This document shows positions 1 through 64,000 of a DNA stretch of 64,000 bases, piece by piece. Each line of letters begins with the position of its first letter. Positions within the stretch are counted from its first letter, which is position 1. The DNA lies in assembly GCA_021734325.1 (NCBI GenBank), contig JAIPJF010000007.1:1-64000 (forward strand), in the 5' to 3' direction. The translations under genes and the position numbers were made by a program. The DNA comes from Fidelibacterota bacterium. GTDB lineage: Bacteria > Fidelibacterota > UBA8477 > JABMPR01. The notes beneath the pieces were generated by a model that did not search any database, had not been told where the DNA came from, and saw nothing but the letters and a program-made list of their open reading frames with translations.

Positions 1-300
1 GCGATTGTTTACCACGCTGAGATCAGTGTGACAGTAAGATCAGATGATGAACTACAGCTCCCTGGGAGCATGCGTCTGAATGACGCTTATCCCAACCCCT
101 TCAATCCACTGGTGAACCTTGGGTTCAGACTGGAGGAGGCAGCAGAGATCAGTTTGAGTATCTATGATGTCCAGGGCAGAGAGATAGCGACCATCGTGGA
201 GGGTTATTACTACTCCGGTAATTACTCATTCCAGTGGGATGGGTCAAGTTCACAGGGTGAGGTCATGGCCTCCGGTGTTTATCTGGTCCGACTGACTTCA
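1..300 (+). repeat. Long direct repeat, first copy (second copy 1781-2080)
   Basis: Bases 1-240 match 1781-2020 with only three mismatches (at 73, 174 and 211), and 1-300 matches 1781-2080 with about ten. After base 300 identity collapses: roughly 18 of the last 42 coding bases differ. The repeat covers the sorting domain of two adjacent paralogous genes. It points to recent duplication or gene conversion. Confidence 0.95.
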
Positions 301-342
301 GCCAACAATAATCAGATCCAGCGAGTAACACTCCTAAGATAG
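1..342 (+). CDS. T9SS-sorted secreted protein, C-terminal part only (cut by window edge)
   Basis: The reading frame is open from base 1, so the 5' part of the gene lies outside the window. The visible 113 codons encode the end of a fibronectin-III-like domain followed by a type A T9SS C-terminal sorting domain: the core NDAYPNPFNP, a strand with LSIYDVQGREIA, and a final GVYLVRL strand ending in a basic residue. Such domains direct proteins through the SprA translocon to the cell surface. The segment is nearly identical to the end of the next gene (bases 1781-2122), so this is a tandem paralogue. A GTG at 28 is in frame but only marks an internal Val. The function of the missing part is unknown. 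Confidence 0.85.
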   Translation, partial: AIVYHAEISVTVRSDDELQLPGSMRLNDAYPNPFNPLVNLGFRLEEAAEISLSIYDVQGREIATIVEGYYYSGNYSFQWDGSSSQGEVMASGVYLVRLTSANNNQIQRVTLLR

Positions 343-928
343 TTTTTCCCCGCTGATCCTTTTTAAGTCCCCTTTTTTATCAAAATATTTGGACCATAAA
401 CGGTTGGGAAATCCTGTTGGTAATTTTTCTGGTTCAGCAAACAATTTAAAGACATCTCGAATGCTTCCAGACTCAAAGGGGGAAAATCTCAAAACAATAA
501 TCGGCCTGAACATTAAGTAGACGTTAAATGCCTGATTATCAGCCTGTAAGAAGATACAGCTTAAGCGTAACTTAAAGCTTGCTATTTTAATCGATACTGA
601 TTAGCATTTAAGGTCATAGAGATTTGATTATTAACCTTTTGGATCTCTGAATGTCATAGTCTTGTAGTTTGGGGCTTCTGGCGGAGACAAATGGAGAGGT
701 CGTGCAGGGAATTATTATTTTGGGTGGTAAGTTAATATGCTACAAGATATTAGCTCTGTATTCCAGTGCCTCAATTGTGTTTTCTAGATGCTCCCCTAGC
801 GTTGAATGCCAATTACATGGCGACAATTTCAAACCAACTGGCAACAAAAATAATCAAAATCTGGATCATTTATATATTGATTTATTAATGATAATAATTA
901 CTATTAAATATAAATATGGAGTGATCGG
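343..928 (+). other. Long intergenic region between paralogues
   Basis: These 586 bases hold no convincing gene. The 3' half is AT-rich, especially 860-915, which fits the promoter region of the next gene, but I cannot name -35/-10 boxes with confidence. An imperfect hairpin (AGCTTAAG 558-565 with CTTAAAGCT 571-579, one bulged A) is the only dyad I noticed. The one open frame over 60 codons (669-932) has a poor start and no recognisable protein features. Confidence 0.5.
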
Positions 929-2122
929 GTGAGTATTAGGGGGTTCAAAAGTTACATCGGCTCTGTCTGTACAAAAAATGCAGTACGGATAACTGCTGTG
1001 TTAATTCTTATATCCTCAGGAACAGTCTTTTCAGCTACAAGATCGATCACATTTGCCAATCAGGCAAGTATTGCAGGCAGTATGGGTCCTGGCACCACAG
1101 AAAATGGGATGTTGGAATTCACATTACAGGAGGTAGGGAATGGCGGTGCTTCTTCCTGGACTGCTTTGACAGTTAGACTCACTGGGAATGTGACCAGCAC
1201 TCAGGTGACATCAGTATCCATCTGGAGAAACGCAGGAACATTAGGCTGGCTTGGAACAGGTGATGATACTTTCCTGGCTTCATCAACATTTTCAGGCTCC
1301 CAGCCAACTGTGACATCAACAATAACACTTTCAGAACGACCTCCATCGACGGCGACCTACTACTATGTGGTCTTTGATATCGCCAGTGGTACGACAGCAG
1401 CTGATCTTGCCGGAGCAGAAATAACGGCGAGTACGAGTTTTACAACCAATGGAACCTTTACAACGACGGGAGCAACCTTTCCTTTCACATCAGGTGATCA
1501 GAGCCTTCCCGTAGAGCTGGGCAGCTGGACAGCCACTTCAAGTGACGGCAGTGTTGAACTGCAATGGATCACTGAATCTGAGATCGAGAATCAGGGTTTC
1601 ATTATCGAGCGTAAGGCTGAGAATGACATAGACTATACCGAGATCGCCAGCTTTATCACTGATCCTGAACTACAGGGCCAGGGTTCCACCACAGAGCGGA
1701 CTATCTATGGCTTCACTGATAAGAATGTGAATGTGGGAGAGACCTATATCTACCGTTTGGCTGATGTGGATTATATCAGTGCGATTGTTTACCACGCTGA
1801 GATCAGTGTGACAGTAAGATCAGATGATGAACTACAGCTCCCTGGGAGCATGTGTCTGAATGACGCTTATCCCAACCCCTTCAATCCACTGGTGAACCTT
1901 GGGTTCAGACTGGAGGAGGCAGCAGAGATCAGTTTGAGTATCTATGATGTCCAAGGCAGAGAGATAGCGACCATCGTGGAGGGTTATTACCACTCCGGTA
2001 ATTACTCATTCCAGTGGGATGGAACAAGTTCACAGGGTGAGGTCATGGCCTCTGGTGTCTATCTGGTCAGACTGACTGCTGCCGACAACCACCAGACTCA
2101 GAAGATTACCATAGTACGCTAA
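929..2122 (+). CDS. Secreted protein with fibronectin-III-like domain and T9SS sorting domain
   Basis: A 397-residue exported protein of unknown role. It starts at GTG with a GGAG ribosome site seven bases upstream. A hydrophobic signal segment near residues 18-36 ends at VFSA. Residues about 35-190 form a Thr/Ser/Gly-rich beta region I do not recognise. Residues about 195-300 look like a fibronectin-III-type module of the kind common before sorting domains (SWTATSSDGSVELQW, then GFIIERK). The last 90 residues are a type A T9SS sorting domain with NDAYPNPFNP and IYDVQGREIA. The 3' end is almost identical to the preceding gene, so the pair arose by duplication. Expected location: cell surface or released. 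Confidence 0.8.
   Translation: MSIRGFKSYIGSVCTKNAVRITAVLILISSGTVFSATRSITFANQASIAGSMGPGTTENGMLEFTLQEVGNGGASSWTALTVRLTGNVTSTQVTSVSIWRNAGTLGWLGTGDDTFLASSTFSGSQPTVTSTITLSERPPSTATYYYVVFDIASGTTAADLAGAEITASTSFTTNGTFTTTGATFPFTSGDQSLPVELGSWTATSSDGSVELQWITESEIENQGFIIERKAENDIDYTEIASFITDPELQGQGSTTERTIYGFTDKNVNVGETYIYRLADVDYISAIVYHAEISVTVRSDDELQLPGSMCLNDAYPNPFNPLVNLGFRLEEAAEISLSIYDVQGREIATIVEGYYHSGNYSFQWDGTSSQGEVMASGVYLVRLTAADNHQTQKITIVR
1781..2080 (+). repeat. Long direct repeat, second copy
   Basis: Same sequence as bases 1-300, offset 1780, lying inside the 3' end of the 929-2122 gene. Of the three mismatches in the first 240 bases one is silent, one changes Arg to Cys and one Tyr to His. Confidence 0.95.
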
Positions 2123-2273
2123 TAAATTCTGTACGTTAGAATGTTTATTGGCTTATATTTGATCTATATCAAATAGGTTTCAAGGGGGGTCGCTAAGTGT
2201 GCTCCACGTCACAAAAATTTGCGCTAATTGTTATAAAATCCGTACAATATTCAACAACATTATGAGAGGGGAC

Positions 2274-5200
2274 ATGAAAATGAAGTCTTTGAAATTACAA
2301 TCATTGTTAATTCCAGCATTGCTGGTCATGCTCATGCTGCTAAGCCCGGCATGGCTGGTTGCATCCACAGATGGAACTCAGGCTGTGGCCAAGCTTAAGC
2401 AAATGCGAGCGTCACAGAATCTGGAAACAAAACTCGCCAACATGAAAGCGAATAGTATTGATGTTTCCTCCAAGAAGGCAGAGTCGCCAGCCCTTGAGTT
2501 CAGGCAATCACTCAGTGCACAGAAATCTCATCGGCTTCCTGATATTCAATCCAGCAGAACGGTTGATTTCCATGGCATTACACCGGTTTTTGATAAGTGG
2601 GATGGACTTGATCGATCTACCGAACCAGTCAGTTCCGTCATTCATGGTCAGGGAAAAATGACCTATGCCTCGCCAGATTCAATGTATTTCAATTTTCTAT
2701 CGGGTATGAATGGAATCGATACAACGGGTATGGATGTTGGATTGGCCATTGGAACGGGAATGATGTTCGGAAATGATGGAAGTTTTGTAAATGATTCAAG
2801 TCTGGTCATGTTCTACAGTGCTTCTGCGGCTCTGGATGAAATATCCATTGTGCCCACAATCGATGACCCCCAGATGTATTGGACTGGTATGAGCAACGAA
2901 GCGCTGGTTGGCAAGGTATATATTGTTTATACCCGCACTTCAAAATGTTACGTTAAACTCCTGATAACGTCTACTTCCGAAAGCTATCCGGATGAGCATA
3001 TTGCATTTGATTATATGATCCAGACAAACGGAAGCAATGATTTCAGTGATACTCAAACAGCCGTTCCACCTGAAATTTCTGTCAATGGTCGTGAAGCTGA
3101 TACCTTACTCATCGGATCTGAGCCCTATTTTTCAATCACAATGGATCAGGATAGATCCGGAACCCTGATCGTTTCCTGGGATCAAAACCATAATGGCGAA
3201 ACTGACGAAACGGATATTCCCATCGATGAATATCCATTCTCAGATAATGATATGCATGATTTGAATCGTGATGATGGCATTTTTGAATTCATTTATGACA
3301 ACCAGATGGCGGATGGTCTGAATTATGTCATTAATGACTTTGTATATACCGTTTATACCGATGACGGGATGGCTGATGCCGCAGTGACATATTTTACCTT
3401 CCCGACACCCTATCCTGTATCAGGTACTGTCCGTAATTCACTGACCAGTGATCCCATGGAAGGAATTGTCGTCTGGGGTGACTATGCCAGGAACGACAGC
3501 ATGATGGTTCCAACGCCTGAAGAGCAAGAAGGAGATCATCCATCAATGATTGCCATTACAGACATCGATGGACAATACACACTCTTCATGCCGGATTCCG
3601 GCCATGTTATCATTGGCTCCTGGGATCACCTCATGGTTACTGATGGTCTGATTCCAGAACCCAAACGCCATGAAATTGAACTTTTTACGCCCATGGGTGA
3701 TATCGATTTCACATACCGGGAACCACTTGCTCAGATCACAGGGCATGTGATGGACAAAGATGGAAGCCCTCTCTTCGATATTGGAGTCAGTGCCAGATTT
3801 GATGGTGGAGGGGATGATGGAGGCGGTGACTTTTTCGCCTATACAGATGAATCCGGATACTATGCAATCGGTGTTGATCCCGGCTGGTTCCGGGTTGAAT
3901 TAGAAGGTGAAGACCTCTACCCCGGATACATGGTACCTCAGGATCAGGGTCTCGAAGTAACTGAAGCAGGTCCAAACACTGTGGATTTCACCGTATGGAC
4001 ACCCAACAGTTGGATCAGTGGCTTTGTTCTACTGGATGAAATGCCACTTCCCGGTGCTGGAGTATGGGCGTGGAACATGGATTTCGGCTGGAATTTCGTC
4101 CAGAGCGATGGAATGGGCTTTTACGAAGTCCCCGTATTCAATCCGATAATGCCTACTGTCGAAGATTTTGCTGCAACAGGTTACGATCTCCATGTGCAAC
4201 TTGAAAATCTTCCCTCTCACGTGGTGCAGGTCTCGGAAAACTGGAATGTCGAGCCTGGGACAAGCAATGAGAATATTGTCCTTGTGACTGTAACAGGTGG
4301 TATTTACGGGACCTTTTTCAATACTGATAATAATGAACCCATCAGAGAACCCTGGAATGTCGGCATGGAGGCCCGTAATCTTGATAATGGCATGTCTTAC
4401 TGGGCCAATCCCAATGAATGGGATGGCGGTTATGAGCTCTGGCTACCCAATGGCCTTTACGAGATCACAGCCGGGGGCATGAACTGGTACGGGCCCGAAC
4501 CAGACACTCTGGTCATTGATGGCAGCATGATGACTTATGATATCTGGCTCAGTCCGGTTCAGTTTGAAGGCATTTTTGAAGGTCGCGTTTGGGATCTGGA
4601 AACCCAGACCATTATTGCCAACGCAGATGTGTCGATAGGAAACGAGTTCTGGGGTGATTGGACCATGACAGATGCGGAAGGTCGATTCAGCTTTAATCTG
4701 CCAAATGGTCATTACTACTATTATGTATGGGCTCCAGGGTACCTCGACTTCAATGGTGAGGTTGATATCAACAATAATCAGGTCTTTCATCGAATTGAAC
4801 TGCAGGAATTCATTGTTGATGGTGCGATCACCGGTATGGTCTTCGACGATTCGTCAATACCACTTGGCACTGGATTCGAAAGGGTAGCCGTGGTCGATGC
4901 CAATGTGTGGATATATAATTCCACCCTGGATATCGGTTTTTGGACTATGACAGATTCCAATGGAAATTACTGGTTCGACCTGCCCAATGGCATCTATGAA
5001 ATCTACGTTGAACATCCAGCATATTTACCATATGAGGATTATGGTCTATGGGTTTCCAGCGATACCCTGTATTATGATGTGCCGCTTGCTACTGCTGATG
5101 GCGCGATCTCAGGACGGGTTTATGATGATACAAACAATGAACCGATCTGGGATGCCGGAATTTGGGTGACAAATAAGGAAAGTATGGATAGCCTGAATTT

Positions 5201-6296
5201 CATGAGCTATTGGACCGGAGTCGACGACAGCGGATATTTCCATATTCCTCTGATGAATGGTAGCTACGAAGTACATGTAGATGCTTATGGTTATGAACAC
5301 GTTTATATAGCTGATGTTTTCGTGGAATACAATAATGTATTCCTGCCTATTCCCATGACCAAGAGGGAATTCCTCGGTCCCAATATTCATTATATCATGG
5401 ATCAGCCAAATGATCAGGGACGTTGGGTGCGTATGGAATTTGGCCCCGATGCAGAGAATATTCAAGAATACATGGCCTACAGTGTCTGGCGTTTGAGTCA
5501 GACTCAAATGGGTCCCATGTATGATTTCATTGCCTATGTCCCGAATAAGAACTTACCGTTCTACAATCTGGTAGCTCCAACCCTGGTAGATTCTAATGCC
5601 TTCAATGCAGGTGAATCCTGGAGGTATGAGACTGAATTCATGGTCACAGGACACTATGATAACTGGAATTACATTGACGGTGGTCCCCATAGGGGATGGT
5701 CAGTTGACAATATTCATCCTGGTGTTCCATCCGGGCTCACGCTGATTGGAGCCGGCGACAATTACAATGAACTGCAATGGGAAGCCAGTACGGATGCTGA
5801 TTTCCAGTACTTTGAGCTCTATCGTTCTGAAACCGGTGATTTTACAGGTCTCGCACCCATAGCGCAACTGGCTGAATTGGGGTACAGGGATGGAAACATA
5901 ACCACTGGACAGAGTTATCATTATATGTTAAAAGCGGTAGACGCTAATGGAAATGTGAGCGATGGCTCAATGGTTCTTACCACGATAGTGTCAGTTGAAG
6001 CTGGTGACCAATTACCAACAGAATATAGCCTGGACCAGAACTATCCGAATCCCTTCAACCCGAGCACAACCATTCGCTTTGGCTTGCCCGAGGCTGCCTA
6101 TGTGACTCTGGATATTTACAACATCCTCGGCCAGAAGGTTCGGACGCTGACTGATTCCAATATGCCTGCCGGGTACATCAACATCACCTGGGATGGCTTG
6201 GACCAGCATGGCAATATTGTGAGTAGTGGAACGTATATTTATCGTTTACAAACCAAGGATCACAGGTTTGCCAAAAAAATGATATTCATGAAATAA
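2274..6296 (+). CDS. Large surface protein: seven carboxypeptidase-regulatory-like repeats, FN3, T9SS sorting domain
   Basis: A 1340-residue secreted protein. The ATG at 2274 is chosen because it follows GAGAGG (2264-2269) and opens directly into a signal peptide (two Lys pairs, then a Leu/Met-rich core ending PAWLVAS). An upstream GTG at 2199 would add 25 unlikely residues. After an N-terminal domain come about seven tandem beta-sandwich repeats of the carboxypeptidase-regulatory / Cna-B type, each opening like SGTVRN, TGHVMD, SGFVLL, YGTFFN, EGRVWD, TGMVFD, SGRVYD and carrying a D.(D/E)G.Y turn. A fibronectin-III domain (about residues 1145-1235) precedes the terminal sorting domain with QNYPNPFNPSTTIRF and IYNILGQKVRTL. 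It is likely a long adhesive or structural stalk on the surface; ligand unknown. A strong terminator follows. Confidence 0.85.
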   Translation: MKMKSLKLQSLLIPALLVMLMLLSPAWLVASTDGTQAVAKLKQMRASQNLETKLANMKANSIDVSSKKAESPALEFRQSLSAQKSHRLPDIQSSRTVDFHGITPVFDKWDGLDRSTEPVSSVIHGQGKMTYASPDSMYFNFLSGMNGIDTTGMDVGLAIGTGMMFGNDGSFVNDSSLVMFYSASAALDEISIVPTIDDPQMYWTGMSNEALVGKVYIVYTRTSKCYVKLLITSTSESYPDEHIAFDYMIQTNGSNDFSDTQTAVPPEISVNGREADTLLIGSEPYFSITMDQDRSGTLIVSWDQNHNGETDETDIPIDEYPFSDNDMHDLNRDDGIFEFIYDNQMADGLNYVINDFVYTVYTDDGMADAAVTYFTFPTPYPVSGTVRNSLTSDPMEGIVVWGDYARNDSMMVPTPEEQEGDHPSMIAITDIDGQYTLFMPDSGHVIIGSWDHLMVTDGLIPEPKRHEIELFTPMGDIDFTYREPLAQITGHVMDKDGSPLFDIGVSARFDGGGDDGGGDFFAYTDESGYYAIGVDPGWFRVELEGEDLYPGYMVPQDQGLEVTEAGPNTVDFTVWTPNSWISGFVLLDEMPLPGAGVWAWNMDFGWNFVQSDGMGFYEVPVFNPIMPTVEDFAATGYDLHVQLENLPSHVVQVSENWNVEPGTSNENIVLVTVTGGIYGTFFNTDNNEPIREPWNVGMEARNLDNGMSYWANPNEWDGGYELWLPNGLYEITAGGMNWYGPEPDTLVIDGSMMTYDIWLSPVQFEGIFEGRVWDLETQTIIANADVSIGNEFWGDWTMTDAEGRFSFNLPNGHYYYYVWAPGYLDFNGEVDINNNQVFHRIELQEFIVDGAITGMVFDDSSIPLGTGFERVAVVDANVWIYNSTLDIGFWTMTDSNGNYWFDLPNGIYEIYVEHPAYLPYEDYGLWVSSDTLYYDVPLATADGAISGRVYDDTNNEPIWDAGIWVTNKESMDSLNFMSYWTGVDDSGYFHIPLMNGSYEVHVDAYGYEHVYIADVFVEYNNVFLPIPMTKREFLGPNIHYIMDQPNDQGRWVRMEFGPDAENIQEYMAYSVWRLSQTQMGPMYDFIAYVPNKNLPFYNLVAPTLVDSNAFNAGESWRYETEFMVTGHYDNWNYIDGGPHRGWSVDNIHPGVPSGLTLIGAGDNYNELQWEASTDADFQYFELYRSETGDFTGLAPIAQLAELGYRDGNITTGQSYHYMLKAVDANGNVSDGSMVLTTIVSVEAGDQLPTEYSLDQNYPNPFNPSTTIRFGLPEAAYVTLDIYNILGQKVRTLTDSNMPAGYINITWDGLDQHGNIVSSGTYIYRLQTKDHRFAKKMIFMK

Positions 6297-6336
6297 GTAT
6301 CATATTTGGTTGACCTGTCTCAACCGACTACATCGG

Positions 6337-6370
6337 AAAGGCGAAGATTAGTATCTTCGCCTTTCTTTTT
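6337..6370 (+). terminator. Rho-independent terminator
   Basis: A perfect 11-bp stem (AAAGGCGAAGA 6337-6347 with TCTTCGCCTTT 6354-6364), a 6-nt loop TTAGTA, then CTTTTT. It lies 40 bases after the stop of the large surface protein gene and separates it from rdgB. Confidence 0.92.
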
Positions 6371-6456
6371 AAGTATCATTCGTATCCTGATTTCGGGAAA
6401 TGGAAAGCAGTTTTGCTTGTTGGAATGAAATAATTTTGAGGGTCTTAATCATTGAC

Positions 6457-6563
6457 TGAGGAAGACCTCACGTATATTTTTGGCTGCTCTAAAATCATTC
6501 CCATGATTTTGGGAATGAAATTTAGGTGATAGATGATCACCTGCAGGGAACAAAACTCTGTTC
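6457..6563 (+). promoter_or_regulatory. Run of four short hairpins upstream of rdgB
   Basis: Four consecutive perfect inverted repeats: TGAGG/CCTCA (6457-6470, loop AAGA), TCATTCCC/GGGAATGA (6495-6518, 8-nt loop), AGGTGAT/ATCACCT (6524-6542, 5-nt loop) and GAACA/TGTTC (6548-6563). None has a T-tract. They end 18 bases before the rdgB start codon, so they could form a structured leader or operator sites. The role is unknown and could be chance. Confidence 0.3.
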
Positions 6564-6581
6564 AAACGGTAAATTGGAAAC

Positions 6582-7193
6582 ATGAAAATACTATTGGCCA
6601 CACAAAATAAACACAAGGTAGATGAGATATCCCGTCTGCTGAAGCCGTACGCGATTGATGTAGCCTCTCTGCTTGATTATCCTGAGCTAGGCGAGATCGT
6701 CGAGGATGGCGATTCTCTGGAGGCCAATGCACTTATCAAGGCAAAAGCCGGCTATACTCATTGTGGTCTCCCCACCCTCTCTGATGATACAGGACTTTTT
6801 GTTGATGCACTCGATGGCGCACCCGGTATTTATGCTGCTCGCTATGCTGGAGAGCAGGCAACCTATGATGATAATGTTGAAAAGATGCTCGGTGCAATGA
6901 AAACAGTACCTGAAGGAAAACGTCAGGCACAATTTCAAACGGTAGCCGTCTTCTATGATGGCAAGACGAGTATCTCTGCTGCAGGGGTTGTTGAGGGAAA
7001 CATTTCGCTCTCCAGGCAGGGTAATTCCGGTTTTGGATATGATCCCATCTTCATTGTCGATGACACTCAGAAAACCTATGCCCAGATGGACATATCTGAA
7101 AAGAACCGACTGAGCCATCGAAAAAGGGCTTTTGAATCCCTTCTTATAAAATTAAACCACACACATCAGGCTTTTAAAGTGGGGCTGCGATAA
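6582..7193 (+). CDS. rdgB: Non-canonical purine NTP pyrophosphatase (RdgB/HAM1)
   Basis: A 203-residue cytosolic house-cleaning enzyme of the HAM1/ITPase family, expected to hydrolyse dITP, ITP and XTP to monophosphates so they are not built into DNA or RNA. Family marks are all present: the N-terminal LLATQNKHKVDE nucleotide-binding start, the SDDTGLFVDALDGAPGIYAA core with acidic metal ligands, GYDPIF, and SEKNRLSHRKRA near the end. Length is normal for the family. It is preceded by a terminator and a hairpin-rich leader, and followed after 63 bases by sprA. Identification is firm; the link to sprA is probably positional only. Confidence 0.96.
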   Translation: MKILLATQNKHKVDEISRLLKPYAIDVASLLDYPELGEIVEDGDSLEANALIKAKAGYTHCGLPTLSDDTGLFVDALDGAPGIYAARYAGEQATYDDNVEKMLGAMKTVPEGKRQAQFQTVAVFYDGKTSISAAGVVEGNISLSRQGNSGFGYDPIFIVDDTQKTYAQMDISEKNRLSHRKRAFESLLIKLNHTHQAFKVGLR

Positions 7194-7256
7194 GAATCTA
7201 GGCTAATCTTTCCTTTCATCCTAAATGGATACAAATCTGGACTTGATATAACCAAC

Positions 7257-10200
7257 GTGAGAACGATTGTACTAAATATATTATCCTTAATTTTGCTCTG
7301 GGCACCTTCATTTGCCCAGGATGATGGCGCGCCTGCAATTGGAGTCAATTTTCCCGTAAAGGCAAAGCTTAAACAGCCTTCAAGCAGCCCCATATTCGAG
7401 CAGGAGAACCTGGGATTATATTTTCATGACAGTACGCTCATCATGGCGTCACCCATGGCGTCACCGAAGTTTATAAAACCATCGGTGCAAATGGATAGTA
7501 CGGCGACCTATTTCATCTTTTCCCAAAGGATGGATGGCACGGCAATCGGTATTCCCACGGTCATTGCCATAGATGCGTATGTTCAAATGAAATTGGTTCA
7601 AAATCAAAAGAAATTGTTCAGGAAAATTGCCACTGGCCACCTGCAGGCAGAGGAGGAAAGTAGCTCACAGTCGTTTGAACTCATTGGTGCAGACATCGCC
7701 GGTCAGCGTGTCTCCCTGAGGGTCAGGGGCAACGTGAATATTACGGGAAAACTGCGAAACGAAGATCGCTCAAAAACCACCAATGTAAACAATCAGAACC
7801 AATCCAATACTTTTCAGATCGAACAAAAGCAGGCGTTCAAGATAGAGGGGAAAATTGGCGATCGGATCAGCATTCAGGTAGATCAGGACAGTGAACGGGA
7901 CTTTGATTTCGAGAACAATATGGAGATCTACTACAACGGAAATGAAGATGAGATTATTCAGAGAATAGAAGCTGGTAACATTTCTCTTAATCTTCCCGGA
8001 ACAAAACTGGCCATGTTCTCCGGTCAAAATAATGGACTATTCGGTCTCAAAGCCCTGGCAAAGGTCGGACCGGTGGATATTACGGCGATTGCTTCCCTTG
8101 AAAGAGGTCGCAAAGAAAAGCTGTCTCTCAGTGGAAACTCCGAGTCTTCTGAAGTTACCATAGAGGATTATAACCGCCGAAGAAACACCTATTTTTATAT
8201 CAATAAATTCTACCGGAGAAAAGCTTATCCCCTCAACGCAGGGAGCTATATCCGCAGCAACCGCAGGATCAAATCAATCAAGGTCTATAAGTATACCAAC
8301 TACGCCCAGGATGACGAGAATAGCTATTTTGCCAAGATATACAACTATCCAGAAACCGATTCAACTGAAGTCACCAGTCGACGGGTGATCCAGCTGGTTC
8401 AAAATGAGGATTTTTACCTGGAGGAAGATCTGGGATTCATCCGGATGAGTTCTCCTGTCCAGGACAATGAAGTACTGGCTATCGCCTACGCTGATACATT
8501 CGATTTTGACAACGCCAGCAGTGAGTACAATCTGGCTGTCCCGGAGTATGATCTTTCGGGTGCTCCAGTACCCTATTATCAGGAGGGGAGTGATGTTGCC
8601 CTTGGAATTCCAGGTATCGCAGATACTCTCACCCTGAAGATGATCAAACCCGACAACGCTTTACCCGGGGATCCATCGTGGGACCTCGAATGGAAGAATG
8701 TATTCTACTTGAAATCAACGGGTATTAATACGGATGGTTTTGATCTGAAGATGAAACGCAGTCTGGGTGGAGATGAATCTGAATTGGCAGAGGACGGAAC
8801 CCCCTTTCTGCAACTATTTGGACTGGATCAAAAAGGAGTGGGAGCCGAACTCCAGCCGGATGGTGTGATCGACCTTGACTATGAGAATATACTGAATCTG
8901 AGGAATGGTGAATTGATCTTCCCCTTTCACTATCCATTTATGGATTCAGCCAAGGTTGAAGGTCAGCCGGCCTGGATGACCGATGCGCGGGGATTACCAC
9001 TTGGAAATGGTGGCAACCCAAATCTGGTTAAATATCCTGATTATCAGAGTACATCGTTTTATACAAATGCGGTACAAACATCAGATTATAGCAAGGACAG
9101 TAAATTCAGACTCTATGTCAGTTATGCCAATCAAAGCTCAACCTTTAATCTGGGGTTTAATGTCATCGAAGGATCTGAGGAGGTCACCCTGAATGGGGTG
9201 CTTCTTGAGCGTGGCGCCTCAAAGGACTATACCATTGATTATTTTACTGGCCAGTTGTTGATACTGAATGAATCAGCCTTGGCTCCAGGTGCAAATCTTG
9301 ATATCAAATATGAGCTGAATGAATTTTTCCAGCTTGACAAGAAGGTCATACTTGGTACCAGGGCAGAGATAAAATTTGGCGAGAATAAGAATTCATTCAT
9401 CGGGTTAAGCGCTATCTATTTTTCCAAGAGCAGTATTGACGAGAAGGTCCGTGTCGGTAAAGAACCCATGGAAAACTTCATTTGGGATTTGAACACAAAA
9501 ATTACCAGAGAATTGCCATGGTTGACCAGAGGGCTTGACTGGATGCCCCTCCTCAAAACAGATGCTCAGTCAAGCATAACACTTAGTGGTGAAATTGCCC
9601 AGGTTATTCCCAATCCAAACACCTCTGAGCAGAAAGCACTGGGAGATGTGGGTGTGGCCTATCTCGATGATTTTGAAGGTAGTCGTCGCGAAGCCCAGCT
9701 AAGTATCATCAGAGGTGGCTGGGGTCTGGCCTCTGTACCTGCTGATGGAAGCGGCAGAAGTAATAGAGAACGTGCGTATACCTACTGGTACAATCCATAT
9801 AATCGTATTCTTACCAACCAGATTTGGCCCAACAAGGAGACCAGCGCACAGGCTCAGAATGATGTGACGGATATTCTGTGGCTGAAAGTCATACCTGACT
9901 CATCATTCTCCGTCCAGGCAGGTGAAGCACCAGGAGAAGCCTGGGGAGGTATCATGCGTGCGCTCTCCTCTGGTTATTATGATCAGAGCGAATCCAAATT
10001 CCTTGAATTATGGGTTCGAGGTGATCAGGGTCGACTCCATCTCGATCTGGGGAGCATAAGTGAGGACCAACAGGACAAGGATCAAAAATGGACGGTGAAT
10101 ATACTGGAGCAAAATGTTGTCAAGGGGTATGGCAGCAAACCTGATACAGAGGATATCCCCTCCCAGGCATTCCCATCTGGTGACGGATTTGTCGTTGAAG

Positions 10201-13200
10201 AAGAGGACCTTGGTATCGATGGTCTACCCTACACCACACCAGTAGATATAGCTAAATATGGATATCATCATCCCTCCTGGGATCGCTATGAGTTTAATCC
10301 CAATGTCAGTCCCATTGACTATAGTCATATTAATGGGACGGAAGGTAATATCTCCATTGAGGGGGGAACTTATCCCAATACGGAAGATTTGAATAACGAC
10401 GGTGCGCTGGATACACGAAATGTCTACTTCACCATGGATATCGATCTGAACTCAGACGAGTATATAGCCGGTAGAACGCAGTACAGTGATGGTTCTGAGA
10501 CGGGTTGGAAATTAATCAGTATTCCACTGGCTGACTTTAAAGAAGTCGGTGAGGTTACACCGCTCTGGTCGCAGATCAAGTTTGCCCGCCTGTGGATGGA
10601 TGAAGTCCCTGCTGGTGGAGCAGGCCTTCAAATTGCAACCATAGATATTGTTGGAAATGAATGGCAGGAACGTGGGGTGTTCTCACGTTATGATGGGATG
10701 GAGACAATCGTCACGGATTCCTCTTCTGGAACCATGAATGTGATGGTGATCAACACGGAGGACAATCCCAGTCGCTATAATGCGGATGCCAATCCGGGAA
10801 GTTATTCTGCCCCACCAGCTGGTGTGCAGGGAATTTTGGACCCCCTCACACAGCTTCGTTCCAAAGAACAATCCCTTGTGATTCGAACGGATAATCTCTT
10901 GCCAGGATATACAGTGGTCACAGATAAACAGTTCAGCGGCTCAACAGCGAAAGATTTTATTCATTACAAGACCCTCAAGATGTTCATCCATGGCTGGGAT
11001 AAAAGCGAGGGGGGAGCCTATGAATCGGGATTTAGCAATTATATGGTGAATGATCAATCCATGCTGGAATTCTTCTTCCGCTTTGGGGAAACGGATAATG
11101 ATTTCTACGAGATTCGGAAACCCATCTATCCAGGCTGGGATGACAGAAATCATCTGGAAGTCAATATGGCCGACCTGGCGAATTACAAGCTGAGTCTGGA
11201 GGACTCGGTCTTTGTAATCTATCGGACTTTTGATCTTGGGAATGACATGGATAGCTCAGCTTACGACACCCTGTCCTGGGCCAATCTGCCGAATGATTTT
11301 AAATATGCTTCAAAGATCCTGCCCGATGGAAGCACCATTGCCGTGAAGGGCAAACCCTCTCTTTCGAGAGTCAAGATCCTCAAGACGGGATTTACAAATT
11401 TATCATCCGGGAGCATGAGCGGAGAGATCTGGCTTGACGAATTACGTGTGAGCGATGTTGAAAAAAATACCGCTACAGCTTATCGGGCGACCCTCAACAT
11501 GAAATTCGCCGATATTGCCACTTTGAACATGGATATCCAAAAGGATGATGCTGATTTCCATAACGTTCAAGAACAATTTGGACGTGGTCTCAATAGGGAG
11601 TCCGTTAACATCAGTGGGTCTTTTTCAGCCCATAAATTCCTGCCCCAATCGTGGGGATTAAATATTCCTGTCTCCATGTCCTATCAACAAAGAGAGGATC
11701 GTCCAAAATATATATCGGGTAGCGACATCAGGATCGAAGATCTGGACCCGGCACTCCAGGACACAATTGAGACTATGACAACTCGTAATGAATCCCGCAG
11801 TTGGAATATGTCCCTTTCCAAGAATGAAAAATCAGAGCACTGGCTGCCGAAATACACTATCGATAATATGAATCTGAAGATCGGGAGCAGCCAGAGCACT
11901 GCCTCCAATCCTCAGAAGAAAGAACAAAGCTCGGAAAAGATAGATGGAAGTTTTTCCTACAGATTGAATCTCGGGGATAAGTTCAAGACCGGGCCTTTCG
12001 GCTTTCTGAAATCGATACCCCTTGTTGGTGAGCAGGTCGCTGGGACTGAGATTGGATACCTGCCAAGTAATATTGGTTTCAATGGATCTGTGGTGGAGAA
12101 TAAATCTGCCAGCATCTATCGAAATCCAAATGCTATCCCACTTCCCAAGACTCATCAGCTCAGTATGACCCGATCGTATAATATTGACTGGAATTTACTA
12201 AGTACGCTGACAGCTCGATACAGTGCAAACCTCTCGAACAACCTGGATAGTCTGAAAAATAGAAAGAAGGACATTATCACCCAGGCTGATTTTGGACATC
12301 TGGGAAGCTTCAGGGAAAGCTACAATTTCAATTGGAATCCCAAAGGCATGAAATTGCTCTCACCATCCCTTACGTATGCTTCAAATTTTACGGCACTGGA
12401 CAACATCACTGAGACCCTCCCTGGCCTCAATCTGAATGTCAATGCCAACACGACGGCATCAATGTCAGTCACGCTCACGGATTGGTTTGGACTTGTTCAC
12501 ACACCTGAAAAGAAGACCCCGGTTTCAAAAACGCCAGCCACACAGCCTGTACGGGGAAGAGGCCGGGCAAAGGCTCCTGAGGTAAATGAGCCAGAAAAAG
12601 AGGTGCCAGAGGGAAAAAAAACGGATGAAGAAGATAAGCAGTCTGTCAGCCTGACAGACATGCTTGATTTCACTTATGAGATGTTCGATAAAATTGACCC
12701 AATTTCCGTCAATATTGCCCAGGGCCGCCAAACTTCCAGCTCACGCCAGATCGAATCCATTGAGAAAGATTCGACATATTTGGTACGTGGATCAACAGGA
12801 ATAGCTGATTCACTTGTGGTTACTACCATAGTAAATGAATTGAGCGTAAATGATATCGAATATGCCTACCGACTCGGTCTCAATTTGGGAGGGGACAAGT
12901 TGAATCACCCGGATGTCACCACTCCTGTAATTAATTCAGATAATTTTAACATGACCTTTCGTTCCGGCATAAAGCTCAGCAAAGAACTCAGCACCAAAAT
13001 TAGTTTTGGTGTTGGGCAGAGAAACTCCATGGCGAACAGGAGTCAAGGTAAAGTGGTAGTGAACAATATGGATTACTTCCCCAGCGGTGGTCTTTTCGGC
13101 GCACCAAAAGATGAGTCAACCTCCTTTGGAAATGCTGGAATTCCCTTTCCCACACTGACGATTCGATATGCCGGTTTGAATAATATTGAATGGCTTAAAA

Positions 13201-13790
13201 AGTATATTAACAACGCCAGTCTGGATATGAATTACACTGGAAAGGGAGAGGAATACAGCGAAAAGGGGATCTTAAACAAACAAGTCTACTCAATCTCTTT
13301 TTCACCCCTCATCGGGTTGAATATTCAGGGGAAAAAGGATATTAACGGGTCTGTGAATTACCGGGTAACAAAAAATATAAGCAACTCAATCAGTTTAGAT
13401 AAACTTACCACCTCCAATCAGACCTTCAACCAATCCCTGAATGCGAGTATTTCATACTCTCATAAGGGAGGACTGAAAATCCCATTACCCATGCTGGAGG
13501 ATAAGTATCTTGAGAACAAGATCGATTTCCGAATGGAAGTCAGCTATACCCATGAACAAGTTTATTCTGGTACGGAAGAAGATAAGGATCATGATGGAAT
13601 TACGACCATAAGTTTTGGTGAAGGTAATTACAATAAATCCTTTTCGCTTCGACCCAATATTCAATATAGCTTTACTGATAAGGTCTCCGGTAGTGTCTCC
13701 TATGAATATCGCATCATCGATACGCGAGCTATCGGACGTCAGGATATTTCGGATTTCCAATTTGGTGTTAATATTCAGATTAAGGGTTAG
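7257..13790 (+). CDS. sprA: SprA/Sov-type T9SS outer-membrane translocon
   Basis: A 2177-residue protein matching the giant SprA/Sov barrel through which T9SS clients cross the outer membrane. A signal peptide (core VLNILSLILLW, cleavage PSFA before QDD) follows the GTG start. The family hallmark GVAYLDDFEGSRREAQLS lies at about residues 799-816, followed by the GGWGLAS stretch. The long beta-rich chain with many aromatic-ended strands runs to a C-terminal strand ending FGVNIQIKG. Slightly shorter than the roughly 2400-2500 residues of Bacteroidetes homologues. Residues 1749-1797 are an unusual Pro/Lys/Glu-rich charged insertion, likely a flexible loop. The M28 cyclase gene starts 7 bases after the stop. 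A weak ribosome site leaves the exact start slightly open. Confidence 0.93.
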   Translation: MRTIVLNILSLILLWAPSFAQDDGAPAIGVNFPVKAKLKQPSSSPIFEQENLGLYFHDSTLIMASPMASPKFIKPSVQMDSTATYFIFSQRMDGTAIGIPTVIAIDAYVQMKLVQNQKKLFRKIATGHLQAEEESSSQSFELIGADIAGQRVSLRVRGNVNITGKLRNEDRSKTTNVNNQNQSNTFQIEQKQAFKIEGKIGDRISIQVDQDSERDFDFENNMEIYYNGNEDEIIQRIEAGNISLNLPGTKLAMFSGQNNGLFGLKALAKVGPVDITAIASLERGRKEKLSLSGNSESSEVTIEDYNRRRNTYFYINKFYRRKAYPLNAGSYIRSNRRIKSIKVYKYTNYAQDDENSYFAKIYNYPETDSTEVTSRRVIQLVQNEDFYLEEDLGFIRMSSPVQDNEVLAIAYADTFDFDNASSEYNLAVPEYDLSGAPVPYYQEGSDVALGIPGIADTLTLKMIKPDNALPGDPSWDLEWKNVFYLKSTGINTDGFDLKMKRSLGGDESELAEDGTPFLQLFGLDQKGVGAELQPDGVIDLDYENILNLRNGELIFPFHYPFMDSAKVEGQPAWMTDARGLPLGNGGNPNLVKYPDYQSTSFYTNAVQTSDYSKDSKFRLYVSYANQSSTFNLGFNVIEGSEEVTLNGVLLERGASKDYTIDYFTGQLLILNESALAPGANLDIKYELNEFFQLDKKVILGTRAEIKFGENKNSFIGLSAIYFSKSSIDEKVRVGKEPMENFIWDLNTKITRELPWLTRGLDWMPLLKTDAQSSITLSGEIAQVIPNPNTSEQKALGDVGVAYLDDFEGSRREAQLSIIRGGWGLASVPADGSGRSNRERAYTYWYNPYNRILTNQIWPNKETSAQAQNDVTDILWLKVIPDSSFSVQAGEAPGEAWGGIMRALSSGYYDQSESKFLELWVRGDQGRLHLDLGSISEDQQDKDQKWTVNILEQNVVKGYGSKPDTEDIPSQAFPSGDGFVVEEEDLGIDGLPYTTPVDIAKYGYHHPSWDRYEFNPNVSPIDYSHINGTEGNISIEGGTYPNTEDLNNDGALDTRNVYFTMDIDLNSDEYIAGRTQYSDGSETGWKLISIPLADFKEVGEVTPLWSQIKFARLWMDEVPAGGAGLQIATIDIVGNEWQERGVFSRYDGMETIVTDSSSGTMNVMVINTEDNPSRYNADANPGSYSAPPAGVQGILDPLTQLRSKEQSLVIRTDNLLPGYTVVTDKQFSGSTAKDFIHYKTLKMFIHGWDKSEGGAYESGFSNYMVNDQSMLEFFFRFGETDNDFYEIRKPIYPGWDDRNHLEVNMADLANYKLSLEDSVFVIYRTFDLGNDMDSSAYDTLSWANLPNDFKYASKILPDGSTIAVKGKPSLSRVKILKTGFTNLSSGSMSGEIWLDELRVSDVEKNTATAYRATLNMKFADIATLNMDIQKDDADFHNVQEQFGRGLNRESVNISGSFSAHKFLPQSWGLNIPVSMSYQQREDRPKYISGSDIRIEDLDPALQDTIETMTTRNESRSWNMSLSKNEKSEHWLPKYTIDNMNLKIGSSQSTASNPQKKEQSSEKIDGSFSYRLNLGDKFKTGPFGFLKSIPLVGEQVAGTEIGYLPSNIGFNGSVVENKSASIYRNPNAIPLPKTHQLSMTRSYNIDWNLLSTLTARYSANLSNNLDSLKNRKKDIITQADFGHLGSFRESYNFNWNPKGMKLLSPSLTYASNFTALDNITETLPGLNLNVNANTTASMSVTLTDWFGLVHTPEKKTPVSKTPATQPVRGRGRAKAPEVNEPEKEVPEGKKTDEEDKQSVSLTDMLDFTYEMFDKIDPISVNIAQGRQTSSSRQIESIEKDSTYLVRGSTGIADSLVVTTIVNELSVNDIEYAYRLGLNLGGDKLNHPDVTTPVINSDNFNMTFRSGIKLSKELSTKISFGVGQRNSMANRSQGKVVVNNMDYFPSGGLFGAPKDESTSFGNAGIPFPTLTIRYAGLNNIEWLKKYINNASLDMNYTGKGEEYSEKGILNKQVYSISFSPLIGLNIQGKKDINGSVNYRVTKNISNSISLDKLTTSNQTFNQSLNASISYSHKGGLKIPLPMLEDKYLENKIDFRMEVSYTHEQVYSGTEEDKDHDGITTISFGEGNYNKSFSLRPNIQYSFTDKVSGSVSYEYRIIDTRAIGRQDISDFQFGVNIQIKG

Positions 13791-13797
13791 AAATTTT

Positions 13798-14709
13798 ATG
13801 AATCGCCATATCACCATCCGAGTCGTATATTCCATTTTGTTCATGAGCTTTATCATACCGGCTCCAGCCCAGACGGGCTTCGACGCAGACCGTGCTTTCG
13901 ATGATCTGATTGCGCAATGCGATCTGGGAACCCGTGAGCCCAATTCGGTCGGGGCGAAAGCTGCAGTTAAATATTTTCAGAGCGTATTGGAGCCCCTGGC
14001 TGATGAATTCTACTTGCAGAATTTTGATATGCAGGATCCTTATGCAGACCGGCAACTGAACCTGACCAACATTATTGCTCGTTTTCAACCGGAAAAAACC
14101 CAGCGAATTATTCTGTGTGCCCATTGGGATACGAGACCTAGAGCGGAATACGATAGAACATATCCTGACAAGCCAATGCTTGGAGCCAATGATGGTGCCA
14201 GTGGCGTTGCGGTCCTCCTCGAAATAGCGAGAAACCTTCAGCGCAAAACGACTGATCCGGGAATTGACATTATTCTCTTTGATGGAGAAGACTATGGTAA
14301 ACCCCAGGATCTCCAGCACTATCTCCTTGGCAGTCGATATTATGTAAAACACCTGTATAAACCGGTGGCTCAACTGGTGATTTTGCTGGATATGGTGGGT
14401 GACGAGAATCTTACCATCAAGATCGATCCTGTCTCATATCAATCAGCACCGGGAGTGATGGAAGAGATATGGTCCCTGGCAGCAGATATCGGATATGATC
14501 AGTTTCGTCTGGAACTGGGTTCTGGCATGTACGATGACCATGTCCCGTTTATTGAAAGGGGGATCCCCGCCATAGATATTATCGATTTCGAATATCCCGG
14601 ACCGGATAATGCCTACTGGCATACACACAATGATACACCTGACAAGTGTAGTCCGGAAAGTCTCGAAGCAGTCGGAAACACGCTATTAATTTGGCTATAT
14701 CAACAATGA
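13798..14709 (+). CDS. M28-family glutaminyl-peptide cyclotransferase-like enzyme, exported
   Basis: A 303-residue exported zinc enzyme. The ATG at 13798 opens into a signal peptide ending PAPA before QTG. Candidate zinc ligands are D132 in GANDGASGV, D165 in FDGEDYG and H275 in YWHTHND; E164 would be the catalytic acid. Further stretches resemble animal and bacterial glutaminyl cyclases: AHWDTRP, the PQDL...LLGSRYY segment, and DDHVPFIERGIPAIDII. These enzymes turn N-terminal Gln into pyroglutamate. The gene follows sprA by 7 bases, and many exported proteins in this window, including this one, carry Gln right after the predicted cleavage site, which suggests they are its substrates. An M28 aminopeptidase is the alternative, but the DDH and PQD features favour the cyclase. 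Confidence 0.85.
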   Translation: MNRHITIRVVYSILFMSFIIPAPAQTGFDADRAFDDLIAQCDLGTREPNSVGAKAAVKYFQSVLEPLADEFYLQNFDMQDPYADRQLNLTNIIARFQPEKTQRIILCAHWDTRPRAEYDRTYPDKPMLGANDGASGVAVLLEIARNLQRKTTDPGIDIILFDGEDYGKPQDLQHYLLGSRYYVKHLYKPVAQLVILLDMVGDENLTIKIDPVSYQSAPGVMEEIWSLAADIGYDQFRLELGSGMYDDHVPFIERGIPAIDIIDFEYPGPDNAYWHTHNDTPDKCSPESLEAVGNTLLIWLYQQ

Positions 14710-14734
14710 AAACCAGAGCCGCAAAGGACTCATT

Positions 14735-15784
14735 ATGAGCAAAATATATGCGAATCCCTTCTTTTGGGGTGGGCCGGTGAATGGTAATACCTATCTGGCC
14801 AGACCAACTGAAGAGCAGCAGATCGCAACTGCTCTTGACAATCAGATCTCACTGGTCCTCTCAGGAAATCGCGGGACGGGAAAAACCAGTATCTTGCAAT
14901 CGTTGCTGGAAAAAAGACCTGAGGTGGCTATCTATCTGGACCTGCGTTTTGTCGTAAGCCTGGATACGCTTTATCATCTTTTATTGCAGGCTCTGGGAAA
15001 AGCATTTCCTACTATGGAAAGCATGTCGGAATACAAAACATTGCAAGAATCTGATCAGATCGAGAGTTTATCACCTGTCTTTGATTTTCTATATGAGACT
15101 GCCATTTTGGATAAGAAAAGGATCGTCATGGTCTGGGATGAATTTCACCACATCCTCAAACTGAAAGATAACACGATTGCAGAGATCAAGTCCAAGCTGA
15201 AAAGGCAGCCAGGTATTAATAATGTTTTTGTAAGTCACCGTGAAGATCTCATGCAAGAACTCTTTGGTAGCCCCAAAAACCATTTCTTGGATAAATATGA
15301 ACACCTAATACTACAGACGATGGACGGAAAGACGTTCAAGCAATATTTAACAAATCGCTTTCGTCGAATGGGTCTCAATGATTTTGATTTGGCTGCAGCA
15401 ATTCTGGAATTCACAACGGGCCTGCCACAATTGACCCAGAAAGTCGCCCATTCTCTTGCCCAATTATGGCTGGAAGGGAATACCACAAGTCTTCTGGACA
15501 GAACGATCAAAAAGATGCTCCAGGAGCACAACGCCCTGTTTACTGCACATTGGGATAATTTTGGAATGAATGAAAGAAGGCTTTTATTGGGTTTGGCAAG
15601 CGGGCACTCACGTCCCACTGAATTGGGCTTCATCGCTAAGTTTGGCCTGTCGGCAACAAGCACGGCCCACAACACGGTCATCAAATTGTTACGCGAAGGC
15701 TGGCTGACAAATAGAGACGATGGTTACTACCTTTATGACCCGCTATTTCTTAAATGGCTGCAGAACAGGAGTGGGATAGCTTGA
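14735..15784 (+). CDS. AAA-type ATPase with C-terminal winged helix (archaeal ATPase-like)
   Basis: A 349-residue cytosolic P-loop ATPase. Walker A is GNRGTGKT (residues 44-51) and Walker B is IVMVWDEF with D135-E136. The C-terminal 70 residues look like a winged helix (FIAKFGLSATSTAHNTVIKLLREGWL), as in the Pfam archaeal ATPase / Orc1-Cdc6-like group. The substrate is unknown; proteins of this architecture include DNA-binding and regulatory ATPases. It starts 25 bases after the cyclase gene and overlaps prmA by about 31 bases if prmA starts at its ATG, so it is probably translated from the same message. No signal peptide or membrane segment. Confidence 0.75.
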   Translation: MSKIYANPFFWGGPVNGNTYLARPTEEQQIATALDNQISLVLSGNRGTGKTSILQSLLEKRPEVAIYLDLRFVVSLDTLYHLLLQALGKAFPTMESMSEYKTLQESDQIESLSPVFDFLYETAILDKKRIVMVWDEFHHILKLKDNTIAEIKSKLKRQPGINNVFVSHREDLMQELFGSPKNHFLDKYEHLILQTMDGKTFKQYLTNRFRRMGLNDFDLAAAILEFTTGLPQLTQKVAHSLAQLWLEGNTTSLLDRTIKKMLQEHNALFTAHWDNFGMNERRLLLGLASGHSRPTELGFIAKFGLSATSTAHNTVIKLLREGWLTNRDDGYYLYDPLFLKWLQNRSGIA

Positions 15785-16629
15785 CGGATATCATCTCAAA
15801 GTGGATCTCGGTTGACATCAGCATCGCTGAAAAGATCAAAGAGATTGCCATGGATTATGCCCTTGCAGTTGGCGGGGCGGCTGTGGTTGAGAAGGATACT
15901 ACCTTTCAGGTTTCCTATCCCATGGATGACAAGGTCCATTCAATTATTCATGATTTGAAGGCATTTCTAATGGATCTGGATCCAGATGTGCTGATTCAGG
16001 AAACGGTCGTTTATCGCGAAAACTGGAATAAACAATGGCAAGACTTTTTCAAGCCAACACAGATCAGCGAGCAAATCATCATCCTCCCGGAGTGGGAAAA
16101 GGTTGAGGATTTCCCCCACAGGATAAAAACGAGGATCCGACCAGCCATGGCATTTGGTACGGGCACGCATGAAACCACCCAGTTATGTCTCCAAATATTG
16201 GAGGAGTCAATCCGCGAAAAAGATCACGTCCTGGATGTTGGGACTGGTAGTGGGATCCTGGGGATCACAGCACTTCATCTAGGGGCTGCAAACATCGATG
16301 CGATTGAGAACGATCCCCTGGCAGAAGAAAATATCCAGGACAATCTGAGCTTAAACGGGATAAGCAAAGGATTCAGGCTTCAGATCAGTGACCAGCCTAT
16401 CCTTCATCCTCCCTATGACCTCCTCGTGGTGAATATCATCAAAGCCAGACTTTTCCCCATATTGCCGAATTATTTTAATGTTGTTCGACCTGAAGGTCGT
16501 GTAATTATTTCCGGCTTGCTCATCGAAGAAGAGTCAGAGCTAAAAACGCTTTTAATGGGCTCAAGCTGGCGAATTATTAATACATACACAAAAAATGAAT
16601 GGATAGCTTTTTTATGCGAAGTAGATTGA
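15754..16629 (+). CDS. prmA: Ribosomal protein L11 methyltransferase
   Basis: A 291-residue SAM-dependent methyltransferase. The PrmA signature RPAMAFGTGTHETTQLCL precedes the SAM-binding motif VLDVGTGSGILGI; the acidic ENDP residue and the VVNII motif follow. PrmA trimethylates ribosomal protein L11. The ATG at 15754 overlaps the ATPase gene by 31 bases; a TTG at 15781, overlapping its stop as TTGA, is an alternative that would remove nine residues. The 3' end overlaps the next lipoprotein gene. Its place inside a secretion cluster seems accidental to its function. Confidence 0.93.
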   Translation: MAAEQEWDSLTDIISKWISVDISIAEKIKEIAMDYALAVGGAAVVEKDTTFQVSYPMDDKVHSIIHDLKAFLMDLDPDVLIQETVVYRENWNKQWQDFFKPTQISEQIIILPEWEKVEDFPHRIKTRIRPAMAFGTGTHETTQLCLQILEESIREKDHVLDVGTGSGILGITALHLGAANIDAIENDPLAEENIQDNLSLNGISKGFRLQISDQPILHPPYDLLVVNIIKARLFPILPNYFNVVRPEGRVIISGLLIEEESELKTLLMGSSWRIINTYTKNEWIAFLCEVD

Positions 16630-17522
16630 TATTATTACTACTGGTACTGCTGCTCCAGTATTGTGATCAAGCCCCAACGACGCTTGATTCTGAACCATTC
16701 ATTGAGAGAACTGAAAGTGCTGTTTTCAATACAGAACTTTCCAGCATTGAATTCGATTATCTGTCAGGGGAATTTTTCTTCACTGCTCTGGTGACAGGCC
16801 CGGAAGCCGTTCACCAGGTATCCCTATTGCTTTGGTCTGACAGTATCCAGACGGATTCCATCTTCCTTAATGATGCGGGCCTTGAAGGAGATATTATAGC
16901 CGAAGATGGAAATTATGATGGGAACTGGGTGCTTCCGGACAGTGTCCTTCTCTTACCGGATAGTCTCTTCGTCGAGTGGGTGGATCAGGTGTGGAACGTT
17001 AAGGTGACTGTTCTGGATATAAATATGGAGGAAATCTCACATCAGCAATCTTACCAACCAGAAGTTCCTGCTGCACCAGTCATAGAAAGCATCCATCATT
17101 TTGATACCCTCACGCTACGTTCAAATGCACTGGTTCTGGATACTTTGAGACTTGAGGTCAGCCACCCTAACGGATTGGATGAGATCAGGGATGTGAGCAT
17201 GATGTCAGAAAAACCGGATGGTTCCTTTGCCAATGATAGCACTGCCATCCCACTCTACGATGATGGTGGCAGGGAAATCTTTTTCACCTGGAATGGGATC
17301 GATTTTACCAGCGGCGATCAGGTGGCGAATGACGGGGTTTACAGTCTTTTACTCGCCCTGGATCCTACAACTCTTACCGGTACATATTACTGGACATTCA
17401 ATGCAAGGAGCTGGGTGGGCCTGGAAGCAAAAAGTCTTAAGGATTCCCTGGTTGTACTGAGTGCAGGTGGGTCTACGACAGCCATTGGTCCGCCAATACT
17501 GGGAAGGGGAGTTTTAAAATGA
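16614..17522 (+). CDS. Predicted lipoprotein, unknown function
   Basis: About 302 residues. The ATG at 16614 gives a short basic start, a Leu-rich core and a cysteine in LLLQYCDQ, read as a relaxed lipobox; an ATG at 16599 would add five residues. The rest has two Ig-like beta modules. The first includes LNDAGLEGDIIAEDGNYDG and the second DDGGREIFFTW...GDQVANDGVYSL, the acidic loops of calcium-binding beta domains seen in FCB surface proteins. It overlaps prmA by 16 bases and the next gene by ATGA, so it is translationally coupled to both. The lipobox is not ideal (Tyr before Cys), so lipidation is inferred. Confidence 0.65.
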   Translation: MRSRLILLLLVLLLQYCDQAPTTLDSEPFIERTESAVFNTELSSIEFDYLSGEFFFTALVTGPEAVHQVSLLLWSDSIQTDSIFLNDAGLEGDIIAEDGNYDGNWVLPDSVLLLPDSLFVEWVDQVWNVKVTVLDINMEEISHQQSYQPEVPAAPVIESIHHFDTLTLRSNALVLDTLRLEVSHPNGLDEIRDVSMMSEKPDGSFANDSTAIPLYDDGGREIFFTWNGIDFTSGDQVANDGVYSLLLALDPTTLTGTYYWTFNARSWVGLEAKSLKDSLVVLSAGGSTTAIGPPILGRGVLK

Positions 17523-19108
17523 AAAAGATTCTTGCTCCTCTCATACTCATCTTTGCAGTCTCCCTCCACGGGCAGTTAATGCGACCAACACAGTTCTCAC
17601 TAAGTGCCGCAGATACTGTCTATGAGGGTCTCATCGGGAGTAGCATTACCGATATTGATGGCTCTGGGAATAAAGTGTGGCTTGGTTCAGGTCATGGTCT
17701 TAGCGCCAGCTTTGATGGAGGGGAAACTTTCATTGGCTATAGTCGTCAATTCTCAGATCTCGGCCGAGGGGGTATTTCTGCCCTGGAAGTGTATGGGGAC
17801 ACGGTCTGGGTTGCCATGGGCTTTGATTCGACGACAGCGCTAGGTGATCTCAAGGCAGGTGGAGGGATCAGTCGTTCTGTTGATGGCGGGCAGACCTGGA
17901 CCTTTCTGGGACAACCCATGGACAGTTTGAGGGTCGATACCATCATTGCTGGCGATACGACATTTGCAACTTACTCTGAAATGGATCTCTGGGGTGTTAC
18001 GATTAAAACAGTTGACGTGGTCACACCGATCCAGAACATCACCTATGATCTGGCTTATGATGGCACGCGTCTCTGGGCGACTTCCTTTGGAGGTGGGTTG
18101 AGGGTTTCCAGTGATCTGGGTGATACCTGGAGACGGGTCATGCTTCCCTGGGATAATTTCAATAGTCTTGATTCGCTCACCATACATTCAATAAAAGCAG
18201 ACATCCTGAATGATCCAGAGAAATATGCCCTTGATCCGGTACGCTATTTAAATCACCTGGGGTTTTCAGTTAAGGCCTGGAATGACACCGTCTGGGTTGG
18301 GACCTCGGGAGGAGTAAACAGGTCAATTGATGGTGGAAAAAGCTGGCAGCATTTTCATTTTCAGAACTCGAATCTTTCTGGAAACTGGGTAATCGCTCTC
18401 AATCGTCAATTGATGGAGAATGGCAAGGAGCGCATGTGGGCCTCAACAGTGACCACTGGAGAAGGAGATATCACAGGGCTTAGCTTTTTTGAATCAGAGA
18501 TGGATTATTGGCGAGCCCCCTTATTGGGAATCAGTAAATCCTGGAATATTAGCTCAAACGCCAATTCCGTCTATTCTGCCACTGATGAGGGTTTGTGGAA
18601 GTCCAAAGATGGACTTCATTTTACCCTCTTGCCAAACTTTCACAATGCAGACTATTCTGAGGTTATTTATTCTGATGAGGTCTATTCCGTATTTTTTAAT
18701 GCCGATGGATCGCTCTGGGTAGGTACTGGTGACGGTTTGGCGATAAGTTATAATGATGGGCTTACCTGGAATGTTTTCAAGGCTCGGGTTGCAGATCCTG
18801 ATGATACCTACTATGCCTACCCCAATCCATTTACACCCCGCTACGACAAGGTCGTTGGTGGTCAGGGCAATTTGATCATTCGATTTGTTGCGAATCTGGG
18901 TGAAGAGATTACCATAACGGTTTTCGATTTCGCCATGCATACAGTCAAAAAGGTGGTTCAAGGGGGAACAGCCCATCTGGAAGGAGCTCAGGAACGCACC
19001 TGGAACGGTCGTAACGAACAGGGGTACCTGGTAGCAAACGGCACGTATTTTATCAGACTGGAAATTGGATCTGAAGTTCAGTGGACGAAAGTGATGGTGA
19101 TAAATTGA
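17519..19108 (+). CDS. Secreted BNR-repeat beta-propeller with C-terminal sorting-type domain
   Basis: 529 residues. Signal peptide MKKILAPLILIFAVSLHG with Gln as the next residue. Several Asp-box (BNR) motifs mark a propeller: SFDGGETF, SVDGGQTW, SDLGDTW, SIDGGKSW, SYNDGLTW. The C-terminal 90 residues (YAYPNPFTPR, then ITVFDFAMHTVKKV and a closing NGTYFIRLE) match the FlgD-Ig / T9SS sorting fold, though the core differs from the classic YPNPFNP. Start ATG overlaps the upstream stop as ATGA and the stop overlaps the next TTG as TTGA, so it belongs to a coupled block with a lipoprotein and two PorV-like barrels. A PorZ-like role (propeller in the attachment complex) is a speculative parallel. 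Confidence 0.78.
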   Translation: MKKILAPLILIFAVSLHGQLMRPTQFSLSAADTVYEGLIGSSITDIDGSGNKVWLGSGHGLSASFDGGETFIGYSRQFSDLGRGGISALEVYGDTVWVAMGFDSTTALGDLKAGGGISRSVDGGQTWTFLGQPMDSLRVDTIIAGDTTFATYSEMDLWGVTIKTVDVVTPIQNITYDLAYDGTRLWATSFGGGLRVSSDLGDTWRRVMLPWDNFNSLDSLTIHSIKADILNDPEKYALDPVRYLNHLGFSVKAWNDTVWVGTSGGVNRSIDGGKSWQHFHFQNSNLSGNWVIALNRQLMENGKERMWASTVTTGEGDITGLSFFESEMDYWRAPLLGISKSWNISSNANSVYSATDEGLWKSKDGLHFTLLPNFHNADYSEVIYSDEVYSVFFNADGSLWVGTGDGLAISYNDGLTWNVFKARVADPDDTYYAYPNPFTPRYDKVVGGQGNLIIRFVANLGEEITITVFDFAMHTVKKVVQGGTAHLEGAQERTWNGRNEQGYLVANGTYFIRLEIGSEVQWTKVMVIN

Positions 19109-20109
19109 GGACATTTCTTTTTAAGCACAAAGCACGCAGAAAAGGCGTAGCCTCAATTGGGTTTGTATATCTGACCGCCATTATCCTGTTTTTAATTTTA
19201 AACCAGCCACTTTTTGCATCAAGACTGGGTGGCTTTAGCGGAACCGCTTCACGCTTTACTGCTGATCCGATTGCAGCAGGAACGGGAGGGATCACTTTAT
19301 TTCACAGTACCTCAACAAACAGCTATACTCAAAATCCGTCCTCGCTTTCACTTGGTAGTGACCGCCGATTTGATGCCGGTATGGTGCGTCTGTCGCTTGA
19401 CCGATTCATATATACGATGAGCAGCAGTTTCCCCTTGCCCCCAACGGCCCATTTGGCCATTGGTCTAATTGCTGCAGGAACAAATAATATCCAGGCCAGG
19501 GATTCACGGGGATATTATGCTGGGGAATTGAATGATACAGAGATGAGTTATCTGGTCTCATTTTCCAACCGCTTTTCTGAAAAATTGTCCTTTGGTCTTG
19601 CTTTAAAGTATTTAGCCAAGGAGATGATTTCTGAGGAAGACTGGTTTGATCTCAAGGGAACTGGATTTGGAGCCGGAATTGGAATGTCGTTCAGTCCCGT
19701 GGAGGGAAGTACCTTTGCTTTGGCTCTAAAGGATTGGAACAGTAGCTATACCTGGAAGACTCAGGAACAGAACCTCTATGAGCAGGGTAGCAATTATCAG
19801 GACCAATTTCCCATGAGTATATCCTGGGGCTGGTTACAGGATCTTCCTTCCTTCACCCTTGCCTTTGAGCATGACTATTATTTTATTGGAGAAAATATCT
19901 TCAGGACGGCTATCATGTGGAATGGAATCAAAAATTTGCACGTAAATGCAGGACTTAGTTATGAAGATGATACTTTTTTCTCTGGTGCCAGCGCCCGTTA
20001 TAGGTTTGGTCTGAAGCAACGTTACCCCATGCATCTGGATCTGGGACTGCGTTCTGGCGTTAGCGGAGAAGGTCTGCGAAACTATATTGGTTGGGGGTTA
20101 ACATTCTAA
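19105..20109 (+). CDS. PorV-like / UPF0164-type outer-membrane barrel
   Basis: About 334 residues from TTG 19105, which overlaps the preceding stop (TTGA); a GTG at 19081 is possible. A hydrophobic segment (LTAIILFLILNQPLFA) serves as signal sequence. The mature start (FTADPIAAGTGGITLFHS...YTQNPSSLS) matches the PorV/PorQ/FadL-like pattern in which a small-residue stretch is followed by an N-P pair. The remainder alternates polar and hydrophobic residues in strands and ends in a strand with terminal Phe (GWGLTF), the usual outer-membrane barrel signal. In T9SS, PorV shuttles substrates from SprA to the attachment complex. Which partner this copy serves is unknown. Confidence 0.72.
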   Translation: MRTFLFKHKARRKGVASIGFVYLTAIILFLILNQPLFASRLGGFSGTASRFTADPIAAGTGGITLFHSTSTNSYTQNPSSLSLGSDRRFDAGMVRLSLDRFIYTMSSSFPLPPTAHLAIGLIAAGTNNIQARDSRGYYAGELNDTEMSYLVSFSNRFSEKLSFGLALKYLAKEMISEEDWFDLKGTGFGAGIGMSFSPVEGSTFALALKDWNSSYTWKTQEQNLYEQGSNYQDQFPMSISWGWLQDLPSFTLAFEHDYYFIGENIFRTAIMWNGIKNLHVNAGLSYEDDTFFSGASARYRFGLKQRYPMHLDLGLRSGVSGEGLRNYIGWGLTF

Positions 20110-20939
20110 TGCTGAAAAGAATATTCATCATATTAAGTATTTCTGGAATGATCATGGGGCAAAGCAGTTTTGATATATTAAACACGCCCACTGATTCAAG
20201 GGACGCTGCTCTGGGAATCAGTTTGAACCCAACCGTGAAAGCAACTCGGATACTCACAGATCCAGAGCATCGGCTCACCTTCAACGTCTGGAATTGGGTC
20301 GCGGATATTCAGGGCATCTATATCGGCCTGGGCATGCAAAACACCCATCTGAGTCTACAGGCCCTCCACAGTGGAGAACTTGAATATCGGGATGAGGTGC
20401 CAACCGTTGATCCCCTCAGCACTTTTGAATACGCCTTGTTTAATATTGGTGTTTCCCACGCCCGCCAATGGAATAACATCTATCTGGGACTCGGTGGGGA
20501 GATAATCTATGAACGGACCCTTAATGCATCATCAACGGGATTATCCATGAATGTGGACGCAGCATATGACCTGAATGAAAGGCTTTTGCTGAGCGGTGGA
20601 CTTCGTCACTGGGGAATCAGCGGCAAGCTGGATGAAGAAAACACAACTTTACCGGCTGAAGCCTGGATAGGTTTGGATGCTGGCATGAGTAAATTCAGTA
20701 TTTTTACGGAAATCAATAGTGGCTCATTTCCCCTGGCAGTGGGTATGAGCTACCCAATTCTTGAGGGCTTTGAGCTCAGTGCCGGTACCCAGCTTGAATT
20801 CTCAGATCCTCAAATAAAAATTCATCCCTCTACTGGTTTCAGGCTCGCATTAACAAACTTTGAACTGGGCTACACCATTTACCAACTGGATCATAATTTA
20901 GGACCACGTCATTATTTTAGCTTATATTGGGCTTACTAA
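20109..20939 (+). CDS. PorV/PorQ-like outer-membrane barrel
   Basis: 276 residues. ATG at 20109 overlaps the previous stop by one base (TAATG). Signal peptide MLKRIFIILSISGMIMG followed by Gln. The start FDILNTPTDSRDAALG resembles the PorV/PorQ N-terminal hairpin (FLxxPxxARxxALGG). Strand-rich sequence ends in an aromatic residue (FSLYWAY), typical of outer-membrane barrels. Length is slightly below that of known PorQ (around 330 residues), so PorQ itself is a guess. Last gene of the tightly overlapping block; the aminotransferase starts 14 bases later. Confidence 0.68.
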   Translation: MLKRIFIILSISGMIMGQSSFDILNTPTDSRDAALGISLNPTVKATRILTDPEHRLTFNVWNWVADIQGIYIGLGMQNTHLSLQALHSGELEYRDEVPTVDPLSTFEYALFNIGVSHARQWNNIYLGLGGEIIYERTLNASSTGLSMNVDAAYDLNERLLLSGGLRHWGISGKLDEENTTLPAEAWIGLDAGMSKFSIFTEINSGSFPLAVGMSYPILEGFELSAGTQLEFSDPQIKIHPSTGFRLALTNFELGYTIYQLDHNLGPRHYFSLYWAY

Positions 20940-20953
20940 TCAGAGAGTGGGAC

Positions 20954-22249
20954 ATGAATAAGCAATCCATTATCGAAAATTTCTCAGAGCATGTTTCTGC
21001 TGGTAAAGCGTCTTTCTATAAAAAATATGGAATGGATTTTGTTATGGGCCGCCGCGAGGGACCCTGGATGTATGATATTGCTGGTAAAAAACGGCTATTT
21101 AATTGTCATGCCAACGGGGGTGTGTTCAATCTTGGCCATCGGCATCCAGAAATAATTGAGACGCTGAAATCTGCGCTTGATGAACTGGACATTGGGAATC
21201 ACCATCTGATGAGCCAGGAGCGGGCAAATCTGGCCAAACAACTGACGGATTCCATGCCAGGAGATTTGAATGTCTGCATTTTTGGTGTGGGTGGGGGTGA
21301 GGCAGTTGATCTTGCACTGAAAGTGGCCCTGGGTCATACAGGCCGAAGCAAAATAATTTCAGCTAATGGTGGATATCATGGCCACACCGGATTGGCACTC
21401 ACCGTAGGTGATGCGCAATACAGAGAGCCCTTTGGCGTGGGCGCGGGAGATATGGTCCAAATCCCCTTCAATGATATCCAGGCGCTGGAAACTGCCCTGG
21501 ATGAAAATGTGGCAGCAGTGATCCTGGAGACGATTCCGGCAACTCTCGGTATGCCAATTCCTGAATCTGGATATCTGGAGCAGGTGAGGTCCCTGTGCGA
21601 TCGAAATGGAACACTGCTCATCATGGATGAGGTTCAGAGCGGGTTGGGGCGGACAGGAAAATTATGGGCCTTTGAACATGCCGATATCGTGCCTGATATG
21701 GTCATAATCGGTAAAGGACTTTCCGGCGGTATTTATCCCATTTCTGCGACCATTATTCGCGATCCTCTTGATCAAATCTTCAAGGAGAATCCCTTTATTC
21801 ATATTTCCACTTTCGGTGGGGCTGAATTAGGCTGCCGTGTGGGACAGAAAGTCATCAGCCTGACTTCAGAGCCTGCATTTCTGAAAAGGGTTCAGATCGC
21901 AGGAGAAAAAATTCGTCGTGGGCTGGAGGATCTGCGCACGAAATATCCAAAATTCCTTACTGGGATACGGCAATCGGGACTGATGATCGGGCTGGAACTG
22001 CGTGATGAGAATGCAGGTCCTGCACTGACCAAAGCAGCTTTTGACAATGATCTGCTTATGATCTACGCCAATAATGACAAATCCATCTGCCAACTCATCC
22101 CTCCTCTGACCATCACTGATGATGAGATCGAATGGGTGTTAGAACATTTGGGCAAGGCCTTGAACGCTGCCCGGAAATTAAGAGGAGCCCTGTTGGCAAA
22201 AGAAAAGGTGGATAACTTTTTTAAACGGTTTTCAAAGCATGCGACTTGA
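20954..22249 (+). CDS. Class-III PLP-dependent aminotransferase-fold enzyme
   Basis: 431 residues, cytosolic. ATG at 20954 follows GAGAGTGG. Class-III marks: phosphate-binding GGGEAVDLALK, GGYHGH, the aspartate motif MDEVQSGLGRTGK, and the PLP lysine in IIGKGLSGG. Relatives include acetylornithine, ornithine and 4-aminobutyrate aminotransferases and also the phospho-lyases that act on phosphoethanolamine. The substrate cannot be read from sequence. It is followed by a kinase-like gene (78-base gap) and a secernin-type amidase gene, which suggests a small pathway. It may also share the upstream secretion transcript, being 14 bases after it. Confidence 0.85.
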   Translation: MNKQSIIENFSEHVSAGKASFYKKYGMDFVMGRREGPWMYDIAGKKRLFNCHANGGVFNLGHRHPEIIETLKSALDELDIGNHHLMSQERANLAKQLTDSMPGDLNVCIFGVGGGEAVDLALKVALGHTGRSKIISANGGYHGHTGLALTVGDAQYREPFGVGAGDMVQIPFNDIQALETALDENVAAVILETIPATLGMPIPESGYLEQVRSLCDRNGTLLIMDEVQSGLGRTGKLWAFEHADIVPDMVIIGKGLSGGIYPISATIIRDPLDQIFKENPFIHISTFGGAELGCRVGQKVISLTSEPAFLKRVQIAGEKIRRGLEDLRTKYPKFLTGIRQSGLMIGLELRDENAGPALTKAAFDNDLLMIYANNDKSICQLIPPLTITDDEIEWVLEHLGKALNAARKLRGALLAKEKVDNFFKRFSKHAT

Positions 22250-22327
22250 AATAATGAATTTTACAAAAGTCATCGCAGGCCAACATTGGACCGAGATCGC
22301 CACCCCTCTAACCTGGAATAATAATTA

Positions 22328-23242
22328 ATGAGTCTTTCCAGAGAGCGTCTTCAGGAATTTGAATCTGGCCTGGATCCCCTCGATCCGATGTCCTCCCGGA
22401 TACCTTGCCAGATATTAGGATATGGTGAAATATCCACCGTTTTAATGATCGATAATGATCCCGCACAGGCTGCTAAGCGAATGCCGCTTTTTTCCACAAT
22501 TAAAGCAGCCGAAGTATATGTTAAACATTATGGGACGTACTGCGACCGACTCAGGGAAGCTGGTTTGAATGTTCCAGTTGACACGACCATGTTAGTCAAT
22601 GGCAAAGGTTCTCTGTCCGTCTTGTATATTCTCCAGCAACAGCTGCCGCCTGAACGCTTTTGCCATAAACTTATCCATACGGAATCACCGGATTACCTGA
22701 GGGAAATGGTAGAGCGCATAAGTGGCGAAATAGAAAAGGTTTGGAACTTCAACACACAAAACGAACCGCAGCTAAAACTTGCCATCGATGGTCAATTATC
22801 AAACTGGGTCCTGCTGGAATCAGGTGAGCTCTATTTCATTGATACCAGTACACCGCTTATGCATGAGGAGGGAGTGGAGGTTCTTGATCCTGAACTGCTC
22901 CTCCAGAGCGCACCCTCTTTTTTGCGTTGGCTTATTCGCTGGCAGTTCCTCGATGACGTAATGAGTCGCTATTATGATCGACGTCTCGTCTATACGGATC
23001 TCATTGCCAATCTTTTCAAGGAGCAGGCAGCACAGCTGGTTGATCCCTGGATCGCAATCATTAATTCACAATGCGTTGATCTTATGGAACCCCTGGATCG
23101 AGATCAGATCGAATCCTATTACAGGGAAGACAAACTTATCTGGCGCCTGTTCCTGGGATTAAGGCGTCTGGACCGCTTTATCAAGACAAGACTCCTGAGG
23201 CAGCGATACGAATTTGTATTGCCTGGAAAAATTAAACGATGA
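22328..23242 (+). CDS. Protein-kinase-like fold protein (DUF6206-like)
   Basis: 304 residues, no signal peptide. I read it as a small-molecule kinase of the protein-kinase-like superfamily: an N-lobe stretch VLMIDNDPAQAAKRMPLF with a candidate ATP lysine, a catalytic-loop-like IDGQLSNWVL (Asp and Asn spaced as in phosphotransferases), and a metal-binding-like LYFIDTSTPLM. From memory it resembles DUF6206, but I cannot check this. The C-terminus is helical and basic (RLDRFIKTRLLRQRYEF). It lies between an aminotransferase and a secernin-type hydrolase, 15 bases before the latter. The substrate is unknown. Confidence 0.55.
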   Translation: MSLSRERLQEFESGLDPLDPMSSRIPCQILGYGEISTVLMIDNDPAQAAKRMPLFSTIKAAEVYVKHYGTYCDRLREAGLNVPVDTTMLVNGKGSLSVLYILQQQLPPERFCHKLIHTESPDYLREMVERISGEIEKVWNFNTQNEPQLKLAIDGQLSNWVLLESGELYFIDTSTPLMHEEGVEVLDPELLLQSAPSFLRWLIRWQFLDDVMSRYYDRRLVYTDLIANLFKEQAAQLVDPWIAIINSQCVDLMEPLDRDQIESYYREDKLIWRLFLGLRRLDRFIKTRLLRQRYEFVLPGKIKR

Positions 23243-23257
23243 AAGAAAGCAATTTTT

Positions 23258-24580
23258 ATGTGTGATACTTTTGTAGCATTACCGTCGGTAACCCAGGATG
23301 GCAGTATGATCTTTGGGAAGAATAGCGACCGGGAACCATCTGAGGTACAACTCTTTGAGTATTACCCGGAATGCCGTCATGATCCGCATGAGATGGTCGA
23401 TTGTACCTATATCAGTATTCCCCAGGTGGAAGAGACCAATGCAGTTCTCCTGAGCAGACCCTTCTGGATGTGGGGAGCAGAGATCGGTTCCAACTCCAAA
23501 GGTGTCGTCATTGGAAATGAAGCGGTCTGGACAAAAATGCCCCTGAATAAAGAGGGTGGTCTGACCGGAATGGACCTGGTCCGTTTGGCTCTGGAACGTC
23601 GCAGTACGGCACATGGAGCCCTGGAGACCATTACGGAATTAATAGCCAAGTATGGCCAGGGTGGCAATGGGGGCTATCGCAACAAGGCCTTTTATTACCA
23701 TAACAGCTTTCTCATCGCTGATCCCTCTGAAGCCTGGGTCCTGGAGACAGCTGGAAATTTGTGGGCAGCCAAAAAAGTGGAAGACTACTATGCCATCAGC
23801 AATGGTCTTACCATTGAATCAGATTTTGACCTCATGCATGAAGACTTGATCTATCATGCCCTTGAAAAAGGGTGGATCAAGAAAAAAGCAGATTTCAATT
23901 TTGCCCAATGCTATTCGGATAAGTTTTATACGACTTTTTCAGCCTGCAAGGTGAGGCAGGGAAGGTCTCAGGAACTGCTGCGCCAGAAAAGCTATAAACT
24001 GACTGATGCCTTTGCACATTTACGCGATCATGGTGAGGCTGATTATCGACCGGATACTCATTTCCTCATGAACCGGGTATGTGCCCATGCAGGAGCCAGC
24101 CCTGCCCGACAGGCGGCCCAAACAACAGCATCCTTGGTGGCTCATTTGACACCGTCAGAAAACACCTTCTGGGTAACGGCTTCGGCGAGCCCATGCACCT
24201 CTGTATTCAAACCTGTCTGGTTTGGTCCAGATCCCTTACCTACTTCATTCATGGGTGAGGACATTGGTGATTTTGATGATGATATCTTCTGGTGGCACCA
24301 CGAGGAGCTCCATCGTCAGATAATACGTGATTTTCAAAACCGCCATGATCTTGTCCGCAAGGAATTTGATGCTTTGGAAAATCGTTGGCTGGGAAAAGTG
24401 AAGAATATCAAAGAAAGTGAACAGGCCGACCTTACAGCAGAAGCATTTAACCTTGAAAGAGAAACGGCTGATGCCCTGATCGCCATGATGGAATCTGAGG
24501 CCATTATTAAACGTCCCCGCTTTCCCTATCGAGGATTCTGGGATCAACAGAATGACCTGGTCAAAATGAATTTGAAATAG
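23258..24580 (+). CDS. Secernin / C69-family Ntn hydrolase
   Basis: 440 residues. The N-terminus MCDTFVALPSVTQDGSMIFG plus KNSDREPSE is the secernin and C69 dipeptidase hallmark; removal of Met exposes Cys2 as the nucleophile. Further conserved parts are GNEAVWTK, GMDLVRLALER, the GNGGYRNKAFYYHNSFLIAD stretch and WVLETAG. Members cleave amide bonds in small peptides or acyl-amines; the substrate here is unknown. There is no signal peptide, so it should act in the cytosol. Last gene of a three-gene group with an aminotransferase and a kinase-like protein. A 113-base gap with no clear terminator follows. Confidence 0.9.
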   Translation: MCDTFVALPSVTQDGSMIFGKNSDREPSEVQLFEYYPECRHDPHEMVDCTYISIPQVEETNAVLLSRPFWMWGAEIGSNSKGVVIGNEAVWTKMPLNKEGGLTGMDLVRLALERRSTAHGALETITELIAKYGQGGNGGYRNKAFYYHNSFLIADPSEAWVLETAGNLWAAKKVEDYYAISNGLTIESDFDLMHEDLIYHALEKGWIKKKADFNFAQCYSDKFYTTFSACKVRQGRSQELLRQKSYKLTDAFAHLRDHGEADYRPDTHFLMNRVCAHAGASPARQAAQTTASLVAHLTPSENTFWVTASASPCTSVFKPVWFGPDPLPTSFMGEDIGDFDDDIFWWHHEELHRQIIRDFQNRHDLVRKEFDALENRWLGKVKNIKESEQADLTAEAFNLERETADALIAMMESEAIIKRPRFPYRGFWDQQNDLVKMNLK

Positions 24581-24693
24581 ACTGTTCTTCGAAAATCTTC
24601 AATCCCCTATATCCAAACTTCACGCTGTTTCCCTAGCGACTGAACTCTGCTTCAATAGAATTTAATGAGGCTCTTGTTTTTCCTTCCACCAGG

Positions 24694-26898
24694 ATGACCG
24701 AATGTTATCTTTGCCAAATGCGGCTACTCAAAAATGCGCCAATTTTAGTTCTTCTTATTGTCCTCATAAATCCGGTTCAAGCCCAATTACACAAGGTGGC
24801 TGTAGACGATTATGACAACTATACTATCGTCGGTGAACTCGGTCTGACTGTGACCAATTTTGGAATTCTTGGCGAAGGCTGGAACAATCCTGATCAACCT
24901 TCTGCCCGCTACAAACAATACGGGACTGAGCGGGAAATGGTCGAACTCATGAGTTATGGCGGTCTGTGGATCGGTGGTGTCCCTGTCGTTGACGGAGTAG
25001 ACCAGCTTGCCCGAGTCTCCACGGCCATTATTGATAATGCTTTTGACTATGGTGAAGAAGGATTCGAGTTCAGTACATCCTCCTCAGCTGGGGATACCAT
25101 TCACACCAGATCGACCATTTCCTCTGCCGGCACCTCCTCTCTGGCCAGTTATTTTTCCCTGGATGCAGTCAGTCAACAAGACCTCCTGGCGGATTTTAAC
25201 GATTACTCTCTGAATGTCTACAGGCATGAACCGCTGGGAATCGAGGTCCACCTCGAATCCTACGCTTGGAGTCATTCCTTTATGGAATCCTTTGTGATTC
25301 TGGACTATACCATCACAAACAAGAGTAATCTGGCCGATACGTCTGGAGGCGGTTGGGACATCAAGAATCTATTTGCCGGAATCTGGGCCGATGCCTCAGT
25401 CAATAACATGAATTACAAAAGCCGCTGGGAGCCAGGCTCCGGCTTTAGCTGGTACGATAACATTAACGCCTTTGAGCGTTCCAGCAATGCCAATGGCTAC
25501 CCAAGAAATATAGGCTATCAATATGATTACGACGGGGATGATGGATGGTCCAGAGCCTACTTCGGTGTCATGGCCCTTCATGGTCCAAACCGCAGATCCA
25601 AATATGATACAGATCCAAATGGTGACTGGTTTACCTATTATAATCAATGGAAATGGGGAGGGGAGGATCATCCGGCCATCGCGCAGTTTAACATGCCCCA
25701 ATCAGATACGGCCAGATATTCAAAGCTTTCCTCATCCCCCTTTTATGATCGAACCTTTATTCAGGACTATGAGAGCGAGCCCTGGCTGAATGATCCAGAT
25801 TCCTGGATGATGCTGGTTTCTGCTGGACCATTTGGAAGCCAGTCAAGCGGCGGCGATTTTATTCTCCCTGTTAGTGGCTCGATCAAGGTGGTATTTGCCA
25901 TACTGGGTGCCCCCTGGTCCCACCAGGGATCCACCAACGACTCTCCCAGAAGACAGGACCTCCTGAAGAACGCCGATTGGGCCCAAAAGGCATTTAATGG
26001 TGAGGATGTAAACGGAAATTCTGTCCTCGATCCCGGTGAGGATCTGGATCAGAATGGGATCCTGGATCGCTACATTGTCCCGGAGCCACCACCCTCGCCT
26101 GACATGGCCCTGATCGCCGAGGATCAGAAGGTAACACTATACTGGAACAACAGACCGGAATTCACCCTCGATCCTGTATCCCGTAAACATGATTTTGCCG
26201 GATATCGGATATATGGGAGCGCCAAGACCAGCGGTAATACAGAACAATATACCCTCCTGACAGACTTCGATCTTATCGGAGATGAAATTGGGTATGATAC
26301 AGGTTTTGATCTGGTCCGCATTACCGATGAGACAGGAGCTCAGGACTCTGTCAATATTCAAGGCCGTTATTATCACTATCGTTGGGTCAACGAAGGGGTC
26401 AAGAATGGTTGGCCAGCGAAAACAACGTATTCCATCACAGCTTATGATAGTGGTGACAAAAACACAGGTCTTGAAAGTCTGGAAAGCTCTCGAAATGAAA
26501 ACCGCAGAAGTGTCATACCCGGTACTCCGCCCACGGATGAAATGATCTTAAGACCAGCCTCGGTCTATCCGAATCCATATCGGGTTCAGGCCAAATGGGA
26601 TGGGACAGGTCAACGCAACCGTTTGATCTGGTTTCGCAATCTTCCCAGTTCCGCCATTGTAAGAATTTACACTCTTGGTGGAGACCTGATCGAAGAATTG
26701 GACCATGAGGCGGACACTTACCAGGGAGGCGATATATCCATTCTTCCAGAAGGTAATACCGTATTCTCAGGCGGAGAACACGCCTGGGACCTCATTAGCA
26801 AATATGATGAACCCATTGCTACCGGTATGTATGTTTTTACAGTTGAGAATTTGGAAAATAATGAAGTTCAAGTCGGTAAATTTTTAGTGATTAAATAA
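24694..26898 (+). CDS. Large secreted protein with FN3-like region and C-terminal sorting-type domain
   Basis: 734 residues. Start taken at ATG 24694 (AGG directly upstream); an ATG at 24718 just before the hydrophobic core is also possible. Signal peptide core ILVLLIVLINPVQA, next residue Gln. Residues about 30-430 are a beta-rich region I do not recognise. Around residues 435-462 are two acidic repeats (DVNGNSVLDPGEDLDQNGIL) like EF-hand or dockerin calcium loops. An FN3-like domain follows (AGYRIYGS...YHYRWV), then a C-terminal domain with VYPNPYRVQ, VRIYTLGGDLIEEL and GMYVFTVEN, a T9SS/FlgD-like fold. The next gene, for a secreted cytochrome, begins 13 bases after the stop. Confidence 0.72.
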   Translation: MTECYLCQMRLLKNAPILVLLIVLINPVQAQLHKVAVDDYDNYTIVGELGLTVTNFGILGEGWNNPDQPSARYKQYGTEREMVELMSYGGLWIGGVPVVDGVDQLARVSTAIIDNAFDYGEEGFEFSTSSSAGDTIHTRSTISSAGTSSLASYFSLDAVSQQDLLADFNDYSLNVYRHEPLGIEVHLESYAWSHSFMESFVILDYTITNKSNLADTSGGGWDIKNLFAGIWADASVNNMNYKSRWEPGSGFSWYDNINAFERSSNANGYPRNIGYQYDYDGDDGWSRAYFGVMALHGPNRRSKYDTDPNGDWFTYYNQWKWGGEDHPAIAQFNMPQSDTARYSKLSSSPFYDRTFIQDYESEPWLNDPDSWMMLVSAGPFGSQSSGGDFILPVSGSIKVVFAILGAPWSHQGSTNDSPRRQDLLKNADWAQKAFNGEDVNGNSVLDPGEDLDQNGILDRYIVPEPPPSPDMALIAEDQKVTLYWNNRPEFTLDPVSRKHDFAGYRIYGSAKTSGNTEQYTLLTDFDLIGDEIGYDTGFDLVRITDETGAQDSVNIQGRYYHYRWVNEGVKNGWPAKTTYSITAYDSGDKNTGLESLESSRNENRRSVIPGTPPTDEMILRPASVYPNPYRVQAKWDGTGQRNRLIWFRNLPSSAIVRIYTLGGDLIEELDHEADTYQGGDISILPEGNTVFSGGEHAWDLISKYDEPIATGMYVFTVENLENNEVQVGKFLVIK

Positions 26899-26911
26899 GA
26901 AGGAGAAGCAC

Positions 26912-29788
26912 ATGAAACGTTTCTTAATGCTGGTATTGGTTATCTCGTCTGCTGTCATTGCACAAACAGTCGATTTTGAATCAGATATTCAGCCTATTTT
27001 TACGAACAACTGTATTTCATGCCATGGTGGCGCTACACCGCAGAATGGTTTGAGTCTTGAAAGCGGTCAAAGTCTTGCGAACTTGGTGAATACTCTATCA
27101 ACAGGTTATTCAGCAAAGTACAGAGTGCTGACCGGCGATACAACCAATTCAGTAATTCACAACAAGATCAATGGTACCAACTCAGCAACCTTCGGTGGTC
27201 AGATGCCGCCAAGTGGAGGAGGGTTGAGTACAGTAGAAAAGAACAAGATCGCCACCTGGATTATGGAACTGGCAATGATTCCCCTGGACATTGCAGAGGC
27301 AAAGATGAACCCGGATGGTGCTTTTATGACCATTAAGGGTATTGTGACCAGCCCCAATCTGAGTGCTTCCTATACCAGTCCTCCCCGTTCCGACTATACA
27401 GTACAGGATCCTACCGCTGCATTGAATCTCTATGCGTTTACATTTGACAATGGATTGGAACTGGGTGATTCGGTTATGGTCACCGGTGAGTTGGATAACT
27501 ATAATGGCAAGTTCGAGATCATTCCCGATGCTGAAACAGATGTAGTCGTTATCAGCAGTGGGAATGCACTCCCTGCGTTTCAAACGGTTACCATAGCAGA
27601 GTTGATTGCGAACGGTGAAAACTATGAATCAGAATTGATCATCATTGATAGTGCCAGGGTTGTCAGCGGAACCTGGCCTCCGGATCCCGGCCCAAGGAGT
27701 GGTGTGAACATGACCATTACAGATCCGACTGGGGAAACCCTGACCATGCGCATAGACATTGACACTGACATTTATGGCACTGAGCCCATGCTGGGTTACT
27801 TTGAGCTGAAAGGCTTTGCCAGTCAGTATGATAGTTCAGATCCCTATGATAGCGGTTACCAGGTTTTCCCCCGCTTTTATAGTGACTTGACTCCCATTGG
27901 TGATCCTGCGCCTCTGATCTCTGATATCAGCCAGGATCCTCCTGGACCAACCCCCACTGACGACGTGACCATTACGGCGAACATTGTCGACAACGTGAGT
28001 GTAGAATCTGCTTCGATTTCCTACACGGTTGATAACGGTGTGGAAATGGCGGTTGCCATGACCGCTGGTGCCGAGAACAGCTATAGCGGTGTGATTCCTG
28101 CCCAGGCTGGGAACGCCCTGGTTAAATACACTTTGAATGCGACTGATAATTATGGCAATACCAGCACATCAAGTGAGTATTCCTACATCGTATACGGTGG
28201 CATTGTAACCAGTATCGCGTCCATTCAGGATGGAACGGTTGCCGTGGATTCCATTGTTACTGTTCAAGGAATCGTAACAGCTGAATCCTATGCATTTGGA
28301 ATGAGTTATTATTTTATTCAAGATGCTGAAACACCCTGGTCAGGGATCAAGGTCGATGATCCTGACCGTCCCATGGCACAAGGAGATGAGATACGTTTCA
28401 AGGCCACGGTGGAAGAGTATTATGATATGACTGAGCTCGTTGATGTTTCAGCTTATGAGGTTCTGAGTACAGGTCATCATGTGGAACCGATGATTATTGC
28501 ACTGGATGCCGATATGGAACAGTATGAAGGATGTCTGGTTCGTATTGAAAATGTAGTGGTCGACAATCCCGATCTGGGCTATGGAGAATGGAGTGTCAGC
28601 GATGGGACGAATACCATGGTCATCGATGATGCTGCAGACTATTTCTATTCGCATCCAGCTGGTGAAACCCTTGCTTCTGTGACTGGTATTCTGGATTATT
28701 CCCACAGTGCCTTCAAAATTCAACCGCGTTTAGCCATAGATATTCCAATGGCGAATGGTTTTACACGTATCCAGGCCATTCAGCAGGTGAATTATTCAGA
28801 TCTTCTGCCCCATTATAAGGAACTGGATAACAGTCTCTATTTTAGAGATACCAGTTACTATTTTGCAGGATGGACAGATTCCCTGGAAGTCACTGTAGAA
28901 GGACTTGTCACCATGCCAACAGGTCTATCTTATGCTGGTGCTGGCGTAAAATTCATTTTCCAGGATGCGAGTGGTGGTCCCTGGTCATCCATTCTTTGCT
29001 ACGACCCGGATAGCCTGACCTTTCCAACACTGAGAGAGGGCTATAAAATCCAGGCTACTGGCTATATCTCGGAATTCACGACTCCCAGTGATGATGGTGC
29101 AGCATCCATGACCGAGTTTTTTATTACGCAGGATATTGAAGTCGTTGCCATCAATCAGGACCTGCCGACAGAACCCCTTGTAAATACTGGTGACCTCCGC
29201 TGGCCGACCACGGCCGAGCAGTGGGGGAATGTGGTCGTGAGGGTTGAAAACGCAAGGATTATTGAGAATAACCCCACCGACTTTGACATATTGGCAATCG
29301 ATGATGGATCGGGAATTGTGTATGTCGATGACGATTCAGACAGTCTCGCCAATTACATCCAGCCACCTGCTGGATCAAAGTATGACATCGTTCGGGGATG
29401 GGTCTACCACCACTATGGTGAGTATTCGGATTCGACCACATATAAACTAGTCCCCCTTTATGTGCGTGATCTGATACTGAATACGGTTTCAGCCGAAGAA
29501 AGAATCTTGCCGGATACCTATGCGATTCATAACTATCCGAACCCCTTTAATCCATCCACCAACATCCGCTTTAGTATACCGGAAGCAAATACTGTTCAGC
29601 TGCTCATCTATAATCAGCTTGGACAACTAGTAGCTACTCTGGTGGACGAGAGTCTGAATGCTGGTGAATATGAAATCGCCTGGCGCGGTATGGACAGCAG
29701 GGGTATGCAACTTGCATCTGGTCTGTACTTCTATCGATTGATAGCAGGGGATACGCAGCTGGTCGGCAAGATGACTTACCTGAAATAA
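26912..29788 (+). CDS. Secreted c-type cytochrome with OB-like repeats and T9SS sorting domain
   Basis: 958 residues, start ATG after AGAAGGAGAAG. Signal peptide MKRFLMLVLVISSAVIA, then Gln. Residues about 20-125 are a cytochrome-c-like domain: heme site CISCH (C34, C37, H38) after DIQPIFTNN and a likely distal Met in GGQMPPSGGG. Next come several repeats that look like OB folds (IKGIVTSPNLS, VQGIVTAESYA, VEGLVTMPTGL), plus an Ig-like stretch near residues 330-430. It ends in a classic type A sorting domain (HNYPNPFNPSTNIRF, IYNQLGQLVATL). The protein is predicted to carry heme to the cell surface through SprA. A GC-rich hairpin follows the stop. Confidence 0.85.
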   Translation: MKRFLMLVLVISSAVIAQTVDFESDIQPIFTNNCISCHGGATPQNGLSLESGQSLANLVNTLSTGYSAKYRVLTGDTTNSVIHNKINGTNSATFGGQMPPSGGGLSTVEKNKIATWIMELAMIPLDIAEAKMNPDGAFMTIKGIVTSPNLSASYTSPPRSDYTVQDPTAALNLYAFTFDNGLELGDSVMVTGELDNYNGKFEIIPDAETDVVVISSGNALPAFQTVTIAELIANGENYESELIIIDSARVVSGTWPPDPGPRSGVNMTITDPTGETLTMRIDIDTDIYGTEPMLGYFELKGFASQYDSSDPYDSGYQVFPRFYSDLTPIGDPAPLISDISQDPPGPTPTDDVTITANIVDNVSVESASISYTVDNGVEMAVAMTAGAENSYSGVIPAQAGNALVKYTLNATDNYGNTSTSSEYSYIVYGGIVTSIASIQDGTVAVDSIVTVQGIVTAESYAFGMSYYFIQDAETPWSGIKVDDPDRPMAQGDEIRFKATVEEYYDMTELVDVSAYEVLSTGHHVEPMIIALDADMEQYEGCLVRIENVVVDNPDLGYGEWSVSDGTNTMVIDDAADYFYSHPAGETLASVTGILDYSHSAFKIQPRLAIDIPMANGFTRIQAIQQVNYSDLLPHYKELDNSLYFRDTSYYFAGWTDSLEVTVEGLVTMPTGLSYAGAGVKFIFQDASGGPWSSILCYDPDSLTFPTLREGYKIQATGYISEFTTPSDDGAASMTEFFITQDIEVVAINQDLPTEPLVNTGDLRWPTTAEQWGNVVVRVENARIIENNPTDFDILAIDDGSGIVYVDDDSDSLANYIQPPAGSKYDIVRGWVYHHYGEYSDSTTYKLVPLYVRDLILNTVSAEERILPDTYAIHNYPNPFNPSTNIRFSIPEANTVQLLIYNQLGQLVATLVDESLNAGEYEIAWRGMDSRGMQLASGLYFYRLIAGDTQLVGKMTYLK

Positions 29789-29825
29789 ATGATCACCGAT
29801 TGGCAATTTAATTGCTATCAAGCAA

Positions 29826-29853
29826 CCCCCGGCTTTCAAGCCGGGGGCTTTGG
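29826..29853 (+). terminator. GC-rich hairpin, probable terminator
   Basis: Perfect stem CCCCCGGC (29826-29833) with GCCGGGGG (29840-29847), loop TTTCAA, followed only by CTTTGG. The stem is strong but the T-tract is short, so termination may be partial or the hairpin may stabilise the upstream message. Confidence 0.65.
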
Positions 29854-29911
29854 TGACTCATGGGATGGTGGTCTCAATAAGGTTTAGAAGAGAAAGGTAT
29901 AATCCGGGTTC

Positions 29912-31432
29912 ATGCATAAATTAGAAAAACGGTTCAAGCAATTAAGTATAGGCAATATTCTGTTTGTCCTATTGTTGATTGCTGCCTGTGATTTTATGGA
30001 TAACCCATTCCTGGAGGATCTTCCCCAGGATAGCCTGCAGAACGCCACTCCCGAAACACATTTGTTTTTGAACTTTGCTCCCCTGTCAATCGACACGATA
30101 ATTTCTGACACGAGTGCTGATACGACCTTTATCTACAGTCATTATTTACCCGATACGACGACAAGTCAGCAGATCCTCTTCTGGTGGGGGGAAGACCCTG
30201 ATGGAGAAGTCGTTTCCTATCAATATCGGTGGAGCTTTCAGGACGACTGGACCAGCACAGAAGCAGAATCTGACACGTTTTTTCTGCCCCTCGAATTGAA
30301 TTATAAAGAATTCGTGTTTGAGATTTCAGCCATTGACAACCAGGGGAGTGTAGATCCCACACCGGCGACCTTGAGGATACCAGTCGCAAATTCAGCCCCT
30401 GAGATTGAATTCTCCATAAATAGCAATCCCACATCTGGAGATGACCCCAATGTTACCCATGTCACCTTCCCAACCAGAACCTTTGCCTGGTCTGTCTCGG
30501 ATCTGGATGGATTGGAGACCATTAACCATATTCGCTATCGTCTGGATGAAAGCAGCAATTGGAAATATCTTGAGGGAAGTATTTCCTCTGTTACCCTCAC
30601 AGATATTGATCCCGGCTATCATACCTTCTATGTTCAAGCTGTGGATACTGCTGGTTCCGCAAGCAATTTACTTCAGTTCCCCGATTCCAATGATGTCTAC
30701 ACTCCCAACAAGTGGCTTGTTCGTGAGCCCCAGGGAAATTTTCTTATCGTCGATGATTATGTGAATGACAATGGCACAGCTCATGCATTCTATACGGGAA
30801 TTCTTGATTCTCTCTACGGACCTGACAGCTATACCGTTTTTGAAATTGGTGATGATGAAAAAGCTCTACCCAGTTCTCAAACAGATCAAGTTGCCATGTA
30901 CAGCTTTTTTGAAACCGTCATTTGGTACCATTTCACCAAGGCTCCGAATCTGGATGATGCAGACCTCTCCCTCAGAAACTATCTTGAAAACGGGGGGAAT
31001 ATCTTTGTATCCTCCTTGTACATAAACCCGGAGTACACCTTTATCAGCATGGATTCGAGCTTTAATTTTACCACAGATAATTTTGTTGGGGCAAACTTTG
31101 CGATACAAATGATGGATCCCTTCGCCAGCGATCCAGATGCAGTGCTTCCAGATACTCTGGTCTCAGAGAAATCTATTCCATATCCACTCTTCGCTTTTTA
31201 TCCAAAGACAAATCTTGAGCCCGGAGAATCAAGCAGAGACCTCTTCCGTTTAACTGAACCAAGAGCAAATTTTGCTGAATCCTGGACAGGTTATCCACCC
31301 GTTGCGCAGCTTTATAAACCGACTCCGTCTGCAGGTCAATGCGTGTTCTTCAGTTTACCTTTTCACAAATTCGCCGCAAACAACAATACAACTCACGTCA
31401 TGAACATTATTTTGAATCAGGTGTTTGAGTAG
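29912..31432 (+). CDS. Lipoprotein with two Ig/FN3-like domains and a GATase-like C-terminal domain
   Basis: 506 residues. Signal segment ILFVLLLIAAC with a good lipobox; Cys26 is the predicted lipid site. Two beta domains follow: one with FWWGEDPDGEVVSYQYRWS and one with WSVSDLDGLETINHIRYRL. From about residue 275 a Rossmann-like part (NFLIVDDYVND, then a YLENGGNIFVSS strand and turn) resembles ThuA/GATase-like domains. The stop overlaps the GTG start of the TonB-dependent receptor gene by one base (TAGTG), so the two are coupled. It is not a recognisable SusD. The role is likely envelope-bound ligand handling for the receptor, by inference. Confidence 0.72.
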   Translation: MHKLEKRFKQLSIGNILFVLLLIAACDFMDNPFLEDLPQDSLQNATPETHLFLNFAPLSIDTIISDTSADTTFIYSHYLPDTTTSQQILFWWGEDPDGEVVSYQYRWSFQDDWTSTEAESDTFFLPLELNYKEFVFEISAIDNQGSVDPTPATLRIPVANSAPEIEFSINSNPTSGDDPNVTHVTFPTRTFAWSVSDLDGLETINHIRYRLDESSNWKYLEGSISSVTLTDIDPGYHTFYVQAVDTAGSASNLLQFPDSNDVYTPNKWLVREPQGNFLIVDDYVNDNGTAHAFYTGILDSLYGPDSYTVFEIGDDEKALPSSQTDQVAMYSFFETVIWYHFTKAPNLDDADLSLRNYLENGGNIFVSSLYINPEYTFISMDSSFNFTTDNFVGANFAIQMMDPFASDPDAVLPDTLVSEKSIPYPLFAFYPKTNLEPGESSRDLFRLTEPRANFAESWTGYPPVAQLYKPTPSAGQCVFFSLPFHKFAANNNTTHVMNIILNQVFE

Positions 31433-34191
31433 TGCGATTCATCCAAACCACATTTCTGACCCTGCTTCTGCTGTCTGCGGCTTATTCCCAAAGCACTTGT
31501 GTGATTGAAGGCCAGGTTGTAGACCAGGCCAGTTCAATACCACTGCCCGGTGTTAATGTCATAATAAAAGGAACTTATTATGGAGGAGCGACTGACCTGG
31601 ATGGTCGATTTGAACTGACAGGCATGTCACCTGGCGTCTATGACATTGAATTCACCATGATCGGCTATAAAGTGGTTCTGAAAACCGGAGTTGTCGTGAC
31701 CACGGCCGAACCGGCAAAAGTAAATATCGAGCTTGAAGAAACCACCTTGGCTCTCGGTCAGGAAATAGTTGTCGAGGGAGAGAGACCCCTGTTGGAGGTC
31801 GACCAGACATCATCGAGCGTGAGACTTACTTCAGATGAGCTCAAGATGAATATTGTCGAAAATATTTCAGACATCCTGGCAGAACAGGTGGGGATCACCT
31901 CCCAGGATAATGAAATCCATGTCCGTGGAGGTCGTGTTGATGAATCCATGTTCATCGTGGACGGCATGTCGGTAAAGGACCCCCTCTCTGGATATTCTAA
32001 CAATCTGTATGTGAACGTGGACGCCATCGAGGAGCTGGAGGTTATTACTGGTGGATTTAATGCTGAATATGGCCAGGCTATGTCCGGCATTATCAATATT
32101 CGCATTAAAGAGGGCTCCCAGAATTATCATGGAACCGTGGCCTATTCAAGTGATGATTTCGGTTTATCAGAGCTGCCATGGGAAAGCTTTAATAAAGATC
32201 GCCTTGAATTTACGCTAAGTGGTCCAGATCCTGTAACTGGGATGCTGAAGACACTGGGATTGCCCATCCCGGGAGATTTCAGCTTTTTTGTTAATGGCTA
32301 TATGCACCTGAATGATACCTATCTACCCCAGGCTTCTGAATTGGTACCCTCCCAGGAATGGATGAGCAAACTCACCTTCAGGGAAGAAAATGACTGGCAC
32401 GCACTCTATAAATTGACCTGGAGAATGAACAATCAACAAAAATTCAGTGTTTCCTACGATCGATCACTGAATATCAATCAGGGCTATTTCATGTCCCGCT
32501 TTCAGGGCAGTAGTGGATTTCCATACGAATACAAGGAAATGTTGGATAATTATAATACACTGACAAAAGAATCCATATTAACCACATTTCTGTATACGCA
32601 TACGCTTTCACCTAAGCTCTTCTATGAAATTACCGCCGGTCGTTTCTTTACTAATCTGCATTCCGCAGTCCAGGGAAAACACTGGACAGAGTATGAGCAA
32701 ACCATAGATATCAAGCCGATCAATTACTATCCGATGGGGATCACAGGCCTGATCAATATTGCGTATGGTGATGAATTTTGGGATCATGGCGATGCTCCAG
32801 ACTGGTATGACTATTATTCAGACAATTTATCACTGGATCTAGATGTAAATTATCAACCTTCTCAGCGCCACAGCTTCAAGACTGGATTTGAGCACAAGCA
32901 ATCCGAACTCCAGGTAATTGATATTGATTCACCCTGGCTGGGAGAGTCTGGCCTGGGACGCAACTATGATTTTTTCAGGGTCACAACAGACTATGGATCC
33001 ATTTATCTCCAGGACAGGATCACTTTTGATGGGATGATAGCCAATCTCGGAATTCGCTACGACTACTGGTTCCCAGGTGACTATCTGGAAGATGCCATTG
33101 CCGATTCCACTGTGCTCACAATCACTGATGCTTCCCGGGAAAAATTCTATGCAGATACTTTTGAATTGTTCGGTAAACGGGGGAAGGGCCATTTAAGTCC
33201 CCGTCTTGGTATATCGCATCCTGTCACGGACTCCGATGTCCTTTATTTTAATTATGGTCATTTTTCACAATTACCCACCTTTAACTATGTCTATGCCAAA
33301 TTGCGTTCATCGGCTGAAGCAACTTACCAGTTGTTTGGAAACCCCAACCTGAACCCCAAAACCACAGTCGCCTATGAAATTGGTATCAAGCATAAATTTG
33401 ATGCCAATCAGGTCCTTGAAATCAAAGCCTTTTATAAGGACATGTTCGATTACGAAACCAGTCAGCGTGTGACTCTCTACAATCCTCGCTATGGGCACCT
33501 TTCCTATCTCATCTATGTGAATATGGATTATGCCCGTTCCAGGGGAATTGAAGTCAAATTCAAGCGCCGCTTCGCAAAGTATTTTTCCGCTGATGCTAAT
33601 CTGAGTTACAGTATTACCACGGGGAAAAGCTCGACCCCTCTGGACAATCTTTTGGTTGAAGCAGGCAGGCTCGATGAGAAACCGCTTGGAGAAAATTTTC
33701 TACGCTGGGACCAACCTTTAAGCCTCTTTACCAATCTCCATTTTAATGTCGGGCCGAAAGATAAATTTCAGCTCCTGGGAGTTCAGCTTCCAAAGAACTG
33801 GGGTGTGTCGGCACGCATCGAATATGAAAGCGGTCGTCGCTATACGGCCATGGAGAATGTTACCCTCCGCGAAGAGGATGGACAGCTATACTATGAAGGG
33901 ACACCGAACAGCGATACACCTTATTCTGAATTGGCCGAGCCCATCACCACTGTTGACTTGAAGCTGAACAAATTCTTTGACCTGGGACCCACTGAATGGA
34001 AAGTATATGCGACCATCGAGAACCTGTTTAATATAAAACAACCCAGATTGATCAATCCTTTTACAGGGAAAGCTTATGATCCGGGGGAAATATTTTCCTA
34101 CAGCTATATCAACAGTCCAAATCCCAATTACAACGAGGGCCGGTACTATACACCGCGTACAGTTGAGTTCGGTGTGAGCATGAGGTTCTGA
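31432..34191 (+). CDS. TonB-dependent outer-membrane receptor
   Basis: 919 residues. GTG start, signal peptide ending AAYS before Gln. Residues about 24-100 are a carboxypeptidase-regulatory-like domain (IEGQVVDQASSIPLPGVNV, DLDGRFELTGMSPGVY). A plug domain follows with ISDILAEQVGITSQDNEIHV, RGGRVDESMFIVDGMSV and NAEYGQAMSGIINI, then a 22-strand-type barrel ending TPRTVEFGVSMRF. Imports a scarce ligand with TonB energy; the ligand cannot be predicted and no SusD partner is present. Coupled by one-base overlaps to the lipoprotein gene before and the PorV-like gene after. Confidence 0.92.
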   Translation: MRFIQTTFLTLLLLSAAYSQSTCVIEGQVVDQASSIPLPGVNVIIKGTYYGGATDLDGRFELTGMSPGVYDIEFTMIGYKVVLKTGVVVTTAEPAKVNIELEETTLALGQEIVVEGERPLLEVDQTSSSVRLTSDELKMNIVENISDILAEQVGITSQDNEIHVRGGRVDESMFIVDGMSVKDPLSGYSNNLYVNVDAIEELEVITGGFNAEYGQAMSGIINIRIKEGSQNYHGTVAYSSDDFGLSELPWESFNKDRLEFTLSGPDPVTGMLKTLGLPIPGDFSFFVNGYMHLNDTYLPQASELVPSQEWMSKLTFREENDWHALYKLTWRMNNQQKFSVSYDRSLNINQGYFMSRFQGSSGFPYEYKEMLDNYNTLTKESILTTFLYTHTLSPKLFYEITAGRFFTNLHSAVQGKHWTEYEQTIDIKPINYYPMGITGLINIAYGDEFWDHGDAPDWYDYYSDNLSLDLDVNYQPSQRHSFKTGFEHKQSELQVIDIDSPWLGESGLGRNYDFFRVTTDYGSIYLQDRITFDGMIANLGIRYDYWFPGDYLEDAIADSTVLTITDASREKFYADTFELFGKRGKGHLSPRLGISHPVTDSDVLYFNYGHFSQLPTFNYVYAKLRSSAEATYQLFGNPNLNPKTTVAYEIGIKHKFDANQVLEIKAFYKDMFDYETSQRVTLYNPRYGHLSYLIYVNMDYARSRGIEVKFKRRFAKYFSADANLSYSITTGKSSTPLDNLLVEAGRLDEKPLGENFLRWDQPLSLFTNLHFNVGPKDKFQLLGVQLPKNWGVSARIEYESGRRYTAMENVTLREEDGQLYYEGTPNSDTPYSELAEPITTVDLKLNKFFDLGPTEWKVYATIENLFNIKQPRLINPFTGKAYDPGEIFSYSYINSPNPNYNEGRYYTPRTVEFGVSMRF

Positions 34192-35162
34192 TGAAGCGGA
34201 TACTTTCAATACTCCTGTTTCTTATCTGCGTCCAGTTCACACTTGCTCAGGGGAATCTCTTCCCCCGCCTTGGTGGTCAGAGAGCAGGCACCTCATCTTT
34301 CTCATTCCTGAAAATACCTGTGCACGCTAGAGCTCATGGTTTGGCAGGCGCCTATACAGCGATTGCAAACGATGCGAGTAGTCTCTTCTGGAACCCTGCC
34401 GGTGCAGCGCAGATTTCAGGGAGAATGGACGTTACCATGGATCAGAGCCAGTGGATCGCCGATTTTCAACTCGCCAGCTTTGCCGGCGTGTGGCAGTTTG
34501 GCGGAATCCATCACCTCGGAGTCTCTGCCCTAGCCCTGTATGCGCCACCTACGGAAATAACCACAGAATATCGACCGGACGGGACGGGAGAATATTACAA
34601 CTATGGAAATATGTTGTTGGGTCTGACCTATGCATTGAGAATGACAGATCGATTCTCTTTTGGGCTTGGGACGAAAATAGTTGAGGAACAGTTGGCCGAT
34701 CTGACCATGCACGCGATATTGCTGGATCTGGGAACCTACTATCGAACAGGCTATAAGGATCTGCGCTTTGCCGTTTCTCTGGTCAATTTTGGTAGCCCGG
34801 CAAGACCTGAGGGTGTCTATCTAAATCAGGACAGTGTGGAGACACACTATGAATCCTTCTCTCCACCCACTATTTTTCGACTTGGGGTCGCCCATGAATG
34901 GCTGCAATCTGATCGGCAGGAGCTGACCAGCTCTATTCAGTTAAATCATCCAGTAGACAATGCCGAGAATATATCACTAGGTCTGGAATATGGTTTTGCC
35001 CAGATGCTGTACCTTCGTACTGGGAAGATATTTGGGGATGATACAAGCCCCTGGTCTGCAGGGGTGGGGCTCCGTTGGGCTGGATTTTCTTTCGATTATT
35101 CCTATGCTGACATGAATGACCTGAATCGTGCTGAACATTTTAGTTTTGGTTGGTCCTTCTGA
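34191..35162 (+). CDS. PorV-family outer-membrane barrel
   Basis: 323 residues. Start ATG overlaps the receptor stop (TGATG). Signal peptide ends FTLA before QGN. The PorV/UPF0164 signature is clear: SFSFLKIPVHARAHGLAGAY, then ANDASSLFWNPAGAA. Strands continue to a terminal Phe (FSFGWSF). This is the closest match to PorV among the three such genes here. PorV binds SprA from outside and receives folded clients in known T9SSs; this copy sits with a TonB-dependent receptor and two lipoproteins, so it may be a dedicated client shuttle. Confidence 0.82.
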   Translation: MKRILSILLFLICVQFTLAQGNLFPRLGGQRAGTSSFSFLKIPVHARAHGLAGAYTAIANDASSLFWNPAGAAQISGRMDVTMDQSQWIADFQLASFAGVWQFGGIHHLGVSALALYAPPTEITTEYRPDGTGEYYNYGNMLLGLTYALRMTDRFSFGLGTKIVEEQLADLTMHAILLDLGTYYRTGYKDLRFAVSLVNFGSPARPEGVYLNQDSVETHYESFSPPTIFRLGVAHEWLQSDRQELTSSIQLNHPVDNAENISLGLEYGFAQMLYLRTGKIFGDDTSPWSAGVGLRWAGFSFDYSYADMNDLNRAEHFSFGWSF

Positions 35163-36511
35163 TGGAATACCTCAATCGACTTGGCTTATTCCTGATGATC
35201 ATCCTGATCAATGCTTGTGGTTTTAAAACCGAGCTCCCCACAGAAAGTTATCTGATCGAACCAACCTTTGGAGCCGGCAACAAATCCTATATTAGAATCA
35301 GCCCTGACTGGGATCTCACCAGTGGCTATGATTTTCAGCGACCCTGGGATATCGTGGTGGGTGCCGATGGATATCTGTTCATAGCAGATCATGACCAGCC
35401 GCGAATCCACACACTAAGTGCGGCCGGGGTCGAACTAACCAGTAGCGATGATTTTGGTAATGATTTTACAGCGCTTACAGATTTGAAGACCAGCACAGGG
35501 CAATCGATCTTTCCCATGGCAATTGCCCAGGATTCCAGACTGAATCTTTTTATTGCCGACAGCAGCAACCGTCTATTTGTATGGAATCAATATCTCAATA
35601 ATGTTGGTGTTGATTCCATGGTGAGTGCAGTACAATTGCGGTCACCAGAGGATGAATTACTCTGGGTTGCTAATTTTGACTCAGTGGCGTTGCTACAGAC
35701 ATCCGGTTGGGAAGTTGAATCGCTGATCTGGAGCTCGGAAAATGTGGATCAGTGGCTGGATCCCTACTTGTTCTGGGATGCAAGTGAAAGTTCTGAAGCT
35801 GCCCAGGTCGCCAAATATTTCATCAAACCGGATTTAGTAAGGGTGACGGGCGTGAGTACCTTTGGTGATTACTGTCGCATCTCGGATGCACACGGAAATG
35901 CGATCATCACACTTTCATATGTACCGGCAGCCCTTCTTATGACTGGTGATGGTGAGGAAATGATTGTTTATCGGGGAACCATGACTGAAAGAACCGTCTC
36001 CACAGGGACTGGAAATGGAACCGTCAATGATCCCAAGGGTTTGAGCCATGATGCTGAAGGTGGTATTTACTATACGCAGTGGGGGGAGAATTTCAGCGTC
36101 CATAAAGTTGGTGGAAGCGCAGGCTTTGAGTATGGCCAGGATGATATCATGGAGATTGAAAGATACGACCATGCATCCGATGTCATCCTTGACCTGACAG
36201 GGAATATTTATGTGGCAGACACGGGTCACAATCTGATACAGCAGTTCTCCTCATCAGGCAATTTTTTATACAATATCGGAATTAGTAAGGTTCTGATCGA
36301 CTCAAGTATTACCGACTCCATTCTGATTGGCTCTGAGTACCAAATAGTGGAGCGAGACACGAGTTTTCAGGTGGAAGTAGCCGACAATTTAAGCAATCCC
36401 AGAAGTGTCGCAGTAGACGGGACTGGTGTTATCTATATCGCTGATACTGAAAATAACCGGGTGATGAGATATCGTCTTTCCACTGAGCTGGACTACACGA
36501 CGGGCAATTAA
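35162..36511 (+). CDS. NHL-repeat beta-propeller lipoprotein
   Basis: 449 residues from ATG 35162, which overlaps the PorV-like stop (TGATG). Lipobox in IILINACGF. NHL-type blades are visible: RPWDIVVGADGYLFIADHD, LDLTGNIYVADTGHNLIQQF and NPRSVAVDGTGVIYIADTE plus NNRVMRY. The protein would form a six-bladed type propeller anchored in the outer membrane. Last gene of the coupled lipoprotein / receptor / barrel / propeller block. Binding partner unknown. A 62-base gap follows. Confidence 0.78.
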   Translation: MEYLNRLGLFLMIILINACGFKTELPTESYLIEPTFGAGNKSYIRISPDWDLTSGYDFQRPWDIVVGADGYLFIADHDQPRIHTLSAAGVELTSSDDFGNDFTALTDLKTSTGQSIFPMAIAQDSRLNLFIADSSNRLFVWNQYLNNVGVDSMVSAVQLRSPEDELLWVANFDSVALLQTSGWEVESLIWSSENVDQWLDPYLFWDASESSEAAQVAKYFIKPDLVRVTGVSTFGDYCRISDAHGNAIITLSYVPAALLMTGDGEEMIVYRGTMTERTVSTGTGNGTVNDPKGLSHDAEGGIYYTQWGENFSVHKVGGSAGFEYGQDDIMEIERYDHASDVILDLTGNIYVADTGHNLIQQFSSSGNFLYNIGISKVLIDSSITDSILIGSEYQIVERDTSFQVEVADNLSNPRSVAVDGTGVIYIADTENNRVMRYRLSTELDYTTGN

Positions 36512-36573
36512 TAAGCTCATCTCGCTTAAATTTTATTAACCATACCTCTTACCAATCGATAAATTAAATCCGC

Positions 36574-37077
36574 ATGAAATATATTCGTCCTATCAGTATC
36601 ATTATCGCTCTTCTACTCCTCATCATCCTGATATTCATTGCGATGGGAAAAACCCAGCAGATGATCGTTGTTTATGAGGGTAACACGCGACAGGAACCGG
36701 TCATTATGACCCCGGGAAAATTTCAGGGAAGTGAATGCGGAATGATCATTCATGATTTATCCTATGCATCACAGGTGATCGCTCCAGACGGGAAGACCTG
36801 GTTTTTCGATGATCACGGCTGTATGGCGGCCTGGCTGAATCACAAGCCATTTGAGAAGGATGCTGTGATCTGGGTCCCGGATCTTGATAGTGGAAAATGG
36901 ATAGATGGTCGCAAGGCCTGGTATAGTCGTACTGATGATACTCCCATGTCCTATGGTTTTGGTGCTTATTCAGAGCAGAAGGACGGCTTCGTAGATTTTT
37001 ACGAGATGCAGCAATTGATGCTGAAAGGTGAGACATTGGCGAATCCGAGTGTTCGGAAGCAACTTCTGGAAAAATAA
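36574..37077 (+). CDS. NosL-like copper-binding protein
   Basis: 167 residues with one N-terminal membrane helix (ISIIIALLLLIILIFIAMG). The soluble part has the NosL pattern: CGMIIHDLSYASQVIAPDGK, then WFFDDHGCMAAWL, a W.D...GKWIDGRKAWY stretch and TPMSYGFGAY. NosL proteins bind Cu(I) through the Cys-Gly-Met region and serve copper delivery. No nitrous oxide reductase gene is nearby, so a role in supplying another cuproenzyme, such as a terminal oxidase, is more likely. The stop overlaps the next start by one base (TAATG). Confidence 0.75.
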   Translation: MKYIRPISIIIALLLLIILIFIAMGKTQQMIVVYEGNTRQEPVIMTPGKFQGSECGMIIHDLSYASQVIAPDGKTWFFDDHGCMAAWLNHKPFEKDAVIWVPDLDSGKWIDGRKAWYSRTDDTPMSYGFGAYSEQKDGFVDFYEMQQLMLKGETLANPSVRKQLLEK

Positions 37078-37784
37078 TGGAAACCGTAGACATATTATCA
37101 GTGATCACCATCGCATTTCTGGGATCTTTTGGACACTGCATTGGTATGTGTGGGGGGATTGTCATTGCCTATTCAACAGCAGGCCTGGAGCATGACCGCA
37201 GTACCGGTTCTCGCGCCGCTTCCCACTTGCTTTATTCTCTTGGCCGGGTGACAACTTACACGGTATTGGGAGCTGTGTTTGGTTTTCTCGGTGGCGTTGT
37301 TGTCTTCAATAATACCACCAATGGCATCTTGTGGATCGTAGCAGGTATTGCCATGGTTCTGGCTGGTGGATCGCTCCTCGGAAAGATCAAGTTCCTATCC
37401 CTACTGGAAACCTCTTTTTCAAGTTCAAAATGGTATCGTGAAAATTTTAAATCACTTCTAAAGACAGAATCAATCGTCGGCTACTATCTCCTTGGAATGC
37501 TAAATGGTCTGCTACCCTGTGGATTTGTGTATTTTTTCGCCATTACGGCTGCCAGTACAGCAAGTCCAGTATCCGGTGCATTCGTCATGTTTATTTTTGG
37601 ACTGAGCACCATCCCCGCCTTATTCGGGCTTGGCTTTTTTGTTGGTCTTTTCAAACAACTGAGATTCAGACACATCATGACCCAATTGGCATCATACGCA
37701 GTCATTGCCTATGGCTTATTCACGCTTTACAATGGCTATAGATATCTTGTAGAGCCTACACGTACTATACTGGAATGCCATTAA
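37077..37784 (+). CDS. TauE/SafE-like membrane protein with HCIGMCGG motif, probable copper transporter
   Basis: 235 residues with about six membrane helices. The N-terminal FGHCIGMCGG and internal LLPCGFVYF motifs mark the TauE/SafE / DsbD-like subgroup often encoded near cbb3 oxidase and copper genes. Coupled to the NosL-like gene, so the two likely handle copper together across the inner membrane. A family-level label of sulfite exporter is probably misleading here. Faces a convergent minus-strand gene; the terminator between them serves that gene. Confidence 0.78.
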   Translation: METVDILSVITIAFLGSFGHCIGMCGGIVIAYSTAGLEHDRSTGSRAASHLLYSLGRVTTYTVLGAVFGFLGGVVVFNNTTNGILWIVAGIAMVLAGGSLLGKIKFLSLLETSFSSSKWYRENFKSLLKTESIVGYYLLGMLNGLLPCGFVYFFAITAASTASPVSGAFVMFIFGLSTIPALFGLGFFVGLFKQLRFRHIMTQLASYAVIAYGLFTLYNGYRYLVEPTRTILECH

Positions 37785-37795
37785 ACTCGATTAAA

Positions 37796-37818
37796 TGAAA
37801 AATCCGCCAGAAGCGGAT
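37796..37818 (-). terminator. Rho-independent terminator for minus-strand gene
   Basis: On the minus strand a perfect 6-bp stem ATCCGC/GCGGAT (37813-37818 with 37802-37807), loop TTCTG, is followed by TTTTCATTT. It lies about 30 bases after the stop of the 37849-38250 gene. On the plus strand no T-tract follows. Confidence 0.7.
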
Positions 37819-37848
37819 CACATACAGTCAAACATTTTTAAATTGGTT

Positions 37849-38250
37849 TTATCTGAACAGCGCTTTTACTGATCCCCAGGTGTGATTCACATTGGAAATG
37901 TTTGACTCGACAGTGATATCATAGTTGCCTGGTTCATTATCACCCGAGGTGTTGGTGATTTTCAGGCGATAGTGAAAATTTCTTCCAGATACCTTCGCCA
38001 TAATCGAGTCATCAACGTAGGTATAGCTACTGCTCTGTCCCTGAGCGAAGAGAAACCCAATCTGGTAATAGTTGATTCCATCTGCACTGCGCTGTATTTC
38101 AAAACCTTTGATCTGGTTTTCTGCATCAGTTCTCCACTGTAAAATGATGCGTGTATCTTCAGCCCAGCCCTGGAGGTCAGAAATCGTATTTCCGGCCCAG
38201 AGACCGGAAATGAGCACAAGTACAAGAAATGTGGTTTTGAGATATTTCAC
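37849..38250 (-). CDS. Small exported FN3-like protein ending in TWGSVKALFR
   Basis: About 133 residues from GTG 38250, which opens straight into a signal peptide (KYLKTTFLVLVLISGLWA); a TTG at 38280 would add ten residues. The body is a single fibronectin-III-like domain (IILQWRTDAENQIKGFEIQR...YTYVDDS...FHYRLKI) similar to the module of the 929-2122 protein. There is no YPNPFNP sorting domain; instead the C-terminus is the short motif HTWGSVKALFR, which I have the impression of seeing at the ends of other FCB exported proteins. Function unknown. Confidence 0.65.
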   Translation of the reverse strand: MKYLKTTFLVLVLISGLWAGNTISDLQGWAEDTRIILQWRTDAENQIKGFEIQRSADGINYYQIGFLFAQGQSSSYTYVDDSIMAKVSGRNFHYRLKITNTSGDNEPGNYDITVESNISNVNHTWGSVKALFR

Positions 38251-38341
38251 GAGCCGAAAATAGTTAAGTCGTATGGGCAAACCAACGTCTTTTTATTGCT
38301 TATTTGAATGCAGTTGATGTGAATCATACCTGGCGTCTGGC

Positions 38342-38983
38342 CTATTTTCTTGAGAGACGTCCAAACCAGATTCGTAGAGACAGGCCACCCAGGGGAGCAT
38401 ATTTTGGGTTAAAGCCATAGTCTGATTCTGGTTTTCTACCTGAGAAATCATGGAAATAGCCCATCTCAGCCCCCCAGTTGCCCTTGAAATTCAGACCATA
38501 AAGCACCCCAAACTGATGGGTTTTATCCCCCCACATTCCTGTGATCAGATAGGCGTATCTGAGGCCGAGATAGCCATAGTTAAAAATATCCTTCTCGGTC
38601 TTTTTAAATTTTTTACCATCAACTTTGACAATCGAAGTGATCGGCTTTCGGGAAATGTTGTAGTAGGTAGCTTCCACTGTACTCTGCTCGGCGTAAGTGC
38701 CTGCCAGATTCAGGGTGTGCAGTTTTTCCCCTTCATCTCTCAAAGTAAGGGTCATGTCAAGTCCCGTTCCAAGGATGGGAAGGAGACCGATTCTAAGACC
38801 TGCATCCATTCTCTCGCTTAAGCCCTTTCTAAACAAGAACTGGGGCGCAATGTTCTCAGCCGAAAGAAGCACTCCCTGGTAGGTTTCACCTGGTTTCAAA
38901 GGGTCAGGTGATACAACCGGATGCGATGTACAGGCTACAAACAGAATTAAAAACGGTGAAAAGTATGAAATCAATTTTAGCAT
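38342..38983 (-). CDS. Small lipoprotein, probable beta-barrel or beta-rich envelope protein
   Basis: 213 residues. ATG at 38983 is chosen because GGAAA lies upstream and it opens directly into LKLISYFSPFLILFVAC, a lipoprotein signal. The mature part has repeated short strands with aromatic ends (GLRYAYLITGMWG, HQFGVLYGLNFKG, GAEMGYFHDF, GLSLRIWFG), as in small outer-membrane barrels or transport-related lipoproteins. I do not recognise a family. It is separated from the next minus-strand gene by about 90 bases, and is divergent from the AMP nucleosidase gene. Confidence 0.6.
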   Translation of the reverse strand: MLKLISYFSPFLILFVACTSHPVVSPDPLKPGETYQGVLLSAENIAPQFLFRKGLSERMDAGLRIGLLPILGTGLDMTLTLRDEGEKLHTLNLAGTYAEQSTVEATYYNISRKPITSIVKVDGKKFKKTEKDIFNYGYLGLRYAYLITGMWGDKTHQFGVLYGLNFKGNWGAEMGYFHDFSGRKPESDYGFNPKYAPLGGLSLRIWFGRLSRK

Positions 38984-39139
38984 GTCATTGAATTTCCTAC
39001 GGACGAGTTGGATTGACAAGGGTTTTGTTCCTCTTTGATTCTCGAAGCGCAGAATTCAGGTCATCACGATCATATACTTAAACAATTGGGAAATGCGCAA
39101 AACCTTTTGGTAAACAACGAGATTTGTTAGATTGTGCAC

Positions 39140-39913
39140 ATGGATACGAAACTGGAAATAGTAAAAGACTGGATATTTCGCTACACCGGTGTTGAACCGG
39201 AGGCATTTGGTGACAGAATACTTTTAACGAATTTTCACAACTATGTGGATAAATTTGCAGAACGATTTGATGTGCCCATTCATGGAAAAAATCGCTCCAT
39301 GACGGTAGCTACAAATAAAGATGGATTGAGCATTATTAACTTCGGCATGGGAAGTGCAAATGCGGCCACGATTATGGATCTGCTCTCTGCTGTAAAACCC
39401 TATGGTGTGCTCTTTTTGGGAAAATGTGGTGGTTTGAAAGAATCGACCGAACTGGGACATTTTATATTACCCATCGCCGCCATTCGTGGTGAGGGAACCA
39501 GCAATGATTATTTGCGCCCTGAGGTCCCTGCCATGCCGAGCTTTAAAATTCATAAATACATCTCTCAGATACTGGTGAATCATGGACTTGATTATCGTAC
39601 TGGAGTGGTCTATACGACCAACCGCCGTGTATGGGAACATGATCAAGCATTTAAGAAATATCTGCGGGAGATTCGCACCATTGGAATCGATATGGAAACA
39701 GCAACCATCTTCATTACAGGTCTGGCCAACGATATTCCCCGTGGTGCCTTGTTGCTGGTAAGTGATCTGCCCATGGTAGCCGAGGGAGTCAAAACCGAGG
39801 CTCTGGATCAGAGTGTTACTAAAAAATATGTGGACCTGCATTTGGAAATTGGAATCGAAGCCATGACCCATATCGCCGAACAGGGTGAACAGATTAAACA
39901 TTTCGCGTTTTAA
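39140..39913 (+). CDS. amn: AMP nucleosidase
   Basis: About 257 residues from ATG 39140 (a GTG at 39134 is less likely). Belongs to the nucleoside phosphorylase fold: GMGSANAATIMDLLSAVKP, LFLGKCGGL, GEGTSNDYL, and the ribose-binding GIDMETATIF motif, with LLVSDLP near the end. These features and the length match the short AMP nucleosidase form found in Bacteroidetes, which splits AMP to adenine and ribose-5-phosphate. A related nucleoside phosphorylase or MTA/SAH nucleosidase cannot be fully excluded, but the MTA/SAH enzyme is usually shorter and lacks the TSNDYL segment. Confidence 0.85.
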   Translation: MDTKLEIVKDWIFRYTGVEPEAFGDRILLTNFHNYVDKFAERFDVPIHGKNRSMTVATNKDGLSIINFGMGSANAATIMDLLSAVKPYGVLFLGKCGGLKESTELGHFILPIAAIRGEGTSNDYLRPEVPAMPSFKIHKYISQILVNHGLDYRTGVVYTTNRRVWEHDQAFKKYLREIRTIGIDMETATIFITGLANDIPRGALLLVSDLPMVAEGVKTEALDQSVTKKYVDLHLEIGIEAMTHIAEQGEQIKHFAF

Positions 39914-40036
39914 TCATCTCTTATTGCGCAATACCTGGTGTTTTCTTCAAGATAAGAAATTGATTTCCAGGACTTTAACATTATTGGCATCGCCTGGGGA
40001 CCGCGTTTATATTGCGCTCCCTTATTAGGGCTTAGC

Positions 40037-43000
40037 ATGAAACGGATGGAAAAGATTATAAAAGCGGGAACCGATGACTCCATGATGAAGGAAGTATCCA
40101 GTAAAGTCAATTTTATCGAATTAGAACACGAGATGCTCGAGTTCTGGGAAAAAGAAGACATCTTTAACAAACTCAGAACGCAGAACAAAGGAAACCAGCA
40201 CTGGTCCTTCCTCGATGGGCCGATTACAGCCAATAATCCCATGGGTGTCCATCATGCATGGGGACGCACCTATAAAGATCTATTCCAAAGATACCACGCC
40301 ATGCTGGGTAAGGAGCTCCGCTACCAGAACGGGTTTGATTGCCAGGGTCTTTGGGTTGAAGTGGAAGTAGAAAAAGAACTTGGTTTCAAATCAAAAACTG
40401 ATATTGAGGCATACGGCATTGAAGCATTTGTAAACAAATGCAAGGACCGCGTTCGCAAGTTCTCAGCCGTTCAAACGGAGCAGTCCAAGCGGATGGGATA
40501 CTGGATGGACTGGGATAACTCCTATTTCACAATGTCTGATGAAAACAATTATACCATTTGGGGCTTTCTGAAAAAATGTTTTGACCGAAACATGATCTAT
40601 AAGGGCTATGATGTAATGCCGTGGTGCACCCGATGCGGGTCGGCACTCTCTGAACATGAGATTGCCACAGAAGGCTACAAGGAACTCACCCATACATCCA
40701 TATATCTAAAATTCCCATTACTCGGTCGTGAGAGCGAATCCTTGCTGGTGTGGACGACCACCGCGTGGACACTTTCATCCAACATAAAGGCCGCTGTTCA
40801 TCCTGATTTGGATTATGTCAAAGTGAAACAGGGTGATGAAATATTCTACCTGGCCCAGGGACGTCTTTCAATTCTCCAGGGTGAATATGAGATTCTGGAC
40901 ACCATGAAAGGTACTGCTCTACATGGTTGGGAATACAAAGGCCCCTTTGATGAATTACCTGTACAGAAGGACATTCACCATTCAGTGATCTTCTGGGATG
41001 AAATTTCAGAGAGTGATGGAACCGGTTTCGTTCATATCGCCCCTGGCTGTGGAAAAGAGGATAACGCCCTTGCCAAAGAATTGGGCTTTCAGGTTATCAA
41101 ACCCATTGATGAGTTTGGAAACTATCTCGAGGGTTTTGGCCCATGGACCGGTAAAAATGTTATGAATATAGGTGACGAGGTCATTGATGATCTTTCTGCC
41201 AAGGGGCTGCGCTATAAACGTGAACCGATCACCCATCGTTACCCGACCTGTTGGCGTCATGGAACAGAGCTGGTTTTTCGACCTGTTGATGAGTGGTTTA
41301 TCCGTATGGATGACCTCAGGAATGAAATTGCGGAGAATACGAAAAAAATTGAATGGATTCCATCCTACGGCAAGGAACGGGAGCTGGATTGGCTCAAAAA
41401 CATGCACGACTGGATGATCTCCAAAAAAAGATATTGGGGCTTGGCATTACCCATTTGGACCTTTGAAGATGGCTCCTTTTATGTCGTAGGCTCAGAAACC
41501 GAATTAAAAGATTTAACCGTTGAGGGCTGGAAGGAATTTGAAGGTAAGAGTCCCCATAAACCCTGGATCGACCTTGTCAAGATCAAGCATCCCGTCACCG
41601 GTCTGATTGGAACAAGAGTTCCGGATGTTGGCAATCCGTGGCTGGACGCGGGTATTGTACCTTATTCAACTATGGGGTACAGGAATGACAGAGAATATTG
41701 GGAAAAATGGTTTCCAGCTGACTTCATTGTAGAGTCCTTGCCGGGACAATTCCGAAACTGGTTCTATGCGATTCTTGCCATGAGCACAGTGATGGAAAAT
41801 CGTCCCCCGATCAAGACCATAATGGGGCATGCTTTGGTAAAAGATGAGCATGGTGACGACATGCATAAATCTGCCGGGAATGCGATCTGGTTTGAAGATG
41901 CTGCTGAAAAAATGGGAGTGGATGTGATGCGCTGGATGTACGCTTCCCAGGTTCCGGTCAATAACCTGAATTTTGGCTATGGAGCTGCGGATGAGGTGCG
42001 CCGGAAATTACTGACCCTCTGGAACACCTATTCATTTTTCGTAACATACGCACGCCTGGACGAATTCGACCCCCTGTCACCGCTGGATGAATCCACCCTC
42101 ACCGAACTGGATAAATGGGTATTGGCTCGCCTGAATCGTCTCATCGTAGAGAGTCGTCGAGATTATGAATCATATCAGACAGATAAGCTTATGCACAAGA
42201 TCAACCGCTTTGTCGATGATCTTTCCAATTGGTATGTCAGACGTTCCAGACGGCGTTTTTGGAAAAGTGAAAATGACACAGATAAGTGGGCCGCGTATCA
42301 CACGCTTTACAAAGCCCTGTCAACCATCGCAAAGGTTATTGCACCTGTTGCGCCTTTCTTCACCGAAGCCATGTATCAAAATCTGGTGGTTTCACTTGAT
42401 CCAGAAGCTCCACAAAGCATTCACCTGTGTCGTTTTCCTGAAGTGGAAGAGCAATGGTTGGACGAAGATCTACTACGACGCGTCGATGTGGTTATTAAAA
42501 CCGTTGAACTGGGACGGGCTGCCCGAAATAAAGCAAATTTGAAGGTTCGTCAGCCATTGGCAAATATTTCGGTCTTCTTTCCATCAACGATTGACCGAGA
42601 GTATATCCAGGATCTGGAGGAGCAGGTACTGGAAGAGCTGAACATTAAGGCTTTAACGGTAATTGAAAAACCGGATGATTTGGTCCAATTCGATATCAAG
42701 CCTAATCTTGGTCTACTGGGGCCGAAATATGGCAAGGAAATGGGGACCATCGCAAATCTCATAAAAAATGCTGATGCACAGGTGCTTATCAGACAATCTA
42801 GAGCAAATGAGACTGTTCAACTAACTGGGGATGGCAAGTCATTCGAATTGCTACCTGATGAAGTCTTGATTTCAACCATTGAACCTGAGGGTCAGGCACT
42901 TGTGGAAGAGGCTGGGGTGATAGTCGCAGTCGACACCAAACTGACCGAAGCACTTCTGAGTGAAGGGATGGCTAGAGATTTTATTCGGAATGTTCAAAAC

Positions 43001-43213
43001 ATGCGCAAAGATGCTGGATTTGATGTTTCAGACAGAATCCACATATTCTATCAGGCAGATCAGACACTGGAGGCTGTGATCAGCGAACATGAATCATATA
43101 TTGCCAGCGAGACCTTGGCCGAGAAGATCGCAACCGGATCAAAAGAAGGTCTTTTCCAGACTGAATTCAAGTTGGGAAAAAGTAAATGTATTGTAGGGAT
43201 CGAACGCCATTAA
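40037..43213 (+). CDS. ileS: Isoleucyl-tRNA synthetase with rearranged active-site motifs
   Basis: 1058 residues; ATG preceded by AGGG with six-base spacing. Charges tRNA-Ile. Class I catalytic domain, editing domain (TTTAWTLSSN), tRNA-binding helical part (LDKWVLARLNRL, DDLSNWYVRRSRRRFW) and a zinc-type PWCTRCGSALSEHE are all visible. The HIGH motif is replaced by GVHH (residues 70-73, in NPMGVHHAWGR), and KMSKS reads MHKS (609-612, in DDMHKSAGN). IleRS2-type enzymes with a GXHH motif have been described as highly mupirocin-resistant; this is recalled, not checked. lspA follows after 4 bases. There is no second ileS in the window, so this may be the only copy. Confidence 0.95.
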   Translation: MKRMEKIIKAGTDDSMMKEVSSKVNFIELEHEMLEFWEKEDIFNKLRTQNKGNQHWSFLDGPITANNPMGVHHAWGRTYKDLFQRYHAMLGKELRYQNGFDCQGLWVEVEVEKELGFKSKTDIEAYGIEAFVNKCKDRVRKFSAVQTEQSKRMGYWMDWDNSYFTMSDENNYTIWGFLKKCFDRNMIYKGYDVMPWCTRCGSALSEHEIATEGYKELTHTSIYLKFPLLGRESESLLVWTTTAWTLSSNIKAAVHPDLDYVKVKQGDEIFYLAQGRLSILQGEYEILDTMKGTALHGWEYKGPFDELPVQKDIHHSVIFWDEISESDGTGFVHIAPGCGKEDNALAKELGFQVIKPIDEFGNYLEGFGPWTGKNVMNIGDEVIDDLSAKGLRYKREPITHRYPTCWRHGTELVFRPVDEWFIRMDDLRNEIAENTKKIEWIPSYGKERELDWLKNMHDWMISKKRYWGLALPIWTFEDGSFYVVGSETELKDLTVEGWKEFEGKSPHKPWIDLVKIKHPVTGLIGTRVPDVGNPWLDAGIVPYSTMGYRNDREYWEKWFPADFIVESLPGQFRNWFYAILAMSTVMENRPPIKTIMGHALVKDEHGDDMHKSAGNAIWFEDAAEKMGVDVMRWMYASQVPVNNLNFGYGAADEVRRKLLTLWNTYSFFVTYARLDEFDPLSPLDESTLTELDKWVLARLNRLIVESRRDYESYQTDKLMHKINRFVDDLSNWYVRRSRRRFWKSENDTDKWAAYHTLYKALSTIAKVIAPVAPFFTEAMYQNLVVSLDPEAPQSIHLCRFPEVEEQWLDEDLLRRVDVVIKTVELGRAARNKANLKVRQPLANISVFFPSTIDREYIQDLEEQVLEELNIKALTVIEKPDDLVQFDIKPNLGLLGPKYGKEMGTIANLIKNADAQVLIRQSRANETVQLTGDGKSFELLPDEVLISTIEPEGQALVEEAGVIVAVDTKLTEALLSEGMARDFIRNVQNMRKDAGFDVSDRIHIFYQADQTLEAVISEHESYIASETLAEKIATGSKEGLFQTEFKLGKSKCIVGIERH

Positions 43214-43217
43214 GCAG

Positions 43218-43718
43218 ATGCTAAAATATCTAAGCATTACTCTCGCCATAGTCATTCTGGACCATGGCACCAAGTATTGGGCAATATTGGAACTGAAGGG
43301 CAAAATGGCCTGGCCGCATGGATGGACCCTCTTCCGTCTGGATTATGCTGAAAATTACCATATGATCTTCAGCCTGAGCTTTATCCCCATGCCCCTTGTC
43401 AATACACTTGCAATTGCAGCCATCGGCTTGCTGCTCTACCTGCTTTATGAATATAAAGATAAACATATTCTCCCGAGCATTGGTTTGGCATTTATTTTGG
43501 GAGGAGCCTTTGGCAATATTCCAGAGCGTTTGATCCGTGGATATGTGGTGGACTTTATAAGCGTTGATTGGCCGGACTGGTTGTTTTTTACGCGCTGGCC
43601 AACCTTCAATATCGCAGATAGTGCCGTGAACGTTGGGATGGTGTTGTACCTTGGTTATGTATTTTTTGTAGAAGGCAGGAGAGAGCAGCTAGAGCCCGAT
43701 ACTGGATCCGAGAACTAA
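43218..43718 (+). CDS. lspA: Lipoprotein signal peptidase (signal peptidase II)
   Basis: 166 residues with four predicted membrane helices. Removes signal peptides from prolipoproteins, of which this window encodes several. Conserved: the DHGTKYW start (usual DxxTK), the asparagine region NYHMIFSL, GNIPERLIRGYVVDFI with the first catalytic Asp, and WPTFNIADSAVNVG with the second. NYHMIF replaces the usual NxGAAF and GNIPERL the usual GNxxDRL, so it is divergent but keeps both aspartates. Starts 4 bases after ileS, an arrangement also common elsewhere (ileS-lspA). Confidence 0.9.
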   Translation: MLKYLSITLAIVILDHGTKYWAILELKGKMAWPHGWTLFRLDYAENYHMIFSLSFIPMPLVNTLAIAAIGLLLYLLYEYKDKHILPSIGLAFILGGAFGNIPERLIRGYVVDFISVDWPDWLFFTRWPTFNIADSAVNVGMVLYLGYVFFVEGRREQLEPDTGSEN

Positions 43719-43860
43719 CTCACAAGTATCCATTCATAAATCTTTTCATTGCTTCCCCCTACAGCTATATTTAGTCAAGGCGGTAATAAGTGCACAGATC
43801 GGACAATTCCAGTTTCATAATACCCTCTATCACTGACTAATAAATTAGGAATTTAATATA

Positions 43861-44868
43861 CTGTTTACCAAAGCTGATCCATACAGCTCAAAGACTGAAA
43901 CATTTGAGATCGTTATCGATCCCCTTCAAAAGCAGCTGCGTCTGGATAAATTTCTCTCCACCCGCTTACCATCCCATATTACACGAAATCAGGTTCAAAA
44001 ACTGCTTAAAACAGGAAAAATCAGGGTGAACGGCAGGGTGGCGAAGGCGAGTCACATGATCCTGCCGAGAGAAACGGTGAGCGTAGAGTATGAACTCCCT
44101 TATGTTCCCACGCTTTATGGTGAAAATATTGCTCTTGATATCATTTACGAGGATGACTATCTGATCGTAATCAACAAACCGGCAGGCTTAATTGTACATC
44201 CGGGAGCAGGGAATGCCACCGGAACGCTCGTAAATGCTCTGATCTATCATTGTGAACACCTTTCAAATGAAAATGGCATGCTCCGTCCAGGGATCGTGCA
44301 TCGACTTGATAAGGATACATCAGGCTTGCTGATCTCTGCCAAAGATAATCGGGTGCATTCGAATTTACGTTCTCAATTTTCAAAACGGACCATTGAGAAG
44401 TATTATTATGCTTTGGTTTGGGGTCATTTTACTGAAAACAAAGGGGAGATCGATGCTCCCATTGGACGTAGCCCCAAGAACAGAAAAAAATATACCGTAA
44501 TTGAAGGTGGACGACCGTCCCTCACCCGCTATGAGGTGCTGGAGCGGTTTGAGTTTCTTACTCTGATTCGGGTGAAATTGGAAACTGGCCGAACCCATCA
44601 GATCCGGGTACATATGACCCATGTAAATCACCCCCTTTTTGGCGACCCGTATTACGGTGGGCGCAATTCAAAGATCATCACTCTCAACATGAAGAACCGG
44701 GTGCTTGCTGCCAGATTATTGGGCATGCTCAATCGTCAGGCACTCCACGCCTGGAGACTGATCTTCCAGCATCCTCTGACCCACGAGACATTGGATCTCA
44801 AAGCTCCCATGCACGATGATTTTGAACAGGTGCTTGAAGTGTTGCGAACCGAGAGCGCATTCCAGTGA
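43861..44868 (+). CDS. rluD: RluD-type 23S rRNA pseudouridine synthase with non-standard start codon
   Basis: About 335 residues. Protein homology runs well upstream of the first ordinary start (GTG 44026): codons from 43861 encode an S4 RNA-binding domain (RLDKFLSTRLPSHITRNQVQ, then KIRVNGRVAK). Between an in-frame TAG at 43846 and 44026 there is no ATG, GTG or TTG. AGGA at 43847-43850 points to ATA 43858 or CTG 43861 as the start. The catalytic domain has IVNKPAGLIVHPG, the active-site HRLDKDTSGLLI and the GRTHQIRVH motif. It modifies U residues of 23S rRNA (RluD subfamily; RluC is possible). The stop overlaps the next GTG start (GTGA). Sequence error at the start codon is the alternative. 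Confidence 0.88.
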   Translation: MFTKADPYSSKTETFEIVIDPLQKQLRLDKFLSTRLPSHITRNQVQKLLKTGKIRVNGRVAKASHMILPRETVSVEYELPYVPTLYGENIALDIIYEDDYLIVINKPAGLIVHPGAGNATGTLVNALIYHCEHLSNENGMLRPGIVHRLDKDTSGLLISAKDNRVHSNLRSQFSKRTIEKYYYALVWGHFTENKGEIDAPIGRSPKNRKKYTVIEGGRPSLTRYEVLERFEFLTLIRVKLETGRTHQIRVHMTHVNHPLFGDPYYGGRNSKIITLNMKNRVLAARLLGMLNRQALHAWRLIFQHPLTHETLDLKAPMHDDFEQVLEVLRTESAFQ

Positions 44869-45788
44869 AACCCGGGCTGAAAACACAGATTGATCATTTT
44901 ATCACCTGGCTGGAGGTTGAGAAACGCTATTCATCAGAGACACTGCGCGGATATCAAATTGATTTGAACCAGTTCTTGACATTCCTTGAGGGTCATGATA
45001 TTGCCTGTGTCAAAGATCCAAACCAGATAGACAGGACTGTCGTGAGGAGCTTCCTGGGTCATTTATCGGGAGACCTGGGTTTGCAGACGAGATCCGTGGC
45101 CAGAAAATTAGCCGCCATCAAATCACTCTTCAAATTTATGCATAAAGAAGGTGTGGTGAGCTTGAACATTGCTGCTTACGTCCACACACCAAAACTTCCA
45201 GGGGTCATACCAAGTTATTTGTCAGAGAAACAAATTGTCGCCGTTCTCGAAAGTTTAAACAGCTCGGATAGCTGGATGGCAAAGCGCGACCTTGCCATTG
45301 TGGAATTATTCTATTCCACCGGGATGCGGGTATCAGAGCTGGCAGGACTGACAGGTTCAGACCTTAATAGACATAAAGGTACCGTTACTGTTATGGGAAA
45401 GGGATCAAAACAGCGCGTTATTCCAGTAGGACAATATGCCTGGGAAGCCATTGATGATTATCAGTATGCATTAAAAAAGAAATTTGGCGAAAGGACTGGA
45501 GAACATGCGCTATTTCTTGGAAGGAATGGTCAGGTGTTAAAACCAACGGGGATACGCCTACGCGTAAAAAAAGCCATCAAGGCCATTGCCGAATTAAAAA
45601 AAATGAGTCCCCATGTTCTCAGACACACTTTCGCGACCCATCTCTTAAATGCTGGTGCAGATTTGATGGCACTAAAGGATTTGTTGGGACACGAGAACCT
45701 TTCGACAACTCAAGTGTATACACACGTGCAAGTTGACAAAATGAAAAAGGTTTTTCAAAAAGCCCACCCCAGGGCAGGGAAAAAATAA
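44865..45788 (+). CDS. xerD: XerC/XerD-type tyrosine recombinase
   Basis: 307 residues, GTG start overlapping the upstream stop as GTGA. N-terminal SAM-like core-binding domain (about residues 5-95) and catalytic domain with the full set: Arg in STGMRVSEL, Lys in GKGSKQR, HxxR in SPHVLRHTFATHLL, His in LLGHENLST and Tyr in TQVYTHV. Resolves chromosome dimers at dif together with a partner in most bacteria. XerC and XerD cannot be told apart reliably here, so the symbol is provisional. No sign of an integrative element around it; neighbours are housekeeping genes. Confidence 0.9.
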   Translation: MKPGLKTQIDHFITWLEVEKRYSSETLRGYQIDLNQFLTFLEGHDIACVKDPNQIDRTVVRSFLGHLSGDLGLQTRSVARKLAAIKSLFKFMHKEGVVSLNIAAYVHTPKLPGVIPSYLSEKQIVAVLESLNSSDSWMAKRDLAIVELFYSTGMRVSELAGLTGSDLNRHKGTVTVMGKGSKQRVIPVGQYAWEAIDDYQYALKKKFGERTGEHALFLGRNGQVLKPTGIRLRVKKAIKAIAELKKMSPHVLRHTFATHLLNAGADLMALKDLLGHENLSTTQVYTHVQVDKMKKVFQKAHPRAGKK

Positions 45789-45822
45789 ATGTTCATCAAT
45801 CACCATAAAACTGGAGGAGCCA

Positions 45823-46155
45823 ATGAAGGTTAACATCGTCGCTCGGCACTTTGACATTTCCGAAAAGACCAGAAGCTATATACAGGGCGAAGTAGATCAT
45901 CGCCTTGAACCTATTTTTGATCGTATCATCGGTTGCAAGTTCATCGTTGAAAAGACAAAAATGGATTATATTGCCGAGGTGGTATTGAGCGTTCCGGGGG
46001 ACACGTTATCGGCGAAAGAGGTAACTGATGACCTGACAAAATCTGTTGATTTTGTTGTGAAAAAGATACTGAAACAGCTCACCAGGCATAAAAATAAATG
46101 GAAACGTCCGATCTCTCCTGATAAACAGTTTGTATCAGAATCAGAAACAGAGTAA
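45823..46155 (+). CDS. hpf: Ribosome hibernation promoting factor (short form)
   Basis: 110 residues, start ATG after CTGGAGGAG. Matches the HPF/YfiA fold: KVNIVARHFDISEKTRSYIQ, then VDHRLEPIFDRII, a central VVLSVPGDTLSA strand and a C-terminal helix LTKSVDFVVKKILKQLTRHK. Binds the decoding centre and inactivates ribosomes in stationary phase or stress. It lacks the C-terminal dimerisation domain of long HPF, so it is the short form. Sits between xerD and an MCE-family gene. Confidence 0.9.
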   Translation: MKVNIVARHFDISEKTRSYIQGEVDHRLEPIFDRIIGCKFIVEKTKMDYIAEVVLSVPGDTLSAKEVTDDLTKSVDFVVKKILKQLTRHKNKWKRPISPDKQFVSESETE

Positions 46156-46177
46156 ATGGAACAAAAAGGTAGTTAAG

Positions 46178-47137
46178 ATGAGACCAGAGGAAAGAAGACA
46201 AGAAATTATTGTGGGTGCTGTTGTACTCATCATCCTTGTAGCCATGATCATTGGTATCATGTGGGGCGAAAAGTATGATATTTTTTCCTCTCGAACTTAT
46301 TACACAGTCCGGGTCGCCCGAGCCAGTGGCCTTGAAGAGGGCGACCTGGTTACTGTATCTGGAGTTCCCAAAGGTGTGGTTGATGATTTTATTATCATGG
46401 AAGATTCGGTGGACATCATTATTGGAGTTGATAAGGATATCACGCTTTACTCAGATGCCTACGCCATCATTTCAAATCAGGAATTACTGGGATCTAAAAA
46501 AGTGGAAGTAAATCCGGGAAAATCCGGTAAACCGCTCGGAGAGAGCGGTGTTTTTAGAGGAACCTTTGCTGGTGGTCTTGAGGATATCTTCGAAACAACC
46601 GGTGCCATCTCCACAGATTTTCAAACCTTGCTTGGTAATTTTAATAAAACGCTTTTGCTGCTGAATAAAGCCATGGAGGAAGATGTCCAGGCAAGTTTGC
46701 ATAGTATTCATTTAACCGCCCGCATGATTGACTCCCTGATGGTCGCAGATATTCAACCTGGATTACTGGCAATGAAGGGTGCCCTGCTTAAAGCAGAGAA
46801 TATGGTCGACACAAAACGGGAAGATATTGATACTATTGTCACTAATTTGAAAAATGCCTCGAATACACTCAATACTGTGGTGGAAGAAAACAAGGGGAAG
46901 TTAAATCGATCACTGACCAGCCTCGATAAAGTGGGCGAGGATCTGGCAAAACTGAGCAAACGCCTGCAAGATCCCAAAAACAGTCTTGGGAAACTGACTA
47001 CCTCTGATTCTCTGTACCAGAAACTTGATAGTATTTCATCTAACATCAATGCCATTGTCATAGACCTCAAACTAAACCCCAAAAAATATTTACAGCATGT
47101 AAATGTCAATGTGGACATGTTTGGAGGGGATAAATAA
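46178..47137 (+). CDS. MCE/MlaD-family lipid transport protein
   Basis: 319 residues; ATG at 46178 after AAGG. One N-terminal membrane helix (IIVGAVVLIILVAMIIGIMWG), then the MCE domain (YYTVRVARASGLEEGDLVTV, GVPKGVV, LLGSKKVEV). The last 150 residues are helical and coiled-coil-like (TLLLLNKAMEEDVQASLHSI...SLDKVGEDLAKLSKRLQDP). These proteins bind phospholipids for an ABC transporter at the inner membrane. The permease and ATPase genes usually next to it (mlaE, mlaF) are not in the window. Confidence 0.85.
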   Translation: MRPEERRQEIIVGAVVLIILVAMIIGIMWGEKYDIFSSRTYYTVRVARASGLEEGDLVTVSGVPKGVVDDFIIMEDSVDIIIGVDKDITLYSDAYAIISNQELLGSKKVEVNPGKSGKPLGESGVFRGTFAGGLEDIFETTGAISTDFQTLLGNFNKTLLLLNKAMEEDVQASLHSIHLTARMIDSLMVADIQPGLLAMKGALLKAENMVDTKREDIDTIVTNLKNASNTLNTVVEENKGKLNRSLTSLDKVGEDLAKLSKRLQDPKNSLGKLTTSDSLYQKLDSISSNINAIVIDLKLNPKKYLQHVNVNVDMFGGDK

Positions 47138-47141
47138 TACA

Positions 47142-48107
47142 ATGCGAGCAGTGATTCCTGCAGCAGGGGTTGGCAAGCGTCTCCGTCCCTTTACCTATGA
47201 GCTTCCCAAGGTAATGATAAGTCTGGCAGGAAAGCCCTTGATCGGTCATATTCTTGATCACATTACTTCTTCAGGGGTGACTTCCGTTTCCCTCATCGTT
47301 GGTTATATGGGGGAGCAGGTCATCGAATATGTCCGTGAGACCTACCCTGATCTAAGGGTTGATTTTCCCTATCAGGCAGAGCGGAGAGGCCTTGGACATG
47401 CTGTCTTGATGGGACTTGAAGAAAAGGATGAGGATGTGCTGATCCTGCTTGGTGATACGATATTTGATGTTGACTTTAGAACCTTTATTGAGAACAATCA
47501 AAATTCTATCGCAGTTGTCCAGGTGGACGATCCAAGACGTTTTGGCGTTGCGGAGGTAAATTCTGAAAACAGGGTTACGCGCCTGGTAGAGAAACCGGAT
47601 GACCCACGATCAAATCTGGCTCTTGCCGGATTGTATTATATCAAAAATCAACGTACGCTCTCCGATGCGATCAGATCCCTCATTGAAAACGACATAACCA
47701 CCCGCGGTGAATATCAACTCACCGATGCGTTACAATTAATGATTGAGCAAGGGATGGATGTCAAGGCTGTTGAGATAAATGGCTGGTACGATTGTGGTAC
47801 GAAGGATTCCTTATTGGCGTCACATAAATTTTTATTAAAACATAGTGTCTCACCCGAAAATGAGAGAAACTGCAAGCTTGTTCCTCCAGTCTTTATCCAT
47901 CCGACTGCCCAGGTTTCCGAATCCACGATTGGTCCTTACGTAACCATTGATGGAGGTGCAATTGTAAGTGGATCAGAAATCGAGAACGCGATCATTGGTA
48001 AAGATACCGTCGTGAGGAATATGATTTTAAGCAACGCTTTATTGGATGACCAATCAATGTCTGAGGCCGAAGAAATTACCCCGATCAAAAAGGGACTTGG
48101 GATTTAG
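47142..48107 (+). CDS. Sugar-1-phosphate nucleotidyltransferase with left-handed beta-helix tail
   Basis: 321 residues; ATG 47142 begins the family motif (AVIPAAGVGKRLRPFTYELP). Further: PKVMISLAGKPLI, ILLGDTIFD and LVEKPDDP. The last 70 residues show hexapeptide-type repeats (IHPTAQVSESTIGPYVTIDG). The layout fits glucose-1-phosphate thymidylyltransferase or UDP-GlcNAc pyrophosphorylase-type enzymes; the sugar and nucleotide are not decidable. It supplies an activated sugar for envelope glycans. A GGAGGGG stretch lies about 12 bases upstream. No glycosyltransferases are adjacent. Confidence 0.85.
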   Translation: MRAVIPAAGVGKRLRPFTYELPKVMISLAGKPLIGHILDHITSSGVTSVSLIVGYMGEQVIEYVRETYPDLRVDFPYQAERRGLGHAVLMGLEEKDEDVLILLGDTIFDVDFRTFIENNQNSIAVVQVDDPRRFGVAEVNSENRVTRLVEKPDDPRSNLALAGLYYIKNQRTLSDAIRSLIENDITTRGEYQLTDALQLMIEQGMDVKAVEINGWYDCGTKDSLLASHKFLLKHSVSPENERNCKLVPPVFIHPTAQVSESTIGPYVTIDGGAIVSGSEIENAIIGKDTVVRNMILSNALLDDQSMSEAEEITPIKKGLGI

Positions 48108-48118
48108 GCTATATTGAC

Positions 48119-48146
48119 TTGATTAGTGGATGAATAAGGCTAAAAT
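48119..48146 (+). promoter_or_regulatory. Possible promoter of metK
   Basis: TTGATT at 48119-48124 and TAAAAT at 48141-48146, 16-base spacer, in the 75-base gap before metK. A sigma-70-like match only; promoter consensus for this phylum is not known to me. No SAM riboswitch fits in the short leader. Confidence 0.3.
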
Positions 48147-48182
48147 AAAAACTTGGAATAATTAATCTAGCTGGAGAACTAA

Positions 48183-49337
48183 ATGCCATATCTATTTTCA
48201 TCTGAATCTGTTACCGAAGGACACCCTGACAAAATTGCTGACCAGATCTCAGATGCAGTCCTGGATGCAATCCTGGAAAAAGATCCTCAGGGTCGAGTCG
48301 CCTGCGAAACCTTCGTAAGCACCGGTCTGGTAATGATTGGTGGCGAGATCACAACCTCGGCTTACGTTGATATTCAACGCATTGCTCGTGGAACCATTAA
48401 ACGAATTGGCTACACCGACTCTATGATGGGGTTTGATTATAAGACCTGTGCCGTCTTGATCAGCATCGACAAACAATCAGATGACATCTCACGTGGGGTT
48501 GATGATAAGGAGCATGAACAAGGTGCCGGTGATCAGGGAATGATGTTTGGCTATGCGACAAATGAGACAGAGGCCTTGATGCCCATGCCTATTCATCTGG
48601 CACATGCCCTGACCAAACGTCTGGATGAAGTTCGTCATGAGGGAATCCTGCCCTATTTAAGACCAGACGGTAAATCACAAGTTACAGTACGTTATAATAC
48701 TGAAACCCATAAACCGGAAGCGGTTACAGCTGTCGTTATTTCCAATCAGCACGAAGAGGGCGTTGATGTCAAGGGAGAGATGTATAATGATATCCTTGAA
48801 TATGTCATCAAGCCGACGCTGCCCCCAAATATGGTAGATTATAAGACGCTGAAGATTTTTATCAATCCAACCGGTCGCTTTGTTGTTGGTGGTCCCCAGG
48901 GCGATGCAGGATTGACTGGAAGAAAGATCATTGTAGATACCTATGGTGGTTATGCTCCCCATGGTGGCGGGGCATTCTCAGGTAAAGATCCGAGCAAGGT
49001 GGATCGGTCAGCTGCGTACATGGCACGATATATTGCAAAAAATATTGTTGCTGCAAAGGTCGCAGGGCGATGCACGGTCCAATTGGCCTATGCCATCGGT
49101 GTGGCTGATCCAATATCCATCATGGTAGACTCCCACGGCACTTCAGAACATACAAACAGCGAATTGGAGATCATGGTTCGAGAGGTCTTTCCTCTGAAAC
49201 CGGCAAAAATTATTGAACATCTTGGTCTAAAAAGACCTATATATGGTAAAACTGCCTCTTATGGACATTTTGGAAGGGATGAATTCCCCTGGGAAAAAAT
49301 TGACATGGTCGAAAAAGTAAAGAGTAAATTAAAATAA
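48183..49337 (+). CDS. metK: S-adenosylmethionine synthetase
   Basis: 384 residues, full length; ATG after CTGGAGAAC. Makes SAM from Met and ATP. Conserved: [20 protein letters not shown], the [12 protein letters not shown] motif, [20 protein letters not shown], and the [21 protein letters not shown]-loop-like region. Followed after 34 bases by ahcY, so the pair forms the methyl cycle (SAM production and removal of SAH). Confidence 0.97.
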
Positions 49338-49371
49338 GCGCTGGAAAACAGATCCAGCCACCGAAGGAATT

Positions 49372-50670
49372 ATGGAAACACAGATTATTGATTACAAAAT
49401 AGCTGATATAAAACTCGCCTCTTTTGGACGAGCGGAAATCGCTCTGGCTGAGAAAGAAATGCCTGGTTTGATGGAATTGCGCAGAAGGTATGCTGATTCA
49501 AAACCGCTCACAGGTGCACGTATTGCCGGTTGTATCCACATGACAATCCAGACCGCAGTGTTAATAGATACCCTGGTCCAGCTTGGTGCTCAAGTCAGAT
49601 GGTCTAGCTGCAATATTTTTTCCACCCAGGACCATGCAGCTGCTGCCGTGGCAGATGCTGGCATCCCTGTGTTTGCCTGGAAAGGGGAAACGGAAGAAGA
49701 ATACTGGTGGTGCATTGATCAAACCCTGGACTTTGATGGCAAAGGGCCGAACCTGCTTCTGGATGATGGAGGTGATCTCACTCAAGTCATTCTTGAACAG
49801 CATCCTGAGATGCATGCTGAAATTAAAGGTGTCTCTGAGGAGACGACAACGGGTGTCCATCGTCTTTATCAGCTGATGGAGGAAAATGCACTGCCCTTTC
49901 CGGCTATCAACGTAAACGACTCGGTAACCAAATCAAAATTTGACAATAAATACGGTTGTCGTGAATCCCTGGCTGATGGCATCAAAAGGGGAACTGATAT
50001 CATGCTGGCCGGAAAAAAGGTTGTTATTGCTGGGTATGGTGATGTGGGCAAGGGTTGTGCCCAATCAATGTCAGGTTATGGATCACAGGTGTTCGTAACT
50101 GAAATTGATCCAATTTGCGCTCTCCAGGCTGCCATGGAGGGTTATCAGGTTGTCACCATGGAGGAGGCAGCCGAATTTGGTGATATTTTTGTTACCACTA
50201 CTGGATGCAAGGATGTAATCCGCGGTGAGCATATGGAAAAAATGAAAGACAATGCCATCCTCGCGAATATTGGACATTTTGATCATGAGATAGATGTACG
50301 CTGGTTGGAAAATCAACCGGGTGTAAACGAATTCAACATCAAACCCCAGGTTGATCGTTTTGAATTTCCAGATGGTAGATCCCTGGTACTCCTCTCCCGG
50401 GGCAGGTTGGTGAATCTTGGAAATGCAACCGGTCATTCCTCCTTTGTCATGTCTACCTCATTTACAAATCAAATTCTAGCCCAAATAGCTCTGTTTGAAG
50501 GCCGCGTGGAATCAGGTGTTCAGGTTTTGCCAAAAGCCCTGGATGAGGAGGTTGCAAGGCTACATCTCGCACATCTTGATGTACATCTCTCCGTCCTCAG
50601 CAAAGATCAGGCTAAATACCTGGGGGTCTCTCCAACGGGACCTTTTAAACCGGACAATTACCGATATTAG
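49372..50670 (+). CDS. ahcY: Adenosylhomocysteinase
   Basis: 432 residues; ATG follows GAAGGAATT. Splits S-adenosylhomocysteine to adenosine and homocysteine with bound NAD. Conserved: [31 protein letters not shown], the DDGGDLT motif, [13 protein letters not shown] and the NAD-binding [17 protein letters not shown]. The C-terminus ends PFKPDNYRY as is typical. Downstream of metK, completing methyl-group recycling; probably one operon. Confidence 0.97.
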
Positions 50671-50693
50671 GACAAAGGTGTAGGATTTTCACC

Positions 50694-53648
50694 ATGAATT
50701 TCAAGGGACGCATCACCGGGTTGATACTTGCCATTGTCTGGGGTCTTCTGGTCATGCAATGCGATTTTGGTCTTCCAACCAAAGTGGTGGTCCCCAGTTG
50801 GAATATTACCCTGACCATTCCCCTGGTGTCTGAAAATTATGCGTTACGCAGCCTGGTTGGTTCTGATAGCGGATCCATTCTGGTCTATGGTGATTCTGTA
50901 GATACGGATGGGGACGGGTTTATGGATATGCTTTTACCTGATACCCTGGCGGATTATCCAGGAGGCCTATACATTACCCTGGAAAATGATCTTCCCCCAA
51001 TCACCCTTCCTCCTGACATGTTTCTCATCCCAGGTCAGGATCCCATGAATATTGGAGTCGGTCCCATTGATCTTGCCTCCAGCATGCCGGCGGAGCTCGA
51101 CAGTGGATTCCAGGTCGGGCCTGTCGATACAATGCTGACCATGTCTGAAATGGGATTTAATCTTGCAGATATTATCATAAGTGATATTCCTGATGCTCAG
51201 TGTGGCGATATGGCAAGAACCAAGAGTGATACAATTAAGTTTTCATTCGGAACGGGGGCGAGTGACCTGAATGCTTTGCAGGATGTAAGTTTCCCGGGGT
51301 ACGAACATGCGATCAATGGTAGCGTTCCGTCGACGAGTGACCAAGGAGGTTGTAATAATTGTGGTGACGGGACCTGGACCTGTGATACATCCTACACCTA
51401 CACGATGGAACAGACCATCCTGATTAATTCGGCAGAATTACCAGCGTTCAGAGAGGCCTATGCGCTTCTTCCCGATCCCTCCAGCCTGCCCCCGGGAGCA
51501 CCCATAGAGAGCTTTGAATCAATTAAAATTTCCACTGGTTCCATAAATTCGATTATTAGCAATCAGATGCCCTTGACGGCCTCAAATACAGGATTGATCG
51601 TCTATACAAAAAAAGCCAATGGGGATACAACGCAACTTCATAATCATTTTTTCACTTCTCTTCCCCGGTACATGGATGGAATCGAGGATGATAGCATCAA
51701 AGCCTCATCTCTGGATGGCGTGTCAGTCTTTGACAGCTTGATATTTGAGTTTGGTGGCACAATAAATGGAACAAACTTCGGAGACACCCTTTTCTTTCCA
51801 CAGGGCGTAGACCCGTATTTTCATTACAGTTTTTCCATGACGATCGATGGGTTCCAGAGCCTGGATGTCAACATGAAGGACACCACCATTACATTTAAGC
51901 AGGAATTGAATTCCAGTTCAACCGATGACGGTGGTCAGACCTTCAGCGTTGACATCGTTACAGCATCCTTTCGGGACAATATCGATCATCCGGATACCAA
52001 TAACCTGAGCATTTCCGTCGCGAATAGTATGGGTCTTGATATTGCGGCTATGCGTATTAAGCTGATGAACTTTTATGAAACCCAGGCCAAACTGGACTTA
52101 AATGATTACGAAGTAATCGAGTTTACGGTTCCTAACGATTCCACAGCTGACACAACGGTCGTTCTGGATGGTCACATGATCAGTAATACGGCGGGGGACA
52201 ATACGCCCCTGGACTCCCTGTTGATCGAAACCGAAATTGAATTCAGTTCAGACGGGGGCCCCGTATCCATCCCTTATCCTTTCCCCGACGCCATGGAGAT
52301 GGTCGTCAATGTGGAAATAACCTCGCTGCGAATTGAGGATCTCACCGGAATGTTTGGAATCAGCTTCGAGATCAGCCAGCAGGAACAACCCTTGAGTCTT
52401 CCCGGATTGGTAGGTGGAATCTCGTTTGGTGAAGCAATTCTGGCCATCACCCTTGAGAATGAATTCGGTGTTAAGCCAGGATTGGGACTCCAGGTTAAGG
52501 GCTACAGGGGGACTGACAGCATCATTGTTGAACTGGATCCTGACTCAGTCACTTTTGATGCTGGGACTGCCGGGAATCCTACCATCACTGAGATCAAGAT
52601 CAGTCGTGATTATGTTCGCAAGCTCGTGGACAGTAACGAAGTAGTCGTTCAACATTTTAATACAGGTAATAATATTGTCGATCTGATGGCCTTATTCCCG
52701 GATCGGGTTTCTGTCGGTGGAGATGCCAAAATATCTCCAGACAGTATCAGCTCCATCACCTCCGGAGCTGAAATTCAAGGCACCTGGCGTTTTGAAATAC
52801 CCTTTCTCCTCAGTGTTGAAGCGGGAGGGGTGGAATTCATGCCGGCAAATTTCTCGACAATGGATGCCCTGGATTCTAGCACGATCAAGCAATTGGCTGG
52901 AGATAATGGTATCCCCGATGAATCAGATTTGTTGATCAGCTCCTCGATCAATACTATCATCTTTAATGATATAGGCATTGGATTTGGCCTTAAAATACTG
53001 GTTTCCGACATTCCATATTTCCCCTTCTATAGCACTCGTCTGAATCGTATGCTGATCTCTGCCGACCTGGATGAAGATGGGACTGCAGATACTGTTGACC
53101 TGAATCTGGATACCCTCATTATTCATCCAATTGCACGATCACTGGAGATGGAAATCCCCGGAGGAACCACCGACGAGACCGGCTTGGTCATTCCGGGAAT
53201 GGAAGGCTCAGGCAGCTATTCCTATTCAGCAGACTTCAATTTGGATGATGAAGGGGGCGACTCCACCTTCGGAACTCTCAAGCATCACAAATATGCCTTT
53301 TTGGATACCTTTATGCTTGCCCGCTCAGACACAGCGTTCCTGGATGTGGCCGATGCTTTGACGCGAACTGGAATACCAGCGCCCACTGTTGCTGACAGTC
53401 TGTATAATCTTACGCTTAATGAAACAGGCAAAGAGTTGTGGTTGATGCTTGATACAACACCCTATGGGGAATTAGGCTGGATGCTGGATGCCAAAAAGCA
53501 CTATATTGCCATGAAATTCATTTTAAATGAAACCCCCAACCCCGCCCTGTTTTCCATATCGGCCGGGATTGATGTAACAGCGTATATGGAGTTTTTATTA
53601 AATTCCTCCCCCTTATTCGGCAGCGCTGAGGAAGACACGACCCAATGA
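50694..53648 (+). CDS. Very large lipoprotein, beta-rich, unknown function
   Basis: 984 residues. Lipoprotein signal LILAIVWGLLVMQC with Cys23 as lipid site. The remainder is beta-rich and acidic, with motifs such as SWNITLTIPLVSENYALRSLV and DTDGDGFMDMLLPDTL (calcium-like Asp loops). A short cysteine-rich patch GGCNNCGDGTWTCDTS sits near residues 218-235. I do not recognise a family; no sorting domain, as expected for a lipid-anchored protein. It overlaps the next gene as ATGA, so it is coupled to a DUF5723-like barrel, another lipoprotein plus barrel pairing in this window. Confidence 0.7.
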   Translation: MNFKGRITGLILAIVWGLLVMQCDFGLPTKVVVPSWNITLTIPLVSENYALRSLVGSDSGSILVYGDSVDTDGDGFMDMLLPDTLADYPGGLYITLENDLPPITLPPDMFLIPGQDPMNIGVGPIDLASSMPAELDSGFQVGPVDTMLTMSEMGFNLADIIISDIPDAQCGDMARTKSDTIKFSFGTGASDLNALQDVSFPGYEHAINGSVPSTSDQGGCNNCGDGTWTCDTSYTYTMEQTILINSAELPAFREAYALLPDPSSLPPGAPIESFESIKISTGSINSIISNQMPLTASNTGLIVYTKKANGDTTQLHNHFFTSLPRYMDGIEDDSIKASSLDGVSVFDSLIFEFGGTINGTNFGDTLFFPQGVDPYFHYSFSMTIDGFQSLDVNMKDTTITFKQELNSSSTDDGGQTFSVDIVTASFRDNIDHPDTNNLSISVANSMGLDIAAMRIKLMNFYETQAKLDLNDYEVIEFTVPNDSTADTTVVLDGHMISNTAGDNTPLDSLLIETEIEFSSDGGPVSIPYPFPDAMEMVVNVEITSLRIEDLTGMFGISFEISQQEQPLSLPGLVGGISFGEAILAITLENEFGVKPGLGLQVKGYRGTDSIIVELDPDSVTFDAGTAGNPTITEIKISRDYVRKLVDSNEVVVQHFNTGNNIVDLMALFPDRVSVGGDAKISPDSISSITSGAEIQGTWRFEIPFLLSVEAGGVEFMPANFSTMDALDSSTIKQLAGDNGIPDESDLLISSSINTIIFNDIGIGFGLKILVSDIPYFPFYSTRLNRMLISADLDEDGTADTVDLNLDTLIIHPIARSLEMEIPGGTTDETGLVIPGMEGSGSYSYSADFNLDDEGGDSTFGTLKHHKYAFLDTFMLARSDTAFLDVADALTRTGIPAPTVADSLYNLTLNETGKELWLMLDTTPYGELGWMLDAKKHYIAMKFILNETPNPALFSISAGIDVTAYMEFLLNSSPLFGSAEEDTTQ

Positions 53649-55018
53649 GGTCACTGATCATAAAAGCCCTTCTTTTAGGCACTTTTCTGGTCACTGCATT
53701 TGGCCAGGCCCATATAGATGCCCGGGGTTTGGCGCTGTGCAATGCTTATACTGTTTCGTCGAGAGGGGTGGCCTCTGTCGGCTTTAATCCGGCCAACCTG
53801 GGTTTCACCAATGAAGTGAGATTGAGCGCCAATATCTTTGATATAAATATCACTGCCTATAACAATTTTATGACCATGGCCCTGTTTAACAGATATTTCT
53901 CCGGGGATGTCAATGGGGATCCCTTCCCGTTGGAATCCAAAATGCCCGGCCGTGATATTACCCATAAAGAGTACCTGCTATCCCTGCTCCCAGAAGATGG
54001 CTTTGCCGTGGGATTGGGGGTCACCATACCCATTCCTCTTTTAAACGTGTCATGGGGGAACTATGCATTCACCTCAGGCATGGAATATTTCCAAAGAAAT
54101 ACACTCCCTCAGGGGCTATTTGTTATGATGCTGGAAGGAAATGAAGTTGGAAAAGCCTTGGATCTGAGTACATCCCAGGACGTGCTTCTTGTGAGCAACT
54201 TCGCCTTTTCATTTGCCATTCCTTTTGAAAGTTACAATATCGGTGCCACTGTCAAGTACCTCGCCGGTCTGGGGTTTGCGGGAGTGGATTCATCCGGTGG
54301 GAGTTTTAAGACACTGGCAACAGGTCTTAAATCGGATGGGTACTACCGATATACCCGAGCGATTGGAGGGAACGGACTCGCCGTGGACGTTGGTTTTACC
54401 TCTGAAAAAATTGGCAATTGGCAATACGGTGTGGCCATTAATAATATTATCGGCTTTATCAATTGGGGCAACACAGACAATACCATTGCCAGAAACATTA
54501 GCTTGGTAGAAGCACTGGTGCCGATTCGAAGCATACTTGGGATCCCTTCTGATTCTACGATCTATTCTGCCAGTACTTTGTATACGATGGAAATGGATAG
54601 TGTGAACGTCGGTAATGGACTCAACAATATTGATGAATATTTTCAAATGCTGGAGGAGGATGTTCCTGTCCCTGATAGCATCCGCATGAACTATCCAGCC
54701 ATTTTCCGTATTGGTGCGACCTATCAGCACGAGCAGGATTTTATTTTCATGGCCGATCTATCTGCCGGTTTGGATGATTATTATTTTGCAGATAGAAACT
54801 GGCGCCTGGCGCTGGGAGCTGAATGGATCCGCTTTAAAATGATACCCATCAGGTCCGGGATGGCCTTTGGTGGTCCCTACGGCAGGGAAGCTTCTCTTGG
54901 AACAGGTGTTCATCTGCTCTGGTTCGATGCAGACATTGCGCTCAAATTCCTGGGTGGAATGTCATTGTCCACTGCAGAAGGTATTGAGTTCGGGATTAAT
55001 TTTCAGTTTAAACGCTAA
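53645..55018 (+). CDS. DUF5723-type outer-membrane barrel (FadL/PorV-related fold)
   Basis: 457 residues; ATGA overlap with the lipoprotein gene. Signal peptide LLLGTFLVTAFG followed by Gln. The mature start IDARGLALCNAYTVSSRGVA, then FNPANLGF, follows the small-residue/N-P pattern of FadL- and PorV-like barrels. It continues through repeated GLGVTIPIP-type strands to a C-terminal strand GIEFGINFQFKR. From memory it resembles DUF5723, unverified. Likely partner of the coupled lipoprotein. No sorting domain. Confidence 0.7.
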   Translation: MRSLIIKALLLGTFLVTAFGQAHIDARGLALCNAYTVSSRGVASVGFNPANLGFTNEVRLSANIFDINITAYNNFMTMALFNRYFSGDVNGDPFPLESKMPGRDITHKEYLLSLLPEDGFAVGLGVTIPIPLLNVSWGNYAFTSGMEYFQRNTLPQGLFVMMLEGNEVGKALDLSTSQDVLLVSNFAFSFAIPFESYNIGATVKYLAGLGFAGVDSSGGSFKTLATGLKSDGYYRYTRAIGGNGLAVDVGFTSEKIGNWQYGVAINNIIGFINWGNTDNTIARNISLVEALVPIRSILGIPSDSTIYSASTLYTMEMDSVNVGNGLNNIDEYFQMLEEDVPVPDSIRMNYPAIFRIGATYQHEQDFIFMADLSAGLDDYYFADRNWRLALGAEWIRFKMIPIRSGMAFGGPYGREASLGTGVHLLWFDADIALKFLGGMSLSTAEGIEFGINFQFKR

Positions 55019-55109
55019 GCCGGTTTTCGAGACCGAGAAGAACTTCTTTTCAAAAAGCAGGTCATTGCTCTGGCCTTGAAACGTATTAAAAGATAAGGAG
55101 GAGAGAAAA

Positions 55110-55313
55110 ATGAAAAAAAACGTTGGTTCAATTGACAAAATAATCCGCTTGATCCTGGCCGTGGTTCTCTTCAGTCTGTTTTTTATTCTGGATGGGAATG
55201 CACGCTACTGGGCATTGGTAGGTTTTGTCCCTTTGATCACGGGCGTGTTTAATTTTTGCCCGATCTGGTCAATATTTGGGATTAATACCTGTTCGGTAAA
55301 GTCTGAAGAGTAA
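55110..55313 (+). CDS. DUF2892 (YgaP-like) small inner-membrane protein
   Basis: 67 residues with two membrane helices (IIRLILAVVLFSLFFIL and ALVGFVPLITGVF). Family pattern: the N-terminal KNVGSIDKIIR, then FCPIW and the C-terminal GINTC, the paired cysteines of DUF2892. Function not established. It has the strongest ribosome site in the window, AAGGAGGAG at 55095-55103 seven bases before ATG. Ends just before a bidirectional terminator. Confidence 0.88.
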   Translation: MKKNVGSIDKIIRLILAVVLFSLFFILDGNARYWALVGFVPLITGVFNFCPIWSIFGINTCSVKSEE

Positions 55314-55320
55314 ATAAATA

Positions 55321-55348
55321 AAAACCGGGGCAACCCGGTTTTTTTTGT
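55321..55348. terminator. Bidirectional rho-independent terminator
   Basis: Perfect 9-bp stem AAAACCGGG (55321-55329) with CCCGGTTTT (55334-55342), GCAA tetraloop, then a run of T to 55346. On the minus strand the same stem is followed by TTTATTTA. It separates the converging DUF2892 gene and lptG. Confidence 0.93.
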
Positions 55349-55372
55349 TCCTTAAAGTTGTTAAGCTGGGTG

Positions 55373-56506
55373 CTATTTTTTTGCTGTTTGAATAAATAAC
55401 CAGATTCCGGCTGACAACAGAACCACATTACCGAACCATACGGCGATAGCTGGATGCATGATACTGTTGTAAGCCACTTTCTGTCCGCCAATAATAAAAA
55501 AATAGTATACAAAAAGGGCAGCTACGCTTTTACCAACTCCAAGCGCCAGATTCTCCCGCGTTCCCTGCAGCGCAAAACTGATCCCAAGAAATATGACAAT
55601 GAATCCTGTCATGACGAAGGCCAGTTTAAAATGAAAATCCACCTCCCAGCGGTGAGGGTTTAAACCTAGGGTCTTTTTCTTGGCAATAAATTGATTCAAC
55701 TGGAAGATATTCATTTCATCTGGTCTGATCTGTTCCTTACGGATATCAAGGGGTGTGATGGTTATGGGGAGATCATCATCCAAACTCAAACGGGAAAACA
55801 GTAACTTACCGTTTGCATCGAATTTCCTTCTGAGTCCGTCTCGTTTTTGCCAGTTATTAAGAGAATCGACCCATTGCATGTACCTGTAGTCCCATCGCTC
55901 AGTGATGCCGGAGTCACGATAGGCCAGAATTGAAATGTCCCCACCCTTGTTGGTGCTTACATCATATGATTTCATGATAATGATATTGCCATTCACATCC
56001 TGACGCACAACGTCCTTCAGTCTTTTTGGACTTCGATCCGGTTTGATGACATTTCTGGTGATCTCCTTGTGTATATGGTTCGCCGGCATAACCACAAGGT
56101 TTTGGAATACGAACTGAAACAGGGTAAAGAAGACTCCCAGAAGAAGCAGCGGACGGGCAATACGGATCATGCTGATCCCGGAGGCTCGCATGGCGGCAAT
56201 TTCATAGTGTTTATTGAGAGTTCCCAGTGAGATGACTGTGGCCAGCAACATGCTCATGGGCATGGCCATATCAATAAAGTAGGGGAGGCTGTAGGCATAA
56301 TAGGTCAGCATGACCTCTGCCCCTACACCAGCATCTACAAAATTATCGATTTTCTCAACAAAATCCGCAATGGTGAAAACCCCTATGAGACCCAACAAAA
56401 CCATACTCATCGTTGAGAAAAACAGACGGATCAAATAGCGATCAATAAGCGAGAAAAGCCCCAACCTTTTTCCCAATCTACCGCTCTTGAACAAAAACAG
56501 TTTCAA
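55373..56506 (-). CDS. lptG: LPS export permease of the LptF/LptG family
   Basis: About 377 residues if TTG 56506 is used; TTG 56476, just after the stop of the upstream gene (TAGATTG), is a likely alternative giving about 367. The start region LIDRYLIRLFFSTM and the membrane part ALPYF-like SLPYFIDMAMPMSMLLATV, then the YEIAAMRASGISMIRI cytosolic loop are typical. A periplasmic beta-jellyroll domain (about residues 130-280) and C-terminal helices (VGKSVAALFVYYFFIIGGQ) follow. Part of the LptBFG transporter that moves LPS to the outer membrane. LptF and LptG are hard to separate by sequence; the symbol is provisional. Confidence 0.85.
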   Translation of the reverse strand: MKLFLFKSGRLGKRLGLFSLIDRYLIRLFFSTMSMVLLGLIGVFTIADFVEKIDNFVDAGVGAEVMLTYYAYSLPYFIDMAMPMSMLLATVISLGTLNKHYEIAAMRASGISMIRIARPLLLLGVFFTLFQFVFQNLVVMPANHIHKEITRNVIKPDRSPKRLKDVVRQDVNGNIIIMKSYDVSTNKGGDISILAYRDSGITERWDYRYMQWVDSLNNWQKRDGLRRKFDANGKLLFSRLSLDDDLPITITPLDIRKEQIRPDEMNIFQLNQFIAKKKTLGLNPHRWEVDFHFKLAFVMTGFIVIFLGISFALQGTRENLALGVGKSVAALFVYYFFIIGGQKVAYNSIMHPAIAVWFGNVVLLSAGIWLFIQTAKK

Positions 56507-57677
56507 TTCGGGTGGAGGTAGAGGATGAAATTACAAAGCGGTGTCTTTCTGTGAGCAGTTGCTCATTTTTCTTGGGTATATGACCAAGACTTTCGGTTAT
56601 AAATCCAGCCAAAGTTTCATATTCACCGATCGGGATCGCGAATTCGTAGTGCTTGTTCAAAAAGTCGATCTCAGCATTTCCTTTCACCAAAAGCCCCGAA
56701 TCCAGGACTTGAACAGGTGTATCCTCCTCATCAAAGGCATCTGTAAATTCACCGAAAAGTTCTTCTGAAATATCCTCCATGGTTATCAAGCCAGCCGTTC
56801 CACCGTATTCATCAATAACAATGGCGATGGAGAGACTCTTTTTCTTCATTTCCTTCAGAAGCTTGGCTGCCGCCTTGGTCTCCGGGACAAAATAGGCTTC
56901 ACGCATGACATCTTTCAGATCAGTCGCCCCACGAAATATGTCATGGAGAAAAATGATCCCCTTGATGTCGTCAATCGTTTCCTCATAGACAGGAAGTTTG
57001 GAGTAGCCTGATTCCATGAATGCTGTCTCCACCTCCTGAATGGAGCTGTCAATCGAGATGCCTCGCACATCCGGGCGTGGGGTCATGACCTCACCAATGG
57101 AGGTGTCTTTAAATGTAAATATCCTGGCAATTGTCTGACGCTCATGAATATCCACACCGCTTTCTTCACGCGGGTCATTGAAAAGGAGATGCAGTTCTTC
57201 AATATCCAAACTTGTCTGGCTTTCCACGTCTGCACTATGAAGAATCTTTTTCCGGTATAGATTGAGTATGACGGTCAAGGGTGCAAGGATGATCTCAGCA
57301 ATACGGACAAAGCGGCCAAAAAAGAGCATGGAAGCGTTTGGAAATTCACGGAACAGTGTTTTTGGTAGAATTTCCCCAAAAATCAACACGCTAATGGAGA
57401 TAATAACCAGGATTAAAAATTCATTGGAAATAGCCCTGATGAGCATGATCGTGGCAAACGACGTGGTCATGATGTTGGCAACATTGTTCCCGACCAGGGT
57501 TGCTGTAAGAAATTTCTCCGGCTCTTGACTTGCTTTCATCGCTGCACTTGAGCCCCTTACCATTCGTCTTTGCCACACCTCCAGTTGAAGACGATTTGAC
57601 GAGAGTAAGGCAATCTCAGCTCCTGCGAACAGGAAACTCATGAGCAAACCGGTGATGGCTAAAATTAGCTCGATCAT
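56478..57677 (-). CDS. CorC/HlyC-type CNNM transporter with CBS domains
   Basis: 399 residues. An N-terminal DUF21/CNNM membrane domain (MIELILAITGLLMSFLFAGA, then EIALLSSNRLQ, with GEILPKTLFREFP) is followed by a CBS pair (TFKDTSIGEVMTPRPDVRGI...EYGGTAGLITMEDI) and a CorC/HlyC domain (LLVKGNAEIDFLNKHYEF). Family members are linked to Mg2+/Co2+ efflux or resistance. It overlaps the lptG frame by up to 29 bases, so the two are probably cotranscribed. Divergent from the CMD-family gene. Confidence 0.9.
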   Translation of the reverse strand: MIELILAITGLLMSFLFAGAEIALLSSNRLQLEVWQRRMVRGSSAAMKASQEPEKFLTATLVGNNVANIMTTSFATIMLIRAISNEFLILVIISISVLIFGEILPKTLFREFPNASMLFFGRFVRIAEIILAPLTVILNLYRKKILHSADVESQTSLDIEELHLLFNDPREESGVDIHERQTIARIFTFKDTSIGEVMTPRPDVRGISIDSSIQEVETAFMESGYSKLPVYEETIDDIKGIIFLHDIFRGATDLKDVMREAYFVPETKAAAKLLKEMKKKSLSIAIVIDEYGGTAGLITMEDISEELFGEFTDAFDEEDTPVQVLDSGLLVKGNAEIDFLNKHYEFAIPIGEYETLAGFITESLGHIPKKNEQLLTERHRFVISSSTSTRIETVFVQER

Positions 57678-57781
57678 ACGCTGTAAATTTTAAAATGGAA
57701 GGCTCTGCTCATTTTCATGCTCAACATACAAATAATATAGTTCGTTTCAAGGGTGAAGAATAGACTGTGTTTGAAATTGAG

Positions 57782-57799
57782 TTTATCTCTTTAGATAAA
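57782..57799. promoter_or_regulatory. Inverted repeat in divergent promoter region
   Basis: TTTATCT (57782-57788) and AGATAAA (57793-57799) form a perfect 7-bp dyad around CTTT, 47 bases before the CMD-family start and in the 168-base gap between divergent genes. The size fits an operator, but the sequence is AT-rich and could arise by chance. Confidence 0.3.
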
Positions 57800-57845
57800 A
57801 AAATACAAGTTTTAAAGCGCTCCAACAAGTTTATCCTATGGGGTT

Positions 57846-58508
57846 ATGTCAGTTTCTGAACCCTCCATAGACTGTTATTCAATGATCTTGAAGCGTTGGA
57901 CCCTGGAACAGGACCCGTATCGGAAACGATTCCTGTCTCTGGGCTACATCGCAGGTGCCACGACTCAAAACAGGGGATCTGTTTTGGATGAATGGCTTCC
58001 TCGAATCAAGGATGTTCTGGAACAGGATGCCATTGAGGAAACTGTCCTACAAACTCTGCTTTTTGCAGGATATCCGAAAACCATTGAGGCTTTAAAAAAG
58101 GTTCGGAAGTACTTTCCAAACCCAGGATCAGAAAAAAGGGTGAAGGATCATCGCCAATCGGGATTAGCCACCAGCAGGATCGTCTATGGGAAGCATCATC
58201 CCAGACTGATCGAGATCATGGATGAATTACATCCCGACCTCACCCGCTGGATGCTTGAAGATGGGTATGGTCGAGTGCTTTCACGTCCAGGCCTGAGTCT
58301 ACAGGAACGTGAAATAGCAGTACTGGTGTCTCTAATGGCCTCTGGCATGGTCAAACAGTATCAGGCTCATCTGCGGGGAACCGCATATTCCGGGGTAAAA
58401 AAGGCTGATATCATCTGGTTTACCAGTCTCTTTAGTTGTATTATTGATAATGACTTGAAGGATCTTTTTGCACAAGTAACAAAACAGACCCTGGAAGTGT
58501 TAAATTAG
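57846..58508 (+). CDS. Carboxymuconolactone-decarboxylase-family (AhpD-like) protein
   Basis: 220 residues, all helical, with two CMD-like halves. The second half has the typical LSLQEREIAVLVSLMASGMV, then KQYQAHLRGTAYSGVKKADI. The AhpD CxxC pair is missing, so it is not a peroxidase partner; it is closer to decarboxylase-type members whose substrate is unknown. Starts ATG after a GGGG stretch. Followed after 25 bases by murQ, with no obvious functional link. Confidence 0.75.
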   Translation: MSVSEPSIDCYSMILKRWTLEQDPYRKRFLSLGYIAGATTQNRGSVLDEWLPRIKDVLEQDAIEETVLQTLLFAGYPKTIEALKKVRKYFPNPGSEKRVKDHRQSGLATSRIVYGKHHPRLIEIMDELHPDLTRWMLEDGYGRVLSRPGLSLQEREIAVLVSLMASGMVKQYQAHLRGTAYSGVKKADIIWFTSLFSCIIDNDLKDLFAQVTKQTLEVLN

Positions 58509-58533
58509 AAATATTGGGGAAAGAGTGAATTCA

Positions 58534-59451
58534 ATGACATCTAAACTTGGAAAATTATTAACAGAGCAACGCAATCCCAACAGCATGAATTTGGATTCTG
58601 CCTCCATTGGTGAGATTTTGAGGATCATCAATAGAGAGGATCAGATCGTGGCCGAGCGGGTTGCTGAACAAATAGATGATATTGAAAAAGCGACTGAACT
58701 GGTCGATCAGGCTTTTCAAAGAAATGGGCGGCTCATTTATGTCGGTGCCGGAACCAGCGGTCGCTTAGGCGTCCTGGATGCGTCAGAGATCCCCCCGACC
58801 TATAATGCCTCACCCGAACGTGTTCAGGGATTTATTGCCGGCGGTGATACTGCCCTGCGAAAAGCCGTCGAAGGTGCAGAAGATTATCCTGAAGATGGTC
58901 GCAAACTGATGGATGAAATAGGCGTCACCGAGAAGGATGTCGTAATGGGCATCGCTACCAGTGGTGTTACACCCTATGTTCTCGGGGCACTGGAACGTGC
59001 GGAAGAGATCGGTGCAGCTACTGTCTTTTTTACCTGTGCCCATCGGAATCATATCAAGATCGATGTTGATGTGTTGATTTCCGTGCCCGTCGGAGCCGAA
59101 GTCGTAACCGGCTCGACCCGGATGAAGTCCGGAACAGCCACAAAGATGGTCTTGAATATGATCAGCACAACGGCCATGATCAAACGGGGCAAAGTATTTG
59201 AAAATCTGATGGTCGATCTCAAAGCGACCAATGTAAAACTGGAGGATCGTGCCCGGCGAATTGTATCGACGATCACTGGTTGCACATACGAAGAGGCTGC
59301 GGAATTATTGGTCAAATCTGATAATTATGTCAAGGTTGCCCTGGTCATGTATAAAAGCCAGGCCTCAGCAGAAGAGAGCAGACTATATTTGGATCGTTTT
59401 TCAGGGAATGTACGGGATGCAGTTAACGAACTTGAGAAATCTCATAAATAG
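58534..59451 (+). CDS. murQ: N-acetylmuramic acid 6-phosphate etherase
   Basis: About 305 residues from ATG 58534 (AAAGAG upstream); GTG 58525 would add three residues. A SIS-domain enzyme that removes lactate from MurNAc-6-P during cell-wall recycling. Conserved: LTEQRNPNSMNLDSAS, the LIYVGAGTSGRLGVLDASE motif with the catalytic Glu, PERVQGFIAGG, and EVVTGSTRMKSGTATK. No MurNAc-6-P transporter or kinase is adjacent. A phosphohexomutase gene follows. Confidence 0.95.
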   Translation: MTSKLGKLLTEQRNPNSMNLDSASIGEILRIINREDQIVAERVAEQIDDIEKATELVDQAFQRNGRLIYVGAGTSGRLGVLDASEIPPTYNASPERVQGFIAGGDTALRKAVEGAEDYPEDGRKLMDEIGVTEKDVVMGIATSGVTPYVLGALERAEEIGAATVFFTCAHRNHIKIDVDVLISVPVGAEVVTGSTRMKSGTATKMVLNMISTTAMIKRGKVFENLMVDLKATNVKLEDRARRIVSTITGCTYEEAAELLVKSDNYVKVALVMYKSQASAEESRLYLDRFSGNVRDAVNELEKSHK

Positions 59452-59497
59452 AATTAACCGATAACGATAGATGCGAGTTTTTTAGGAGAGTGATTAG

Positions 59498-60874
59498 ATG
59501 AATATAAATGAATTTATTTTTAGAGAGTATGATATTCGCGGAAAAGTCGCCGTTGACTTTCCCGAAGAGGTCGTCGTGGCACTGGGAAAGGCCTTTGCAT
59601 CAATCGTAAAACGAAGAGGCGGGAAGAAGATCACACTTTCGGGTGATGTCAGGCTGACGACACCTCTGCTGAAAGAATATTTTAAGGCAGGAGCCCTCTC
59701 CACTGGGATTGACGTCATGGATATTGGCATTTTGCCTACACCGGGTAACTATTTCAGTGTCTTCCACTTTGATGATGTGGATGGTGCCTGTCAGATAACT
59801 GGTTCACATAATCCACCTGAATTCAACGGTTTCAAGCTGACCTACAATCAACTGGCGTTTTTTGGGCAGGATATTCAGGATATGCTCACCCTGATCAAAA
59901 ATGATGATTTTGAGTCAGGAGAAGGCGCTCCAAGCGAATATGATCTGCTCCCGGAATATGTGGATAATGTCGTAAATGGAATTGATCTGAAACGACCCAT
60001 GCGAATTGCAGTGGATTCTGGGAATGCTGCAGGAGCGTTGTGTGCCGTCGAGATTTATGAAAGACTTGGTTGTGAAGTGACAGCCCTCTACTGTGATGTT
60101 GATGGGACATTCCCAAATCACCATCCGGATCCCACAGTCGCTGCCAACCTCGTTGACCTCCAGGAAGAAGTTCGTCGTGGTGGTTATGACGTCGGTCTTG
60201 CCTTCGACGGCGATGCTGATCGACTGGGCGTCATAGATGAAAAAGGAAATGTGGTCTGGGCTGATTATCAAATGATCCTTTTTGCCCAGGATGTGATCAA
60301 ATCCAAGGAGGATAAGATCATTTTCGATGTGAAATGTTCTCAGGCCCTTGAGGAAAAAATTCTGGAGTTTGGAGGGACTCCAGTCATGTATAAAACAGGA
60401 CATTCCCATATTAAATCCCATATGAAAAACCTGAATTCGCCCTTTTCTGGTGAAATGAGTGGACACCTTTTCTTTGCAGACCGGTATTTTGGATTTGATG
60501 ACGCCATATATAATGGTGGTCGCATGCTGGAGCTGCTCTCTAAAAAAGATCGACCCCTCTCAGAATTGGTTGATGAATTGCCCAAATACCATTCAACTCC
60601 TGAAATTCGCCTGACCTGCAATTCAGACTCGGAAAAATTTGAGATCGCACAAAAAGCGGCAGCATACTTCACAGCAAATTATGATTGCATAACTGTGGAT
60701 GGGGTTCGCATTCGTTTTGGGGATGGATGGGGACTGGTAAGAGCATCGAATACCCAGCCCGTACTTGTGGTGCGCTTTGAAGCCAAGACCAAAGCTCGGA
60801 TGGAAGAAATCCAGACCCTGGTCATGAATAAGATAGCTGAGTTTGGCGAGGTTCGCCTTGACGAGGGACATTAG
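59498..60874 (+). CDS. Phosphomannomutase/phosphoglucomutase family enzyme
   Basis: 458 residues; ATG after TAGGAGAG. Alpha-D-phosphohexomutase fold: FREYDIRGKV at the start, phosphoserine S103 in TGSHNPPEFNGFK, the metal loop AFDGDADRLGVID, the sugar loop GEMSGHLFF and the phosphate-binding RASNTQPVLVVRFE. It interconverts hexose 1- and 6-phosphates; AlgC-type dual specificity is likely but the sugar is not fixed. It overlaps the next gene's TTG start by 17 bases. Confidence 0.92.
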   Translation: MNINEFIFREYDIRGKVAVDFPEEVVVALGKAFASIVKRRGGKKITLSGDVRLTTPLLKEYFKAGALSTGIDVMDIGILPTPGNYFSVFHFDDVDGACQITGSHNPPEFNGFKLTYNQLAFFGQDIQDMLTLIKNDDFESGEGAPSEYDLLPEYVDNVVNGIDLKRPMRIAVDSGNAAGALCAVEIYERLGCEVTALYCDVDGTFPNHHPDPTVAANLVDLQEEVRRGGYDVGLAFDGDADRLGVIDEKGNVVWADYQMILFAQDVIKSKEDKIIFDVKCSQALEEKILEFGGTPVMYKTGHSHIKSHMKNLNSPFSGEMSGHLFFADRYFGFDDAIYNGGRMLELLSKKDRPLSELVDELPKYHSTPEIRLTCNSDSEKFEIAQKAAAYFTANYDCITVDGVRIRFGDGWGLVRASNTQPVLVVRFEAKTKARMEEIQTLVMNKIAEFGEVRLDEGH

Positions 60875-61898
60875 TCAGCGTAAGCGCGATCATCTTGAAT
60901 TAGCGCAAGACGAATCACTGAATTTTAACTTCTCCGCTGGTTTTGACCGCTGGAGGTTTATCCATAATGCTCTCCCCGAGCTGAATTTTGCAGAGATTGA
61001 TACAAGCTGTACCTTTTTGCGGAAGACCCTGGATTTTCCATTGCTGATCAGTTCCATGAGCGGGGGAACTGAAGAGGCTTATACTTTTAATGCGACTCTG
61101 GCCGAAGCAGCGGAGCAGGCCGGGTGCGCATTTGGATTGGGCAGTATTCGGGCAGCCCTGGAACAGGATTCGGCGAGAGAGAGCTATTTGGTTGCGCGTG
61201 AGAAGGCACCAAGCGCAGTCATTCTGGCAAACCTTGGTATTGCCCAGGTCATCGAGGGCAACTATCTCGATCAGACCGCAAAATTCTGTCGTGATTGTCA
61301 GGCCGATGGCTTGATCATCCATCTCAATTCTATGCAGGAAGTATTTCAACCCGAGGGAGAGCCTCATTTTAAAGGTGCACTTTCGGCGATTGAGCAGTGG
61401 GTTCATAATTTCCCCCTCCCCATTATCATTAAGGAAGTTGGTCAGGGACTATCAAAGCAGGTGATCAAACAACTGGAAGATATAGGAGTCGAAATTGTGG
61501 ACATTGCCGGAGCTGGCGGCAGCAATTGGGTGAATATTGATGCAGCGAGACTTTCTGAAGAACAAAGCACGCTAAAACTGGCAGCATCAGAGTTCGCCGA
61601 TTGGGGTGAACCTACGGCAGAGGTGTTGGCTGATCTTCAAACGAAGCTGACGGTCATCGCCAGTGGAGGGTTGAAGAGACCCCTGGATCTGGCAAAAGCG
61701 CTGGCTTTGGGTGCCCATCTGGGAGGTGTCGCAGGAGCATTGCTTAAACCTGCGCTCTCAGGTGATGCTGTTGAGGTTCTCAACGTGCTGCAGGTGTGGA
61801 GGGAGACTTTAAAAATAGCCATGTTTGGTGTCGGCGTATCAAGCATCCCAGCTCTGAGTGGAAATCGAGCCCTTCTGCAAAAAATTAATTACGTGTGA
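60858..61898 (+). CDS. fni: Type 2 isopentenyl-diphosphate isomerase
   Basis: About 346 residues from TTG 60858, with GCGAGG six bases upstream; a TTG at 60843 is possible. FMN enzyme converting IPP and DMAPP. Conserved: ISQRKRDHLELA, the LLISSMSGGTEEA FMN region, FGLGSIRAALE, HLNSMQEVFQPEGE with the isomerase residues, and the phosphate-binding IASGGLKRPLDLAKALALGA. It directly precedes the prenyl synthase gene, overlapping as GTGA, and so supplies its substrate balance. Confidence 0.95.
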   Translation: MTRDISQRKRDHLELAQDESLNFNFSAGFDRWRFIHNALPELNFAEIDTSCTFLRKTLDFPLLISSMSGGTEEAYTFNATLAEAAEQAGCAFGLGSIRAALEQDSARESYLVAREKAPSAVILANLGIAQVIEGNYLDQTAKFCRDCQADGLIIHLNSMQEVFQPEGEPHFKGALSAIEQWVHNFPLPIIIKEVGQGLSKQVIKQLEDIGVEIVDIAGAGGSNWVNIDAARLSEEQSTLKLAASEFADWGEPTAEVLADLQTKLTVIASGGLKRPLDLAKALALGAHLGGVAGALLKPALSGDAVEVLNVLQVWRETLKIAMFGVGVSSIPALSGNRALLQKINYV

Positions 61899-62902
61899 AC
61901 CCAATAATGGAATCCGAGCATATGGATACGCAAATAAAAACGAAGCTGAATACCTGGAGAGCTGAGGTACGGAAATATCTGCAGCATCCGGATTTTCCTG
62001 AAGAACCCGGATATTTGTTTGAACCCATGCGCTACGCCTTGAATGCAGAGGGAAAAATGCTTCGCCCGGCGCTTTGCCTGGCTGCTGCTGAGGCAATCGG
62101 AGGCCAGTGGCAGGACGCTGTGATAGCTGGTGCCGCCCTCGAAATATTTCACACCTTTACCCTGATCCATGATGATATCATGGATGGTGATGAACTGCGC
62201 AGGGGAATTCCCACCGTTCACAAGGCCTTTGATCCGGACCGGGCGCTTCTTGCCGGTGATACACTGCTTATCTATGTCTATCAGCTCCTTTCCAGAATGG
62301 ATGATGATATTTTCCCCAAAGTGTTCCGAGTCTTCAATGACGGAGCCATGGAGGTCTGCCTGGGACAGGGTTGGGATATGCAATTTGAGAAGAGTGCTAA
62401 AATTGAAACGCATCAATACGAGATAATGATCGATCTCAAGACCGGTGCCTTGTTAAAACTTGCCTGCAGACTGGGCGGTATCATAGGACGGGGCAGCGAG
62501 GCGGATATTGAAGCACTGTCCCGATTCGGGTTACTCCTGGGCCGGGCTTTCCAAATGCAGGACGACCTGTTGGAAGTAACTTCTTCCCAGGAAATGATGG
62601 GTAAAAGCCTGGGCTCTGATGTCCTTAATGAGAAAAAAACCTGGATCTGGCAGGATCTGGAGAAAAATTTCAATCAAGAGCAGTTTTCAGAATGGAGCCT
62701 TATGCGAAACTCTGGGCAACTCAGCGATGACGACAGGGAAAAGCTGAGAACCTGGATGACAGAATATGGTACCATTGAACGAGCCCAGGGAATGATCAAT
62801 ACCTGGATGAATGAGGCAAACGCAATCCTGGTTGGAGCCTCTTTTAAGGATGCCAGTATGCTTAAAGCAATGCTGACCCTTATCCTGGGACGACAAAACT
62901 AA
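61895..62902 (+). CDS. Polyprenyl diphosphate synthase (FPP/GGPP type)
   Basis: 335 residues with GTG 61895 overlapping the fni stop (GTGA); ATG 61907 or 61922 are alternatives. First Asp-rich motif HDDIMDGDELRRG (D93, D94, D97); second motif is DDLLE (D223-D224) rather than the common DDxxD. Chain-elongation enzyme acting on IPP and allylic diphosphates; the product is probably farnesyl or geranylgeranyl diphosphate, not fixed by sequence. The two isoprenoid genes form one unit. Confidence 0.92.
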   Translation: MNPIMESEHMDTQIKTKLNTWRAEVRKYLQHPDFPEEPGYLFEPMRYALNAEGKMLRPALCLAAAEAIGGQWQDAVIAGAALEIFHTFTLIHDDIMDGDELRRGIPTVHKAFDPDRALLAGDTLLIYVYQLLSRMDDDIFPKVFRVFNDGAMEVCLGQGWDMQFEKSAKIETHQYEIMIDLKTGALLKLACRLGGIIGRGSEADIEALSRFGLLLGRAFQMQDDLLEVTSSQEMMGKSLGSDVLNEKKTWIWQDLEKNFNQEQFSEWSLMRNSGQLSDDDREKLRTWMTEYGTIERAQGMINTWMNEANAILVGASFKDASMLKAMLTLILGRQN

Positions 62903-62971
62903 GCATGTAATTCCCAAGAGAAGTGTTTGACATTCGGCCTGCTGTGGACGTATGTTTGTCCAAGGTTGATA

Positions 62972-63559
62972 ATGATAGATGTGATCGTCAAGAATATCCT
63001 GTTTTTTGCCAAGGCGGCCGTCCCTGGTTATACCCTGTTTCTACAATCTTCAGAAGATGATTCAAAGAGCCTGCCCATCGTCATCGGGCAATTCGAAGCC
63101 CAGTCAATCGCCCTGGCCATGGAACAGATCACCCTCAATCGCCCCCTGACCCACGATCTTTTATCTGCTGTCATCGAATCAACGACCGATGGTCTGGAAA
63201 GTGTGGCCATTTATGATCTAAAAGATGGGACCTTTTATGCTCATTTGAATATCTGGAAAGATGGCAAACTCGAGACCATCGATGCCAGGCCCAGTGATGC
63301 GATTGCACTGGCGCTCAAAGCACGGGTACCCATTCGGGTCGATGCCAGAATATTTAATGATGCGGCGGTGCCCATCCCAGGAAGGGAAGAGCAGGAGAGT
63401 CAATCAAACAATAGCTTTGCCGATAATGTTAATGAGATTGCCAGACAGGCTGAAATACGCTATGATTTGGAGAAGGATCTGCGAGAAGCAATCTCACGTG
63501 AAGATTATGAACAAGCTGCCAGGATAAGAGATCGTCTTCACACCCTGATGGGTGAATAA
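62972..63559 (+). CDS. DUF151 bifunctional nuclease-like protein with UVR motif
   Basis: 195 residues from ATG 62972 (AAGG six bases upstream). The DUF151 core is clear: LPIVIGQFEAQSIALAMEQI, RPLTHDLLSAVIE and the DARPSDAIALALKARVPI motif. The last 35 residues (DLEKDLREAISREDYEQAAR, then IRDRLHTL) are a UVR/UvrB-C contact motif. Members have been called bifunctional nucleases, but the biological role is uncertain. Converges on the CcmH-like gene. Confidence 0.88.
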   Translation: MIDVIVKNILFFAKAAVPGYTLFLQSSEDDSKSLPIVIGQFEAQSIALAMEQITLNRPLTHDLLSAVIESTTDGLESVAIYDLKDGTFYAHLNIWKDGKLETIDARPSDAIALALKARVPIRVDARIFNDAAVPIPGREEQESQSNNSFADNVNEIARQAEIRYDLEKDLREAISREDYEQAARIRDRLHTLMGE

Positions 63560-63567
63560 AATCAAAA

Positions 63568-64000
63568 TTACAGCTGAGACAATTCCGACTCAACCTGTTT
63601 GAGTGTTTCTGCTGGTAATTCATCAGGTGAGCTCGGAGCGTCTTTTTTGACCTTGAATTTGCGCAGGGCCACTGCCAGCAGAGCCAAACCGACAATGAAG
63701 AATCCCAGCACCATCCAATAGGAAACACGACCAACCGTTTCAGTGGCTTTCGGCGAGGCAAGTATCCGATTCCCATAGGGCAGTCCAGTTCGAGGATCGA
63801 TGCTTTCCCTGAAATGATCAAGGATCTCATCCGTCGTTTTACCCTCGATCAAGAGACGCCTGATCGTGATCTTGGCCTCTTCTGTCTTTTGATTCTTACC
63901 ATGCATATAGATGGGACCACCAAAACAGCAGGTAGCCATAATGTTTTTTTCCAGATAGATTGCATCTTCCTTTTGTTCATCAGTCAGTTTTTGATTGTAG
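63568..64000 (-). CDS. CcmH-like cytochrome c biogenesis protein, partial (runs off right edge)
   Basis: The minus-strand frame is open to base 64000, so the 5' end lies outside the window; the visible 143 codons hold most of the protein. N-terminal part reads LTDEQKEDAIYLEKNIMATC then CFGGPIYMHGKN, followed by ITIRRLLIEGKTTDEILDHF, YGNRIL and one membrane helix (VLGFFIVGLALLAVAL). This matches CcmH/NrfF-type heme-ligation proteins, but two adjacent cysteines (TCC) take the place of the usual CxxC. An ATG at 63939 is internal. It may serve maturation of the c-type cytochromes such as that at 26912-29788. Confidence 0.7.
   Translation of the reverse strand, partial: YNQKLTDEQKEDAIYLEKNIMATCCFGGPIYMHGKNQKTEEAKITIRRLLIEGKTTDEILDHFRESIDPRTGLPYGNRILASPKATETVGRVSYWMVLGFFIVGLALLAVALRKFKVKKDAPSSPDELPAETLKQVESELSQL

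Follow-up and report, generated by a model that had tools for sequence, protein, structure and literature searches.

A predicted glutaminyl cyclase encoded behind sprA and a preference for glutamine after signal peptidase I sites in the Neomarinimicrobiota

Introduction

A preference for glutamine directly after the signal peptidase I cleavage site (the +1 position), known as the Q-rule, has been described in the Bacteroidetes, where it is found along with a periplasmic, animal-type (type II) glutaminyl cyclase (QC) and the type IX secretion system, T9SS (PMC5837995; PMC10653852). The mean frequency of +1 Gln in the Bacteroidetes is given as 71% by SignalP, and the pyroglutamate modification was called exclusive to this group in a paper from 2023 (Szczesniak et al., PMC10653852). 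The roles of the zinc ligands and the proton shuttle in QCs have been described (PMC5837995; PMC7948796). In Porphyromonas gingivalis, the plant-type enzyme NsQC is reported to have replaced the native QC with normal growth, and a second one, AiQC, to have yielded no strain.

Here, we analyze a stretch of 64,000 nucleotides (the window) with relatives in the Neomarinimicrobiota (Marinimicrobia), a little-known marine phylum in the FCB group that is separate from the Bacteroidetes. The original prediction, made from the window sequence, had presented the Gln preference as seen in what looked like another FCB phylum. The placement stands, as the relatives are titled Candidatus Neomarinimicrobiota, but +1 Gln outside the Bacteroidetes had been glimpsed earlier, with reported values of 77% in Ignavibacterium album and 55% in Chloroherpeton.

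Results

The sprA locus and the surrounding gene block

The gene for the T9SS outer-membrane translocon, sprA, is located at 7257..13790 (all ranges given here and below are on the + strand) and matches TIGR04189 with an E-value of 6.5e-235 and a score of 783 bits, for which the cut-off is 200. The predicted mature protein starts with Gln (SFA^QDD). An M28 family gene of 303 codons (P0001; 13798..14709), identified as a type II QC from its best PDB matches, begins with an ATG at 13798, which leaves a gap of 7 bases to the end of sprA at 13790, in agreement with the original prediction. The QC itself has a predicted signal peptide (13798..13869; APA^QTG), as judged from the sequence and its relatives, and no lipobox was seen on reading the sequence. 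SprA above the cut-off and 75 matches to sorting domains (CTDs) were found in the genome from which the window was taken (G000).

These two genes are part of a larger conserved block, which opens with a Ham1/ITPase family gene (6582..7193; PF01725, E 8e-61) found in the equivalent position in loci L031, L046 and L157, the last of these from genome G043. Downstream of the QC is an AAA ATPase (14735..15784; PF13401), which was also identified between the QC and prmA in L031, L034-L036, L038 and L040-L043, all from the genus of the window, but not in L046, L047, L051 and L157. It is followed by the conserved neighbor prmA (15754..16629; TIGR00406, 189 bits, cut-off 183), a predicted lipoprotein with a choice-of-anchor X domain (16599..17522; NF041940) and a BNR/FlgD-like exported protein with +1 Gln (17519..19108; LHG^QLM). 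A PorV-like outer-membrane protein with +1 Ser (19105..20109; NF033709, E 1.9e-10, below the cut-off) closes the block, which the Calditrichota have in common with the window.

Identity of the M28 enzyme

A PDB sequence search identified Bacteroidetes type II QCs as the nearest solved relatives of the window enzyme (3gux, 6e-53; 6qro, 1e-52; 3tc8, up to 1e-51) and also matched the glutaminyl-peptide cyclotransferase 2afm (E 1e-15), which we take to be human QC. The zinc ligands D132, D165 and H275 and the catalytic residues E164 and D198 are all present, with equivalences to human QC and the P. gingivalis enzyme (PgQC) assigned by eye. By homology, the stretch at 14191..14292 encodes zinc ligands and the proton shuttle (D132-G133, E164 and D165), whereas D198 (14389..14391) corresponds to Asp248 of human QC and W274-H275 (14617..14622) to Trp298-His299 of PgQC, in which His299 is a zinc ligand. 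All of these residues are invariant across 31 QCs (alignment A1). The Asp-Gly step after the first ligand and the Trp at position 274 are of the QC type, whereas aminopeptidases are described as having Asn or Asp instead of this Gly and Tyr instead of Trp298 (PMC7948796).

The match to the bacteroidal enzymes is not complete. Phe294 of PgQC, stated to be conserved in every type II QC (PMC7948796), has no counterpart in the window enzyme, where GPDNA at positions 268-272 precedes YWH. By eye, Phe is present at this position in only five of the 31 aligned sequences (L091, L097, L106, L108 and L110, from the Bacteroidota/Balneolota). The bacteroidal Arg128 and Pro129 are kept as R113 and P114, while Asp132 is replaced by E117 and Trp193 apparently by Tyr, again judged by eye. 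The structure model has a mean pLDDT of 92.4 and eight strands. Homology to solved QCs and the conserved site residues support the QC assignment of the original prediction, such that the M28 protein is classified as a type II QC by homology, with predicted cyclase activity.

Glutamine at the +1 position

In nine genes of the window, hand reading placed Gln directly behind a plausible cleavage site for signal peptidase I. In addition to sprA, the QC and the BNR/FlgD-like gene, these encode two exported proteins (20109..20939, IMG^QSS; 24694..26898, VQA^QLH), a T9SS cargo with a sorting domain (26912..29788, VIA^QTV), a TonB-dependent receptor-like protein (31432..34191, AYS^QST), a PorV/PorQ family protein (34191..35162, TLA^QGN; NF033709, 178.9 bits, cut-off 90) and a DUF5723/PorV-related protein (53645..55018, AFG^QAH). 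Four candidates, starting at 929, 2274, 19105 and 38250, lack +1 Gln. Both lists are those of the original prediction, and five genes read as lipoproteins (16599, 29912, 35150, 38342 on the - strand, and 50694) had rightly been left out of the count. With sites chosen by eye, 9/13 compares with a Gln background of 3.7% (p ~8e-11). A rule blind to the +1 residue gave a weaker result than hand reading, picking Gln in 3/17 candidates, a set that includes membrane anchors and mispicked sites and lacks the gene at 24694; Gln followed some permissible site in 8 of these 17.

The preference extends past the window. The remainder of G000 encodes 71 further T9SS cargos, 59 of which could be decided by hand, and 32 of these 59 have +1 Gln. 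The blind rule picked +1 Gln in 26/63 G000 cargos, as compared to 1/42 proteins in E. coli. Several signal-peptide callers were tried and dropped: the first admitted membrane anchors (Gln+1 in 19/73 for G000 and 2/54 for E. coli), a stricter version still mispicked sites (at a score of 4.5, 15/43 and 1/34), a site model trained by EM drifted to acidic -1 residues (G000 18/74, other Marinimicrobia 11/82, E. coli 3/41), and another, for which ten E. coli N-termini had served as the training set, mispicked barrel proteins (at a threshold of 5.0, G000 13/37, G043 1/19, E. coli 0/17). We then adopted a per-site test in which no site is chosen and Gln after permissible sites is compared with Gln elsewhere in the same stretch. 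For the G000 cargos the counts were 35/182 at permissible sites and 11/362 elsewhere (odds ratio 7.6, p 7e-10), against 7/155 and 9/220 in E. coli (odds ratio 1.1). A sample of ~0.4 Mb from G000 gave an odds ratio of 3.1 (p 1e-4), with +1 Gln in 20/81 blind picks from a set that includes false signal peptides. Signal peptidase I substrates of G000 show +1 Gln above background.

The automated rates (20/81 and 26/63) are lower than the mean of 71% in the Bacteroidetes, and the same blind rule recovered +1 Gln in only 8/58 cases at Bacteroidota/Balneolota loci. An organism is counted under the Q-rule at a genome-wide Q-value >48% by SignalP/LipoP, whereas the values presented here come from hand and blind site picks. 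Nine other Marinimicrobia genomes showed a weaker bias (blind picks 12/89; per-site odds ratio 2.1, p 0.009, or 4.2 with a narrower site rule). In the Poribacteria, which have a QC, the per-site odds ratio was 0.8 in the sample from G269, and 4.4 (p 0.07) for the QC-neighborhood loci, many of which are from related strains; the narrower site rule gave 5/49 versus 0/147 for these loci (p 8e-4).

Conservation of the sprA-QC gene order

A QC was identified in 221/245 genomes of the phylum and in 91 of the 94 good genomes, those with no QC match being G043, G131 and G139. Among the matches listed for both genes, the QC is located directly 3' of sprA in 84/94 relatives, and a closer look revealed the same order in three of the remaining ten (G007, G013 and G079) as well as in G005, which is outside the 94. 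No case of sprA and QC apart on one contig was found among the relatives examined. The pairing is maintained in several phyla, including 23/29 of the Calditrichota loci examined and 28 of the best 30 Krumholzibacteriia-type loci (71 genomes with a QC), which extends the gene order of the original prediction well past the window. The pair is found in four distinct parts of the QC tree, and it was also seen at loci in which the remainder of the block went undetected (L059, L074 and the short L093). The spacing was 0-9 bases in 34/45 loci measured, a count that includes the same genomes twice. No SprA-like ORF was found directly upstream of the QC in 56 other QC loci, mostly from the Ignavibacteria, Bacteroidota, Balneolota and Poribacteria. 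In L341-L344, the gene upstream of the QC resembled HAD family genes when inspected by eye, but a 70-residue tail gave no match in a Pfam scan, and the gene is left unnamed here.

An apparent natural replacement of the enzyme in G043

In the good genome G043, the block with Ham1, sprA, prmA, the lipoprotein, the BNR protein and PorV is kept without the QC (L157). This genome has the sole strong match to type I (plant-type) QC, PF05096, among the 245 genomes, with an E-value of 5e-71 to PDB 3nol, and the gene is unlinked to the sprA block. The cargos of G043 keep the Gln bias (per-site odds ratio 10.4, p 3e-5). The swap is a single event, and the chance co-occurrence of QC loss and a type I QC, ~3 in 94 good genomes, is by itself weak evidence; the weight of the case comes from the gap in an otherwise kept operon. 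Since the bias is retained with an unlinked QC, the pairing of sprA and QC is not needed for the bias. The replacement can be viewed as a natural test, which suggests that it is the modification, rather than one given enzyme, that is retained.

Discussion

We consider it very probable, based on comparative sequence data, that the Neomarinimicrobiota have a Q-rule system for the maturation of exported proteins, with a periplasmic type II QC of predicted activity encoded behind sprA. In this scheme, signal peptidase I would cut many Sec-exported proteins, including T9SS cargos, just before a Gln, as reflected in the sequence bias. The QC would then convert the N-terminal Gln into pyroglutamate; the arguments for this step are homology, the conservation of site residues and the enzyme swap in G043. 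By analogy with a proposal for P. gingivalis, the cap most likely shields the exported proteins from aminopeptidases. The position of the QC 7 bases behind sprA makes it probable that the two genes are co-transcribed and co-translated.

Other explanations should be considered. An excess of +1 Gln created by choosing cleavage sites by eye would account for blind picks falling below the hand reading, both for the cargos (26/63 versus 32/59) and in the window (3/17), but the test in which no site is chosen separates the G000 cargos from E. coli so clearly that we regard such an artefact as extremely improbable. The M28 protein could also be a periplasmic zinc aminopeptidase, with the preference of signal peptidase I for +1 Gln having nothing to do with it. 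The M28 fold is common to aminopeptidases, which share the metal ligands, the Pfam label is nothing narrower than Peptidase M28, the three NCBIfam matches are weak and far under their cut-offs, two of them being to aminopeptidases, several close PDB matches were deposited as exopeptidases or leucine aminopeptidases, and Phe294 is absent. However, 6qro is named glutamine cyclotransferase in the PDB, a reannotation of 3tc8 and 4fuu as QCs has been proposed, and 3gux is described as having all QC hallmarks (PMC7948796). Furthermore, D132-G133 and W274 match QCs and not aminopeptidases, and it is the genome without the M28 gene, G043, that has a type I QC. We therefore think that an aminopeptidase is quite unlikely.

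It is more difficult to judge whether the QC and the Q-rule are real while the neighborhood of sprA is simply an old conserved block with no functional link to the T9SS, and here our opinion is evenly divided. Ham1 and prmA in the same block have cytoplasmic roles, +1 Gln is also present on non-cargo proteins, G043 has an unlinked enzyme and still shows the bias, and Bochtler 2018 (PMC5837995) argued that pyroglutamate does not control the T9SS. On the other hand, the close spacing, the four separate places in the QC tree and the persistence of the pair without the detected remainder of the block speak for a link. The original prediction had the enzyme tied to the translocon gene, which holds for the gene order but is tempered by the presence of prmA and Ham1 in the operon and by the bias in G043 with an unlinked and unrelated QC. 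A further scenario, which we put forward tentatively and regard as somewhat doubtful, is that the sprA-QC operon is ancestral to the FCB group, such that capping and the T9SS formed one export-and-protect module before the Bacteroidota split off, and the genes were later separated in the Bacteroidota and Ignavibacteriota. If so, the Q-rule would be an old FCB trait that stayed strong in certain lineages and weakened or disappeared elsewhere.

The Q-rule chemistry is known from the Bacteroidetes and is here extended to another FCB phylum; the sprA-QC operon is apparently unpublished, as far as our literature searches go. Among the matches listed for glutaminyl cyclase with sprA, no title concerned sprA, and those listed in a search on gliding did not mention glutaminyl cyclase; no paper joined the Marinimicrobia with pyroglutamate, and the sole match for Marinimicrobia and type IX secretion concerns esterases. 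Among the matches listed in a broader search, those naming glutaminyl cyclase were the 2018 paper and four that, judged by title, deal with P. gingivalis or oral bacteria. An enzyme present across the phylum, the bias toward +1 Gln and sprA-QC operons recurring in other phyla would make the modification a wider FCB feature and serve as a marker for tracing it among uncultured bacteria. The finding also makes the question of a link to the T9SS testable.

Compared with the Q-rule of the Bacteroidetes, the system proposed here has the same elements but belongs to another phylum and has its QC encoded behind sprA, an above-cut-off member of the SprA/Sov translocon family (TIGR04189). In the genus of the window, the QC looks like a substrate of signal peptidase I, with a +1 Gln of its own, and not like a lipoprotein, which is the prediction reported for ~80% of QCs in the Bacteroidetes and 34% outside. 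The type I QC family, PF05096, is a beta-propeller family (PMC7948796) unrelated in sequence to the M28 QCs, with the same predicted reaction. With PgQC and the QC of Tannerella forsythia, TfQC (PMC7948796), the window enzyme shares the fold class by homology, the Asp-Asp-His set of zinc ligands, the Asp-Gly step, the Trp before the His ligand and the Arg-Pro of the entrance loop, and it differs from PgQC, by eye, in the absence of Phe294 and in the replacement of Trp193 by Tyr and of Asp132 by Glu.

Identity of the M28 protein

The genome that contains the window (G000; 2.93 Mb, 84% complete) has close relatives whose record titles read Candidatus Neomarinimicrobiota, that is, Marinimicrobia. 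Its sprA gene (7257-13790) encodes a clear member of TIGR04189, and the ATG of an M28 gene (13798-14709; 303 residues) lies 7 bases past the sprA end, in agreement with the original prediction of sprA followed closely by an enzyme resembling a glutaminyl cyclase (QC). The window starts inside another gene for a T9SS sorting-domain protein, the end of which occupies 28-342 (match at contig positions 85-327).

The top PDB neighbors of the M28 protein were 3gux, 6qro and 3tc8 (E 6e-53 to 1e-51), and a glutaminyl-peptide cyclotransferase, which we take to be the human one, was matched at 1e-15. When 31 QCs of several phyla were aligned, D132, E164, D165, D198 and H275 proved invariant; they were equated by eye with human D159, E201, E202, D248 and H330. 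Taudte et al. (2021; PMC7948796) propose that 3tc8 and 4fuu, originally named aminopeptidases, be renamed as QCs, and report all QC hallmarks in 3gux; by the distinctions drawn there between bacterial QCs and aminopeptidases, the Asp-Gly step and Trp274 place the window protein with the bacterial QCs. Asp in place of human E202 is described as usual among Bacteroidetes QCs in another study (PMC5837995). Three differences from the Porphyromonas gingivalis QC count against a cyclase: Phe294 has no counterpart, Tyr apparently stands in place of Trp193 (the Chitinophaga sequence L108 also has Tyr), and Glu replaces Asp132. The predicted model (mean pLDDT 92.4) has eight strands, which agrees with published descriptions of type II (animal-type) QCs.

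Conservation of the gene pair

A QC match (E 1e-20 or better) was found in 221 of the 245 genomes of the phylum, the window's genome included, and in 91 of the 94 good ones; sprA was present in 98 of 100 genomes, again including the window's. Among those listed, 94 relatives had both matches, and in 84 the QC lay directly downstream of sprA on the same strand. The remaining ten had the two matches on different contigs, and none of the 94 had them apart on one contig. A closer look added two of the ten as adjacent (G007, G013) and revealed a QC start piece behind sprA in a third (G079), as well as a QC behind sprA in G005, which is outside the 94. The suggested tie to the translocon gene is upheld only as conserved gene order; the pair is probably also co-expressed.

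The Calditrichota had a SprA-like frame directly upstream of the QC in 21 of 29 loci by ORF, and also in L326 and L339; the exceptions were four loci with another gene, one at a contig edge and one showing none. In four genomes of that phylum (L341-L344) another gene replaces sprA upstream of the QC, and their QCs form a clade of their own. The phylum of the records Latescibacterota bin70 and Krumholzibacteriia (71 genomes with QC) had a SprA-like frame directly upstream in 28 of the best 30 loci, counting L358 on a short piece only and L374 via a second-step query, and the Tariuqbacter locus L093 had one directly upstream. Outside these groups, a SprA-like ORF directly upstream was seen in none of 56 other loci, one of which (L062) begins 183 bases before the QC.

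A quick tree largely sorted the QCs by phylum, some groups having moderate support; it needs six changes of linkage state. The QC of L093 is close to that of a near relative (L098, among the 56) that is not behind sprA, possibly a recent change of linkage. The QC of L103, from a record titled Ectothiorhodospiraceae, grouped with Ignavibacteria-type QCs, and the contig is perhaps misassigned.

The full order Ham1-sprA-QC-prmA-choice-anchor X-BNR/FlgD-PorV-like was seen at locus L046, and Calditrichota loci matched it from sprA onward (L047; L051, where the choice-anchor X gene was not detected). The sprA-QC-prmA-BNR-PorV-like block is common to Marinimicrobia and Calditrichota. An AAA ATPase (14735-15784 in the window) occupies the QC-prmA gap in loci of the window's genus and was not found in L046, L047, L051 or a good genome without M28 QC (G043); it was probably inserted into an operon that already existed.

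Gln after the signal peptidase site

Hand reading of the sequences gave the nine exported proteins with +1 Gln and four without that had been predicted for the window, and the bias extends to the rest of G000. The genome has 75 T9SS sorting-domain matches (cargos), 71 of which lie beyond the window; for these 71, hand reading of the N-terminal stretches gave 32 with Gln, 27 with another residue, three undecided (L219, L244, L262) and nine with no usable N-terminus or start. A site rule that never looks at +1 picked Gln in 26 of 63 cargos, and in 34 of the 63 one or more permissible sites were followed by Gln, with Thr as the runner-up (19). Per site, Gln followed 35 of 182 permissible positions versus 11 of 362 others in the same stretch (odds ratio 7.6). 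About 0.4 Mb of G000 fetched outside the window as a genome sample gave an odds ratio of 3.1 and 20 of 81 blind picks; E. coli gave 1.1 and 1 of 42.

The bias was weaker in nine other Marinimicrobia genomes (odds ratio 2.1, 12 of 89 blind picks, p 0.009). Two Calditrichota genomes gave 2.9 (p 0.05) and two of the Krumholzibacteriia-type phylum 4.0 (p 0.05), or 3.2 when pooled (p 0.006). In groups drawn from QC loci, related genes are repeated and the numbers are therefore not independent: 2.5 (8 of 58 blind picks) for Bacteroidota/Balneolota, 2.8 (5 of 25) for Ignavibacteria-type loci, and 4.4 (p 0.07; 5 of 49 versus 0 of 147 with a narrower site rule) for Poribacteria QC neighborhoods. A sample of the Poribacteria genome G269 showed no +1 Gln excess (0.8), so that the evidence in this group is mixed. 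Poribacteria (L055, L070-L072, L078 and kin; L392-L397 in G269) carry a QC along with a SprA-like protein that scores under the TIGR04189 cut-off.

A plant-type QC in a genome without the M28 enzyme

Among the 94 good genomes, an M28 QC match at 1e-20 was absent from three: G131 and G139, with G043 as the inferred third. The block in G043 (Ham1-sprA-prmA-lipoprotein-BNR-PorV) lacks, relative to L046, the QC alone as far as the PorV-like gene. This genome holds the only strong plant-type QC among the 245 (PF05096, E 3e-88; best PDB neighbors 3nol, 3mbr and 2faw); two weak PF05096 matches, in frames of 538-540 residues in G070 and G035, clear the cut-off along with their in-frame neighbors, and both genomes carry an M28 QC. 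The Gln bias is kept: among the best 40 of 109 G043 cargos, 11 of 36 blind picks had +1 Gln (10 of 34, per-site odds ratio 10.4, with two lipoprotein-like rows dropped), and a broader sample gave an odds ratio of 2.5 (p 0.03). Because the QC was replaced and the bias retained, the window gene is likely to serve in Gln cyclization rather than in a different M28 reaction.

We infer that proteins would be exported by Sec and cleaved directly before Gln, which a periplasmic QC would cyclize to pyroglutamate before insertion or T9SS export. A benefit may be of the kind proposed for P. gingivalis, namely shielding from aminopeptidases. In that species, the native QC could reportedly be replaced by one of two plant-type QCs tried.
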